Source: a virus | IMG/VR virus record: IMGVR_UViG_3300044729_002012 | Location: 1-40,898 of that record | Length of the DNA: 40,898 nt | Reading direction: 5' to 3' (one strand) | Part shown: positions 1-40,898 of the stretch, one piece after another | How positions within the stretch are numbered: the first letter of the stretch is position 1 | How the letters are laid out: the number at the start of each line of letters is the position of its first letter | The notes under the pieces: model-generated | Told to the model about the DNA's origin: nothing | Database searches by the model: none | Seen by the model: the letters and a program-made list of their open reading frames with translations, nothing else | Translations under genes and position numbers: made by a program

Positions 1-205
1 CGCGCCAGTACCGCACGCACGCCTACCGCACGCGCGCCACTACCGCACGCGCGCCAGTACCGCACGCCACTACCGCACGCACGCCACTACCGCACGCGCG
101 CCAGTACCGCACGCGCGCCACTACCGCACGCCACTACCGCACGCGCGCACGCCTACCGCACGCACGCCTACCGCACGCGCGCACGCCTACCGCACGCGCG
201 CACGC
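1..205. repeat. GC-rich tandem array, core TACCGCACGC
   Basis: Twelve copies of TACCGCACGC start at 9, 24, 41, 58, 71, 88, 105, 122, 135, 154, 169 and 188. The copies are joined by short spacers built from CGC, GCA and CCA steps, so the period varies among 13, 15, 17 and 19 bases, always in steps of two. The block is far more GC-rich than the AT-rich DNA directly after it. It reaches the window edge, so its full length is unknown. No stop codon occurs in several frames, but only because the repeat lacks stop triplets, so coding potential cannot be judged. It could be a genome-end or packaging-related repeat, a protein-binding array, or an assembly-limiting repeat. Confidence 0.85.
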
Positions 206-207
206 AA

Positions 208-254
208 AAAAAAACGGTTAACCTAAAAATAGGCTAACCGTTTTTTCGTTTTTT
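208..254. terminator. Rho-independent hairpin terminator, usable in both directions
   Basis: The sequence CGGTTAACCTA AAAA TAGGCTAACCG forms a strong stem (one bulge or mismatch) at about 215-240. It is preceded by an A-run and followed by T-runs on the + strand, so it reads as a terminator from either side. For the leftward genes ending at 261 it lies immediately downstream, which is the expected place to stop that transcript before the GC-rich repeat array. Confidence 0.85.
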
Positions 255-260
255 TTTTCG

Positions 261-1136
261 TTATATGATCAATCCACCCGCAGTATAGGTGAACACGAAA
301 CGTAAACCGTTTTTCTTAGCACGCCCCTTGGCTTTCAACGCAACCAAGATCGGATTGTTGGACCAGTGATCTTCAATCATAAGATCGTCAAGGAACCTAT
401 TGTCGGACTTATCGCCATTTATGATGTTTACCATTCTACCATTTATTTCAATCGTTTTTTCCTTGATTATTCGTTTATGGCTTTCAACATCAAATACTAT
501 GGCGCAAGATGAACCGGTTCCATGGTTTTTAAAAAACATATGGGGTGTTACTTGTTCATCGCATGAAAACGTTAAGTGATAATTCCTAAACGGAACGTTT
601 CCATTCTGTTTTAACCATGAATCATAACGTGAAAGATCTTTAGTATAATCGTAAAACAATATTTCAGGGTTTAAAACTATCATGGTGTTCCATGATAGAT
701 CAGACGTTCCATTTAGTCGAATAACCGGCGAGAATTGTTTTTTCTGACAGTATAAATAGTGTTTTCTTATTTCAGATTGTAACGATTTTAAGAATGCTTG
801 TTTTTCGGCTAGCATATAGTGGGTCCGTTTCCATCTTGCGGTTTTAGTACCGTTTTTTTGTGTTCTTATCGTTTCCATTGCCATATGTCCCGATTCGCTT
901 AAGCATATTTTAGCACAATCGCCATGATTCGCGCACAAGTTAACACCTGATTCGTTAGCGGGTTGAAGATACAATATTTTAGTGAAATAAGTGGCATAAT
1001 CTTTCTTGGTTTTTACGCTAGTGGTTAAAAGTTTAGTCGCAAGCTTTCCACCATTTTCACGATATTCGTTCCATTCACGAATAACCTTATCGATAGCTGA
1101 TTCATTAGCGTTTTCAATCGTTTTGAGACTTAACAT
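261..1136 (-). CDS. GP88-like phage protein (function unknown)
   Basis: This 291-aa protein has the pattern of the mycobacteriophage 'gene product 88' family. It shows a cysteine cluster C-x5-C-x3-C (C68, C74, C78), then RLNGTSDLSW (about 139-148), a YDYTK motif near 162, NYHLTFS, an INGDKSDNRFLDD stretch near 238-250 and a C-terminal ALKAKGRAKKNG segment. Family membership is from memory of these motifs; the family has no assigned activity, and the cysteines could hold a metal. It is the last gene of the leftward left-end block and abuts the terminator. The start is set by the ATG at 1136 with AAGGA eight bases upstream, inside a repeated GGAATAGGATAAGGAATAG leader. Confidence 0.75.
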   Translation of the reverse strand: MLSLKTIENANESAIDKVIREWNEYRENGGKLATKLLTTSVKTKKDYATYFTKILYLQPANESGVNLCANHGDCAKICLSESGHMAMETIRTQKNGTKTARWKRTHYMLAEKQAFLKSLQSEIRKHYLYCQKKQFSPVIRLNGTSDLSWNTMIVLNPEILFYDYTKDLSRYDSWLKQNGNVPFRNYHLTFSCDEQVTPHMFFKNHGTGSSCAIVFDVESHKRIIKEKTIEINGRMVNIINGDKSDNRFLDDLMIEDHWSNNPILVALKAKGRAKKNGLRFVFTYTAGGLII

Positions 1137-1172
1137 GAGTCTATTCCTTATCCTATTCCTATCGAAACAAGC

Positions 1173-1191
1173 CTAGTAAGAAGTTTACTAG
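1173..1191. other. Short hairpin in the leader of the GP88-like gene
   Basis: CTAGTAA and TTACTAG flank a five-base loop, giving a perfect 7-bp stem in the 115-base gap between the 93-aa gene and the GP88-like gene. There is no T-run on either side, so it is not a standard terminator. It may be a small RNA processing or stability element, or an operator; no direct evidence separates these. Confidence 0.35.
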
Positions 1192-1251
1192 ACTATGCCC
1201 ACACTAGCATTGAAGCAAGCTATCATATTTCAATAGCGTATGGGGTAAAAT

Positions 1252-1533
1252 TCAATCGTTCTTATACTTTCCCACCAATTGGATTGACGCAAACGGGTGG
1301 GAACCATCCCTATCGTCTTTCATATCACTTTTAGATAAATAAACGTCAATAGAGTCATAAGATCCGTTTTGAGACTTTCGACGATATAACCGACGATAGA
1401 CTCTCACTAGTTTACCATCGACAAGATCATACCTTGATCTTTTATCTTCGCAACGAATATCATGCCAACAATCTACTAATCGATCAAAGTAAACATGAGT
1501 CTTATGATCATACCATATTCTATACTTTCCCAT
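1252..1533 (-). CDS. Small basic hypothetical protein
   Basis: I do not recognise this 93-aa protein. It is rich in Arg, Lys, Asp and Tyr (for example RVYRRLYRRK near 44-53) and has no hydrophobic segment, so it is probably cytosolic; nucleic-acid contact is possible but unproven. The ATG at 1533 has AAAAGGAATAGGATA directly upstream, a good ribosome site inside the CGATA...GGAATAG leader shared with its neighbours. It lies between the GP88-like gene and two tiny membrane-protein genes, all leftward. Confidence 0.65.
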   Translation of the reverse strand: MGKYRIWYDHKTHVYFDRLVDCWHDIRCEDKRSRYDLVDGKLVRVYRRLYRRKSQNGSYDSIDVYLSKSDMKDDRDGSHPFASIQLVGKYKND

Positions 1534-1580
1534 TATCCTATTCCTTTTCTATCGTGTGTGTGTGTGAATTCAAAACCTAT

Positions 1581-1691
1581 TCAATCGGTTATGTATAAAC
1601 CTATTGCAATTGTTGCAATACATGACGCAAGAAATCCAATCAATACCATGGCGAACCAGAAACCAAGTGAACCGTATGCATAGTGTTCCAT
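1581..1691 (-). CDS. Tiny single-span membrane protein (36 aa)
   Basis: Reading left from the ATG at 1691 gives 36 residues ending in TGA at 1581. The chain starts MEHYAYGSLGFWF and continues as one long hydrophobic helix (AMVLIGFLASCIATIAIGLY) before a short ITD tail. AAGGAAT lies about nine bases before the ATG, in the same CACACACACACGATAAAGGAATAG leader that precedes the 93-aa gene. The intact ribosome site, the leader shared with neighbours and the clean transmembrane pattern support a real gene. Its function is unknown; small phage membrane peptides of this type include superinfection-exclusion and lysis-timing proteins. Confidence 0.6.
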   Translation of the reverse strand: MEHYAYGSLGFWFAMVLIGFLASCIATIAIGLYITD

Positions 1692-1727
1692 TGTACTATT
1701 CCTTTATCGTGTGTGTGTGTGTGTCAA

Positions 1728-1850
1728 TCAATACTTGTTAGAATTCCTTGCGTAACGTTCCATGTAAAGCATGCCGATAATCGGGCTGATTGCCCCTATG
1801 AAAAACATCATTCCAACTACCATACCCATAACTTGTTCGATGATTAGCAT
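1728..1850 (-). CDS. Tiny single-span membrane protein (40 aa)
   Basis: The chosen start is the ATG at 1850, preceded by AAGGAACCAAGACA; a longer in-frame form from 1916 exists but lacks a comparable ribosome site. The 40 residues begin MLIIEQVMGMVVGMMFFIGA, run on through ISPIIGML and end with a charged tail (YMERYARNSNKY), giving one membrane helix and a positively charged end. It is the first gene of the leftward left-end block. Function unknown; it forms a pair with the 36-aa membrane protein downstream. Confidence 0.55.
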   Translation of the reverse strand: MLIIEQVMGMVVGMMFFIGAISPIIGMLYMERYARNSNKY

Positions 1851-2273
1851 TGTCTTGGTTCCTTGTTTCCTTGTTCCGTTCCCGTTCCAGTCGGTTAACC
1901 TTTCCGACAACATCATGCTAAGGATACCATCGGTTCATTACAACCCCAGTATCAAAGAATTCTATGGAATTATTTTCTACTGGTTAGGATACGCTTGTTT
2001 CGTAGTGGTTTTACGTTATTATTCTACAATATTAGTGGAATATTATCTTGTTTATTGGATTGTTGGATACCCACACAATAGAATTGTTTAACCAAGACTA
2101 GACTAGGGAAACGGGCTGAAAGCTTGAAACAAGTAAGTTTAACTAGGTTAAGAATATATCGGAAAGATAAGTGAAGATAAGAATAAACGGCTTTATATAA
2201 ATCCTATCATCTTGTTTTTTCTTTCAATGAGTCATCTTGTTTTTTTTCAAGATTGTTCCAATCTCGCTTTCCT

Positions 2274-2424
2274 TTACCTATTATGTTAGCCTATTGTTTT
2301 CATTATGTTAGCATATTGTTTTCTTGTTACCTATTCCAATACTACCATAGTTTACCTACCTTAAAAGTAGAATAATATTAATTTAATTAATAGGTAAAGA
2401 GTAGAATATTATTAGTATAGGTAA
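2274..2424. repeat. Cluster of TTACCTA heptamers in both orientations
   Basis: TTACCTA occurs at 2274-2280, 2327-2333 and 2352-2358 and its complement TAGGTAA at 2391-2397 and 2418-2424. The third and fourth extend to a perfect 8-bp inverted pair TTTACCTA / TAGGTAAA at 2351-2358 and 2391-2398, flanking AT-only DNA with the palindrome TTAATTAA at 2383-2390. The arrangement resembles iterons or operators around a melting region. The binding protein is unknown. Confidence 0.55.
2280..2323 (+). repeat. Tandem 22-bp direct repeat
   Basis: Two adjacent copies of ATTATGTTAGC(C/A)TATTGTTTTC at 2280-2301 and 2302-2323 differ at one base. They sit inside the TTACCTA cluster in the divergent control region, so they are likely part of the same regulatory or origin structure. 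Confidence 0.7.
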
Positions 2425-2544
2425 TAGGTTAGTTGGAGGAAAACAATAACGAAATCAAGGTACCCTGGTCTCTCACCTCTCCCTCTCTGACCTATTTTTC
2501 ATTCATCAAATAATAACAATTAATATTATCTATCATCATCTCTT

Positions 2545-2573
2545 TTGCACTATCTATCTTCGTCTGCTATACT
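2545..2573 (+). promoter_or_regulatory. Sigma70-type promoter for the structural operon
   Basis: TTGCAC at 2545-2550 and TATACT at 2568-2573 are separated by exactly 17 bases. Transcription would start near 2580, about 27 bases before the small terminase ATG. The spacer carries ACTATCTAT, a motif that recurs upstream of two leftward genes at the right end. Whether host sigma70 or the phage sigma factor reads it is not visible. Confidence 0.65.
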
Positions 2574-2606
2574 TTCTATTAATCACAGCCTCATCGAGTT
2601 CTACCA

Positions 2607-3077
2607 ATGGCAAAGAAACCAAAAGACGTTGCCATCTCCCCTGGACAGTCTGTCTATTCTCTAGTATCACGGCCTATCTCAACGATTCGTGATTCCGAGA
2701 TAGTGGATGCTCTCAAGGATTGCAAAGGTCTTATCTATTTGACAGCGATCAAGCTTGGTTGTTCTCATCCTGATCTCGACCAGCGTATCAAGGCTAACGA
2801 CAACCTCATGTTGATTTGCAAGGGTGAGCGTGGTGGTATTGTTGACAAGGCCGAGGCCAAGTTAGTTGAGGCGATGGAAGGTGGGGCCAAGTGGGCCATT
2901 GAGATGATTCTTAAGACGCTTGGTAAGGAGCGTGGATATGTTGAGCGTCAAGAGGTTCACAACCTCACCAAAGTTCAATTGCACATAGTCGAGGAGATAG
3001 TGGATCATGGAAGCTTCGACACCACCGCAACCATCGTTGACAACAAAAACAATCAAGCTCCACAAGGTCCAAAGTGA
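2607..3077 (+). CDS. terS: Terminase small subunit, HTH type
   Basis: This 156-aa protein should bind the packaging site and load the large terminase. The section around residues 38-65 (LKDCKGLIYLTAIKLGCS and after) matches the helix-turn-helix of phage small terminases of the KGLIYLTAxKLGCSHxTL type, and GxAKWAIEMILKTLGKERGYVER is a typical following segment of that group. It directly precedes and overlaps the large terminase, as expected. The ribosome site is weak (GAG nine bases upstream), so the ATG at 2607 is chosen because it follows the promoter at 2545-2573 by a short leader. Confidence 0.85.
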   Translation: MAKKPKDVAISPGQSVYSLVSRPISTIRDSEIVDALKDCKGLIYLTAIKLGCSHPDLDQRIKANDNLMLICKGERGGIVDKAEAKLVEAMEGGAKWAIEMILKTLGKERGYVERQEVHNLTKVQLHIVEEIVDHGSFDTTATIVDNKNNQAPQGPK

Positions 3078-4290
3078 ATTCAGACACTCTACATCTCTTT
3101 ATCGTGGGTTCGTTGGCGGTCGTGGTAGCGGCAAGTCATATGTTGGCGCATATGATCTTCTATGTCGTGCGATGTCAGAACGAGGCCGAGGTCGTCTCTA
3201 CATGGTGGTGGCCCCTACTTACATCATTCTGCAAGATGCTTCAATGAGGACCGTGGTTCAGATCGCGGAAGACCTTGGTGTCATCAAAGAAAAATGGAAA
3301 CAACCACCTCGCCTGATCTTGACAAACGGTTCTGAAATCATCTTCCGCTCTGGTGACGATCCAGAAAAGTTGCGTGGTCCTAACCTCTCTGGAGTGTGGC
3401 TCGATGAGGCCTCTCTGGTGGGCGAAGAAACCTACAACGTCTGTATCGCCTGTCTTCGAGAAGCCGGTCAAGCAGGATGGCTCTCTGCCACCTTTACGCC
3501 CAAAGGCACCTCTCATTGGACCTACGAAGTATTTGCCCGTAACAGGCCCAATACTGCCCTATTCCGCTCATCAACCAAAGAGAACCCATTCCTCCCTGGA
3601 GAGTTCATCCATGCTCTCCAGACGCAATATTCCGACAAGCAAGCAGCACAAGAGATCTCAGGCGAATTCGTTGACCAGGAAGGTTGCGAATGGCCTGCGG
3701 CGCACTTCACCGGGCACATCTGGTTCGATGAATGGCCCGACAACCGCCAAATCGCACTCAAGTCGATTGGCCTTGACCCATCCAAGGGGAACGACTCCAA
3801 GCACGGTGACTTCTGCGCCATCGTCAAATTGGCACGCACCATCGAAGGCATCATCTACGTCGAAGCCGATCTTCAACGCATCGACTCCGAATCTATCGTT
3901 TCAAACATTTGCAACGAACAACAACAATTCAACGCTGATGTGGTCGTAGTGGAAACAAATCAATTTCAACATTTACTTGCCACACAGATCATTGCAACGT
4001 CAAGAAAAAAAGGCATTTCAATGCCTGTCATGTCTGTTTACAATAAAGTTTCAAAGGATGTTCGCATTCGTCGTCTTGGCCCGAACCTTTCTAACAAGAT
4101 CTTCAGGTTCAAGGCCAATCACGAAGGTACTCGACTCCTGGTGAATCAATTGCGTGAATTCCCTATGGCAAAGTACGATGATGGACCGGATGCCTTGGAA
4201 ATGGCCCTGCGTGGTATGATTTCAATCCACAATGGACGTGTTCAGACTCAAGGCAAAGGTGCGACACCAACAAGAGGAATCCGATCATGA
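3007..4290 (+). CDS. terL: Terminase large subunit (ATPase-nuclease)
   Basis: This is the packaging motor: an N-terminal ATPase translocates DNA into the prohead and a C-terminal RNase H-like nuclease cuts it. Seen motifs are Walker A GGRGSGKS (37-44), Walker B GVWLDEAS (D133, E134), the coupling motif TFTPKG (161-166) and nuclease landmarks SIGLDPSKG (about 252-260), VVVVETNQF and a C-terminal DDGPDALEMAL. The length of 427 aa is normal for the compact class. The start overlaps the small terminase by 71 bases; it is the only good ATG before the Walker A. It overlaps the portal gene by ATGA. Confidence 0.95.
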   Translation: MEASTPPQPSLTTKTIKLHKVQSEFRHSTSLYRGFVGGRGSGKSYVGAYDLLCRAMSERGRGRLYMVVAPTYIILQDASMRTVVQIAEDLGVIKEKWKQPPRLILTNGSEIIFRSGDDPEKLRGPNLSGVWLDEASLVGEETYNVCIACLREAGQAGWLSATFTPKGTSHWTYEVFARNRPNTALFRSSTKENPFLPGEFIHALQTQYSDKQAAQEISGEFVDQEGCEWPAAHFTGHIWFDEWPDNRQIALKSIGLDPSKGNDSKHGDFCAIVKLARTIEGIIYVEADLQRIDSESIVSNICNEQQQFNADVVVVETNQFQHLLATQIIATSRKKGISMPVMSVYNKVSKDVRIRRLGPNLSNKIFRFKANHEGTRLLVNQLREFPMAKYDDGPDALEMALRGMISIHNGRVQTQGKGATPTRGIRS

Positions 4291-6470
4291 ATCCGTTATC
4301 AGCACAATGGTGGCGTTCCCTTCTCTCTGGACAGCCTGCCAAGCCACCGGAAGAACCAAAGCGCAAGAAGCGTTCGCTCCGTGAAGCCGCCTACAACATG
4401 GACTTCAACCTGGGCGGGTATTCTGACCTTCTTAGCAGGTTCACAGACGGTGGTGTTTACGCATATCCAATCGTTAACGTCAAGGATCGTCTGTACGGCT
4501 CGAACTACCCCTTCTGGTACTCAGAGCAGCAGTTGAACCTGATCAGGGCACAGGCACGCCTTCTTGTAACAACCAGCCCCAACGCACAAGGTCTTCTCAA
4601 TGGACTGACAAGCTACGTCATCGGCACCGGGTTCGGTTACAGGGTCATGCCGAGGGATGGGTATGTAATTGAGGACAGTCTTATCCTGAAGGTTCAGAAT
4701 GTCCTTCGTAAATTCTTTGATGACAACGAATGGGATCTGCTCGAACAGGAGATCTTCTTCCGGTCCAGAGAAGATGGTGAGTGCTTCCTACGCTATTTCC
4801 CGCAGCCATCTGGACGGTTGTTGATTCGCACCATCGAGCCTGAACAGATCTACCAACCACCAGGAAGCAACTTTGCCGAGTGGTCTTATGGCATAAAAAC
4901 AGAATTAGAAGACGTTTTCAGCGTCGAAGCCTACAACGTGGATTACGATGCCCCACTAGGCACGGATTCTGATTCCAACCGGGAAAGCAGAACCGGAGAG
5001 ATTGTTCCAGCAGCCGACATCGTCCACATCAAGTGCAACGTCAAGAAGTCAATTAAACGTGGTTTGTCTGACTTCTCTTACGAAACACTCGACACATTCA
5101 TCACTGCTGGAAAGCTTCGCAAGAATATGGGCGAAGGTGCCTCAGTCCAATCGGCAATCGCCGCTATTCGACAGCACGATACCGCCACTCAAGAGCAAGT
5201 CGAGGATTTTGTCACTGACAATATCGACTATTCAGCCTACACTGGGATTCCACTGCGTGAGACAGGATTCCAACGAATCGAGCCTGGTTCATTTCTGGAT
5301 ATTCCGAAAGGGATGAATTACGTTCAACCACCGGGTTCTGAGAACTATGAATCTCACCTGGCAATCTTCCAGTCGCTAATGCGTTCGGCAGGAAACCGCC
5401 ACAATGCCCCTGAGTGGCTTTCTTCGAGCGATGTGTCCAATGCCAACTATGCATCGAGTTTGACGGCTGAAAGCCCATTTCTGAAGAACTGTATGCGGTT
5501 GCAGGCGATTTACAAGCGCCACTTCGGCAAGATTGTCCGTGAAGCTATCCTGACCGCTGCCGAGGCAGGGATGCTTCCTATGGGCATTGTGGATGCCATC
5601 GATGTCATTGTGACACCACCAAACGTGGAAGCCCGTGACAGAATTGCTGAATCCACGGCAAACCGCACCTATTACGAAATGAAGATCAAGAGCAGCCAAA
5701 CCATTACCCAAGAGCTTGGCCTTGATTCGGAACAAGAACGGCGCAACATGGAGCTTGAGAAAGACCAGGAAGACAAGCTCAACGCATCCGATGTTATGGG
5801 TGGCGATATGGCTCAGATCTCTGATCAGGCTCTCAATGGACTTCAAATTGAGAACCTAGTGGGCATCGTTACCCGCGTCGCTGCTGGACAGTTGACCGTG
5901 GAAGTGGGCCGTGCGGTGGCTCATGCCGCCTTCCCATTGATGAATGTGGCGCAGATTGCTGACATCTTCCCTGATAGCCTTTACCGCAGTGCAAAGGCCG
6001 CACCAGCAATGACGGGTGAACCCAAGGCTGTCACAGACCTGCCATCTGTTGGACAGTCCAAGGCGGAACCAACGCTCCCAGAAGAGCCACCAGAACCAGA
6101 AGATCCAGAAGGCGTTGCAGAATCGATTACGGAAGGCGAAGGTAAATACTCGCACATAAGCTTCAAACCGCCATCAGGAGCGGTTAAAGCCGCCAAGAAG
6201 GGCTTAGAATTGCGAAGAGAACATGGTCGTGGTGGAACGTCTGTGGGAATTGCCAGGGCGAGAGATATCGCAGGCGGCAAAGAAATGAGTCCTTCCACAG
6301 TCAAAAGAATGTTTTCATTCTTCTCCAGGCATGAGGTCGATAAGAAGGGCGAAGGCTGGGGCGAAGACTCGAACGGCTACATCGCATGGCTCTTGTGGGG
6401 TGGCGATGCAGGCTTCTCATGGTCTAGGAAGGTCAGGAACCAAATGATTGCGGCAGACAAAAAGAAATGA
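4287..6470 (+). CDS. Portal protein with an extra C-terminal phage domain
   Basis: This 727-aa protein should form the dodecameric ring at the capsid vertex. The N-terminal part (to about residue 530) has lambda-type portal character: YPFWYSEQQLNLIRAQARLL, LLNGLTSYVIGTGF, SREDGECFLRYF and a long stem/crown region. A Pro/Glu-rich linker (about 585-615) leads to a separate module at 620-727 with GLELRREHGRGGT, SVGIARARDIAGG, FFSRHEVDKKGEGWG and AWLLWGGDAG. I know this module from other phage proteins, where it is often separate or fused to head proteins; its role is unknown. ATG at 4287 overlaps the terminase stop (ATGA) and has AGAGGA upstream. Confidence 0.88.
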   Translation: MNPLSAQWWRSLLSGQPAKPPEEPKRKKRSLREAAYNMDFNLGGYSDLLSRFTDGGVYAYPIVNVKDRLYGSNYPFWYSEQQLNLIRAQARLLVTTSPNAQGLLNGLTSYVIGTGFGYRVMPRDGYVIEDSLILKVQNVLRKFFDDNEWDLLEQEIFFRSREDGECFLRYFPQPSGRLLIRTIEPEQIYQPPGSNFAEWSYGIKTELEDVFSVEAYNVDYDAPLGTDSDSNRESRTGEIVPAADIVHIKCNVKKSIKRGLSDFSYETLDTFITAGKLRKNMGEGASVQSAIAAIRQHDTATQEQVEDFVTDNIDYSAYTGIPLRETGFQRIEPGSFLDIPKGMNYVQPPGSENYESHLAIFQSLMRSAGNRHNAPEWLSSSDVSNANYASSLTAESPFLKNCMRLQAIYKRHFGKIVREAILTAAEAGMLPMGIVDAIDVIVTPPNVEARDRIAESTANRTYYEMKIKSSQTITQELGLDSEQERRNMELEKDQEDKLNASDVMGGDMAQISDQALNGLQIENLVGIVTRVAAGQLTVEVGRAVAHAAFPLMNVAQIADIFPDSLYRSAKAAPAMTGEPKAVTDLPSVGQSKAEPTLPEEPPEPEDPEGVAESITEGEGKYSHISFKPPSGAVKAAKKGLELRREHGRGGTSVGIARARDIAGGKEMSPSTVKRMFSFFSRHEVDKKGEGWGEDSNGYIAWLLWGGDAGFSWSRKVRNQMIAADKKK

Positions 6471-7519
6471 TTGATGCCCCGCTATTTATTGCCAACACGG
6501 AAACCACCTTGAGATCCATCGCATTTGCGACCAAGGTGGTCAGAACCATCGATAGGAAGCACAAGGAAGCACTCCTATCCTTGGACCGCAACAAGTTCGG
6601 GTCGAACTTTGAATACGAAACCATGTCGGTTTTTGCTGCCATCATGCGCTTGGTCAGCCATGACGCTCCAGCATTGATCAAAAAGCACTATAACGAAATT
6701 ACAAAGATCATTTCGGACAAAATTGAACACACGGTGATGGAAGCAAGATCGAAGATTGCCACCACGGTGTTTCCCGACTTATCCGCACAACAAGTGTCTC
6801 TTATTGTGGCTAATCAGCAGATACCGCAGAAGATTTACAACGCATTGAAGAGGAGTGGGTCTTCACCGAGGCAAATCGCCAGCATGATTGCCATCATGGG
6901 CAATCCAGCGGAGCGGCGTAGGCTTCTGGATGATTACTTTAGAAGGCTCAGAAATGCCGCCTACACGTCCGTTCGTACGGGAATGGCCTCAATGGCTGGA
7001 CAAGTCAATCGAGAGGTTTACGACTCAATTCCTGCGGATGTGATCGGATTTCAGGTTCTAGGCATACTTGACAATCGCATCAGGCCTGCACACAGGGCGA
7101 GACATGGCACCATCTACTACAAAGTGCCTGGCGTGGGCCGACCAGGGTTTGAGCAGATGCCAAACCCGCCACTCGAGGCCGATGGCAGCTATGCTTTCAA
7201 TTGCCGATGTTCTTTAATTCCAGTCTTTAAAGGCGATGACACAAAAGCCAGGGATATCCGTGGAAGAATAATTCCAAACGCCAAAGTCTTTTCTGTGTGG
7301 TTCGATAGGCAGACAGAGGCGGCGAAAATTGCAATTGTTGGGAAAAAACGCTACATGGCAGCGGTAAGTCGCAAAGGTGGTGGCTCACCCAACTGGATTG
7401 AGTTCTTGGACAGCAAAACCGGAATACTCATGACAGATAAAGAAATAGAAAATGAGACAAGGACAAAAAGAAAAAATAGAATAGCAAGACTTTACTCAAA
7501 AATTTCTATGAACTCTTGA
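6467..7519 (+). CDS. Mu gpF-like head morphogenesis protein
   Basis: This 350-aa minor head protein probably sits inside the prohead at the portal. The diagnostic segment is about residues 195-255: VLGILDNRIRPAHRARHGTIYY, then a proline-rich stretch, then YAFNCRCSLIPVF, matching the conserved Arg/His and NCRC motifs of the Mu gpF/SPP1 gp7 family. The start overlaps the portal stop codon (ATGA), and the order portal then gpF-like then protease is standard. The C-terminal 60 residues are very basic and lie in DNA more AT-rich than the rest of the gene. Confidence 0.88.
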   Translation: MIDAPLFIANTETTLRSIAFATKVVRTIDRKHKEALLSLDRNKFGSNFEYETMSVFAAIMRLVSHDAPALIKKHYNEITKIISDKIEHTVMEARSKIATTVFPDLSAQQVSLIVANQQIPQKIYNALKRSGSSPRQIASMIAIMGNPAERRRLLDDYFRRLRNAAYTSVRTGMASMAGQVNREVYDSIPADVIGFQVLGILDNRIRPAHRARHGTIYYKVPGVGRPGFEQMPNPPLEADGSYAFNCRCSLIPVFKGDDTKARDIRGRIIPNAKVFSVWFDRQTEAAKIAIVGKKRYMAAVSRKGGGSPNWIEFLDSKTGILMTDKEIENETRTKRKNRIARLYSKISMNS

Positions 7520-7543
7520 CATAGGGTTACAAGTTGATAGCAT
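7516..7543 (+). promoter_or_regulatory. Possible promoter for the protease-capsid genes, leaderless
   Basis: TTGACA at 7516-7521 and TAGCAT at 7538-7543 are 16 bases apart in the only gap of the packaging cluster. The TTGACA overlaps the stop codon of the gpF-like gene. Initiation seven bases after the -10 element would fall at 7550, the A of the next start codon, and that start has no ribosome site, so a leaderless transcript is possible. The same TTGACA-16-TAGxAT layout occurs at 40554-40581. Confidence 0.4.
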
Positions 7544-7549
7544 CTCAGT

Positions 7550-8905
7550 ATGAAGACCATTCTTCTTGAAGAAATCCGTGACTACACATCGCTCGGCAAT
7601 CTGAAGGTTGACCGGGTAGGTGCCATTGTCCACAACGTCAAGATTATCGGTTTTCAATCGGCCAACGACCGTGAGTACACGCCTGAAGCACTGCGACAGG
7701 CGATCCCGATGTACGAAGGGGTCAATGTCAACATTGATCACCCTGATGGCGGTCCAGATGAGCAGCGGTCAGCCTGGGATCGAATTGGCTTCCTGAAGAA
7801 CGTCAAGTTCGTGGAAGGCAAAGGTCTTTACGGCGACTTGCATCTCCTACCCTCGCATCCATTCACCGAACGAATACTGGAAGCGGCGGAAAAGATGCCA
7901 CAAATTTATGGTCTGTCGCACAACGCCAAAGGCGAAGGCTTTGAAGACAAGAAGACGAAGAAATTCGTTGTCAACAAGGTAGCCGAGGTGAGGCATGTCG
8001 ATCTCGTCGCAGACCCGGCAACAACGCACTCGCTGGCAGAATCGAAAGAAGCAGAGGTGCCTGCCGAACAAGAAGCTGAAGAAGGAGCGTATACAAGAGT
8101 GGGCTATAAGAGCCGGAAACGTGGCGTAGGTGCCAAGCGTGGGTATACGAAAACAAAATCAAAGCTTTATGTGAGCCATGAGTCGCAAGAATCAGACGGC
8201 GAGAAGAGCAAGTCAAGCGATGGAGAATATGACAAGCTCCATGCTAGAATCATTGATGTGCTGAAGCATGATGGCGTACCCGATCATCAAAAAGCAGATC
8301 AGATAGTAAGTTTGGTCACTAATAAGTCATCCAAGAAAGAAGAGGGACGTGACATGGCTAAGGACGAAACAAAGATAAGCAAGGATGATGACACCGAGGA
8401 AGCCGTCTCCAGAGACGATGACAAAGACATTAGAACTGATGAGCCATCGGATTCTGACACCGAAGAGTCAGAAGGTTCAGAAGAATGCCCCAAGTGCAAA
8501 CGCAAGATGGAATCTTGCTGTGGGGAAGAAAAAGACGAAGAAGACGCTGAAGAATCTGAAGACGGTAAAGCAGACGAGAAAGACGACGAAGAAGAACCCA
8601 TCTCAAAGAAGAAGATGGAAAAAAAGAAAATGAAAGAGAAGTACTCTTCTAAAGAGTCAAAGGATTCACGCAAAGCTATTGACGATGTCAAAGAACTTTG
8701 TGAATCACACAAGCTGACGGCAGACGAATCGTTGATCAAGGATCTTGCTGCTGTTCCAGTAAGCGTAGCTGAAGGCCTGATCAAGCGCCTGGCAAATGCT
8801 GAACGTCTTCTGAAGCCAAAGAGCGCCGTTAAGGCCAAGGAAGCACAGAAGTCTGAAATTGACATGCTTGAAGGCAAGCAGTTGTTTTCTTGGCTTAGAA
8901 ACTAA
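7550..8905 (+). CDS. Capsid maturation protease fused to scaffold
   Basis: This 451-aa protein should assemble the prohead and then cleave the scaffold and itself. The N-terminal 160 residues look like a phage prohead serine protease: VNVNIDHPDG (likely catalytic His near 64), GLYGDLHLLP, YGLSHNAKG (likely nucleophile Ser) and EVRHVDLVADPATT. Beyond about residue 165 the chain becomes extremely charged, with long Glu/Asp/Lys/Ser runs and a CPKC...CC knot near 312-323, then a helical end around 385-451, as expected of a scaffold. An internal start at 8354 likely gives the scaffold alone. Catalytic residues are assigned by pattern only. Confidence 0.85.
   Translation: MKTILLEEIRDYTSLGNLKVDRVGAIVHNVKIIGFQSANDREYTPEALRQAIPMYEGVNVNIDHPDGGPDEQRSAWDRIGFLKNVKFVEGKGLYGDLHLLPSHPFTERILEAAEKMPQIYGLSHNAKGEGFEDKKTKKFVVNKVAEVRHVDLVADPATTHSLAESKEAEVPAEQEAEEGAYTRVGYKSRKRGVGAKRGYTKTKSKLYVSHESQESDGEKSKSSDGEYDKLHARIIDVLKHDGVPDHQKADQIVSLVTNKSSKKEEGRDMAKDETKISKDDDTEEAVSRDDDKDIRTDEPSDSDTEESEGSEECPKCKRKMESCCGEEKDEEDAEESEDGKADEKDDEEEPISKKKMEKKKMKEKYSSKESKDSRKAIDDVKELCESHKLTADESLIKDLAAVPVSVAEGLIKRLANAERLLKPKSAVKAKEAQKSEIDMLEGKQLFSWLRN
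8354..8905 (+). CDS. Nested scaffold protein from an internal start
   Basis: In frame with the protease gene, the ATG at 8354-8356 (Met269) is preceded by AGAGGGACGTGAC, with GAGGG at a good distance. The 183-aa product (MAKDETKISKDDDTEE...) is exactly the charged, helical scaffold part without the protease. This repeats the lambda C/Nu3 arrangement, in which the scaffold is made in excess from an internal start. The evidence is the ribosome site, the frame and the domain boundary; no direct proof of translation. Confidence 0.6.
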   Translation: MAKDETKISKDDDTEEAVSRDDDKDIRTDEPSDSDTEESEGSEECPKCKRKMESCCGEEKDEEDAEESEDGKADEKDDEEEPISKKKMEKKKMKEKYSSKESKDSRKAIDDVKELCESHKLTADESLIKDLAAVPVSVAEGLIKRLANAERLLKPKSAVKAKEAQKSEIDMLEGKQLFSWLRN

Positions 8906-8916
8906 GGAGTTTAACA

Positions 8917-9408
8917 ATGAGCGCCAATTTCGGTGGATCTCGATTTGTACAACCGCCACTCACACGCACCGTGGTCTATAAGGCCAAGGGTGGAATTGTG
9001 ATTAGCGTAGGCGACCTGATGTATTACGACTCTGGCGATGGCTATGCCAAGCCTTTGTCGGAAAAGGTCGCCTCTGGCACTGTGAATACCGATCAGGTGT
9101 TCGTGCATGATAACTTTATCGGTGTGGCTCAGTCTGGGCGCATCGTACAGCAGACCACAGATGGCACGGTGACGATTGCCACCGATTGCATCTACGAAGC
9201 AGCCTGTGAATCACAGACGTGGGTTCCTGGCGCTCTGGTAACTGGTTTTTCTAGCGGCACTGCTGCTGCCGGAGCAATCCAAGACCAAAAAGTTGACGCA
9301 ACCGCTTTGGCAGCAGAAGCCATTGGTGTTGTTGTCAAGCAATACACTGCCGCAACCACAACGGTTTGGGTTAGGCTTTACGGTAAAGCCGCTCGCCAGG
9401 TGTTCTAA
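8917..9408 (+). CDS. Putative capsid decoration protein
   Basis: This 163-aa protein has no motif I can name. It is rich in Val, Thr, Ala and Gly with alternating polar and nonpolar residues, so mainly beta structure, and contains GGIVISVGDLMYYDSG and IGVVVKQYTAATTTVWVRLYG. Its position between scaffold and major capsid is where head decoration or stabilising proteins lie in siphophages. The ribosome site is AAGGAG eight bases before the ATG. A strong, well-spaced ribosome site suits a protein made in many copies. Confidence 0.6.
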   Translation: MSANFGGSRFVQPPLTRTVVYKAKGGIVISVGDLMYYDSGDGYAKPLSEKVASGTVNTDQVFVHDNFIGVAQSGRIVQQTTDGTVTIATDCIYEAACESQTWVPGALVTGFSSGTAAAGAIQDQKVDATALAAEAIGVVVKQYTAATTTVWVRLYGKAARQVF

Positions 9409-9435
9409 TTTAAGATCAATAAGGGGGAAAGTACC

Positions 9436-10782
9436 ATGGGCATTGACGTAGTGAAGATGAAGTCTCTGTACGAATCACGCAAAAAGGACTCGGGTGGCCG
9501 ACTGCGCTTCATTAACGAGTTGCGCCATGGTCTTGGCCTCTCGGACTCTAACGGGTCTGATTACAAGGACTTGGCTGGTAATAAGCAACTTCGTGAACGT
9601 GAAATGGTTGCTGAGAACTTCAGCCTGGCAGAATTGGCAGAGGCCTGCGTTGGCGGAAGCTGGCGCACTCTGTTCGATCCAGACAACCGAGAAATGGGAC
9701 GTTACCTTCGTGCCAAGTCTTTGGTGGAATCTGGTTTCCCAAATGACAGCCGAGCCTTGCTGGAAAGTACTGGTATCGGTATCGATCCTTCGAGCTTTGC
9801 GGACATCAACGCATTCACAAGCGTTGTTGGCGGTCTGATCGAAGTTAAAATTCTTGAAGCTTTCCAGAACCCAGCTTTGATTGCTGACCAGATTTGCCCC
9901 GCTGAGGCCACTCGGCTCAACGGTCAGAAGGTCATCGGCGTTCAGTCGATTGGTGACCGTGGTCGTCAACGCAAGCCCGGCGAACCTCATGCACGCGCCC
10001 AGTTCGGCGAGCGTTGGATTGAAACGCCTGAAACCCGTGAGAACGCTCTTGCTATCGACGTTCTCAAAGAAGCGGTGTTCTTCGATCTCACCGGGCAGAT
10101 CCTTCAGCAGGCTGCTTCGGTTGGTCTTGAGCTTTCTTACCGCAAAGAACTCGAAGTTATCGACACCATCATCGGTGTTAATAACAGCTTCAAGTACAAC
10201 GGCACGGCGTACAACACCTACGTCACGTCGAAGACCTTGGGCTACACCAACAGCATCGTCAACCCTCTCTTGGACTGGACATCGATCCAGACGGACGTGT
10301 TGCAGTTCATGCGTCAGGAAGATCCACATACGGGCAAGCGACTGCTGCTCAATCCTAACACTGTGCTGGTAAACCCAGGCAGGTTGGCGACCATGAACCT
10401 GATCTTGGGTTCAACCGTTACTGATCGTCGTACTGCGCCATCGGGCAACCAGTCCACGGCGACCACGCTGAACATCTCCAGCACCCCTGGCAACCCTTAC
10501 TCAGGCAACTTCAAGGTTCTCACCAGCCCGTTGTTTGAACAACGTGCCTTGGCTGCGGACGGATTGAACCTGAACCAGGACAATGCCGATGGCCTGTGGT
10601 TCATGATGGAAGCTGGCAAGAGTTTCCGTTACATGCAGAACTACCCTCTGGCCGTGGTCCCAGCGACCTCGAATCAGTACGAAATGCTCGATAAGGGCAT
10701 CATTGCGACCTACTTCGCTCATGAGCGTGGGATTCCTTCGGTGTGGTCACCTTGGCACACCCTCAAGAACACTGCGAGCTAA
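9436..10782 (+). CDS. Major capsid protein
   Basis: This 448-aa protein occupies the major capsid place, straight after protease/scaffold and decoration candidate, with a strong AAGGGGGAAAG ribosome site. The first 110 residues are basic, helical and probably a cleaved delta-like domain. Later features fit an HK97-type fold: a long helix near 245-265, FMRQEDPHTGKRLLLNPNTVLVNP-type text around 300-325 (split here only for description), LTSPLFEQRALAADG and YPLAVVPATSNQYEMLDKGIIATY near the end. The HK97 fold is inferred from position and these patterns, not from a named motif. A 284-aa open frame on the opposite strand is a shadow. Confidence 0.85.
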   Translation: MGIDVVKMKSLYESRKKDSGGRLRFINELRHGLGLSDSNGSDYKDLAGNKQLREREMVAENFSLAELAEACVGGSWRTLFDPDNREMGRYLRAKSLVESGFPNDSRALLESTGIGIDPSSFADINAFTSVVGGLIEVKILEAFQNPALIADQICPAEATRLNGQKVIGVQSIGDRGRQRKPGEPHARAQFGERWIETPETRENALAIDVLKEAVFFDLTGQILQQAASVGLELSYRKELEVIDTIIGVNNSFKYNGTAYNTYVTSKTLGYTNSIVNPLLDWTSIQTDVLQFMRQEDPHTGKRLLLNPNTVLVNPGRLATMNLILGSTVTDRRTAPSGNQSTATTLNISSTPGNPYSGNFKVLTSPLFEQRALAADGLNLNQDNADGLWFMMEAGKSFRYMQNYPLAVVPATSNQYEMLDKGIIATYFAHERGIPSVWSPWHTLKNTAS

Positions 10783-10784
10783 TA

Positions 10785-10979
10785 ATGAGTACGGTTCCTG
10801 TTAAGCAACTGGTTCTTAAAGGCTGGGAGGCTGCTTCAAACGGCCTCCCCCGCCTCTTGATCAAAGCCTATACCCGTGAAGAGGCCCGGTCTGAATACCG
10901 TAGCCGGGTTGGGTTACATGCCAGCAGGCCGGTTGATCTCAAGGAGATTACTGATGCCAACGGTAGTTCAAAACCTTGA
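10785..10979 (+). CDS. Small hypothetical protein after the capsid gene
   Basis: This 64-aa protein starts at the ATG two bases after the capsid stop, giving MSTVPVKQLVLKGWEAAS; an upstream in-frame start would lie inside the capsid gene and is unlikely. It has no recognisable motif; it is mixed basic and polar. It has only a weak ribosome site and is probably translated by coupling to the capsid gene. Its end overlaps the next gene by 26 bases. Confidence 0.55.
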   Translation: MSTVPVKQLVLKGWEAASNGLPRLLIKAYTREEARSEYRSRVGLHASRPVDLKEITDANGSSKP

Positions 10980-11175
10980 TGCGGCGATCCTGAACATATC
11001 AGGTCTGATTGCTCAAATCACGGTTGAGCCAAAGCCTAGTTACAATGTGGACGGTCAGTTGGTATCATGGGCTGAGTACCTTGATACCCTGACCACCAAG
11101 CTGGCCACTTTACAAAAAACACGCCAGATGGCTGGTGGACCGTACCAACGGGCAAGCCGATTTAGGAGTGTTTGA
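10954..11175 (+). CDS. Small hypothetical protein in the connector region
   Basis: The start at 10954 is fixed by AAGGAG seven bases upstream; earlier in-frame starts have none. The 73-aa product begins MPTVVQNLDAAILNISGLIA, appears helical and ends basic (YQRASRFRSV). I do not recognise a family. Genes in this place usually encode connector or neck subunits, but nothing specific supports that here. Its TGA overlaps the next ATG by one base (TGATG). Confidence 0.6.
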   Translation: MPTVVQNLDAAILNISGLIAQITVEPKPSYNVDGQLVSWAEYLDTLTTKLATLQKTRQMAGGPYQRASRFRSV

Positions 11176-11498
11176 TGTACAGTGTGGCAATCATAATTAG
11201 TGACGATGAAACCCACACTCTTATCCCTGCTGTTCCAGGCAAAAAGATTAGGGTGGTGAATTATTGCATAGTGGCCGCAGGTAGTTCCAACACATTTCAA
11301 TTCTTTAGCAATTTAACCCCTTTGACTGGTGTTATGCACATGGTCAAAGGTGTTCCTGTAGTTGCCTGTGCTGGTCAACTATTCCCTTCTGGAGCGTTAA
11401 TGCTGTTCCAAGGGGCGGTAGGTGAAAGCATAAAGCTGACAACCACTGAAAATAATAGCGTTGTTGGTGGCCATTTAACTTATATTTTGGCGGATTAA
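11175..11498 (+). CDS. Beta-rich virion protein, paralogue A (KIRV...GHLTY)
   Basis: This 107-aa protein is the first of three related genes (also 11973 and 12316). The shared pattern is KKIRVVNY near 23-30, a loop ending in TG, L-x-P-x-G before LF, GESIKL and VVGGHLTYILAD at the end. This small beta-rich family is frequent in environmental phages and I know no proved function; head or tail surface is plausible. The ATG at 11175 has AGGAG six bases upstream and overlaps the previous stop; a TTG one codon earlier is less likely. Confidence 0.65.
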   Translation: MYSVAIIISDDETHTLIPAVPGKKIRVVNYCIVAAGSSNTFQFFSNLTPLTGVMHMVKGVPVVACAGQLFPSGALMLFQGAVGESIKLTTTENNSVVGGHLTYILAD

Positions 11499-11499
11499 C

Positions 11500-11973
11500 A
11501 TGCCAAGAACAGCAATAATTGAAATCAAATATAAGTCTAAATCCATGCTTCCATGCCCTGAAAAGATGGTTGGCATGAGTGAAGAAGAAGCAGAAATGAG
11601 ATCTGCACAGATTCTTCTGGAAATTGGAAGGAATCTTCGACAAGCACATAAACAAAACTTATCGACAAAATATCCTCCTGCCTCTAGGCCGGGAGAATAT
11701 CCACGCAGAAGATCAGGGTCATTGCAGCGTGGCATTTATTGTGACCCTGAATCAGGTCAGCGAATTGCTAACTCACGCAGAAAAACCATTACAATTGGTT
11801 ATGGGATAAAGGATCGTAAAGGAAATAAAACACCTCATCTTTACGGGCCACATCTTGTAAACAATATGGCAAGAAAAGGCATATTTAACACGTTTCGTTC
11901 CAAACGCACTATGATATTGGCACCGGCAAGGCGTTGGAAACCAGTTGTAATGACTGTATTAAGAGGTGGATGA
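11500..11973 (+). CDS. HK97 gp10-like head-tail joining protein
   Basis: This 157-aa protein carries the hallmark of the phage tail-completion/HK97 gp10 family: YPPASRPGEYPRRRSGSLQRGI (about 57-78), where the substrate-like PPxSxPGExPxxxxGxLxxSI segment is conserved, followed by YGxxL (about 114-121). The family forms part of the head-tail connector. The rest is basic with strands. It is placed between two copies of the KIRV...GHLTY family, an unusual insertion, and shares a TGATG junction with the next gene. Confidence 0.75.
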   Translation: MPRTAIIEIKYKSKSMLPCPEKMVGMSEEEAEMRSAQILLEIGRNLRQAHKQNLSTKYPPASRPGEYPRRRSGSLQRGIYCDPESGQRIANSRRKTITIGYGIKDRKGNKTPHLYGPHLVNNMARKGIFNTFRSKRTMILAPARRWKPVVMTVLRGG

Positions 11974-12293
11974 TGAACGTAATTAAAGTCAATACAAGCA
12001 CAATTGGCGACAATGTCGTCCTGCCTGGAATAGCTAACAGGAAGATTCGGGTTCTTGCCTACATGATCACTTCGGTGGCACAGAACTACGTTGTGTGGAA
12101 GTCTGGGTCCACGGCAATTAGTGGCAATGTTTACATGCCAGCCTATGGAAACATAGTGATCCATATGGGAGACTTGTGGCCTGCTGGTGGACTGCCAGTT
12201 CTGGAAACGGCCATTGGCGAAGACTTAGTCATTTCTTTGAATGCAGGCACTGCAATAGGTGGCCATTTGACTTATTATTACATTGGCGCTTGA
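11973..12293 (+). CDS. Beta-rich virion protein, paralogue B
   Basis: This 106-aa protein begins MNVIKVNTSTIG and matches paralogues A and C along its length: RKIRVLAYMITS, WKSGSTAISGN, LWPAGGLPVLETAIGEDLVISL and IGGHLTYYYIGA. The start at 11973 is preferred to the adjoining ATG at 11970 because AGAGG is six bases away and it makes the TGATG junction common in this operon. Same unknown virion role as the paralogues. Tandem copies may give alternative surface subunits. Confidence 0.65.
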   Translation: MNVIKVNTSTIGDNVVLPGIANRKIRVLAYMITSVAQNYVVWKSGSTAISGNVYMPAYGNIVIHMGDLWPAGGLPVLETAIGEDLVISLNAGTAIGGHLTYYYIGA

Positions 12294-12315
12294 ATTATTC
12301 AAAAGGGAGTTTGAA

Positions 12316-12636
12316 ATGAAATTTGCAGCAATTAATGCCAGTTCGAGTGGAATAAATACAATTGTTGCAGCAATATCAGATAAAAAAATTCGTGTGGTTT
12401 CTTATGTTATAATTGCTGCTGGAGCAGTAACGGCAGCATGGCAATCTGGATCAACTCCATTGTCTGGACCAATGAGTCTTGCTGCTTCTGGTGGAGCATC
12501 TGCATCGATAGGTATACTTGCTCCTATAGGTACATATGGTTTATTTCAAACAAATGCAAATGAAGCATTAAATTTGAATCTTGGTGGCGCAGTTAATGTT
12601 TCTGGTCATTTGTGTTACATCTTAGTAGGCGTATAA
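12316..12636 (+). CDS. Beta-rich virion protein, paralogue C
   Basis: The 106-aa product starts at 12316, with AAAGGGAG six bases upstream. It shows DKKIRVVSYVIIAAG, WQSGSTPLSGPMSLAASG, APIGTYGLFQTNANEALNLNL and VSGHLCYILVGV, clearly the same family as paralogues A and B and closest to the form I know from other phages. Its DNA is more AT-rich than that of paralogue B, suggesting separate history rather than a fresh local duplication. Function unknown, probably a capsid or tail surface protein. Confidence 0.65.
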   Translation: MKFAAINASSSGINTIVAAISDKKIRVVSYVIIAAGAVTAAWQSGSTPLSGPMSLAASGGASASIGILAPIGTYGLFQTNANEALNLNLGGAVNVSGHLCYILVGV

Positions 12637-12648
12637 AGGAGGTGAGAT

Positions 12649-12960
12649 ATGGCAGATATTCCAGCAACGGTGCCGATAACAGTACCAGCTATACCGGAGC
12701 AAACATTCCCTCTATGGGTTGTCGAATCGTTGGTTTTCAATGGTAACGGAATCGAACAGCCGCTGACAGCCGAGGCATGGTTTCGATCAGCACGCCGTGA
12801 CGCAACAAGCCCTACCGGCTGGATTCTTGGAGATCAGCGGCGCAACTATCATATTGCGAATGTTTGGGCGCTTGCTGGTACTGATTCTGATGTAGCGTCA
12901 ACCATGACGGATATTATCGCAACGCTTACCAGATTAGCTACAAACGCCGGTGTATTATGA
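12649..12960 (+). CDS. Hypothetical virion-region protein
   Basis: This 103-aa protein has the strongest ribosome site in the window, AAGGAGGTGA at 12636-12645, just before the ATG. The N-terminus is Pro/Thr-rich (ATVPITVPAIPEQTFPLW), followed by a central mixed region and a helical end (VASTMTDIIATLTRLATNAG). I recognise no family. The ribosome site implies high expression, consistent with a structural or assembly protein. It overlaps the following 43-aa gene by ATGA. Confidence 0.6.
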   Translation: MADIPATVPITVPAIPEQTFPLWVVESLVFNGNGIEQPLTAEAWFRSARRDATSPTGWILGDQRRNYHIANVWALAGTDSDVASTMTDIIATLTRLATNAGVL

Positions 12961-13088
12961 GTCTACCATTGTTGGGAGCCGGGCCTTCAGCGCCAGCATC
13001 ATCAGGCCCAACCGATGGCCTGCTCTGGCAGGGTGCGACTGACTTTTTGATATTTGACGGCTCGACAGATTACATTATCTGGCAGTGA
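12957..13088 (+). CDS. Tiny conserved-looking protein (43 aa)
   Basis: Beginning at the ATG that overlaps the previous stop (ATGA), 43 codons read MSLPLLGAGPSAPASSGPTD, then GLLWQGATDFLIFDGSTDYIIWQ, ending with TGA at 13086-13088. The gap it fills would otherwise be the only unexplained gap between 12649 and 14357. Composition is Gly/Ser/Pro followed by aromatic strands. I remember similar tiny MSLPLLGAGPS proteins next to phage fibre genes, without known function. It may be a fibre attachment or assembly peptide. Confidence 0.6.
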   Translation: MSLPLLGAGPSAPASSGPTDGLLWQGATDFLIFDGSTDYIIWQ

Positions 13089-13100
13089 CGGAGTAGGTAA

Positions 13101-14357
13101 ATGGCAAGCAAACGGATTGATGAACTCACTACACGCACCGTAGCAGATACAGACCTGCTACCCGTCACGCCATCAGGTGGTCCTAGTGGTTCGGCCACAG
13201 TTGCAGCTATTGTCGCTGAAGGGCTGAGCCAGCCGAATAGCGCATCGTCTGGGGCCGGGGCAAGCATCACGATTAAAGCGGCTGACGGGGTTACAAGCGG
13301 AGCTGGCGGTAGCATCACGATTACACCAGGAGCGCAGGCTACCACTGGCGGGCCCGGCAAGGTTGTGATTGATACGCTGACGGTGGGACGTGGTAAAACT
13401 GGATTAACTGAAAATACTGCCGTAGGGTATAACGCATTAGCTGCTGTTACTAGTGGTGATCAGAATGTGACCGTGGGCTACAATGCGGGCAAAGCAATAA
13501 CTACAGGCACTCTGAACGTAGGTGTCGGGTCATCGGCTTTTCAATCAGCAACCACTGGATCTAGCAATACAGCAGTAGGATTTGCTTCCCTAGGTAACAT
13601 GACTACTGGCACCGTAAATTCTTGTTTCGGAAGAGGTTCTGGCGGTTCATTAAATAGTAGTGGAAACACCTTTATAGGTGCTTTTTCAGGAAGCAGTACC
13701 AGCTCAGGAGGGGATAATACAGCAATCGGTTATAATGCTGCCGTATCAAACACAACCGGAAGCAACCTAGTTGCCATCGGCCATACTGCTGCTCAGTATC
13801 ACGCCAATGGTAGTACCTCTTTAACCACAGCAGCAAACAGTATTTATATTGGGTATCAAGTTCGTGGGTTTAACAACTCCGATTCCAACAGTATTGTGAT
13901 TGGTTATCAAGCCATTGGCGAGGGCGCAAATACAGTCGTCATCGGCAACTCGTCCACGGTGCAGCAGCATTTTTACGCGACTCGATACATCAAAACTGAA
14001 GGGTCGCTGGTGTTCGCATCATCGACACCGACAGCAATTGTAGCAAATCAAAATGACTATGTCCTCACCGGCTCCGCATTCCAACGATTAAACTGCACCA
14101 CTGCATCAGACATCACTGGCATCGCTCCACCGACTAGCGGGGCGCATGTCGATGGGCGCATGATCAGGCTCGTGAGTGTGGGCACGGCAACGGTTAGGCT
14201 CATGCACAATGACACCGGCAGCACGGCAGCTAACAGAATGTTCCACCATAATTCTACTAATGTAAGCCTGACCGTGAACGAGTGGGCAGATCTGGTTTAC
14301 GATTCGACGGATAATGGATCAGGTGCTGCTGGGTGGCGTATTGTGCATTATGCTTAA
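13101..14357 (+). CDS. Trimeric fibre protein with NTAVGYNA-type repeats
   Basis: This 418-aa protein begins MASKRIDELTTRTVADTDLL, typical of the attachment end of phage fibres. From about residue 100 to 290 it has repeated hydrophobic turns of the form NTAVGYNAL, NVTVGYNAG, NVGVGSSAF, NTAVGFASL, NTFIGAFSG, NTAIGYNAA, SIYIGYQV, SIVIGYQAI and NTVVIGNS, the left-handed trimeric helix pattern seen in YadA-like adhesin heads and many phage fibres. The C-terminal 120 residues are a separate beta domain. The ribosome site is GGAGTAGG. It lies among connector genes rather than after the tape measure, so it may be a head or collar fibre. Confidence 0.75.
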   Translation: MASKRIDELTTRTVADTDLLPVTPSGGPSGSATVAAIVAEGLSQPNSASSGAGASITIKAADGVTSGAGGSITITPGAQATTGGPGKVVIDTLTVGRGKTGLTENTAVGYNALAAVTSGDQNVTVGYNAGKAITTGTLNVGVGSSAFQSATTGSSNTAVGFASLGNMTTGTVNSCFGRGSGGSLNSSGNTFIGAFSGSSTSSGGDNTAIGYNAAVSNTTGSNLVAIGHTAAQYHANGSTSLTTAANSIYIGYQVRGFNNSDSNSIVIGYQAIGEGANTVVIGNSSTVQQHFYATRYIKTEGSLVFASSTPTAIVANQNDYVLTGSAFQRLNCTTASDITGIAPPTSGAHVDGRMIRLVSVGTATVRLMHNDTGSTAANRMFHHNSTNVSLTVNEWADLVYDSTDNGSGAAGWRIVHYA

Positions 14358-14380
14358 TGAGGTGATGTGATGGCGGTGTA

Positions 14381-14449
14381 ATGATTGCAAGTTACGAGAC
14401 GTATACTCTTGCAGACATGCCCATACGTTTAGTAACAAGGGGCCAATAA
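14381..14449 (+). CDS. Possible 22-aa peptide between fibre and neck genes
   Basis: From the ATG at 14381 the frame reads MIASYETYTLADMPIRLVTRGQ and stops at TAA, which overlaps the next ATG (TAATG). There is no strong ribosome site. It may be a real micro-gene, a coupling peptide for the next gene, or the remains of a longer reading frame. The 90-base gap holds nothing else I can name. Confidence 0.25.
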   Translation: MIASYETYTLADMPIRLVTRGQ

Positions 14450-14790
14450 TGAACATCAGTAACGATTGGACCGTATTTGATAACACTGAAACAATTACGT
14501 TTACCAACATTGGTTCATCACCAATTACCATCCAGAGGGTTGTTCGGCGTTCATCCAGCATGGTTATTGCTGACGGTGGTGGTGGATTAGTTTATGGTGC
14601 TGATGCCACTTTTATCATATTTAAAGTGAACACACCCAACGCATTTGCTCCAAAAATAAACGCCAAGATCACAGACGCAAAAGGCAAAAGCTATCGTGTG
14701 GACAGCATCAACGATGGTGCCCTGAGAACTAGATGGTTAGTGAACTGCACATCCGAAGCAGGCCAAGGCCTGGCACCACAAGGAAGTTAA
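14449..14790 (+). CDS. Putative head-closure/connector protein
   Basis: This 113-aa protein follows a common phage neck pattern: WTVFDNTETITFTNIG at the start, a VRRSS element near 31, then strands and GKSYRVDSIND...TRWLVNC near the end. Similar small beta proteins with an RR element and a terminal TRW segment lie next to tail-terminator genes in many siphophages, which is the basis of the call. AAGGGG precedes the ATG at 14449. It is followed by the likely tail-terminator gene. Confidence 0.5.
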   Translation: MNISNDWTVFDNTETITFTNIGSSPITIQRVVRRSSSMVIADGGGGLVYGADATFIIFKVNTPNAFAPKINAKITDAKGKSYRVDSINDGALRTRWLVNCTSEAGQGLAPQGS

Positions 14791-14791
14791 A

Positions 14792-15229
14792 ATGGCAACA
14801 ATATTCTGGCAAATTCTCGACTCTGTGCGTGATCGCATATCGACTCTTCCCAGTGTTCCAAATGTGGTCATCAGGAAGCGACCTGTGTTCACGCAGGAGG
14901 ACGCTGTCCCCTTGATCATCGTCTCACCAGGCGAAGAAGTGGTCGGGATGGAAGCGTTCCCAGTCACAGTCGAATACTTGTACCGGGTACAAGTATCTTT
15001 GATCCAGGCTGGCAATAGAATCTATGAAGGTGATGTTTCAAGCTTGCTTGATCTTCGCCAATCAATTAGAAATATTCTATATCAACCATTTCTGAATGGT
15101 GCTATAAATGTTTATGATTGTAGAATGGATATGTCACCAGCGTTTGAGGTTGTATCAGGTGAGGCCTCGAACTATGATGTTACTGGGATGGTCTTCACCT
15201 TCAACAGCATTGAATCGAGGATCAACTAA
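14792..15229 (+). CDS. Putative tail terminator/tail completion protein
   Basis: This 145-aa protein starts MATIFWQILDSVRDRISTLP, an amphipathic helix typical of tail-terminator proteins, followed by VVIRKRPVF and DAVPLIIVSPGEE, a strand-turn pattern common in that group, and RVQVSLIQAGNR. The order connector, terminator, tail tube supports the call. The ribosome site is AAGGAAG. It overlaps the next gene by TAATG. The family assignment is from general pattern only. Confidence 0.55.
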   Translation: MATIFWQILDSVRDRISTLPSVPNVVIRKRPVFTQEDAVPLIIVSPGEEVVGMEAFPVTVEYLYRVQVSLIQAGNRIYEGDVSSLLDLRQSIRNILYQPFLNGAINVYDCRMDMSPAFEVVSGEASNYDVTGMVFTFNSIESRIN

Positions 15230-15606
15230 TGGCTATCACGCACACAGTTGCTTACAACTTTTCAAAAGACGGTTCCGCTCTGACGAGCTTTACGTCTTCT
15301 GAGAGCCAAGATGGCGAAATCAATCTTGATGTGACCATCGCCGCAGGCGCATCTGCTTTCTCGGTGCTTTGCCCAATTACGCAAACTGCCGTAAAGAGCA
15401 TCTTTATTAACTGCGATGCCGACATGACTGTTGTCACCAAGAACGGTGCCACAACGGTTAACACGTTCACATTCGTGGGAAATAAGCCGTTGATTTGGCA
15501 GGTTGGGTTCCCAACCACAATTCCATTCAGCGGAGATTTCACCACGCTTGCGGTGTCTTCTTCTACTGGTGGCAACCTGAAGGTTTGCATTCTTGAGAAC
15601 GTATAA
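15229..15606 (+). CDS. Beta-rich virion protein common in phages
   Basis: This 125-aa protein starts MAITHTVAYNFSKDGSALTS and has AVKSIFINCDADMTVVTKNG, FVGNKPLIWQVG and TTLAVSSSTGGNLKV. I recognise this as a widespread small phage protein in which a central segment (K-S-I-x-I-x-x-D...) precedes a KPLxW motif; no function is established. Strands predominate and there is no signal or membrane segment. Its stop overlaps the next start (TAATG), so it is co-translated with the following module protein. Confidence 0.6.
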   Translation: MAITHTVAYNFSKDGSALTSFTSSESQDGEINLDVTIAAGASAFSVLCPITQTAVKSIFINCDADMTVVTKNGATTVNTFTFVGNKPLIWQVGFPTTIPFSGDFTTLAVSSSTGGNLKVCILENV

Positions 15607-16070
15607 TGCCTGTTGATTCGTCATCAATTTTGTCCACTATTTCCTGGCAGCATTATCGCCAGAATAGTGGATTTTTGAATACGAATCAGGGTCCAGATTC
15701 ACTTTCAGCGTCTGTGGAATCAGAGACTGCTGAAGACATTTATGCCGAGTCGAAGATACTTGGGCTGTCTTCGACTAGGAGTTATGACCTTACCGCATTA
15801 ACAGATCTGCTGCTTCAGCCACTGGTATTCACGAATGTGCTGGCACTCATGGTCACTGTGTCCTCTGGATCGGTGACGTTGACTCCTGGTGGGTCGAATC
15901 CTGCCACATTGTTCATGGGTGGTACATCACCTGGGATTGTGATCCCAGAGGATGGGGTAGTGATCTGTTCGACGAATACTGTCGTCGATTCGACACATAA
16001 GAATTTGACGGTAGCCACTGGGGCATCGTCAGGAGCAACTTACCAAATTGCAATTCTAGGGGGTGCTTGA
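15606..16070 (+). CDS. Small virion protein sharing a domain with the LamG adhesin
   Basis: This 154-aa protein matches the C-terminal 130 residues of the 703-aa protein at 25760. Shared landmarks are STRSYDLTALTDLL against SSYTYDLRSLTDFL, VTVSSGSVTLTPGGSNP against VVMTSGSATISPGASNP and ATYQIAILGGA against CVYKIAILGGR. The two therefore carry one module, used once alone and once at the end of an adhesin. The fold is likely beta; the role could be attachment to the particle. The gene overlaps its neighbours on the left by TAATG. Confidence 0.65.
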   Translation: MPVDSSSILSTISWQHYRQNSGFLNTNQGPDSLSASVESETAEDIYAESKILGLSSTRSYDLTALTDLLLQPLVFTNVLALMVTVSSGSVTLTPGGSNPATLFMGGTSPGIVIPEDGVVICSTNTVVDSTHKNLTVATGASSGATYQIAILGGA

Positions 16071-16071
16071 C

Positions 16072-16473
16072 ATGCCTTTTTACAGTGGAAAACAAGGATT
16101 TCTTACAGTCAACGGTACAAGCTATCCAATGGAAGAGTGGAGCTTAGACGTTGAAATCGAAGAAGTCGAAGTTACCAATTTCCAAAGTGGTGGCTTCAAG
16201 TCTTTGATCAATGGAATTGCTGGTGGCACATTCTCTGCCACTGGACCGTATAACGGCACCCAGCCATTTGGCTTTACCGCTGCCAATATTATCACTCAGA
16301 CTGGCGGATCGACAAGCAACGGTATTACAGGCACCTTTACCTTTGGCATTGCTCCTGGCCTTTCTGTGACTCACTTTGTGATTATCACAGCATCGTCGGT
16401 CAAGCAGAACGTGAAGGAAAAGGCTACCCTTGAGATTTCTGGATCACTAACAGGTAACGCTGTGGCGGTCTAA
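16072..16473 (+). CDS. Tail tube protein 1
   Basis: The start at 16072 is supported by AGGGGG a few bases upstream; a GTG start nine bases earlier is less likely. The 133-aa product begins MPFYSGKQGFLTVNGTSYPM and continues EEWSLDVEIEEVEVTNFQSGG, a pattern (GKxGxLxxxG...W.L......VTN..SxG) typical of short siphophage tail-tube subunits, then beta strands to the end. It lies just before the chaperone genes and would polymerise around the tape measure. Confidence 0.7.
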   Translation: MPFYSGKQGFLTVNGTSYPMEEWSLDVEIEEVEVTNFQSGGFKSLINGIAGGTFSATGPYNGTQPFGFTAANIITQTGGSTSNGITGTFTFGIAPGLSVTHFVIITASSVKQNVKEKATLEISGSLTGNAVAV

Positions 16474-16474
16474 T

Positions 16475-16912
16475 ATGTACGCCGGTAAAACATCCGCAAT
16501 TCTATTCAACGCTCTGGTCATTCCTGCTGATAAGTGGGAAATAGACCTGAGCGTTGAATCGCTTGATTACATGACAATTAAAGTTTTGCGTGATGCTAAT
16601 GTTAATGGATTGATGGCAAGCGCAGGTGCGTTGCCACTGATATGGTCACAGCACGGGATTCCTTCCAGAAAGATATCCAGCAACATTCGTGACGTAAAAG
16701 GCAACGTACATGGGTTTTACAAAACTCAAGCGGTCACGCCAACAGTTGGAAGCACGTTGTCATTGGTTCTAAGGTTGCAAAACCTAACATTCTTTTCTGT
16801 GTCTCAGGCATTGGTGACAAGCGTAAAACTAAGCGCAGAAGTCAAGGGTGCAGTAGAATTTGATATAGAGTGGGAATCGATTGGAGAAGTTGACTACAGG
16901 GGAGGTTTGTAA
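16475..16912 (+). CDS. Second tail-tube-like protein
   Basis: This 145-aa protein resembles its left neighbour in outline: MYAGKTSAILFNALVIPADKWEIDLSV at the start corresponds to the GKxG-strand-W pattern, and the end (VKGAVEFDIEWESIGEVDYRGG) is a tube-like strand pair. It could be a second tube subunit, a tail-tip hub or a domain homologous to the tube. There is little ribosome-site evidence, and translation may be coupled. Its stop overlaps the chaperone start by TAATG. Confidence 0.55.
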   Translation: MYAGKTSAILFNALVIPADKWEIDLSVESLDYMTIKVLRDANVNGLMASAGALPLIWSQHGIPSRKISSNIRDVKGNVHGFYKTQAVTPTVGSTLSLVLRLQNLTFFSVSQALVTSVKLSAEVKGAVEFDIEWESIGEVDYRGGL

Positions 16913-17358
16913 TGAGTGGTGTTGCGTATACGACGAGTGATGCTTTGGGCGGCAATGGCGCAAAGACTGAGTGGGTAGATAACACTGGTAAGAAATACCT
17001 AGTCGAACTTCTTACACTTGCGAACCAATCAAAGTTTGAGCGTTTCCTTGAAAAGGAAGCGGTCAAGACGATCCGCAACGTCAAGGATGAACTTGGCGAT
17101 GAAGAGTATTTGATGGCCTTAGATCGATGCCTGGAGTCGATTGCTGAAGGCAAGTACTCATTCGGCGGAGAAGACGCACAACGCAGCCTAGGCACGTTTA
17201 AAGGCATGTGTGCGATGATCTCGATTCTCTTCAATACGACCTCTGACGATGCCTTCCGCCTTGTTAAAGAAAGTCCTGAGATTCCCAAGGTCATCGAGAA
17301 CATCGTAGTGAGGTCATTCCCAGCACAGGAAAAAAAGCCGGAAGCAGCGGCGAACTAG
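16912..17358 (+). CDS. Tail assembly chaperone (G-like)
   Basis: This 148-aa protein takes the place of lambda G: after the tube, before the tape measure, helical and acidic (FERFLEKEAVKTIRNVKDEL, EEYLMALDRCLESIAEGKY), about 150 aa, ending in EKKPEAAAN. Such proteins bind the tape measure and help the tube assemble. The slippery heptamer A AAA AAG lies 21 bases before its stop codon, so some ribosomes shift to give the longer GT form. Sequence similarity to lambda G is not claimed; the call rests on position and the frameshift. Confidence 0.75.
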   Translation: MSGVAYTTSDALGGNGAKTEWVDNTGKKYLVELLTLANQSKFERFLEKEAVKTIRNVKDELGDEEYLMALDRCLESIAEGKYSFGGEDAQRSLGTFKGMCAMISILFNTTSDDAFRLVKESPEIPKVIENIVVRSFPAQEKKPEAAAN

Positions 17359-17639
17359 AAGAGCCGAATTGGCCACAGATCGTTGCTGGACTGGTAGACG
17401 AACCTTACTGTCTGTCCATGGAGCAGGTTGCTAGCCTTACCATGCGACAGATAGCATTGATTTACTACCGTGAAAGAGATAAAAAGGGAGTGCCGAAGCC
17501 AATCCGAAGCGGTCGAAATAACAAGAAGAAGAGTCAAGAAAAGGTCCGAGAAGAGTTCTTTGCCATGGCCGCTGCCTTTGGATTGTCGGAATCAGAAATA
17601 GAACGGCAATGGGAGGAGTCCAAAAATGGCAAAGAATAG
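16912..17639 (+). CDS. Tail assembly chaperone GT, -1 frameshift fusion
   Basis: Reading 16912-17337 and then, after slipping back one base, 17337-17636 plus the stop gives about 242 aa. The T part runs through CCG-AAT-TGG-CCA without stop into a frame with MEQVASLTMRQIALIYYRERD and EIERQWEESKNGKE. That frame has a possible ATG at 17418 but no ribosome site, so it is expected to be made mainly by frameshift. The T part is helical and basic in the middle (RSGRNNKKKSQEK). It overlaps the tape measure start at 17626. Confidence 0.75.
17331..17337 (+). promoter_or_regulatory. -1 ribosomal frameshift slippery site A AAA AAG
   Basis: The zero-frame codons GAA AAA AAG give the heptamer A AAA AAG, the same as in E. 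coli dnaX. A small GCCG...CGGC hairpin follows at once, within a GC-rich downstream stretch. The -1 frame is open for 100 codons. The bases and frame are directly seen; frequency of shifting is not known. Confidence 0.8.
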
Positions 17640-19989
17640 ACCGAGAGTGGAAGACGAACCTGGCAATCCAGATGGATGCGTGATTGGCAAGAAAGAAGCC
17701 AAGACGCTTACGGCATCTGTTGAACTCCTATCCGATGCATTTCTGTCTGGCGCTCAAAGTATTCGCACAAGTCTGACGTTACTTTCAGATACCATTTCTG
17801 AAATGGCATTGAAAATAAGAAAAGTTTCAGAAGGGTTTAATCGAACAAAAAAAACAATAAATGCTAAAAAAGAAAAAGGTGAAACAGCACAAGAGAGTGG
17901 TATAAAAGCAAATATTGCAAATAGAGCAAATGCAAACCAAGCTAAAGAGAAACCAGGATTTGTAATAAGGACTTTCAGAAGTCTTTTTGGATTTTCTCAA
18001 AAGGGTCAACATCCTGGTAGTATTTACACGCATGATATTCATTGCGAAAAAATTCTAATTCAAATTGCTGCGCTTTTGACTCAGGCCGAGAAAACATCTA
18101 AGCCAAAAGGGTCAAAGTCAAAGTCAAAGTCTGAAGGAAAGAAAAAGAAGACTGACCTTGATCTTCAGATTGATGAATTGCGATCTAAGTTTCCAATTCT
18201 AACAAAACTATTTATTGACGGACCTGCAAAGCTTAAAGAAGAGTTCAAGTATTGGTCTGGCGTAATGGCTACGGGTTGGGGTTTGGCTTCAAGTGCAACA
18301 AAATTTGGTGCAAAACAGTTAAATAAAGGCTGGAACATTGCTTCTGAATCAATAAAATATGGCGCAAGCGCAACAAAAAAAGCCTTTGAATTCGTCATGC
18401 CTGGCGAAGATTTTGAAGACATTGCATCATTGATTGAAGATGTTGTCAATCAAGAACCAACTAAACCACAAAAAGATCCTCAAGAATTCAAAGGGTCAAC
18501 AGAAAAATTTGAAAAAGCAGATTTGACACAAATAGAAGAATCTTTTAAAGAACTAAATAAATTAAAATTTTCGTCAGAATCTTTTGATGATATTGCTTCT
18601 GATGTAGCAGCAAAGTTTTTAAAAATATCAAGTTCATTTGATCCCACTCCTGAACAAATAGAGGCATTGAAACAAGAAAGTATTAAGAATCAAGAAAACT
18701 TAAATAAAGAATTGGATGATTTTGTTTCATCAATTATTAAAGACGCTTACGACATTGCTTCGCCAGAAGTCCGAAAAGAATCCAGTAAAAAACGAAGCAA
18801 TTTATATCTTGCATCTGGCGGTCCTACTACACCATCAAAAGATGATGCCAAAGGCACCGACACTGTTCCCGCCATGCTCACTCCAGGTGAATTCGTCGTC
18901 AATAAAGACGCAACGAAGAAGAACCGAGGGGTCTTGGAGCAGATCAATAATGGCGGCAAGACGCAGAAGAAGGCATCTGGTGGGCCGATAAATTATTTGT
19001 CAGCCGGTGGTATGGGAGGAGGAGGAGGAGGAGGAGGAGGAGGTGGAGGAGGTGGAGGAGGTGGTGGAGGTGGTCCAGCCCCTGCTGTTTCACCATTCAT
19101 AGCTGGCCTCACATTAGCTGGAAAGTCGTTAGGTGTACTCAGTACTGTTGGAAATCTAGCTGTTGGTGCTATCACAGGAACGGTTGGTGCCTTTAACCAA
19201 ATAGTTTCATTTGCAAGCCCATTTGTACAAGCGTTTAATCCTGCTCTTATTGAGCAGATGAACCTTGTGTTCAAGGATCTTACCGCAGTAATCGGCATGG
19301 CTCTTGAGCCTGTGATCGGTGCGGTGATTCCAATTGTAAGGGCGTTTGCAGACAGGCTCGTACCAGTAGTTCAGGCATTGATTCCAACCGTTCAATTGTT
19401 TGCTGATGCGATGATGGAATTGGCCGGTCCAATTATCGAAATTCTCATTGAGGCGTTTGCTGCACTTGAGCCAATTATCGTGATGGTTGTTGGCATAGTA
19501 AAGATGTGGGCAGACATATTAGTTGAGTCTTTACCACTAATATCAGCGGTAATCAAAGAAGTTGTTTGGTGGTTTATGAAAATAGTTTCAACCATGCAAT
19601 GGGCTATTGGAAGACTTATTTCAATGATTCCTGGCACAGGAAACATTGGTAAAAATATGATGGATAGTGCCGACAAGGCAGATAGAGCGTCACAAGAATA
19701 TTACAAGGGTGTGTCAAAGGTTCAGAAGGCTATTCAACAACCAGCTAAAAAAGGTGCCTCGGTTGGTGCCGCTGCCGGGAAAGCTAGTTTCAGTGGCATA
19801 TCCGACCTCGGACGCAATTTAATGCAATCAGCAATGTCATCATCTACTCAGGCATCTGCTGTCAGAACTGCTGAGAATACTGAGAAAATGGATAAAACTT
19901 TGCAAGAGATTAACATGAAAATGGGTCGTGCGCCTGCTGATCCAGCAAGAGGCGCTCTTGGTCTTAGGGCACCTGGGGTAGTAAGATAA
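17626..19989 (+). CDS. Tail tape measure protein
   Basis: This 787-aa protein sets tail length and spans the tube lumen. The N-terminal 270 residues are helical and charged, encoded in unusually AT-rich DNA. Near 405-445 is the tape-measure-associated GTDTVPAMLTPGEFVVNKDAT segment. A run of 20 glycines (19015-19074) is followed by a long hydrophobic stretch (about 490-670) with membrane-active helices such as VIGMALEPVIGAVIPIV and IIVMVVGIVKMW, as found in tape measures. GGAGGAG lies about seven bases before the ATG. It overlaps the T frame by 14 bases and the next gene by TAATG. Confidence 0.88.
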   Translation: MAKNRPRVEDEPGNPDGCVIGKKEAKTLTASVELLSDAFLSGAQSIRTSLTLLSDTISEMALKIRKVSEGFNRTKKTINAKKEKGETAQESGIKANIANRANANQAKEKPGFVIRTFRSLFGFSQKGQHPGSIYTHDIHCEKILIQIAALLTQAEKTSKPKGSKSKSKSEGKKKKTDLDLQIDELRSKFPILTKLFIDGPAKLKEEFKYWSGVMATGWGLASSATKFGAKQLNKGWNIASESIKYGASATKKAFEFVMPGEDFEDIASLIEDVVNQEPTKPQKDPQEFKGSTEKFEKADLTQIEESFKELNKLKFSSESFDDIASDVAAKFLKISSSFDPTPEQIEALKQESIKNQENLNKELDDFVSSIIKDAYDIASPEVRKESSKKRSNLYLASGGPTTPSKDDAKGTDTVPAMLTPGEFVVNKDATKKNRGVLEQINNGGKTQKKASGGPINYLSAGGMGGGGGGGGGGGGGGGGGGGGPAPAVSPFIAGLTLAGKSLGVLSTVGNLAVGAITGTVGAFNQIVSFASPFVQAFNPALIEQMNLVFKDLTAVIGMALEPVIGAVIPIVRAFADRLVPVVQALIPTVQLFADAMMELAGPIIEILIEAFAALEPIIVMVVGIVKMWADILVESLPLISAVIKEVVWWFMKIVSTMQWAIGRLISMIPGTGNIGKNMMDSADKADRASQEYYKGVSKVQKAIQQPAKKGASVGAAAGKASFSGISDLGRNLMQSAMSSSTQASAVRTAENTEKMDKTLQEINMKMGRAPADPARGALGLRAPGVVR
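19015..19074 (+). repeat. In-frame GGN microsatellite coding 20 glycines
   Basis: Twenty glycine codons in a row: nine GGA, then a mixture of GGT and GGA. The block lies inside the tape measure, between the helical N-part and the hydrophobic part. Being a triplet repeat it can change length without breaking the frame, which could alter linker length. Confidence 0.95.
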
Positions 19990-21074
19990 TGCCAACAAAC
20001 ACAACAACTAGACGACTTGCAGAGGCAATGGCGAAAGAGTCGCCGTCAAAAGCGTCATTCCAGACGGATGGTGGCAGCGCATCAATGGATTTTGTCCTAA
20101 ATTATGATGAAATGCAGGGCGTAGTATCAAACATATTAGGATCAGTTAAAAGGTCTGGTGATGGTGGTCTTGAGCGTAGACTTCCAGCAGCGCACCCATA
20201 TTACGATTGGCTATACGCTTCAAAGATAACGTCGATCCAAGGCATTGCTCCGAATGGAAGATTGCTGGCAACAGATGCAGGAGTTCAAAGACAACATCAG
20301 ACATTTATTCGAGACGCAATAACGTACGAAAAATATAGGATTTCAATCGATTTTGAAACACGGCCATATTTAGTTGCGATGGATTCCACGATAAAAGCGC
20401 AACATGAGGAAAAAACTTGGTACTACAATGTGCAAGATCATTCTGTAAAGTTTAAAGATTGCAAAGAATATTTACGTTATCTTGACATTGACTGTGAGCA
20501 GAACGCAGAATTTCTGTCGTCTCCTCAAGGTCAATTCAAGTTCTTTCGCACTGATGGTCAACCACCACATCAAACTTCTATCAGCAATCAAAACGGTGGT
20601 GGTGTCAACATCATCATTGCAAAGCGCAAGCTAAAATTCACTTGGTTCTTTGTGCCATATCAAGTGGTGTTTCAAGAGCAAATCACTAATGGTCTTGGGA
20701 AGGTTAATCAATATCCGTTCTACGGTTACCCTCCTGGTTCGCTGCTGCTGGAAGGTGTAGAGGTTAAAAAGTATCCACCACCGTTTCAGGAATTTCTAGC
20801 CGATCCATTAACACAAGGGCCGGTTGCATCAAAAGTTTGCGATGTGACATTTGTTGTTTCCTGCCTAGCTCAAAGTACAAATGACCTTGGTGGTGGAAGA
20901 CCAGCCATTGATCCTGCTGGACAGTATAAAGTTGCATATGGACACAATCTTGTGCCATGGCCAGGCGACTTGAATTTCTATTACACTGAGACACAGCCGC
21001 CTCTTGGCGTAGGATTAACATCAAGGCCAATCTATGGTAGCTATCCATTTGAACGCCTTTTCTTGGTGTACTAA
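19989..21074 (+). CDS. Putative distal tail/tail-tip protein
   Basis: This 361-aa protein follows the tape measure, where distal tail or tail-tip proteins lie. It has no motif I can name. It has an N-terminal helical stretch rich in Ser/Lys, a central FxTRPYLVAMDSTIK region, a KRKLKFTWFFVPYQVVFQEQ beta region and LVPWPGDLNFYYTETQPPLG near the end. Composition is soluble, with many aromatics. Start is the ATG at 19989, overlapping the tape measure stop (TAATG). The role is from position only. Confidence 0.5.
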   Translation: MPTNTTTRRLAEAMAKESPSKASFQTDGGSASMDFVLNYDEMQGVVSNILGSVKRSGDGGLERRLPAAHPYYDWLYASKITSIQGIAPNGRLLATDAGVQRQHQTFIRDAITYEKYRISIDFETRPYLVAMDSTIKAQHEEKTWYYNVQDHSVKFKDCKEYLRYLDIDCEQNAEFLSSPQGQFKFFRTDGQPPHQTSISNQNGGGVNIIIAKRKLKFTWFFVPYQVVFQEQITNGLGKVNQYPFYGYPPGSLLLEGVEVKKYPPPFQEFLADPLTQGPVASKVCDVTFVVSCLAQSTNDLGGGRPAIDPAGQYKVAYGHNLVPWPGDLNFYYTETQPPLGVGLTSRPIYGSYPFERLFLVY

Positions 21075-21481
21075 TGACGCAACAGGCAGCAATAAAACGT
21101 GGAAGTCAGACCTTCGTGGAAAGCGAATGGTTTATGGCCCGTATTACCGCTGTTGGTACGGCACCGATAGGAACTGGCACTGCCACTGGCATACCTCATG
21201 GCTGGACTGAGCAAAAGGTTACAGCTAACGGATATTCTTACGAAGACGTTCCAGCAGCGGCACGACCCGATAACGGCACACCAGTATTTAATGGTTCTGT
21301 GGCCTTTCCTATTGGTGGTGGGCAAGCTGCTCTGAATGACATCGTTTTAATGCGATCCAGAGGTGTAAGTGATCTGGGTTATCCCATCATGGAATTTATC
21401 AAGCGTGGGTCTGGTGCCGGTGGTGGAACGGTTACCAGTGTTCAATGTTCTGGTAACGTACTCTACGTCACTTATGGGTGA
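21074..21481 (+). CDS. Small tail-tip region protein
   Basis: This 135-aa protein starts MTQQAAIKRGSQTFVESEWF and is beta-like with a Gly-rich end (RGSGAGGGTVTSVQC). I do not recognise a family. Its ATG overlaps the previous stop (CTAATG) and it leads into the Cys-rich protein at 21485. It is likely a small tail-tip subunit or adaptor, by neighbourhood. Confidence 0.5.
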   Translation: MTQQAAIKRGSQTFVESEWFMARITAVGTAPIGTGTATGIPHGWTEQKVTANGYSYEDVPAAARPDNGTPVFNGSVAFPIGGGQAALNDIVLMRSRGVSDLGYPIMEFIKRGSGAGGGTVTSVQCSGNVLYVTYG

Positions 21482-21484
21482 CCT

Positions 21485-21931
21485 ATGCCAACGATAGTAC
21501 CATTCACCTGCTACAATTCCAGCCAGTCAGGCGAAACCGCTTTACCAAGGCCTTATCCATGTTGTGGGTGGAAAGTCCCGCCTGCGTCATTTTCAGGCAC
21601 CTACCGTTGTATTTCCGCACCAATGATGTGTGGATCGTACCCGACAGTAGCAACGCCCTTTACCTTGGCAATAGGTGACTACTGCGGTTCCATTCACACT
21701 TATTCCAGCCTATCTTTGCCATTTTACATAGTACTTCAGACAAGCTTGTGTACCGAGCCAACAGGTGCTGTTCCACCTGGAAGTATTTCAATTGGTCTTG
21801 GACCAATGCCAACCATTACATCGCCTGCTACATGTTCTGTTGTTGCTGGTGTCTACAACTTTAACTTGGTTGGCACAGTACAATATGGATCAGCCACTAT
21901 TGAAGTTATTGTCAATCAGGTGACTCCATGA
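21485..21931 (+). CDS. Cys-rich tail-tip region protein
   Basis: This 148-aa protein has eight cysteines, including PCCGW near 26-29, RCIS, MCG, YCG, LCT and TCS, with much Ser/Thr/Pro and no long helix. Extracellular-type disulfide-bonded or metal-binding structure is possible. The start has a modest ribosome site (GGGTGA). A shorter frame overlapping its left half (21478-21678) is a shadow. It belongs to a run of unusually Cys-rich proteins in the tail tip. No function is inferred. Confidence 0.55.
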   Translation: MPTIVPFTCYNSSQSGETALPRPYPCCGWKVPPASFSGTYRCISAPMMCGSYPTVATPFTLAIGDYCGSIHTYSSLSLPFYIVLQTSLCTEPTGAVPPGSISIGLGPMPTITSPATCSVVAGVYNFNLVGTVQYGSATIEVIVNQVTP

Positions 21932-23010
21932 ACGAATTTGTTGCCGAGCAATTATCGGGGAGTTGCATATCCTCGGTGGTTGCCGGTCAAGCGTTCCCAA
22001 GCATTTCATTGCACATCCTTTACTACACAACTGAAACAACAGCGCCGGTCACGAACCAAACTGGTTTGTGTGACAATAAGATGATTCTGAAACATGACGC
22101 TGCTGGTAAAAATGCTGTGCTTTACGGGTCAAACGACCACTCTCCAGAAGGATTTGACTTCCCAATATCAGGAATAAAATTTGATTTGCTTGACGTGTCG
22201 AAATGGGATGCGAAGGTCATCACCCCGTACTCAATTCCGGCATACACAGTTTCGTTTGACGGTCCTAGGTTTAGAGAACCAAACACATACATCAGATTGA
22301 CTAAACGAGATCAGATTGCCAATCCTTTTGCCGGTTCGGATGTCGTCTATTGGACTGATGCAAATGACCAGACGTTCGGTCAGGATTGGCTTGGGAATGC
22401 AATTCCAGGTGGGTGGTGCTTTACCAATCGTGGCATACCTGAGCCGATGTTGGGCACTATTTATTTCGAGGATGCCAGGAAGGCCACAGATCCACCTAAC
22501 GAAGTGGATAGAAGCAAAACTTTGATCAATGAAAATTGGACACCATTCTGTGAGGCATTGCCAGTTTATAATTCAAATGGCTCACTGATTGGATCGTTTG
22601 ATGGCCTTGCTTGGATAGCGTTCTTCAACACTGCTGTCGTCAAGAACCCAATGGAACCACCTTTAGATTCAACATATATCGGACCGCTACTACCGATCCC
22701 AAAACTTGATCCAAAGCGTCAAATCCTGAATCTTGAAATCTGGATTTACCTGACAAAAAACTCTTCAGATCCATCAATGAAATCTCCGAAAATTGCATCG
22801 CTGCGCTATTGGACATATACAAGGGATTATGGCACTGGCAATTTTCCATTCGATCCATATTTGTTTTTTGGTGCTGGTGCTGCTGTTGGTGGCGGCGTGA
22901 CGATACCAATAAACTTCAATCTTTTGCAGAATGCTAATAATCCAGAATCGTTGCAAACGCATCAAGCGTCTATCTCTCTTTCAAACTTGAAATTTTTCAT
23001 TGGTGCATGA
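21928..23010 (+). CDS. Tail-tip region protein, unknown
   Basis: This 360-aa protein starts by ATGA overlap and has AGGTGA upstream. It is rich in Pro, Asp, Asn and aromatics (for example NPFAGSDVVYWTDANDQTFGQ near 131-151) and looks like mixed beta. A hydrophobic Gly/Ala stretch near 313-325 (FFGAGAAVGGGVTI) could be a fusion or interior segment. No motif is recognised. It is probably a baseplate/tail-tip structural protein by position. Confidence 0.5.
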   Translation: MNEFVAEQLSGSCISSVVAGQAFPSISLHILYYTTETTAPVTNQTGLCDNKMILKHDAAGKNAVLYGSNDHSPEGFDFPISGIKFDLLDVSKWDAKVITPYSIPAYTVSFDGPRFREPNTYIRLTKRDQIANPFAGSDVVYWTDANDQTFGQDWLGNAIPGGWCFTNRGIPEPMLGTIYFEDARKATDPPNEVDRSKTLINENWTPFCEALPVYNSNGSLIGSFDGLAWIAFFNTAVVKNPMEPPLDSTYIGPLLPIPKLDPKRQILNLEIWIYLTKNSSDPSMKSPKIASLRYWTYTRDYGTGNFPFDPYLFFGAGAAVGGGVTIPINFNLLQNANNPESLQTHQASISLSNLKFFIGA

Positions 23011-24536
23011 TGCCAGAATTCACAGTCGAAGTCATTCCAGCAGAGGCGACAGCGCATGGTACGCATGTGGTTGCTGTTGCAAAGTACATCTGTGCGCCAC
23101 CAACAATTGGTTATAGTGTCCCAGTAACATTTGACTGTGCTTTGGCTTGCACGGCCATTGGGTGGCCAATGCAAATGGGCATATTGACAATAGATTTTTA
23201 CACCGACGATCCAACATGCCCTTCTGCCGGTGTGAGTCGTTCCAAGTATTTTCCACAAGTGGTGACAATGGGATTGGGGTGTAGGCCTGGCAATCCATCA
23301 CCAGAGGGGATTTGGCAAGGCGAATACTTCTCAGCCGTCACACTAATCCCTGGGCCTCCTGCGTATGGCATGTCGTTTAGAATTCGAGCGGTCATGACAG
23401 TGAACGTGGATGCAAGCGTATCTGTTCTCATCACGATTGACAGGCTTGTGCCGAATTCGGAATTTGTACCACCACCAGCAAACGGTTCAAACGTCTATGT
23501 GGAGTGCGGCAACTTCTCCACCACCTTGACAAGGCTAATTGATCCAAGCGCAGATCCATTAGCAAGGAATGTTTCGTGGGTGATGACAAACCCAAATCAA
23601 GTCCCATTCAATACAGGTGGTGGGTATTGTGAAACAGACATAAAATCAGCAAATGCGACCGTAGTTTTGATGCCATATAGACTTGGTTGTGACGGCAGAG
23701 CAAATGCTGGTGCGCTATCTAATTGTGCGATGGATACAGGGTATAGGACTTACTCTTGCATGGCAGTTTTGGTCAAACCGTCCACGGCGGGAGCATTTAG
23801 GCCACAATGGTCACAAATGGGAGTCAATACTGGCAACGATAGACGTTGTTTTGAAGGCAATAACGCTGGACCAAGCGCAACTCCATTCCCGATTCCAGCA
23901 CAATTAAATCCACCACCAATATACCCAGATCTTATGGAGCTTCTGAATTGTGGCTGTCCAAATGAGAACGCTGTTATTTCTGATAAACAGCAAATACAGT
24001 TTACTCGCTGTGCTGATTTTGATGTCGTATTGAAGTCTGTAAACAAAAGTGTACCATGCCTCGCAGTTCGGCCAAGTGGCAATGGTAATCCTTGGCAAAT
24101 AGGCACCTATGTAATTGATGCTACAATCCAAGCACAGACTGGACATTGGGTCGCAACGTGTTCCTTCCCAACGATGCCTGGGGCACCTAAGGTTGTAATT
24201 TATGGTCTAGAGTTTCCTACAGGGATTCTGGCAGAATGTGTGCCAATACCATCACTGGGAGAACAAGTGTTTTCTATGCCACCAATAGTGCCACCATCTG
24301 CAAAAGAATTGATGGCAAAAATAAACAAAGTTAAAGAGCTTCCTTGCATTCACCTTGGGATGCAACTTGAGACAGTTCCGTCCTGTGGTTGTTCAGGTGG
24401 CAACCTTTACGAGTGCGCCAAACATGGCAAATGTCGTGTACAAGGAAACACTATCGAGATGAACTGCTGGCGTTGCCCAGACTATATTGACCGAACTGAA
24501 AATAACGGTATGATTGATGTAAACAATGGGGGATAG
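23007..24536 (+). CDS. Cys-rich tail-tip protein with C-terminal Cys/His module
   Basis: This 509-aa protein has about 24 cysteines. The body is beta-like; the last 60 residues contain LPCIHLGMQLETV, SCGCSG, ECAKHGKCR and NCWRCPDY, a compact Cys/His unit of the C-x2-LG ... C-x-C ... C-x2-HG-x-C ... C-x2-CPDY type. I know this unit from planctomycete proteins, so it hints at host origin or host-adapted function; metal binding is likely. The ATG at 23007 overlaps the previous stop (ATGA); the next ATG at 23010 is an alternative. Confidence 0.55.
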   Translation: MMPEFTVEVIPAEATAHGTHVVAVAKYICAPPTIGYSVPVTFDCALACTAIGWPMQMGILTIDFYTDDPTCPSAGVSRSKYFPQVVTMGLGCRPGNPSPEGIWQGEYFSAVTLIPGPPAYGMSFRIRAVMTVNVDASVSVLITIDRLVPNSEFVPPPANGSNVYVECGNFSTTLTRLIDPSADPLARNVSWVMTNPNQVPFNTGGGYCETDIKSANATVVLMPYRLGCDGRANAGALSNCAMDTGYRTYSCMAVLVKPSTAGAFRPQWSQMGVNTGNDRRCFEGNNAGPSATPFPIPAQLNPPPIYPDLMELLNCGCPNENAVISDKQQIQFTRCADFDVVLKSVNKSVPCLAVRPSGNGNPWQIGTYVIDATIQAQTGHWVATCSFPTMPGAPKVVIYGLEFPTGILAECVPIPSLGEQVFSMPPIVPPSAKELMAKINKVKELPCIHLGMQLETVPSCGCSGGNLYECAKHGKCRVQGNTIEMNCWRCPDYIDRTENNGMIDVNNGG

Positions 24537-24538
24537 CC

Positions 24539-24778
24539 ATGGATATATTCGAGTTCATGAAGACCCATGGCTTACCTTGGGCAGGCATGGCAATTGCAGC
24601 CTACGCTTTCTGGGTACAAGTGGTTATCCCAGGACGTGATCGGCACTTCCAATTTCTCGATAAGATTGAATCAGCCATGGTAGAGATGGCAAAAACGCAA
24701 ACGGCTATAATGAGAGAAGTTGCTGAACTTGTTCAACGTGTAGAAGGAGATGGCAAGAATGGCAAGTCTAATTTATAA
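24539..24778 (+). CDS. Holin-like membrane protein with coiled coil
   Basis: This 79-aa protein has one transmembrane helix near residues 14-30 (WAGMAIAAYAFWVQVVI) followed by a long charged helix (FQFLDKIESAMVEMAKTQTA, with heptad-like spacing) and a basic tail. The outline fits a class III-type or XhlA-like holin or a membrane anchor for lysis control, but no holin is proved. The ribosome site is GGGGGAT just before ATG. The peptidase gene of the window lies 4 kb away, so lysis functions are not fully clustered. Confidence 0.5.
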   Translation: MDIFEFMKTHGLPWAGMAIAAYAFWVQVVIPGRDRHFQFLDKIESAMVEMAKTQTAIMREVAELVQRVEGDGKNGKSNL

Positions 24779-25175
24779 CTCGGCAATTTTTGACGCATCA
24801 ACAGGTGCAATCGACTTTGACACAGACACATTTAAGATGATGCTTGTGACAAGTTCGTACACTGCTGCAAAGACGCATACAAAGCGCAACGCGGTAACGA
24901 ATGAAGTCAGTGGTACTGGTTATACTGCTGGTGGCAATGCTGCTGCTGCGACTGTAACCAAGGATGACACAAATAGCCGTGTGGACATCACATTTGCAAT
25001 CACCTCTTGGACTAGCTCAACGATTACTGCGAGAGCGGGTGTGATTTATAAGAGCCGAGGTGGCGCATCGTCGGCCGATGAACTTGTTGGCTATGTCGAT
25101 TTCGGTTCTGACATTTCCAGCACCTCTGGAACATTCTCGGTGACAATCACAAGTCCTCTCAGGTTCCAAAACTAA
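24759..25175 (+). CDS. Conserved phage structural protein (SADELxxYVDFG family)
   Basis: The 138-aa protein starts at 24759, with AAGGAG ten bases upstream; the ATG at 24750 would leave only one base. It begins MASLIYNSAIFDASTGAIDF and has DTDTFKMMLVTSSYTAAKTH, RNAVTNEVSGTGYTAGG, DITFAITSWTSSTITARAGV, YKSRGGASSADELVGYVDFG and SPLRFQN at the end. This whole pattern is common in phage genomes, where it is annotated only as a hypothetical or tail-region protein. Function unknown. Confidence 0.65.
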   Translation: MASLIYNSAIFDASTGAIDFDTDTFKMMLVTSSYTAAKTHTKRNAVTNEVSGTGYTAGGNAAAATVTKDDTNSRVDITFAITSWTSSTITARAGVIYKSRGGASSADELVGYVDFGSDISSTSGTFSVTITSPLRFQN

Positions 25176-25756
25176 TGTCTACCTGTGTAATAGTAGCTGG
25201 GACGTATCGATCTGGTACGTCATTGTTGTCACGGTTTCTACACGAATCCGGCGTTGACATGAATCCAGTGCCATCAAGCAAAGATCTGCCAGGCTGGCAC
25301 CCAACTGGAAGCTACAAAGATAAGATTCTTGACGTAGAAGGGTTTGCTGGGTGGGAAGCATATTTTTCGGCCCGGCCTATGCCAGACGTATGGGGCATCA
25401 AGAGTCACAGACTTCTATTCACGCCTGGCATGATAGAATCATTCATTCAAGCATGTCCAGCTAATCGTAAAGTATTAGTGTGGACCAGCCGAGATATTGA
25501 AACCGCAGTGGCATCATATTCGTTTTTGCGACACGATCTTTCTATTGAAGAAGCACGGGAAATAATCGTCAGCCAAGTGGCTAGCTTGGATAGCCTGTTT
25601 CAGGCTTGGCCCGAAGCCGATAGGATGCGGGTGGCGTTTCCCGAAACGACAATTGACCCAGCGGGACAATTGCAAGCGGTTACAGATTTAATCGGCTTGC
25701 CATTTAATGAGCAGGCCTTGGCCCATATTCGAGCCGATATACCGAAGTGGGGCTAA
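25175..25756 (+). CDS. Sulfotransferase-like protein (PAPS-binding family)
   Basis: This 193-aa protein has the nucleotide-sulfate-binding P-loop GTYRSGTSLLSRFL (9-22) and a downstream VLVWTSRDIETAVASYSFLR segment (about 99-118) matching the 3'-phosphate-binding motif of sulfotransferases (RxxxxxxxSxxxF-like, RD...S). It is shorter than the usual 250-300 aa, so it is a compact member. The predicted reaction is transfer of sulfate from PAPS to a sugar, lipid or other group. It lies between a virion protein and the adhesin gene, starts by TAATG overlap and may decorate the particle, a host receptor or a lipid; that is inference. Confidence 0.7.
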   Translation: MSTCVIVAGTYRSGTSLLSRFLHESGVDMNPVPSSKDLPGWHPTGSYKDKILDVEGFAGWEAYFSARPMPDVWGIKSHRLLFTPGMIESFIQACPANRKVLVWTSRDIETAVASYSFLRHDLSIEEAREIIVSQVASLDSLFQAWPEADRMRVAFPETTIDPAGQLQAVTDLIGLPFNEQALAHIRADIPKWG

Positions 25757-25759
25757 TAC

Positions 25760-27871
25760 ATGGCATTAATTCATTATTACAAATTCAATAACAATCTTTA
25801 TGATTCTGTTGGCGCATTTGATTTGATGACCAATATAGGTACTCCGTCTTACACTACTGGAAAACTTGGTGGTTCTACTGGTGCCGTTAGAGCATCGGTG
25901 TCTTTGTTTTCATGCACTGGAAGCGGGGCGGCTGCTTCTGGATTTATGGCGGCAGACACAACAGAAGCAGCTAGCGGCGTGTTGTCGTGGTCAATGACAG
26001 GGTGGATATATTTAACAGGAAATGCCACCAGTTTGATTCAACTCCTTACTGGCACGGCAGGACAATCAACGGCAAGCCTTTACTATGATGATAAAGTGGG
26101 ATCACTTGTATTTAATGCGTCTTCGGCAGCGTGTTCAACTTCAACTTGGGTGTTCTTTACAGTTCGAGTAACAAGCGGTGCCAGTTATCTAAGCGTGAAC
26201 GGTGGCGCTGAGTCCATGACCACATGGACCACTAACATGATGGCTATGGGAAAGTCATTATTTAACGGAATACGAGTAGGTTCTTTGTCAGGGTCTAGTC
26301 CTTTATCTGCCTATATTGACGATGTGCGGATATTCAATCATTCGCTTTCATCTGGAGAAATTGCGGGAATATATAATTCGGGATCTCCAGCCGAGGCAAG
26401 TAGTACTGCTTTGAAATGGGATCAGCCAATACATCATTATAAATTCACAGACAACCTAAATGACAGCATAGGTTCTGATAATGCTACAGCATTCGGAGTA
26501 ATTTCTTATCCAACAGGGCTGTTTGCAAATAGTCCAAAATGCGTTTTAATTGATAATTACGAAAACATAGACTGTATTGGCGCATCAACATGGTCATCTA
26601 ATAGTTGGACTGCTTCATTTTGGTCAGAATTGCCAGGTTCTTTTTCTTCAACGCCTCTTTTTTCATTGTCTGATTCAACTGGCGTTAATTATTTAAGATA
26701 CAATCATGACCCAAAAGCTCCATATTGGAGTTTAAGCGGCACGACAATGTTTCAAGACTCTTATGCAAGTACAACTGTTATGAGGTTTTTATCTTATAAT
26801 CACATAGCTCAAAGATACACTTTGCATTTTGCTGGTGTTACTGGCGTTACATCACAATACTCTGGTTCAGGATTTTCACTTGCAAGGTTTCAATCAGGCT
26901 CGCTTGGTGCCGTCAGCGTAAATATAAAATTAGACGATCTAAGGATATATAACAGTTTGCTGTCTGGGTTTGATAAAGATCAAATATTTAATGGTGGGAG
27001 TGGGACAGAATACAGCATAGTCAGTTCTGGTGGTTCTGCTTCAGGTTTATTAGCAACAATCACAATGTCCGGTCCTGCTGGATCGGCAACTGGATCTAGT
27101 GGTGGTGCCGGATCTGCATCTGGGGCGTTATCTACGGTCACGATGTCTGGGCCTGCTGGATCTGCGTCTTCAGGTTCACCAGCTTCTGCTTCTGGATCAT
27201 TAGCAACAATTAATGTTTCATCTTTTTCTGGAATTGGTGGTGTTGGTGTTACTGGCAGTGGTTCTCTTTCTACAATTACTGTGTCATCATTCGCCGGGAT
27301 AGGATTCCCAGAGTTCATCGGTACAGGTCCACTTGGGACTGTTTCTGTCACAGCAATTGAAGCAGTTGCTTCGATTTCAACATCAATCCAATTATCTTAT
27401 TGTGCGTGTGATGCGGAAATTGGATGGAAGCAATCGTTGCCGATTACAGGGTTTGTTAGTGCAGTCCAGGGTGAGGATGCGATCTCGGCAAGGATTACAC
27501 CTGTAGTCTCAGGAATAGACGCAAACATTGTTTTCTTCGAGCAGCGAACTTTAACTGCATCTTCTTCGTACACTTATGACCTTCGTTCTCTCACCGACTT
27601 CCTTGGACAGTCATTCTCATTGTCCAGAGCGTATGCAATCAGCGTGGTCATGACCTCTGGAAGTGCGACCATTTCCCCAGGTGCGTCGAACCCACTCAAG
27701 TGGTTTTTCAATTCAAATACAGCCAACGTCACAATCACATCTGGCAACTCATTTATGTTTGCTCAGAAGGGATCTGCTATAGTAAGTAATAGTGCAAAGA
27801 CAATTCTGGTGACAAATCCATCAGCGTTGTCCGCATGTGTGTACAAGATTGCGATTCTCGGAGGACGATGA
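25760..27871 (+). CDS. Modular LamG-type adhesin/tail protein
   Basis: This 703-aa protein has two concanavalin/LamG-like domains in tandem: residues 1-215 (starting MALIHYYKFNNNLYDSVGAF) and 222-410 (HHYKFTDNLNDSIG). Each ends in a YIDDVRIFN- or LDDLRIYN-type strand. A Ser/Gly linker (425-540) has five units of about 24 residues with SASGxLxTITxSGPAG-like cores. The C-terminal domain (570-703) matches the protein at 15606. Likely a sugar-binding receptor adhesin. The LamG call rests on repeats and the DDVRIFN motif. Confidence 0.7.
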   Translation: MALIHYYKFNNNLYDSVGAFDLMTNIGTPSYTTGKLGGSTGAVRASVSLFSCTGSGAAASGFMAADTTEAASGVLSWSMTGWIYLTGNATSLIQLLTGTAGQSTASLYYDDKVGSLVFNASSAACSTSTWVFFTVRVTSGASYLSVNGGAESMTTWTTNMMAMGKSLFNGIRVGSLSGSSPLSAYIDDVRIFNHSLSSGEIAGIYNSGSPAEASSTALKWDQPIHHYKFTDNLNDSIGSDNATAFGVISYPTGLFANSPKCVLIDNYENIDCIGASTWSSNSWTASFWSELPGSFSSTPLFSLSDSTGVNYLRYNHDPKAPYWSLSGTTMFQDSYASTTVMRFLSYNHIAQRYTLHFAGVTGVTSQYSGSGFSLARFQSGSLGAVSVNIKLDDLRIYNSLLSGFDKDQIFNGGSGTEYSIVSSGGSASGLLATITMSGPAGSATGSSGGAGSASGALSTVTMSGPAGSASSGSPASASGSLATINVSSFSGIGGVGVTGSGSLSTITVSSFAGIGFPEFIGTGPLGTVSVTAIEAVASISTSIQLSYCACDAEIGWKQSLPITGFVSAVQGEDAISARITPVVSGIDANIVFFEQRTLTASSSYTYDLRSLTDFLGQSFSLSRAYAISVVMTSGSATISPGASNPLKWFFNSNTANVTITSGNSFMFAQKGSAIVSNSAKTILVTNPSALSACVYKIAILGGR

Positions 27872-28518
27872 TGAACATGATTCTGATGCTGATTCTGGGC
27901 CAATCGCTTGAATTCCCACCAGAGTTTAAAGGCGAACCGGGTCAATTCATTGCGGTTAAGCCGACAAAAATGGAAGGGAAAACAGTTCAATACTACGCTA
28001 TGGACCCAGGTTTGAATGTATTCCCCGCGTCGCTGCTATCCGATCCGACAGCAACAGTGGTGACATCTGTTACTCCAGGCACCTATCGACTCCTTGCATG
28101 GACAGCCTTGGGCGACAAACCAAGCCCCGCATCCCTGATCCGAGTAAACATTCAAGCACTTCCCCTCCCCAATCCACCGAAACCAAATGACTCGCTCCGA
28201 GATGACATAGAGTCTATCTGGGGTTCGATGCTGGAATCGGATAAGGAGGCCACCAGATCGGCCATGGTGAGCGTTTACAAGCGATGCGCCCAGACAGCCA
28301 ACCGACAATTAAAAACGATTGGTGACCTATTTGAGGTGCTTGCAGGGGAAACGTCTGGTCTTCCCAAAGATCGACTGATGCCAATCAGAAAGCGCATCGC
28401 ATCAGAAGTAGAAAAGATTGCTGGTAATGATGAGAATGCAGTCTATTCAGAAGGCCAACGAATGGCTTTGGTGTCGATGTTTACCCATGCTGCATCCATA
28501 TTGGAGACATTGAAATGA
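27871..28518 (+). CDS. Short-leader protein beside the peptidase
   Basis: The 215-aa protein starts at 27871, six bases after GGAGG; longer frames to 27835 are less likely. Its N-terminus (MNMILMLILGQSLEFPPEFK) is a short hydrophobic leader without a lipobox, so a secreted or periplasm-facing protein is possible. An Ig-like/beta part (FIAVKP...VTPGTYRLLAWTALGDKPS) is followed by a Pro-rich linker and a helical C-terminal half (SIWGSMLESDKEATRSAMVS and after). I recall similar proteins next to papain-like peptidases in planctomycete phages. Its stop overlaps the peptidase start. Confidence 0.5.
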   Translation: MNMILMLILGQSLEFPPEFKGEPGQFIAVKPTKMEGKTVQYYAMDPGLNVFPASLLSDPTATVVTSVTPGTYRLLAWTALGDKPSPASLIRVNIQALPLPNPPKPNDSLRDDIESIWGSMLESDKEATRSAMVSVYKRCAQTANRQLKTIGDLFEVLAGETSGLPKDRLMPIRKRIASEVEKIAGNDENAVYSEGQRMALVSMFTHAASILETLK

Positions 28519-29408
28519 GTGAAGAATTTCAATTTGGTTGGGTAGACGATCCAGCGGAAGTAGAAGCTGTTGTTTCTGAACTGGAATTTTCCCGGTTTGC
28601 CGAAACACCAGCAGGTCAAGAATCAGTCGCCGATATTCCTGAGACTGTCCATGGGTGGAAGATCTACGAGAAAATCACAGGTAAAACTTGGCCCATTTTC
28701 AATCAAGGTCCAGTTGGTTCCTGTGTGAGTTTTGGCACCACCAATGCGATGTTGTATACCGCAGCATGTGAGATTGCTTCAGGCGAGAGAGAAGAAATCC
28801 GAATCCCTTGCATGGAAGCAATCTACGGTGGCAGTCGTGTAGAGATCGGTGGCGGGAAATTGCGTGGCGATGGTTCCCTTGGTGCTTGGGCTGCTAAATG
28901 GTTGAAGCAGTATGGCATCGTGGCTCAAGGCGTGTACGGCCAGTACGACCTGCGAGAGTATTCAGTCCAGAGATGCCGGGAATGGGGCAAGAGCGGACTT
29001 CCTGACGATCTTGAACCGGAAGCCAAGTCGCACGGGATTACTGATTTTACGCCTGTTCTGACGTTTGAAAACGCATGTAAGGCGATTGCTAACGGTTACG
29101 GCATCAACGTCTGTTCTAGCCAAGGTTTTGATCTCAAGCGGGACCAAGATGGCTTTAGCAAGGCCAGTGGTTCTTGGGGCCATTCAATGGCGTTCGTTGG
29201 CTATTCCCGTGGCAAGCGACCTGGGTTGTTTGTTGTGAACTCATGGGGTGCGAATTCGACCACAGGTCCAACACCAGACGACTGTCCGAAGTCGGGGTGG
29301 TGGGTTGATGCAAGCGTGGCAGATAGAATGCTTCGAGGTGGAGACTCATTCTGCTACTCAGGCTTCCGGGGTTTCCCGGTTCGACGGATCGATTGGTCCG
29401 TTCTATAG
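28515..29408 (+). CDS. Papain-like C1 cysteine peptidase
   Basis: This 297-aa protein has the papain-fold catalytic set: oxyanion Gln64 and nucleophile Cys70 in WPIFNQGPVGSCVSFG, His223 in SWGHSMAFVG and Asn242 in FVVNSWG. The spacing and NSWG motif are those of peptidase family C1. There is no propeptide of the usual length, just about 60 residues, and no signal peptide. A phage C1 peptidase could act on host envelope proteins or peptidoglycan-linked peptides as a lysin, or process virion proteins. It overlaps the previous gene by ATGA and is followed by AGGAGGT for the next. Confidence 0.8.
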   Translation: MSEEFQFGWVDDPAEVEAVVSELEFSRFAETPAGQESVADIPETVHGWKIYEKITGKTWPIFNQGPVGSCVSFGTTNAMLYTAACEIASGEREEIRIPCMEAIYGGSRVEIGGGKLRGDGSLGAWAAKWLKQYGIVAQGVYGQYDLREYSVQRCREWGKSGLPDDLEPEAKSHGITDFTPVLTFENACKAIANGYGINVCSSQGFDLKRDQDGFSKASGSWGHSMAFVGYSRGKRPGLFVVNSWGANSTTGPTPDDCPKSGWWVDASVADRMLRGGDSFCYSGFRGFPVRRIDWSVL

Positions 29409-29418
29409 GAGGTGGATG

Positions 29419-29820
29419 ATGCCGATTGGTGATAATGACCCGATGGAATTGCCGAAGGATCTTCCTACGCATTCCATTTCAATTCTCTACTCATTTGCCC
29501 GTGGCAAAGAGGGATGGTCTGAAGAAACATTCCGTTCCATCCTGACCATTATTGGTTACGTTGGTGGTATCCCGTTCGCAAATCGACTTGTCGGATCAAA
29601 TGAAATTGATTCAGACACACAGCAGATGTTAATTCGGGCGCACAAAGCTCTTTCTGGATCGGTTGGCGATGGCCAATTAGATAAGGAAGCGATGAATGTG
29701 CTTGGCATGATTCTTGATCGACAGAACAAAAATGTCGCACAAGGTCTTATTCCATGGGAAATCGTCCTTGCTTGGGCGCTCCACAAGTTGATGGATCACC
29801 TTCTAAATAAGGTATCCTAA
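29419..29820 (+). CDS. Hypothetical protein between peptidase and phosphoesterase
   Basis: The start is the ATG at 29419, six bases after AGGAGG (29407-29412). Earlier frames extend back to 29248 but run through the peptidase gene. The 133-aa product begins MPIGDNDPMELPKDLPTHSI and is mainly helical, with a hydrophobic stretch TILSIIGYVGGIPFANRL-like around 43-58 and another near 115-130 (VLAWALHKLMDHLL). No motif is known. Position suggests a lysis or late function, unproved. Confidence 0.55.
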   Translation: MPIGDNDPMELPKDLPTHSISILYSFARGKEGWSEETFRSILTIIGYVGGIPFANRLVGSNEIDSDTQQMLIRAHKALSGSVGDGQLDKEAMNVLGMILDRQNKNVAQGLIPWEIVLAWALHKLMDHLLNKVS

Positions 29821-29840
29821 ACCCCATCGGGAGAGACTTA

Positions 29841-30701
29841 ATGGAATGGCATATCAAACGTACTGACCCACATGCCCATCACCTGTCTCTCCCGATTTCT
29901 CACGCTAACCCAACACGCAAGCTTCTGTTGATTTCAGATTTACACTGGGACTCAATGCAGTGTGATCGAGAATTGCTAAAGCGGGATCTTGACAAGGCTG
30001 TCCAAGATGATGCACTGATCTTTATCTTTGGCGACTTATTCGACGCGATGCAGGGTAAATGGGACAAGAGAGCCTCGGTCGAATCCTTCCGGCCAGAACA
30101 CAGGACAGGCCAATATTTGGATAGCTTGGTTGATACCGCTGCCGAATGGTTCCTGCCATACAAGGACAACCTTGCCCTGATTTCACCTGGCAATCACGAA
30201 ACGTCTATTCAGAAGCACCACGAAACTAATCTCACCGAGCGTTTAGTTGCGATCCTGCGGCATGAGAAGTCCAGGGTTGAACTAGGCACTTACTGGGGTT
30301 ATGTGATGTGCGTCATGAATATGGACGTAGATCGCAAGAAAACCGCTGCCTCGGTCATCCATTACCATCACGGTTATGGTGGTGGTGGAGAGGTCACCAG
30401 GGGTGGTATCGATCACTCCCGCACCAGAGGACAGTATGACGCAGACGTGTTTGTCTCAGGTCATATTCATCGCAGGAATATGGACGAGAACATTATCACT
30501 CGGTTGACCAAGAATGGGAATGTGCGACAGCAGCGACAACTATTCCTACGTTGCTCTGCTTACAAAAATGAAATTGGCGGATGGCACGCAGAAAAGGGAC
30601 GAGCGGCTCGTCCCCTTGGCGGTTGGTGGTTAACGCTTACTGGCGAGCGTTATGGCGACAAAGACATATTCGGCATCACTCTGAATGCAACGGTAACGTG
30701 A
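29841..30701 (+). CDS. Calcineurin-like metallophosphoesterase
   Basis: This 286-aa protein shows the dimetal phosphoesterase motifs: ISDLHWD (D33, H35), FGDLFD (G64-D68), GNHE (117-120), a HYHHG histidine near 176 and SGHIHRR near 213-217. These bind two metal ions and hydrolyse phosphodiester or phosphomonoester bonds. Related phage enzymes act on nucleic-acid ends, nucleotides or host envelope; the substrate is not visible. It is in the late operon after the peptidase. GGGAGAGAC precedes the ATG. Its 3' end overlaps the convergent leftward gene by 26 bases. Confidence 0.88.
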   Translation: MEWHIKRTDPHAHHLSLPISHANPTRKLLLISDLHWDSMQCDRELLKRDLDKAVQDDALIFIFGDLFDAMQGKWDKRASVESFRPEHRTGQYLDSLVDTAAEWFLPYKDNLALISPGNHETSIQKHHETNLTERLVAILRHEKSRVELGTYWGYVMCVMNMDVDRKKTAASVIHYHHGYGGGGEVTRGGIDHSRTRGQYDADVFVSGHIHRRNMDENIITRLTKNGNVRQQRQLFLRCSAYKNEIGGWHAEKGRAARPLGGWWLTLTGERYGDKDIFGITLNATVT

Positions 30702-30885
30702 AGCAACATTCGCAAAAACTCTTATGGTCTTTGATAATCGCTGTGGTTCTTACGCTGCTGTAGGGGCCAATCATGTCCTTGTGCTGTGTGGTCAGAGTGC
30801 CACACATGGTGCAATTAGCAACAATCAAATCGCTGCTAATAACATACTTTTTCCCATTCCTGTCCCAGGTCCATTCAGTACCCAT
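30676..30885 (-). CDS. Small zinc-ribbon-like protein, end of leftward operon
   Basis: This 69-aa protein starts at the ATG that overlaps the previous stop (TAATG at 30885), with AAAGG upstream. Two CxxC pairs, CTMC near 25-28 and CECC near 59-62, suggest a zinc ribbon. The 3' end overlaps the phosphoesterase gene by 26 bases and a 21-residue open frame lies on the opposite strand. It is the last gene of the long leftward operon. Role unknown; zinc-ribbon proteins are frequent in this operon. Confidence 0.55.
   Translation of the reverse strand: MGTEWTWDRNGKKYVISSDLIVANCTMCGTLTTQHKDMIGPYSSVRTTAIIKDHKSFCECCFTLPLHSE
30698..30763 (+). CDS. 21-residue membrane peptide
   Basis: A GTG at 30698, overlapping the phosphoesterase stop (GTGA), opens a frame reading (M)KQHSQKLLWSLIIAVVL and TLL before TAG: a basic head followed by one short membrane helix. 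It would be the last gene of the late operon, a usual place for small lysis peptides. It is antisense to the start half of a convergent leftward gene, and GTG start plus no ribosome site lower the confidence. Confidence 0.35.
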   Translation: MKQHSQKLLWSLIIAVVLTLL

Positions 30886-31076
30886 TATCGTGCCTTTCTC
30901 AATAAAACAGCGGTAATATCGTAAACCTTTTCACCGTACTCTGCATCCATCTCACGCAACTCCTTTACCGCATTAAGGAGCAGTTCTTTGAGTGCCTCGC
31001 ATCGAGTGCATTTACTCACTGTCTTCCGTGGTGTTCTCGTCTTCGGAGTCGTCGTCGTCGTCTTCGTCGCTTTCAT
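30885..31076 (-). CDS. Small basic protein with a CxxC pair
   Basis: This 63-aa protein starts MKATKTTTTTPKTRTPRKTV, a Thr/Lys/Arg-rich tail, then CTRCEALKELLLNAVKELRE, a CxxC followed by a helix. The ATG at 31076 has GGAGG nine bases upstream, but lies inside the previous gene by 65 bases. A GTG at about 31018 next to the previous stop is the alternative start. Translation-coupled by TAATG to the next gene. Function unknown. Confidence 0.5.
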   Translation of the reverse strand: MKATKTTTTTPKTRTPRKTVSKCTRCEALKELLLNAVKELREMDAEYGEKVYDITAVLLRKAR

Positions 31077-31413
31077 CTTCCAAAGCCTCCATAATGGAGA
31101 GAAGAACCCTGATCTTCTTGGATGCGGATTTCACATCCTTGATGCCATTTTCCCAGCTAGACTTGGGTCGGATCAGGTTGTTTGCCGCTCGCATCGCAAT
31201 CATAGCCATCGCGAATCGCAGGCGAAGTCCAAACAAATCGCCGACAATTCTTTCTATATTCATTACAGAAAATGGTTCGCCTTCATCAGCCTGATCGATG
31301 AAATCGAATGTCTCACGGGTATTCACATCAGTAGCAGTTAAATCGTCAATTAATTTGCCGAATTTATCGACGAATGCGCTGTTGCTCTCGTCAGCATCTT
31401 CTTTGTCATCCAT
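31012..31413 (-). CDS. Acidic hypothetical protein
   Basis: The start at 31413 (MDDKEDADESNSAF) is preferred over one ten codons upstream, since it overlaps the primase stop by eight bases. The 133-aa chain has an acidic head, a helical middle (VGDLFGLRLRFAMAMIAMRA) and a strongly acidic C-terminus (DDDDDSEDENTTEDSE). It could be a DNA-mimic or a replication accessory protein, but I see no identifying motif. It follows the primase-helicase in the operon. Confidence 0.5.
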   Translation of the reverse strand: MDDKEDADESNSAFVDKFGKLIDDLTATDVNTRETFDFIDQADEGEPFSVMNIERIVGDLFGLRLRFAMAMIAMRAANNLIRPKSSWENGIKDVKSASKKIRVLLSIMEALEDESDEDDDDDSEDENTTEDSE

Positions 31414-33427
31414 TTGGTGGCCCCGCCAGGTATGATTCCCCATGGAGAGTATATCGTTTCACGCTGCTCCCGTTGATCAAATCTTTTGCTGCCTGTTCTG
31501 TGCAGCCATGCCTGGTTAGCGATGCAATCACATCCACCTCTCGGCGGAAAAACCCCGTGGTAAGGAACGTGAGCAGTCCAGCAAGGGATGGGTTACCAGC
31601 AGGAGCAGCCGTAGCGGCCACCAAAGGCCTATAGTGTGCGCCGGAATCATGCATCGTCGAAATCAATTGTGGCGGTAGTTTTGAATTCGATTTCTCGACA
31701 AATATAAGCCTTTCATCAGGTGCTAAATCTGGGTTGGTTGCAGGGCCAACAATGCGGATTAGCTGACGAACCTGGCCGACGATGCGCCGCCCCAATGCCT
31801 GCCCCTCTTTGGACAGGTGAGTGATTAGCACGATCACACAATTGCGCTCTGAGGCGATCCGCATTAACGGCACAAAGAATTTAATTGCGTCTTCAGGCTT
31901 CATGGTGCCGTGGCTAGTTGCGTTCATTGCCGAATCGACAAACACCATGTCGATGCCATTGCGCTCAATTCTTGCGGATAGTTCAGTAAACTGTGCTGCG
32001 GTATCAAGGATAGTGCCCTGTGTAGGGTCATCATTCCAGGCATTGAGAACAATGTTCTCTGGAGGAATGCCAAATGCCATAGGGATCTCAGCTATCTCAC
32101 CCCACTGTCCATCACAAGGCATCCACAGGATTTTTCCGCCCGGTGGCAGGGTTGCCGGTGATCCATCCGGCCACACATCTCCATTGATCACCCTGCGAAT
32201 CAAATCGGCCACAAACCTCGTCTTCCCAACTCCAGGTTCAGCAGCAATTGAAACCAGGGCACCACGCTGCATCCATCCCGGCCAGATCCATTGCAGAGTT
32301 TTCCCTAGCCGGATCAAATCGGCAGCACTTGCGTCAGATCGATTTTGAGGGCTTGAAATTGTCTCAGGAGACTGTTTGACAACAGAAGTGGCACTCTTTG
32401 CCAACAAGTGGCCAACTCGGCTAGGATCGGCCTTTTTGACCGCTTCCCGAACCTTGTGATCGATTTCAGCGTCCGACCATGGTGGAAGGCAGGTTTGATT
32501 CCATTCGTGCAGCAGTGTTGTTGATTCACCCGCATCAAGCCCAAACCCTTCTACGCACAGCATTGCGGCTCGATAAGTGCGACTGTGTCCACCTTCTCCA
32601 GATACCGCCCCAGGCACTTTGCTCAAGTATGCCCTTGCTGCTTCTACAGGGGATCTGTTTGCACCGGGAGACTTTGTTGCTGACCAAGCCTCCATCATTC
32701 TCCGCATGGACTGCACGTTACCGGGGCGAGATGCGAGAATCTCACTCAATGGTGGGCGTGGTCTAATCTGTGTGGTCCGATGTGGACGCTCTGCGCTAGA
32801 TTCACCCTTCCGTGATCGAGTGCCATACAGTCTGGTTAGCCGGGGAGCATCGTGTGTAATCGTGTCAATTTTGACTCCTGATAATGTCACATGCGTGGAC
32901 AGCCCCTCAAGAAAAGACTTGACCAAGACACTGCCAGCTTCGTCATTTGGGAGGTCTATTGGTACAAGCAGGTGGCAACCATTACCAGAATCGCCTTCGA
33001 CAACTCCACGAAAACCAAATGTTTGAAGATTGAGCGCAACGTCTGCTGCTAACTGATGGGCACGGAATCGCTCTGAGTCTGTCGCCGAAGTATCCGATTG
33101 TCGATCTGGATCGCAGTCAATTAAAATCCACTCTCGTCGAACGACATCAATCGCTTCCGCACTCACCACCCTAGTCAGAAATGGTGTTCGTCTACCCTGA
33201 TTTCTGTTAATAAACTCAGGCGGCAATGGATTCATAATCCAGTAGATGCCACCATAAATCTCAGGGTGAGACTCTAGTCGTGAAACAGCAAGTTCAAGTT
33301 CTTGGTATTGGTCAGCACGGTAATACTGATTGCGAGTATATTTCTCGCCATCCCTAACGAAAAAAGCCCGAACCTCTGTTACCTGAGATTCAGGCAGGAT
33401 GTCCACCATCCATGACAATGAATTCAT
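31406..33427 (-). CDS. AEP-type primase with RepA-like helicase
   Basis: This 673-aa protein combines two replication activities. The N-terminal primase of the archaeo-eukaryotic type shows ILIDCDPDR (101-109, metal ligands) and DSGNGCHLLVPIDLP (146-160), with RLTRLYGTRSRKG near 196-208, as in prophage primases. Residues 265-335 look like a PriCT-type linker (PPWSDAEIDHKVREAVKK). The C-terminal ATPase has Walker A AEPGVGKT (396-403), Walker B VFVDSA (D498) and a THLSKEG motif. It would prime and unwind at the phage origin. AAAGGTG precedes the ATG. Confidence 0.85.
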   Translation of the reverse strand: MNSLSWMVDILPESQVTEVRAFFVRDGEKYTRNQYYRADQYQELELAVSRLESHPEIYGGIYWIMNPLPPEFINRNQGRRTPFLTRVVSAEAIDVVRREWILIDCDPDRQSDTSATDSERFRAHQLAADVALNLQTFGFRGVVEGDSGNGCHLLVPIDLPNDEAGSVLVKSFLEGLSTHVTLSGVKIDTITHDAPRLTRLYGTRSRKGESSAERPHRTTQIRPRPPLSEILASRPGNVQSMRRMMEAWSATKSPGANRSPVEAARAYLSKVPGAVSGEGGHSRTYRAAMLCVEGFGLDAGESTTLLHEWNQTCLPPWSDAEIDHKVREAVKKADPSRVGHLLAKSATSVVKQSPETISSPQNRSDASAADLIRLGKTLQWIWPGWMQRGALVSIAAEPGVGKTRFVADLIRRVINGDVWPDGSPATLPPGGKILWMPCDGQWGEIAEIPMAFGIPPENIVLNAWNDDPTQGTILDTAAQFTELSARIERNGIDMVFVDSAMNATSHGTMKPEDAIKFFVPLMRIASERNCVIVLITHLSKEGQALGRRIVGQVRQLIRIVGPATNPDLAPDERLIFVEKSNSKLPPQLISTMHDSGAHYRPLVAATAAPAGNPSLAGLLTFLTTGFFRREVDVIASLTRHGCTEQAAKDLINGSSVKRYTLHGESYLAGPPNG

Positions 33428-33436
33428 ACGTCACCT

Positions 33437-33784
33437 TTATCCAATATCAGAATCAGCATCCGCATCCATGGCATCGTACGAGTAGTCATCCGTTGGATGC
33501 GCCACTTGCCTATTTTTGTTTTCTCGCTCCGTTGAAACGATCCGCATTTCATGGAATCGTTTCATATTCTCAGCGACAAGCCAGTCATTGATCACGGACG
33601 CTGCGACATAAACAATTCGACCAATGATGACTGTGGGAATCCTGCCTTCCCCAATCCATTTTTTAAGGTGATTAGGTGAGAGGAACGAGAGCATTTTGCA
33701 AAAGGCAGGTCGAATCAACGACTCGCCATCGGCAGCACGTTGTAACGTGAGGCGAACCCAATGCTCTCGTTCCTCAGAATCCAT
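33437..33784 (-). CDS. HTH DNA-binding protein (MerR/excisionase-like)
   Basis: This 115-aa protein has a winged-helix-like stretch LSPNHLKKWIGEGRIPTVII then GRIVYVAASVINDWLV near 35-70, typical of short MerR-like or excisionase-like DNA-binding proteins that read a site next to a tyrosine recombinase or act as local regulators. No integrase is visible here, so regulation or replication support is more likely. The acidic end (DAMDADADSDIG) is Asp-rich. It lies between primase-helicase and the DUF669-like gene. Confidence 0.6.
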   Translation of the reverse strand: MDSEEREHWVRLTLQRAADGESLIRPAFCKMLSFLSPNHLKKWIGEGRIPTVIIGRIVYVAASVINDWLVAENMKRFHEMRIVSTERENKNRQVAHPTDDYSYDAMDADADSDIG

Positions 33785-33790
33785 AATCTA

Positions 33791-34297
33791 TCAACCGAAT
33801 GGGTTATCGTCGGGTTCAGCAGCGTCACCAAGTTCGACAGGTCTTGCACGAAGACTGATGAAATTGATGTTGTGGTAGACCTTGCCGTCCTTGGCAGTAG
33901 AAGAGCGTTTGCGAACCGTGGCGTGAACTCCCTTGAGTGTTGGCCCCGACTCCGAAAAGCCCTGTGCAAGGCCAATGTTCTTGGTTTTCCACTCATCGAC
34001 CTGAACACCAAGAAGCTTAAGCTCGGCCCCAAGGATGTTGATACCAACCGAGTTGCGGAAGAAGGTCGTCTTCTCGGTAAGGCATCCATGATTGCCTGGA
34101 CCATCGATGATCTTCATCGTGATCCGGTGGATCGGCTCGCCAGTCGATGTCAATTGCGTTAGCTCGCATTTGACAATTTCAACACCGTACTCGCCATCGG
34201 CCATGCCGTCTGTGCGGACGAACTGAGTCGCCTCTGGTTTGAATTCAGCTTGATACTGCTGAAGAATCTCGTCTGCCCATGCCCAATCATTGCTCAT
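33791..34297 (-). CDS. DUF669-like ssDNA-binding candidate
   Basis: The ATG at 34297 has AGGAGG and a clear spacer; a start at 34318 gives a longer, less likely form. The 168-aa product begins MSNDWAWADEILQQYQAEFK and has DGEYGVEIVKCELTQLTSTG, FRNSVGINILGAELKLLG and a C-terminal DDNPFG. The pattern matches the phage DUF669 group, and the acidic DDNPFG end is SSB-like. It would bind ssDNA and partner replication or recombination proteins. It is next to UvrD-like helicase, which fits. Confidence 0.65.
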   Translation of the reverse strand: MSNDWAWADEILQQYQAEFKPEATQFVRTDGMADGEYGVEIVKCELTQLTSTGEPIHRITMKIIDGPGNHGCLTEKTTFFRNSVGINILGAELKLLGVQVDEWKTKNIGLAQGFSESGPTLKGVHATVRKRSSTAKDGKVYHNINFISLRARPVELGDAAEPDDNPFG

Positions 34298-34301
34298 GAT
34301 C

Positions 34302-35834
34302 TCAACCCTCCTGTCCACTTCGGGACATCTGACGTAACCACTCGCTGGTTTCGGGGCGCTTTGATTTTGCCCCTTCTGCCAGCACCAGGCGATGTTTTGA
34401 CCTAGTCAAGGCGACATAGGCCAAGTTCATCTCTTGGATCGTTGATTCCTCGTTCCCGCCTTTGCGGCCGAGGATGTGCGGATGCAAAATGTAGACACTA
34501 TTTGCTTCCGAACCTTTGCTTCTGTGAATCGATGAAAGAATGACTTTCTTACTCTCATCAATATCGTCTGCGAACATTCTATCGATTGCTTCCATCAACT
34601 GCCCAACATTTTCGTTGGAATTTGCGAGAATTCCAATGCAGTTACACTGATCTGTGTGTGCTTGAATTGCCGAATCAGAAGCATCACGTTCAATCAATTT
34701 ATCCATATTGACCTGTCGATAGTTCGCAATTTTGCGAATCAGATCTGGAATGCTGGTTGGGAACAGCTTCTTGATCAAACCTGTCAAACCGTCACCAATT
34801 GACCGTCCACGGATAGTGGCTGGTACATTGTTTGAGATTAACTGATACGTCAGTGAAACCAGTGGCGCATTGGACCTACAGATCACTAGATCACCCGGCA
34901 AAACCATTCTTGGTAATGCTGCCTCGACTGTCTCTTCGTACTCTCCACGGGGGGCATTAGGTCTGTTTTGAATGTCTGGAACCAAGTGCCTGGCCAAGTC
35001 TAGGTGGCTCACGGGGCATCTCCAGCAGGTGGACAACGGGAACTCAGTCGCATTGAGTTCTCGACGCAGGGTGTTGAACGACCTTGCGTCAGCACCAGCA
35101 AATAACATAATAGATTGATGTGGATCGCCGACAAACATGATGCGTGGCGACAAACCCATAACAAGCTGCTGTTGGGCGCGATTGAAATCTTGAGCCTCAT
35201 CTGCAATCAGAAAATCATATTGGTGCGCCACAAGGCCCAAATATGATGGAGCAGACACCATGTCCGTGTAATCCACGGTTTGCATCTGCTCAAGACCAAT
35301 CTTGACGATGTTGCGAACCATCGAAAGCATCTCGTCAAAGCTGGACATGTGTGGTGGGAATTCCCACCCTTGCAGGTCGCAAGCCTTGATTATTTGTTTT
35401 CGCACAGGCGCTTCATCACCTTCAAAACTTGCAAGTTCATTGCGGAAAATATCGATGAGCTTGTTGATGCCGGAAAAACTTTTGTGCAGTTTATCCCGGT
35501 GATCAAAAGCCTGCGGGTAAAGTTCCTTCAGGATCTTGAAGTACTTCTTGCCATCGACCTCTCCAACGCCTGGGATCTTTGACCTGAGCGTTGAGAAACC
35601 CACACTGTGAAGCGTTGCTGCCCGTGCAGACAATCCAAGCCTGCTTTGTAGCTCTGCGGCAATGTGCTTATTGAAAGCAACAAAGCCTACATTTTTCTCA
35701 TTACTGACACACTTAGCTGCTGCGACAGCCGTGGTGGTCTTGCCCGATCCAGCAAGGGCACGAACCGCAATATGTTTCCGCTTTGCACGAACGTAATCGT
35801 AAATCGCTTGCTGCTGCTCTGTTGGAACACTCAT
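34302..35834 (-). CDS. UvrD/PcrA-like superfamily 1 helicase
   Basis: This 510-aa helicase shows Walker A LAGSGKTTT (27-35), DEAQDFN (motif II, near 215), VGDPHQSIM and FAGAD (motif III/IV), SIHRSKG (motif V) and VALTRSKHRLVL (motif VI). It should unwind DNA 3' to 5' using ATP and is shorter than host UvrD (about 720 aa), as phage versions usually are. It would support replication fork progress or recombination. AAAGGATATTGAA precedes the ATG. Confidence 0.88.
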   Translation of the reverse strand: MSVPTEQQQAIYDYVRAKRKHIAVRALAGSGKTTTAVAAAKCVSNEKNVGFVAFNKHIAAELQSRLGLSARAATLHSVGFSTLRSKIPGVGEVDGKKYFKILKELYPQAFDHRDKLHKSFSGINKLIDIFRNELASFEGDEAPVRKQIIKACDLQGWEFPPHMSSFDEMLSMVRNIVKIGLEQMQTVDYTDMVSAPSYLGLVAHQYDFLIADEAQDFNRAQQQLVMGLSPRIMFVGDPHQSIMLFAGADARSFNTLRRELNATEFPLSTCWRCPVSHLDLARHLVPDIQNRPNAPRGEYEETVEAALPRMVLPGDLVICRSNAPLVSLTYQLISNNVPATIRGRSIGDGLTGLIKKLFPTSIPDLIRKIANYRQVNMDKLIERDASDSAIQAHTDQCNCIGILANSNENVGQLMEAIDRMFADDIDESKKVILSSIHRSKGSEANSVYILHPHILGRKGGNEESTIQEMNLAYVALTRSKHRLVLAEGAKSKRPETSEWLRQMSRSGQEG

Positions 35835-35851
35835 TTCAATATCCTTTCTTA

Positions 35852-36112
35852 TTAGATCTTACCATCACGAATGTTTTGCAAATCAAAACCTTTCGCTAGT
35901 CTTGTGATGCGAACATATTCGCCACTTCCATCTTCGCTAAGTGTTTGATCTGTGACATGTAGTTGCTCACAGTTCATGCAACCCCAAGCGCGCTCAACAA
36001 CCCCTCTGATTGGGAAAATACCACGATGGCAAGCACTATTGCATTTTATGCAACGTGGTCCCCAAGCCCATTTTTCTTCTGCCGTAATATGCCGCACTGA
36101 AACATCACTCAT
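35852..36112 (-). CDS. Small zinc-ribbon protein
   Basis: The start is the ATG at 36112, preceded by AAGGAG; an upstream in-frame ATG lies inside the previous gene. The 86-aa product begins MSDVSVRHITAEEKWAWGPR and has two CxxC pairs, RCIKCN and CMNCEQ, separated by 26 residues, the layout of a zinc ribbon or knuckle. It lies between the recombinase candidate and UvrD-like helicase. Likely a nucleic-acid-binding adaptor; that is inference. Confidence 0.6.
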   Translation of the reverse strand: MSDVSVRHITAEEKWAWGPRCIKCNSACHRGIFPIRGVVERAWGCMNCEQLHVTDQTLSEDGSGEYVRITRLAKGFDLQNIRDGKI

Positions 36113-36113
36113 G

Positions 36114-36821
36114 TCATACTCCTTCTTTGTTAAGCCATTCCAAAACACGATTCGCCATTTCCGCCTCAAGATTCACTAGGTCTGTAACACCAAATTCTTC
36201 ACTGATTGCTTTAGCTACAGACTTAGGTGGCAATCCAGAAGCCTTAACCTTGCGAGCAAATGCATCACGCAGGTGATCACGCAGGTTCGGCGTAGGTGGC
36301 TCAGATTTGACCGGCACCACATTGGTTTTGATCTGTGGCGTATCCTGCACTTCCGATTCATCGAGCCATCCGAGGCCGCACAGCGACAACGTGCATCGAC
36401 GTTTAGCCTTGGTCATCGCCCGCATCCTGGCATTGGCGAGATCAATTCCCTTGAGGCCTGCAACATACACATCGCCTCGGTCAATGTCTCTCCGCCCATC
36501 CTTGGCTTGCATCGTAACTATTACGGAAAATATGTCGTCTTTGAATTCCTCACGCATTTCAACTAGTGAAACTCCATGGATGGAACGCAACTGGTCAGCA
36601 CAGTTCCTCTGTGCGTACATTTTCTCGCTACCATCACGCTGCTTATAAAATCCGAATGGCTGGGTATAAGGATTCAGCCCCAGGCTTTCGCAAACACGCT
36701 TGTAGAGCGCAACCTTATCGTCGGCGGAAAGACGACCGTAATCGTTTTTCATCAAAGCGTGTTCAACAGCCTCTCCCATGCCATACTGCCCAGACGCAAC
36801 CAATCCCTTCTCATCTACCAT
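36114..36821 (-). CDS. Putative ssDNA-annealing recombinase
   Basis: The ATG at 36821 is chosen because AAGGAG is then seven bases upstream; one at 36827 leaves only one base. The 235-aa product has YKRVCESLGLNPYTQPFGFY (near 40-60), like the LxxCxxxGLNPxxxPF element of Bet/RecT-type recombinases, and later NARMRAMTKAKRRCTLSL, CGLGWLDESE, a pattern of phage recombination proteins. It should anneal ssDNA for recombination-dependent replication. The family call is moderate because RecT hallmarks are few. Confidence 0.55.
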   Translation of the reverse strand: MVDEKGLVASGQYGMGEAVEHALMKNDYGRLSADDKVALYKRVCESLGLNPYTQPFGFYKQRDGSEKMYAQRNCADQLRSIHGVSLVEMREEFKDDIFSVIVTMQAKDGRRDIDRGDVYVAGLKGIDLANARMRAMTKAKRRCTLSLCGLGWLDESEVQDTPQIKTNVVPVKSEPPTPNLRDHLRDAFARKVKASGLPPKSVAKAISEEFGVTDLVNLEAEMANRVLEWLNKEGV

Positions 36822-36843
36822 ATCCATACTCCTTTTTCTTAGA

Positions 36844-37155
36844 TCAGATCAACTTTTCGGAACGAATGATACGAACACGTTTGGGTGCGAGCAGTCGTAG
36901 TGCTGCTCGCTCACCGGCTAGGTCATCGAGGGTAATTACGACCATCGCTGGTCGGTCATCGCTCGGCCCAGGCACTTCGATTGACTGTCCAATGGAGAGG
37001 GTGAACTCAACATCACGCACACGAATAGTTGCTTCACGATCTGTGACCACAAGGGTTTCCAGAAGGATGTCCTGGCAACCCTCCCACCTCATGACGATGT
37101 TCTCGCCCACCTGCCGAATTAAACTAAGCCCACCATACCTGTTAAAAATCGTCAT
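36844..37155 (-). CDS. CsrA-like RNA-binding protein with internal insert
   Basis: This 103-aa protein has the two edges of CsrA: residues 10-22 LSLIRQVGENIVM, like E. coli LILTRRVGETLMI, and 70-103 MVVITLDDLAGERAALRLLA then PKRVRIIRSEKLI, like [20 protein letters not shown] then VHREEI. R14 and R98 fall at the RNA-contacting Arg6 and Arg44. An insert of about 47 residues lies between the first strand and the rest. CsrA proteins bind GGA in leader hairpins and block or stabilise mRNAs. Start: ATG at 37155 by TGATG; ATG 37158 is possible. Confidence 0.5.
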   Translation of the reverse strand: MTIFNRYGGLSLIRQVGENIVMRWEGCQDILLETLVVTDREATIRVRDVEFTLSIGQSIEVPGPSDDRPAMVVITLDDLAGERAALRLLAPKRVRIIRSEKLI

Positions 37156-37634
37156 CATTTCCCTTCCTTCTTCTGCTTTTTCTTCAACATCCGTGCCCGA
37201 GAAACCAAAGCAGCTTCCAGGCGCTCTAAGGAAAATCCTATCCTGTTCCAGCCGATCACCTTAAAAATGTGGCTGATTTCTGGTGGTATATTCATTTCCT
37301 CGATGTGCGTCACGAATTCTGGGTTCGTGATATCCAGCAAGAATTCTACCACCTTGCAAGGGCTTTGGCGCAGGTTTGTTTCGTCGGAAACGTATGACAC
37401 TAGAAAAAAAGTCAGATCTTCCATTTCTATACCACGGCAGGACAGACCTGCAAGCAGCCTCATTACCCCTTGCATATCCCAGTTGCCTGCCGAAATAACC
37501 AACAAATTATATTCGCCGTTATTGATTTCTCCGCCGTCATATGCACGTTTAAACCGTGCTTCCAATTCCTCTCGCAGTGCTATGCTACTACCCATGCCGC
37601 CTTCGATATACTCTTTGGCTAGATCATTGGACAT
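37155..37634 (-). CDS. Hypothetical protein upstream of the CsrA-like gene
   Basis: This 159-aa protein has a strong ribosome site (AAAGGAGGTGCGCT) before the ATG at 37634. It begins MSNDLAKEYIEGGMGSSIAL, is mostly helical with patches of hydrophobicity and ends basic (RARMLKKKQKKEGK). I recognise no family. It overlaps the CsrA-like start (ATGA), so the two are co-translated. Confidence 0.6.
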   Translation of the reverse strand: MSNDLAKEYIEGGMGSSIALREELEARFKRAYDGGEINNGEYNLLVISAGNWDMQGVMRLLAGLSCRGIEMEDLTFFLVSYVSDETNLRQSPCKVVEFLLDITNPEFVTHIEEMNIPPEISHIFKVIGWNRIGFSLERLEAALVSRARMLKKKQKKEGK

Positions 37635-37658
37635 AGCGCACCTCCTTTATTCATTATC

Positions 37659-37817
37659 CTATCGTACCAATCGCAACACAACCTCACCATGAGGCCTGTC
37701 GTTATCATATGATAGCCTGATCTCTGCTTCTGTCCTAGACCGAGGCGAAGGTGCCACGGTGCAACCGCAAATCAGGCTAGCAGCAGCAATCAAAACAATG
37801 CGGAAAATCTTCATCAT
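37659..37817 (-). CDS. Small lipoprotein (52 aa)
   Basis: Reading left from the ATG at 37817 gives MMKIFRIVLIAAASLICGCT, a signal peptide with basic start, hydrophobic core and a lipobox-like ICGC, then a short Ser/Pro/Arg-rich mature part ending LVLRLVR-like at TAG 37659-37661. AGGAG lies five to eight bases before the double ATG. It would be anchored in a membrane. Phage lipoproteins of this size include outer spanin subunits and superinfection-exclusion proteins; which is unclear. Its leader hairpin is unusual. Confidence 0.65.
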   Translation of the reverse strand: MMKIFRIVLIAAASLICGCTVAPSPRSRTEAEIRLSYDNDRPHGEVVLRLVR

Positions 37818-37824
37818 TCCATCT

Positions 37825-37852
37825 CCTGTGGGATTATTCCCACAGGTTTTTT
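37825..37852. promoter_or_regulatory. 9-bp hairpin at the lipoprotein ribosome site
   Basis: CCTGTGGGA TTAT TCCCACAGG is a perfect 9-bp stem with a four-base loop. On the + strand it is followed by TTTTTT, a standard terminator for rightward transcripts. On the leftward transcript it comes right before the lipoprotein start, and its arm runs into the AGGAG ribosome site, so it could hide that site. Either function is possible; the sequence also holds AGGA and GGA, which CsrA-like proteins bind. Confidence 0.6.
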
Positions 37853-37859
37853 ATCGACA

Positions 37860-38144
37860 TTAGTCGTGTGTGTGACTGAGAGTTTCTTGAAATGTCACAC
37901 GGCTTTCCAGGCTTGCAACCCGTGCAACCAGTGCATTCAGAGCGTCGATGAAACGCTGCTTTGCTGCACTCGGACCAGGTTTTCTACCCCTCTTGTCGCC
38001 CTTCGGCCACGAAGCAGATTCTGCCTGCACCGGATTAGATCTTGGGTCAGGAAGCCTGCCCAACTTAATTTGGTAGATAACTGCATTACGGGTTTTCCCG
38101 AAATGCTTCGCAAGCTCATCAATCGTAGAAATCATCGTCATCAT
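37860..38144 (-). CDS. HTH plus coiled-coil DNA-binding protein
   Basis: The start is the ATG pair at 38144/38141, preceded by AGGGG. The product of about 94 aa has IDELAKHFGKTRNAVIYQIK, a helix-turn-helix, a Lys/Arg-rich middle (PKGDKRGRKPGPSAAKQRF) and a leucine-rich coiled coil (LNALVARVASLESRVTF). It is probably a transcription regulator of this operon or the divergent control region. It overlaps the previous gene by 26 bases. Confidence 0.6.
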   Translation of the reverse strand: MMTMISTIDELAKHFGKTRNAVIYQIKLGRLPDPRSNPVQAESASWPKGDKRGRKPGPSAAKQRFIDALNALVARVASLESRVTFQETLSHTHD

Positions 38145-38340
38145 GAGTCCCCTTCGTGATCGCTTCAAAGAATCCAACTAATGCTCTGGCATCAGCAATC
38201 ATTCTATGATTTTCTGGGTTACTGGCAACTAATTCGGAAAATAATTTTTTCGACAAACATCGTAATTTCCAGAGCATCGTTTTGCTCCAAAAGCATGGTG
38301 TGCCTGCGTCACCATGCTGCTCACGATAATAGTTCTTCAC
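38119..38340 (-). CDS. Small hypothetical protein with GTG start
   Basis: A GTG at 38340 overlaps the sigma factor stop codon (GTGA). The 73-aa product is (M)KNYYREQHGDAGTPCFWSK, then basic helices and an acidic tail (HDDDDFYD). I recognise no motif. It is translation-coupled to the sigma factor and precedes the HTH gene; a partner of the sigma factor is possible but not shown. Confidence 0.5.
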   Translation of the reverse strand: MKNYYREQHGDAGTPCFWSKTMLWKLRCLSKKLFSELVASNPENHRMIADARALVGFFEAITKGTHDDDDFYD

Positions 38341-38930
38341 TCAGCACCACCATGTGGGTTATCTGGGATGGATACGCCACCATTCCCCATTCTGTGTTCC
38401 CGGCGGAATGATTTCGGAAAAACCTGCCTTAGTCGGAATGCCAGCTTTCGCAATAGCACTCTTCTTCGGTGATGAATATTCTGCGGAGACACGCCAAGGC
38501 TATCGGCGATCTCCCTAGCAGTATGGTCCTGTGATATCAGTATGCGCTCATGGTCTTCAAGCGCATCGACCCTGCTGCGTAGACATTCCAACTGAAATGG
38601 GGTCAATTCAAATTGATCGTATGGGTCAGATTCTGGACCCATGGCTTCACAATATTTTTCCTGTTCCACCTGTTTCTCACTACGGAAAAACTTGAGCGCA
38701 CGGCGGATTAGGTCAGATCTAGCACCCATAAATTTGTGGAATGACCAAGTGCTTAACGCTGCGCCACCTTCGGGATTCCAGGTTGCAACTGCTTTGCACA
38801 ACGCAAGCATCAATTCGCCTTCGTAATCCGCCATCCGAATGAACCTGGGTGGCGTATATTTTTCGATGAAATGGAACACCAAGCCAGTGTTCTTGGTGAC
38901 TATCTCTTGCTGTTCTGATGTGAGTCGCAT
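38337..38930 (-). CDS. Phage RNA polymerase sigma factor
   Basis: This 197-aa protein has region 2 of sigma70-type factors: NTGLVFHFIEKYTPPR, then DYEGELMLALCKAVATWNPEGG, AALSTWSFHKFMGARSDLIRRAL, near residues 14-80, and region 4: EDHERILISQDHTAREIADS, LGVSPQNIHHRRRVLLRKLA, near 125-160. It would redirect host RNA polymerase to phage promoters, for example late genes. It starts by TGATG coupling to the previous gene. Length is that of compact (ECF-like or phage) sigma factors. Confidence 0.8.
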   Translation of the reverse strand: MRLTSEQQEIVTKNTGLVFHFIEKYTPPRFIRMADYEGELMLALCKAVATWNPEGGAALSTWSFHKFMGARSDLIRRALKFFRSEKQVEQEKYCEAMGPESDPYDQFELTPFQLECLRSRVDALEDHERILISQDHTAREIADSLGVSPQNIHHRRRVLLRKLAFRLRQVFPKSFRREHRMGNGGVSIPDNPHGGAE

Positions 38931-39112
38931 CAGTCTTCGTACCTTTCACTGTGTTCAAGGCGATGACATGCTCGGCACAACCCGCCAGGGCCAGTGCGGC
39001 AGGGCTTCAGACAGCCATCACAGTACGTCTGGGGCACTTTCTCAGCCTCAATCTGTACAAGTGCATCCAACGCTGCTTGGACTCGATACGGGTCAACGCT
39101 TGGGCCTTTCAT
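38930..39112 (-). CDS. Small zinc-finger-like protein
   Basis: This 60-aa protein begins MKGPSVDPYRVQAALDALVQ and has four to five cysteines, YCDGCLKPCRTG and GLCRACHRLEH, like a zinc ribbon or C4-type finger. AGGAGGAG and a seven-base spacer precede the ATG. It directly precedes the sigma factor gene. Function unknown; a DNA- or RNA-polymerase-binding role is possible. Confidence 0.6.
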   Translation of the reverse strand: MKGPSVDPYRVQAALDALVQIEAEKVPQTYCDGCLKPCRTGPGGLCRACHRLEHSERYED

Positions 39113-39327
39113 GATCCACTCCTCCTGCGGTTCCTATTAATCAGCCAATGTGGTGGACAGCCCATCCATGGCTCCCACCCTTTCTGTATTTTCTCTATCA
39201 CTTTCACTTCTCGCATCCATTCATCTATCAGGTTCGCGCGTTCCACCGGGTCGGTGGCTTGCTGGGCGCGCTTTTTTATAATCTCTGCGTGCCATCGATT
39301 ACTACCCAACTGCACTTCCTGCTTCAT
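39109..39327 (-). CDS. Hypothetical small basic protein
   Basis: This 72-aa protein begins MKQEVQLGSNRWHAEIIKKR, contains a helical middle (DEWMREVKVIEKIQKGWEPW) and ends very basic (INRNRRRSGS). The ATG at 39327 has AAGGAGG upstream and overlaps the previous stop (ATGA); the TGA overlaps the next gene by four bases. I recognise no family. Confidence 0.55.
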   Translation of the reverse strand: MKQEVQLGSNRWHAEIIKKRAQQATDPVERANLIDEWMREVKVIEKIQKGWEPWMGCPPHWLINRNRRRSGS

Positions 39328-39692
39328 ATCCCTTCCTCCTTAAGAAGCTTGTGAGCATCAATCATCACATCAAGATCCGTGTCGCCATTGCAGCAACTGT
39401 ATATCGGACAGCCATCAGTATAACTGTCCTTTCCATGATTCTCAATCAGCAGCTCTGCTGCTGCTTCAACATCATCTGGAGTTAGTCCAGCTATTGACCA
39501 AGCCTTGGCAGCACTGGCATCCCAAACATTAACCTCGCACCAAGCATCAACATCACTACCATCGAAACCTCGGTCTACCCATTGCCGGGCTTCATGGGTA
39601 ACATTCTGACATCCGCCGCTAAAGAAATCACCATGTGATATCAAGACATCCTTCACACGGCCAATCCTTGCGCTCAGTCTAAACAGATCCAT
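39324..39692 (-). CDS. Hypothetical protein with GFxxxxVxxWxxxxxWxAxxAxxW motif
   Basis: The start is the ATG at 39692, six bases after GGAG; longer in-frame starts lack a ribosome site. The 122-aa product begins MDLFRLSARIGRVKDVLISH and has a VDAWCEVNVWDASAAKAWSI, AGLTPDDVEAAAELL segment, an aromatic-rich amphipathic pattern that I have seen in phage proteins, and a Cys-rich end (PIYSCCNGDTDLDVM). No function known. A 10-bp hairpin lies upstream. Confidence 0.55.
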   Translation of the reverse strand: MDLFRLSARIGRVKDVLISHGDFFSGGCQNVTHEARQWVDRGFDGSDVDAWCEVNVWDASAAKAWSIAGLTPDDVEAAAELLIENHGKDSYTDGCPIYSCCNGDTDLDVMIDAHKLLKEEGI

Positions 39693-39714
39693 ATCAATCT
39701 CCATTCCTAGTAGG

Positions 39715-39739
39715 GGGGTATAGGGAAATCCTATACCCC
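39715..39739. promoter_or_regulatory. 10-bp hairpin between two leftward genes
   Basis: GGGGTATAGG GAAAT CCTATACCCC is a perfect 10-bp stem with a five-base loop. It lies in the gap between the 89-aa gene and the 122-aa gene, about 20 bases before the start of the latter. No T-run follows on either strand, so it is not a standard terminator. It may be an RNA stability or translation element. Confidence 0.6.
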
Positions 39740-39754
39740 GGTGAATCGAAACTA

Positions 39755-40021
39755 CTACCAACCCCTGAACACCTGATTGAGGCTTTTTACGATAGCCTCC
39801 TGTCCGGCCAAGGCCGTCTCCAGACGATGTATTTCATCCATCGCAACCCGCGCAAAGTCCACGAACCAGCCCTTGACAACTTCCGCATCGGGAAGCTCGG
39901 CCCATTCTGCTGGCAATCCCAGTTTTGCGTACCGATCCTTAATGTATTGTTGCATCTCTGCAACACCCTGGTCAACATCGGCGCGGCATTTGGGAATCTT
40001 ATGACCGTTCAGCGTATTCAT
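39755..40021 (-). CDS. Hypothetical protein with helical body
   Basis: The ATG at 40021 (or 40024, one codon earlier) follows AAAGGAG by five to eight bases. The product of 88 aa begins MNTLNGHKIPKCRADVDQGV, has an amphipathic helical middle (EMQQYIKDRYAKLGLPAEWA) and a later helix FARVAMDEIHRLETALAGQE. No family is recognised. It lies behind a hairpin and is followed by the 10-bp hairpin and next gene. Confidence 0.55.
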   Translation of the reverse strand: MNTLNGHKIPKCRADVDQGVAEMQQYIKDRYAKLGLPAEWAELPDAEVVKGWFVDFARVAMDEIHRLETALAGQEAIVKSLNQVFRGW

Positions 40022-40055
40022 CATCGTTCTCCTTTATCACTGTCACCACACTATC

Positions 40056-40078
40056 TATTCGCAGGACCACCCTGCGAA
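40056..40078. promoter_or_regulatory. 9-bp hairpin upstream of the 88-aa gene
   Basis: ATTCGCAGG ACCAC CCTGCGAAT is a perfect 9-bp stem with a five-base loop, in the 56-base gap between two leftward genes. No T-run follows. Its left arm belongs to a 12-bp repeat, ACTATCTATTCG (40049-40060), that recurs at 40559-40570, so protein binding as well as RNA folding is possible. Confidence 0.55.
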
Positions 40079-40079
40079 T

Positions 40080-40511
40080 TCACTCACCGTCAACTTTTTT
40101 TGCACATTCAGGTCCGAGACGATTGTCAACCGAGCTTGGCACCGTAAGAGTGCGACCACACCTTTGGCAGGTCGATGACCATACCATGCGGAAACCTTTA
40201 GATTCAACCTCGGCTTCGTTGTTGTTGTAAATCAACCCGACCACCCAACGCAACGCACGAACAACCTCGGAATCTTCCTTATACTGGCTGGCCTTGGTTA
40301 ATTTGACCCAGCCGACTGCTGGCTGGTAAACACCCAGGTATGTGTAGTTGTCTTCGTTGTCGCTCCCTGTCAACAGGGTTGCGAAGAAGATGGGTTCCCT
40401 GGCATCGTCATTTTCAACCTTGACGATGCGGTAGGTCCACCGGCGGTCCATACCGCACAAGGTAAAAGTGGCCTTCCCGGCGCAAAGAATGTTCTGTGTT
40501 GCGATCATCAT
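40080..40511 (-). CDS. DUF6011-like zinc protein
   Basis: This 143-aa protein ends in CQRCGRTLTVPSSVDNRLGP then ECAKK (C115, C118, C136), matching the CxxCGRxLxxPxSxxxGxGPxC pattern of the phage/plasmid DUF6011 unit, likely a zinc knuckle. The first 100 residues have an aromatic-rich beta pattern (WTYRIVKVEN; YTYLGVYQPAVGW). AAGGAAG lies a few bases before the ATG pair. A good leftward promoter at 40554-40581 and a GGAATAGGAA leader precede it. Function is unknown. Confidence 0.65.
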   Translation of the reverse strand: MMIATQNILCAGKATFTLCGMDRRWTYRIVKVENDDAREPIFFATLLTGSDNEDNYTYLGVYQPAVGWVKLTKASQYKEDSEVVRALRWVVGLIYNNNEAEVESKGFRMVWSSTCQRCGRTLTVPSSVDNRLGPECAKKVDGE

Positions 40512-40553
40512 CCACTTCCTTTCCTGTTCCTATTCCGTTTGCGTTACCCCTGT

Positions 40554-40581
40554 ATCCTACTATCTATTCGTCAGGTGTCAA
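40554..40581 (-). promoter_or_regulatory. Leftward promoter TTGACA-16-TAGGAT
   Basis: On the minus strand TTGACA (40581-40576) and TAGGAT (40559-40554) are 16 bases apart, with initiation near 40547, about 36 bases before the 143-aa gene. It lies between the 68-aa and 143-aa genes, in AT-rich DNA. The perfect -35 makes it the best leftward promoter I see. The ACTATCTATTCG repeat overlaps the spacer. Confidence 0.5.
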
Positions 40582-40591
40582 CTATTATTTT

Positions 40592-40798
40592 TTATTTTTT
40601 TTCTACTACTGGTTTCCCGTTCTCGAAAAGAATTCGTTGATTCTCTTGATAGTCATAAACACATATGACTGTCCTTCCCTTTTTGCCTATCCTACGCAGA
40701 AGGCCAGAAAGAGCAGACTTCCACGTTTTGCCGAAACATGGGTACGATGAAACACTGCCGTTGTAGTCAAACATAAGCATTGCTGAATATTCGTACAT
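40592..40798 (-). CDS. Small hypothetical protein near the right edge
   Basis: The 68-aa product begins MYEYSAMLMFDYNGSVSSYP and has the aromatic, beta-like pattern WKSALSGLLRRIGKKGRTVICVYDY. The start at 40798 overlaps the previous stop (TGATG) and a GGGGG tract lies upstream; a GTG one codon earlier is possible. No family recognised. Confidence 0.5.
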   Translation of the reverse strand: MYEYSAMLMFDYNGSVSSYPCFGKTWKSALSGLLRRIGKKGRTVICVYDYQENQRILFENGKPVVEKK

Positions 40799-40898
40799 CA
40801 CACACCCCCGTTAAGACTATCTACAATTGATGACCACTTTTTGAACGTCCACCTCCCTGAACTCCCGAATGGGAGCGCATGGGCCTCAATTTCATTTG
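40798..40898 (-). CDS. C-terminal part of a gene cut by the right edge
   Basis: The last 32 codons of a leftward gene read ...NEIEAHALPFGSSGRWTFKK, then WSSIVDSLNGGV, ending at TGA 40798-40800, which overlaps the next ATG. The aromatic/basic pattern and the TGATG junction support a real gene; its start and identity lie outside the window. This shows that the leftward operon continues beyond 40898. Confidence 0.6.
   Translation of the reverse strand, partial: NEIEAHALPFGSSGRWTFKKWSSIVDSLNGGV

Follow-up and report, generated by a model that had tools for sequence, protein, structure and literature searches.

A palindromic array of TTACCTA sites in the divergent control region of an uncultivated tailed phage

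The intergenic region between positions 1917 and 2606 of the viral record analysed here is a real control region, conserved within its lineage, of a known, ordinary kind and itself undescribed. It carries a symmetrical array of repeated words, which has a unique place in the genome and which related phages have retained in a changed arrangement. We infer protein binding of the array and its transcriptional effect, and name candidates for the binder; judging from sequence, there is about an even chance that the stretch 2274–2448 is an operator array controlling divergent early and late transcription. We favour this reading over that of a replication origin.

The divergent region and its surroundings

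The window, which is the whole viral record of 40,898 bp (40.9 kb), comes from a tailed phage that has no close isolates. Positions 1900–6500 gave no match by blastn against 50,697 phage records, nothing matched in a DNA search against annotated phages and plasmids, and the best identity of TerL to named phages was about 26–27%. A search for the host with terS and TerL in 85,000 bacterial and archaeal genomes returned none. Relatives were obtained by a TerL search of IMG/VR, in which seven records were about 98% identical in the head genes and others were at 79%, 47% and below; the alignment query added L054 and L055 (TerL 65%). The main elements of the layout, taken from the ORF list and the sequence, are as follows.

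1917–2606, no strand: divergent intergenic control region; the layout recurs in L013, L017, L054 and L055
2607–3077, plus strand: presumed terS, just before terL, the name being inferred from position only
3007–4290, plus strand: TerL, first module of the late operon (phrog_2, E 2.6e-36)

Rightward late genes start with the presumed small terminase gene at 2607, for which family searches gave no family match, and continue with the large terminase gene from 3007. Leftward genes fill 261–1916 and 31406–40511; those beside the region are 1728–1916, 1252–1533 and 261–1136, and the set at 31406–40511 includes a sigma-like factor (38337), a UvrD-type helicase (34302) and an AAA_25 primase-helicase-like protein (31406). 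The region had been predicted to be a divergent control region, and this was borne out: oppositely transcribed blocks flank it, the rightward one being the terS/terL operon of late virion genes, repeated sites are found at the same place in relatives, and the layout recurs at 98, 79 and 65% TerL identity. Its left limit may lie at about 1851, if the leftward ORF 1728–1916 starts at the internal ATG 1848–1850, where the ribosome-binding site looks better.

Several other features were recorded on the left side. Gene 261–1136 (minus strand) encodes a GP88-family protein (PF17338) with a CxxHGxCAKxC motif and homologues in Pelagibacter phages; L013 and L017 also have a GP88-family gene on the left of their control regions, at just 36–40% identity. 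Runs of (GT)n occur at 1552–1568 and 1709–1724, immediately upstream of small leftward ORFs. In L012 the leader that immediately precedes the first leftward gene is duplicated: positions 81–192 match window positions 1862–1977 at 70% identity, and the leader includes a GTCGG...CCGAC hairpin and GGAAC repeats.

The record is incomplete between 40898 and 1, where several kb are missing, judged from L028 and L013. Positions 1–201, at the contig start and just past the end of the GP88 gene, are a G/C-rich tandem array of CGCGCCACTACCGCACG-like units, which is probably the point where the assembly broke. Similar sequence is found in L013 near 4930–4990, and other G/C-rich arrays are present in the divergent region of L054 and L055. 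The missing part, read by eye in L028 and L013, holds rightward genes whose products resemble QueE, a DpdA-like protein and also a RusA-like resolvase; this set suggests 7-deazaguanine DNA modification.

A palindromic cluster around the most AT-rich DNA of the record

Five TTACCTA heptamers, three forward and two reverse, had been reported within 150 bases; they were found in 151 bp, at 2274–2424. The sites and the elements associated with them are listed here.

2274–2280, plus strand: heptamer 1, present in most relatives; in L012 and L013 its position differs by one 22-bp unit
2280–2323, plus strand: 22-bp tandem repeat, two copies; single copy in L012 and L013, degenerate in L009
2327–2333, plus strand: heptamer 2, its TACCTA core identical in seven of seven aligned sequences
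2352–2358, plus strand: heptamer 3, from word search and alignment
2391–2397, minus strand: heptamer 4, forming 8-bp inverted arms with heptamer 3
2418–2424, minus strand: heptamer 5, from word search
2314–2448, no strand: imperfect palindrome of about 135 bp, centred near 2382
2360–2419, no strand: lowest-GC 60 bp of the record in a GC scan (15% GC), at the palindrome centre
2482–2501 (about), plus strand: 20-mer TCTCTGACCTATTTTTCATT, exact in L017, containing another ACCTATT

The cluster holds five of the seven TTACCTA copies of the record, the other two being at 13094 and 13591; the expectation for both strands of 40,898 bp is 2.3. When 2000 order-1 and 2000 order-2 Markov sequences were generated from the local 756-bp region, TTACCTA clusters never exceeded three, and if any heptamer was allowed, five copies in 151 bp came up once per 2000 sequences. 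The 22-bp tandem repeat (2280–2301 and 2302–2323) was likewise confirmed, with 21 of 22 positions identical. The perfect 8-bp arms described around heptamers 3 and 4 are present (TTTACCTA at 2351–2358, TAGGTAAA at 2391–2398), but the core between them is not AT-only as claimed: 28 of its 32 nucleotides are A or T, with CC at 2359–2360 and G at 2368 and 2370.

Further elements had been missed by the original prediction. The word GTAGAATA occurs at 2367–2374 (plus), 2401–2408 (plus) and 2020–2027 (minus); these are its only three copies in the whole record, and L017 has two. Additional ACCTA variants lie at 2425 and 2489. The palindrome itself had also been overlooked; its outer arms are TATTGTTTTC at 2314–2323, part of the 22-bp repeat, and GAAAACAATA at 2439–2448. 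A profile of the region matched its own reverse strand with E=3.9e-4 in the window and 1.5e-4 in L013. Self-complement scores against dinucleotide shuffles reached z 3.5 in the window, 4.1 in L009, 2.6 in L011, 5.5 in L013 and 3.1 in L017; they were unclear in L012 (z 1.6) and L014 (z 0.1), where the palindrome is not significant. Together, the reverse-strand match and these scores indicate that the cluster belongs to an imperfect palindrome of about 135 bp, the single-strand folding of which is weak (z −1.26).

The collection was also scanned with two patterns. The extra contigs found with TTACCTATTNNAATANTANCATAG, L063 and L064, were chance matches within a coding region; ATTCTACTYYYTACCTA returned 18 further contigs without shared genes, the best five of which look like chance matches.

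The array and the putative late promoter in related phages

All six near-identical relatives that reach the region (L008, L009 and L011–L014) have kept the cluster. In these and in the window, the interval separating the leftward genes from the late promoter is the one place where the array was located. It lies on the divergent side: identity to relatives is 97–100% from 2487 rightward and 40–90% on the left, a drop which places the region across the junction of a conserved late module with a left side that diverges. In a random-placement test on the close relatives the heptamers were not better conserved than neighbouring bases (p=0.175), partly because shifted heptamer copies are misaligned.

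More distant phages have retained the array in other forms. In L017 (TerL 79%) the words are present between the leftward GP88-family gene and the rightward genes, rearranged and partly inverted: the 21-mer AATATTCTACTCTTTACCTAT is common to both sequences but inverted in L017 relative to the late genes, and a profile of the array matches L017 on the opposite strand (E 0.02). The 20-mer TCTCTGACCTATTTTTCATT adjoins the array there with unchanged orientation. At the corresponding position, L054 and L055 carry an AT-rich, palindromic cluster (self-complement z 5.1 and 6.1). In the equivalent spacer of L055, TCTTAATA is found five times within 193 bp, and the 22.8 kb searched contained one further copy. 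The position and symmetry of the array are thus conserved; the number, orientation and spelling of its sites are not. Such a pattern, fixed in place and changing in its sites, suggests a protein-binding array rather than promoter hexamers.

In the sense of an invertible segment, the term 'switch' used in the original prediction finds no support: the segment has the same orientation in seven of seven aligned near-identical sequences, partial inversion being seen solely in the more distant L017, and a scan of part of the ORFs turned up no recombinase.

Three further elements lie between the array and terS.

2457–2478, no strand: G/C-rich stretch that varies among relatives, flanked by conserved GGAGGAAAAC and CTCTCCC
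2487–2606, plus strand: block with coding-gene-level conservation (97–100%) in the alignment, belonging with the late operon
2545–2573, plus strand: putative late promoter TTGCAC-17-TATACT, with a TG-extended −10 (TGCTATACT) and a weak −35

The predicted promoter-like site is present, with TTGCAC at 2545–2550 and TATACT at 2568–2573, but such sites are not above shuffled expectation: a consensus promoter scan of the region gave 8 sites compared with 9.5 in shuffles. The promoter sequence is invariant among the relatives aligned, and L054 and L055 carry TGCTATTCT instead of TGCTATACT. The order of elements is common to the relatives, L054 and L055 included: GGAGGAAAAC, the variable G/C-rich stretch, CTCTCCC and the extended −10. 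By eye, a clean hairpin in the G/C-rich stretch was seen in L055 only (TGAGCCTGG-AAG-CCAGGCTCA) and is not conserved.

Possible functions and known systems

In the reading that we favour, the palindromic array of TTACCTA and GTAGAATA at 2274–2448 would serve as an operator with several sites, to which a DNA-binding protein encoded by the phage would bind. Several copies of the protein, occupying the two halves of the dyad, would bend the AT-rich DNA or bridge it, and would hold the late promoter (2545–2573), the leftward promoter or both in one state early in infection; later the protein would release or activate the promoter that it held. This reading draws on the position of the region between divergent blocks, the weak −35, the existence of a phage sigma-like factor and the parallel with PL1 of phage SPP1. 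Sites that are independent of orientation and respelled between phages also point to a co-evolving DNA-binding protein rather than to −35 and −10 hexamers. Several observations count against an operator: the nearest heptamer is about 120 bp from the late −35, which is far for a simple activator; the placement test gave p=0.175 and the palindrome is not significant in L012 and L014; and the same anatomy would also suit an origin.

It is plausible, from the sequence, that a phage protein recognises the array, and there are two candidate binders.

33437–33784, minus strand: small winged-HTH protein, candidate binder, encoded directly upstream of the primase-helicase; HTH_17 match below cut-off
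38337–38930, minus strand: sigma-factor-like protein, candidate late-transcription factor (phrog_351, E 1.4e-11), with a counterpart in the genome of L055

Protein 33437 is predicted to form a winged helix (pLDDT 80); its nearest folds are BldC and RdfS, neither match being significant (best E 0.23). It has a weak syntenic counterpart in L073, which is from the genome of L055, at 24–30% identity and directly upstream of the primase-helicase. For the HTH protein 37860, also proposed originally, no counterpart was detected in the L055 phage, a phage that does have an equivalent cluster. L073 carries two tandem sigma-like genes (9196–10234, minus strand), compared with one in the window.

The region had also been proposed to be a replication origin. 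The heptamers and palindrome would then be iteron-like initiator sites and the 15%-GC core an unwinding element, opened by an HTH protein with the primase-helicase; we consider this possible but unlikely. The repeats, the AT maximum of the record and the dyad symmetry agree with it, as do the location of the HTH gene 33437, which in two genera directly precedes the primase-helicase gene, and the make-up of SPP1 oriL and oriR, which are direct repeats with an AT-rich unwinding element (PMC6316719). Against an origin, the region has neither a DnaA box (3 in the record, 4.7 expected) nor an IHF-type site. Iteron origins are initiator-bound arrays of direct repeats of about 17–22 bp, whereas here one variable 22-bp unit is present in one or two copies and the heptamers are of mixed orientation at spacings of 25–53 bp. 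Next to the sites, positions 2360–2419 would provide an AT-rich unwinding element, and similarly AT-rich DNA is found in the other divergent region of these genomes. GC skew at four-fold sites of rightward genes is −0.20 over 2.6–10.8 kb and +0.05 far away, the reverse of the leading-strand expectation, although codon preference may also cause skew.

A far stronger origin-like element lies in that second divergent region, which is about 0.9 kb past the right end of the window and lacking from it. Very large DNA stem-loops, with fold z of −10.6 and −10.5, are present at L028 5015–5280 and L073 12150–12420; their G/C-rich arms measure roughly 60–75 bp and are about 90% complementary, and the loops are AT-rich. 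The two genera have them at the same genomic position and, by inspection, they seem to share no sequence similarity; they are a strong candidate for the replication origin. Stem-loops of conserved structure have been proposed as the origins of pRN1-type primase-polymerase/helicase replicons and of some phages (PMC4234260). The phage primase-helicase would be a protein of this kind; its Prim-Pol match sits below cut-off, and its predicted structure (pLDDT 47) is too poor for use. A would-be array in the second divergent region, ACCTATTATTAATACTATAATAG of L028, was rejected: it fits only a pattern made from itself, and an nhmmer profile of the array did not recover it at E<5.

Alternatively, the words could be parts of several overlapping promoters, read by host sigma-70 or by the sigma-like factor of the phage, and there would be no dedicated operator. 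The region is divergent and AT-rich, the late promoter is conserved, and one TACCTA-16-TATTCT arrangement lies on the minus strand of the region and recurs upstream of the late genes in L054 and L055. We nevertheless judge this distinctly unlikely: that spacing was found once and is absent at the other heptamers, the orientation and spacing of the words differ between the window and L017, and matches to consensus promoters are no commoner than in shuffles. Also improbable is a combined element, in which one initiator/regulator on the palindrome would start early theta replication and silence the late promoter, fork passage or loss of the protein would switch the virion genes on, and the binding word would change between genera with the protein.

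A packaging (pac/cos) signal adjoining terS, cut within the variable G/C-rich stretch, would suit the position just upstream of the presumed terS and the conserved flanks of that stretch; it is very improbable, as contigs L008, L009, L011–L014, L054 and L055 read through the stretch, no contig end examined falls there, and the stretch lies outside the TTACCTA array. Chance build-up of words in an AT-rich spacer would agree with sites conserved no better than their surroundings in close relatives, and is hardly credible with a frequency of about 1 in 2000 under local composition even for any heptamer, a 21-mer common to L017 and an equivalent cluster in L055.

For this uncultivated phage group, which lacks a close isolate, an early/late control region is now mapped, together with a testable binding word whose spelling differs between genera and which is useful for studies of regulator/site co-evolution. 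The search for the replication origin is redirected to the stem-loop element outside the window.

Several known systems can be compared with this region. Like pRN1-type replicons, the phage has a primase-helicase-like protein, and its relatives have such a stem-loop element; unlike a pRN1-type origin, the palindrome studied here folds weakly, and the stem-loop is in the other divergent region of L028 and L073. As in SPP1 oriL and oriR, repeats adjoin an extremely AT-rich core, but those of SPP1 are direct, whereas the phage sites form a dyad and a stronger origin candidate exists elsewhere in relatives. Operators of winged-HTH proteins of the BldC/RdfS kind are also AT-rich multi-site DNA, and a related fold is predicted, weakly, for 33437. 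The repeats bound by BldC, AATTXXXX(C), are direct and contiguous and run head to tail (PMC5859096). The phage heptamers, in contrast, occur in both orientations, at spacings of 25–53 bp.

SPP1 transcribes almost everything from one strand and, unlike the region described here, its late promoter region is not divergent; we know of no palindromic repeat array described at PL1 or PL2. The likeness is in the late promoter itself, putative in the phage studied here, which in both cases lies directly before the terminase genes (in SPP1, PL1/PL2 before gene 1, terS) and combines a poor −35 with a recognisable −10. In PL1 the −10 is canonical and the −35 atypical, and late transcription in SPP1 needs an early factor (PMC6316719).

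Follow-up and report, generated by a model that had tools for sequence, protein, structure and literature searches.

A small phage sulfotransferase is exchanged together with the heads of a LamG adhesin and may edit the receptor of that adhesin

The DNA analysed here, referred to as the window, is a stretch of 40,898 nucleotides from the IMG/VR virus record IMGVR_UViG_3300044729_002012. It contains a three-gene cassette on the plus strand, consisting of a PHROG 644 protein (24759-25175), a small sulfotransferase of 193 aa with an ATG start (25175-25756) and an adhesin with LamG domains (25760-27871). The cassette is bordered, on the same strand, by the gene of a small membrane-type protein on the left (24539-24778) and by gp27835 on the right (27835-28518). 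The start codon of the enzyme overlaps the stop codon of the upstream gene by one base (TAATG), and the adhesin gene begins 3 nt past the stop codon of the enzyme. Residues 9-22 of the sulfotransferase, GTYRSGTSLLSRFL, comprise the 5'-phosphosulfate-binding loop GTYRSGTS (residues 9-16, 25199-25222), assigned by its conservation in the family, while residues 106-117, RDIETAVASYSF, include a putative 3'-phosphate-binding pair, R106 and S114 (R-x7-S, 25490-25516), likewise indicated by conservation. Between these lies WGIKSH (residues 73-78, 25391-25408), in which K76 and H78 are candidate catalytic or PAPS-contacting residues. The motifs of residues 9-22 and 106-117, the compact form of the protein and the overlap had been pointed out in the original prediction and are all confirmed, although the 1-nt overlap is found in only four of the nine full-length members of the family (window, L001, L002 and L006), the gene being separated from its upstream neighbour by a 1-nt gap in four others (L003, L004, L005 and L033) and by 18 nt in L072. 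No signal peptide or membrane segment is obvious by eye, and the protein is therefore probably cytosolic.

In Pfam, the window protein matches Sulfotransfer_3 (PF13469) in two stretches with 31.6 bits (curated cut-off 27), whereas the match to the cytosolic SULT-type family Sulfotransfer_1 (PF00685) is confined to residues 5-31 and, with 13.3 bits, falls below the cut-off of 22. Nine further IMG/VR records carry the enzyme, eight of them complete (59-94% identity) and one as a fragment at a contig end, which makes ten enzyme-bearing records including the window and nine full-length proteins for comparison. Seven of the full-length relatives (80-94% identity) were obtained by IMG/VR scans, and the eighth (L072, 59%) by a search with the upstream gene. 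Of 21 stretches picked out when viral contigs were scanned with a DNA pattern, 12 are chance frames and nine belong to the enzyme family; the latter include the fragment (L053/L127), which the scan explained as an enzyme gene cut off by the contig end. No match was obtained by tblastn of the window protein against 50,697 phage records, and a scan of the genome collection with the enzyme found no relative; likewise, no PHROG family, no NCBIfam family above noise and no sequence relative in the PDB was found. The dN/dS values of the enzyme ranged from 0.06 to 0.26 in all pairs with an estimable dS, demonstrating that it is under purifying selection. Together with the Pfam match above cut-off and the nine further records, these low values show that the open reading frame at 25175-25756 is more than a chance ORF.

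Within the phosphosulfate loop, G9, T10, Y11, R12, G14, T15 and S16 are invariant in all nine full-length members, and residue 13 is S in three and A in six of them; the [RK]-x-G-T-[ST] loop is thus present throughout with R12, G14, T15 and S16 unchanged. W73, G74, K76 and H78 are also invariant, as are R106 and S114. Two invariant residues, H78 (in KSH) and D49, are candidates for the catalytic base, H78 aligning with a proline in cellular relatives. All nine members match Sulfotransfer_3 at E <= 1, and in a six-frame search five of the seven matching relatives scored above the cut-off, with G018 and G020 below. A protein of only 193 aa with a Sulfotransfer_1 score under the cut-off could be a degenerate, inactive sulfotransferase domain that is retained as a binding module, but the named cofactor-contact residues are all invariant down to 59% identity and dN/dS is low, and we consider loss of activity very unlikely.

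An AlphaFold2 model of the enzyme (seven sequences; mean pLDDT 78, pTM 0.79) has a strand at residues 98-104 followed by a helix at 108-118, around the R106/S114 pair. When the model was compared with the PDB by Foldseek, ranks 1 to 35 were all sulfotransferases or the PAP-binding retinol dehydratase (best E 4.1e-5). A structural aligner ranked adenylate kinases (3cm0, Z 11.7) amid sulfotransferases, namely the curacin sulfotransferase domain (4gbm, Z 10.8), the tyrosylprotein sulfotransferases 5wri (Z 10.3) and 3ap2 (Z 10.2), and Stf0 (Z 10.0). Since the Z scores are similar for the two groups, the fold alone is not decisive, and the ranking would also suit an enzyme of this core fold that binds nucleotides without being a sulfotransferase, such as a P-loop kinase; such sharing of core folds is to be expected. 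Profile-profile comparison (hhalign), on the other hand, gave a probability of only 0.11% to 20 Gemmataceae adenylate kinase (ADK) sequences and 0.14% to terminase, compared with 95.0% (E 3.8e-8, residues 5-183) to a diverse set of 28 Sulfotransfer_1 sequences from planctomycetes. For four cellular relatives the probability was 97.5% (E 8e-12), but these were picked by the same profile and hence are not independent. Weak matches were obtained to 29 Sulfotransfer_3 sequences of Gemmataceae (26.7%) and to a SULT-like subset of five sequences (11.5%); the R-x7-S spacing was found, by pattern, in all 29 extracted planctomycete Sulfotransfer_3 (PF13469) sequences. At the profile level the enzyme is thus separated from adenylate kinases, which the structural aligner does not achieve. 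As the RSGTS loop moreover lacks the kinase-type GK[ST], and the curated Pfam cut-off is passed by the window protein, we rejected the P-loop kinase and leave a non-sulfotransferase of this fold only a slight residual chance. The sulfotransferase identity put forward in the original prediction is therefore supported by Pfam, fold, residues and profile tests: the predicted model matches sulfotransferase folds, and the key residues, whose loss in relatives had been named as a sign against the assignment, are kept in nine of nine members. We predict with high confidence that the enzyme is an active sulfotransferase.

When 392 Planctomycetota genomes were searched with the family profile, seven matches were obtained at E <= 0.01. 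A shared motif series relates four of these to the enzyme (L105, L108, L109 and L111), and the other three (L106, L107 and L110) were judged to be chance matches. Common to the four cellular relatives are the R, G, T and S of the loop and the R106/S114 pair, and K76 aligns with the K of their KDPR/KEPR. The cellular subfamily of Sulfotransfer_3 with the series HRSGTS / NPKGYFED / KDPR / R-x7-S hence has the same loop, lysine and R-x7-S residues as the phage enzyme, whereas the latter has WHPTGSYKD in place of the NPKGYFED-type stretch and KSH in place of KDP. With respect to Pfam Sulfotransfer_3, L108 is above the cut-off (43.1 bits), L109 (20.6 bits) and L111 (24.6 bits) are below it, and L105 gives no match. 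The cellular domains also differ from the stand-alone phage enzyme in that they reside in frames of at least 532 aa: L108 is a single 831-aa ORF with a Sulfotransfer_3 domain followed by Glycos_transf_2, in the L111 frame (1243 aa) the sulfotransferase part is followed by two glycosyltransferase domains, and L109 has TPR repeats in place of a glycosyltransferase. L111 is neighboured by ABC_tran and ABC2_membrane genes (ABC-2 exporter) and an NTP_transferase gene, which gives its locus the look of a surface-polysaccharide cluster. Given the glycosyltransferase fusions in two of the four relatives, the phage protein can be seen as a pared-down member of a glycan-type subfamily. The original prediction had named an envelope molecule or a virion protein as target; the cellular relatives point to glycans as substrate, and we hold this assignment with moderate confidence. 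A recent capture of the gene from the presumed host lineage (see below) was rejected, as only distant matches were present in Planctomycetota genomes; a profile search of two Gemmataceae genomes found no relative of the enzyme.

The first gene of the cassette encodes a baseplate/fibre-adaptor-like protein (phrog_644, E 2.2e-32). Its model (22 sequences, pLDDT 89.9) was aligned by VIA-align to a baseplate/tail chain of Klebsiella phage KP1 (Z 12.1) and the T4 baseplate chain 5iv5_BJ (Z 11.4), and the next rows were phage parts as well (fibre-tail adaptor 6.6, arm segment 6.4, neck 6.2), while Foldseek with the same model gave no match at E <= 0.001. In Caulobacter phage CcrRogue, a PHROG 644 homologue (62.6%) is found directly before a 'putative lectin-like domain protein'. 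PHROG 644 has no assigned function in PHROGs, and we observed that it precedes adhesin-like genes in many phages, the Caulobacter giants included (L213:6001-6417). The third gene encodes a protein with LamG (concanavalin A-like lectin) domains, built of LamG1 (about 25760-26404), a LamG2-like part (26405-27060), Gly/Ser/Ala-rich repeats and a C-terminal module. Laminin_G_3 (cut-off 27.6 bits) is matched by the whole protein with 32 bits and by LamG1 alone with 36.7 bits, but LamG2, with only 13.5 bits, stays below the cut-off. The PHROG 644 protein is plausibly an adaptor and the LamG protein plausibly the adhesin. The order of the cassette is well kept: PHROG 644 is directly upstream of the enzyme in all ten gene-bearing records, and an adhesin of LamG clade A is directly downstream in the nine records where this could be read, the window included.

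Among related phages the cassette occurs in two genome positions. In the window, G003 and G002 it follows the small gene 24539 (slot 2), whereas in G010, G012, G016, L003-L005 and L072 it is a connector-type gene that lies upstream of PHROG 644 (slot 1). The edges of slot 2 are defined by G001 and G015, where the homologue of gene 24539 runs directly into the gp27835 homologue with no cassette; gp27835 itself is 99% identical in G003 and 26-30% identical elsewhere in the relatives. When the window is compared with the G010 group, protein identity is 80-84% for the enzyme (76-78% at the DNA level) and 81-82% for PHROG 644 (66-69%), as against 61% for the capsid protein (61-62%) and 51-53% for the C1 peptidase (55-56%). 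These values suggest that the enzyme was shared more recently than the backbone, a reading that rests on nucleotide identity since dS has reached saturation in most of the backbone genes.

A natural swap is seen between phages that carry the enzyme (ST+: G010, G012 and G016) and phages that lack it (ST-: G009 and G013). The capsid protein is 98-99.8% identical among G010, G012, G016 and G009, and the DNA flanking the cassette is 86-91% identical on both sides between ST+ and ST- phages. On the left, identity breaks off within a span from 2 nt upstream to 10 nt downstream of the first base of the enzyme gene; on the right it returns at residue 437-477 of the adhesin, shortly behind both LamG heads. 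The swapped segment comprises the enzyme, LamG1 and LamG2 in ST+ phages (about 2 kb) and one other LamG head in ST- phages (about 0.64 kb). From the position of these edges it is evident that the enzyme and the adhesin heads are exchanged as one unit. The precision of this exchange bears on the possibility that the enzyme is general envelope-modifying cargo of an insertion hot spot, which would confer superinfection immunity or convert the serotype independently of the adhesin of the same phage. Such cargo would agree with the differing content of slot 1 between phages, with the metallophosphoesterase held by slot 2 in G005 and with the lack of an enzyme match in 34 of the 43 IMG/VR records with PHROG 644 that were searched whole. 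However, the exchanged block coincides exactly with the enzyme and the adhesin heads, as judged from three ST+ and two ST- records, and LamG clade A comes next in all nine readable cases; we therefore find unrelated cargo rather unlikely.

The association between enzyme and head type was also apparent across records. All five records with the other LamG head are without enzyme, and with the window left out the enzyme is present in 8/8 records with LamG clade A and in 0/6 of the others (Fisher's p 3.3e-4), a comparison of few and related records that the p-value counts as independent, so that it is not taken as proof. LamG heads in general need no enzyme, as L071 has a head 32% identical to that of the window and is without it. 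Moreover, the two heads differ in their relation to the enzyme. In a comparison of the window with G003, its near twin, LamG2 is only 33-35% identical, compared with 74-77% for LamG1, 98% for the adhesin C-terminus and 94% for the enzyme. LamG2 (26405-27060) has thus been replaced between the two phages and represents a hypervariable head in an otherwise similar adhesin, and since the enzyme has stayed the same meanwhile, it goes with LamG1 (or the LamG1 slot) and is not matched to LamG2. The enzyme was originally noted for lying next to the adhesin; this is not only borne out but strengthened by the block exchange, and a functional tie between the two is, in our judgement, likely.

With regard to the host, the terminase (TerL) profile matched a Gemmata MAG contig with 50% and a Gemmataceae MAG contig with 36% identity, contigs that may be viral themselves, and the other seven of nine matches were to Bacillota (27-29%, partial query coverage). 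The host is thus probably a Gemmata-like planctomycete (Gemmataceae). APS kinase was detected in two of two Gemmataceae genomes by a search that was also positive for 11 of the 14 controls. Sulfotransfer_3 was present in 60 of 61 Gemmataceae genomes, and a supply of PAPS in such a host is therefore plausible.

These observations can be combined in a model in which the enzyme, in the infected cell, would take sulfate from host PAPS and transfer it to a glycan, linked to a lipid or bound to the membrane, that is recognised by the LamG heads. The receptor would then be altered, which would keep progeny from sticking to cell debris or to the dying cell itself and would close the cell to phages bearing the same adhesin. 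Three observations favour sulfation of a host glycan: the enzyme is inherited with the heads, its ancestry appears to be of the glycan type, and no tyrosine in an acidic context was found in the heads (see below). We tentatively propose that the enzyme, a probably cytosolic PAPS sulfotransferase of the glycan type that is inherited along with the adhesin, sulfates a host surface glycan and thereby alters the adhesin receptor; receptor editing as such is held with less than even confidence. More speculative still is the idea of a matched pair, in which the adhesin evolves together with a sulfotransferase that edits its receptor: the glycan would be gripped first and later sulfated so that progeny may leave. 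It should be underlined that the enzyme-free head of L071 and the replacement of LamG2 beside a conserved enzyme both weigh against receptor editing, and that the late-operon position, which suggests late action of the enzyme, fits modification of the virion at least equally well. Many phages make exclusion proteins early, according to one source (PMC9586334), and this was also counted against receptor editing from a late operon.

The main rival to receptor editing is that the enzyme sulfates the virion, most simply a tyrosine or an attached sugar of the LamG adhesin, and so tunes binding or protects the particle. Adhesin and enzyme would both be made in the cytosol, the site of PAPS, and the enzyme gene lies between adaptor and adhesin in one closely spaced gene run. 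Sulfation of the adhesin would further account for the exchange of the enzyme together with the heads, for its persistence with LamG1 despite the replacement of LamG2, and for the late position. Tyrosylprotein sulfotransferases, however, prefer tyrosines in an acidic context, and in nine ST+ adhesin heads no tyrosine had at least three acidic residues within 5 positions; this is a weak test, which took the first 230 residues per head (one head being only 71 long) and assumed the substrate. Action of a tyrosylprotein sulfotransferase on the head was rejected on this ground, and these proteins, despite the similar core fold noted above, are 16% or less identical to the enzyme. In addition, a Pfam scan of 20 listed window genes showed no glycosyltransferase by which a sugar might be attached to the virion, and glycosyltransferase fusions are found among the nearest cellular relatives. 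On balance we regard sulfation of the virion as somewhat unlikely.

Host surface glycans are modified by the O-antigen serotype-converting enzymes of phages (glucosyl- and acetyltransferases), which are typically encoded by prophages. The enzyme proposed here would likewise be a phage-borne modifier of a host glycan, but with sulfate instead of a sugar or acetyl donor. A literature search that covered few subscription journals found neither a sulfotransferase of the serotype-converting type nor a report of a phage sulfotransferase paired with a receptor-binding protein or tail fibre. Passages in some of the papers found deal with the annotation of a replication region and with genes of the PAPS reductase type; one of these genes, in phage CSP3, is downstream of the tail fibre genes and encodes a different enzyme. 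When two sulfotransferases of planctomycetes were searched against phages by tblastn, no match was obtained, and thus no independent phage case of such an enzyme beside an adhesin. In one study, Sulfotransfer_3 genes of OM43 phages, and a similar gene in Synechococcus phage S-SRM01, are reported as metabolic genes, and the function of sulfotransferase genes in phage genomes is called unclear (PMC10580990). These genes belong to the same Pfam family and to tailed phages, as here, but in that text they are reported as metabolic, unlike the adhesin-linked enzyme of the window. What is new here is that a sulfotransferase is tied to a specific partner, the adhesin head, by swaps between near-identical phages.

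A phage that disables its own receptor has a precedent in T5, which makes both a receptor-binding protein (pb5) and Llp, a factor that disables the receptor of the phage (PMC9586334). The comparison concerns the way of working only, namely that a phage makes a receptor binder and a receptor-disabling factor; Llp is a lipoprotein that binds FhuA, whereas the proposed factor here would be an enzyme acting on a glycan. If the matched-pair reading is true, the cassette would amount to a phage version of a receptor-binding/receptor-destroying pair, passed between phages in one block, and would give a first concrete role to a phage sulfotransferase. Through the link to the adhesin head, a vague 'metabolic gene' is turned into a testable question, namely whether binding of the adhesin is changed by sulfation. 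Should this be so, phages would control adsorption by sulfation, and the enzyme could then be used for finding receptors of Planctomycetota phages.

Some further features of these genomes were noted. A second module (gene 12649 and spike gene 13101; window 12649-14357) lies after the connector gene in the window and after the C1 peptidase gene in G012 (L035, L036), and since the sulfotransferase cassette of G012 is in the connector slot, the two modules are in exchanged places relative to the window. A homologue of gene 12649, recognised by its opening residues, lies between PHROG 644 and another adhesin at L066:4431-4736, where it takes the place of the sulfotransferase in the cassette. The metallophosphoesterase gene (window 29841-30701; G005 10910-11773) is located in G005 between the small membrane gene and gp27835, that is, in the slot of the sulfotransferase cassette in the window. 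Compared with G003, many of whose proteins are 97-100% identical to those of the window, the tail-tip genes (window 21485-24536) are only 40-52% and the tape measure (17626-19989) 48% identical, as if the tail-gene block had been replaced. Finally, the gene at 15606-16070 resembles the C-terminal part of the adhesin (about residues 553-703, window 27416-27868; 32-38% in relatives), which suggests a common attachment module.
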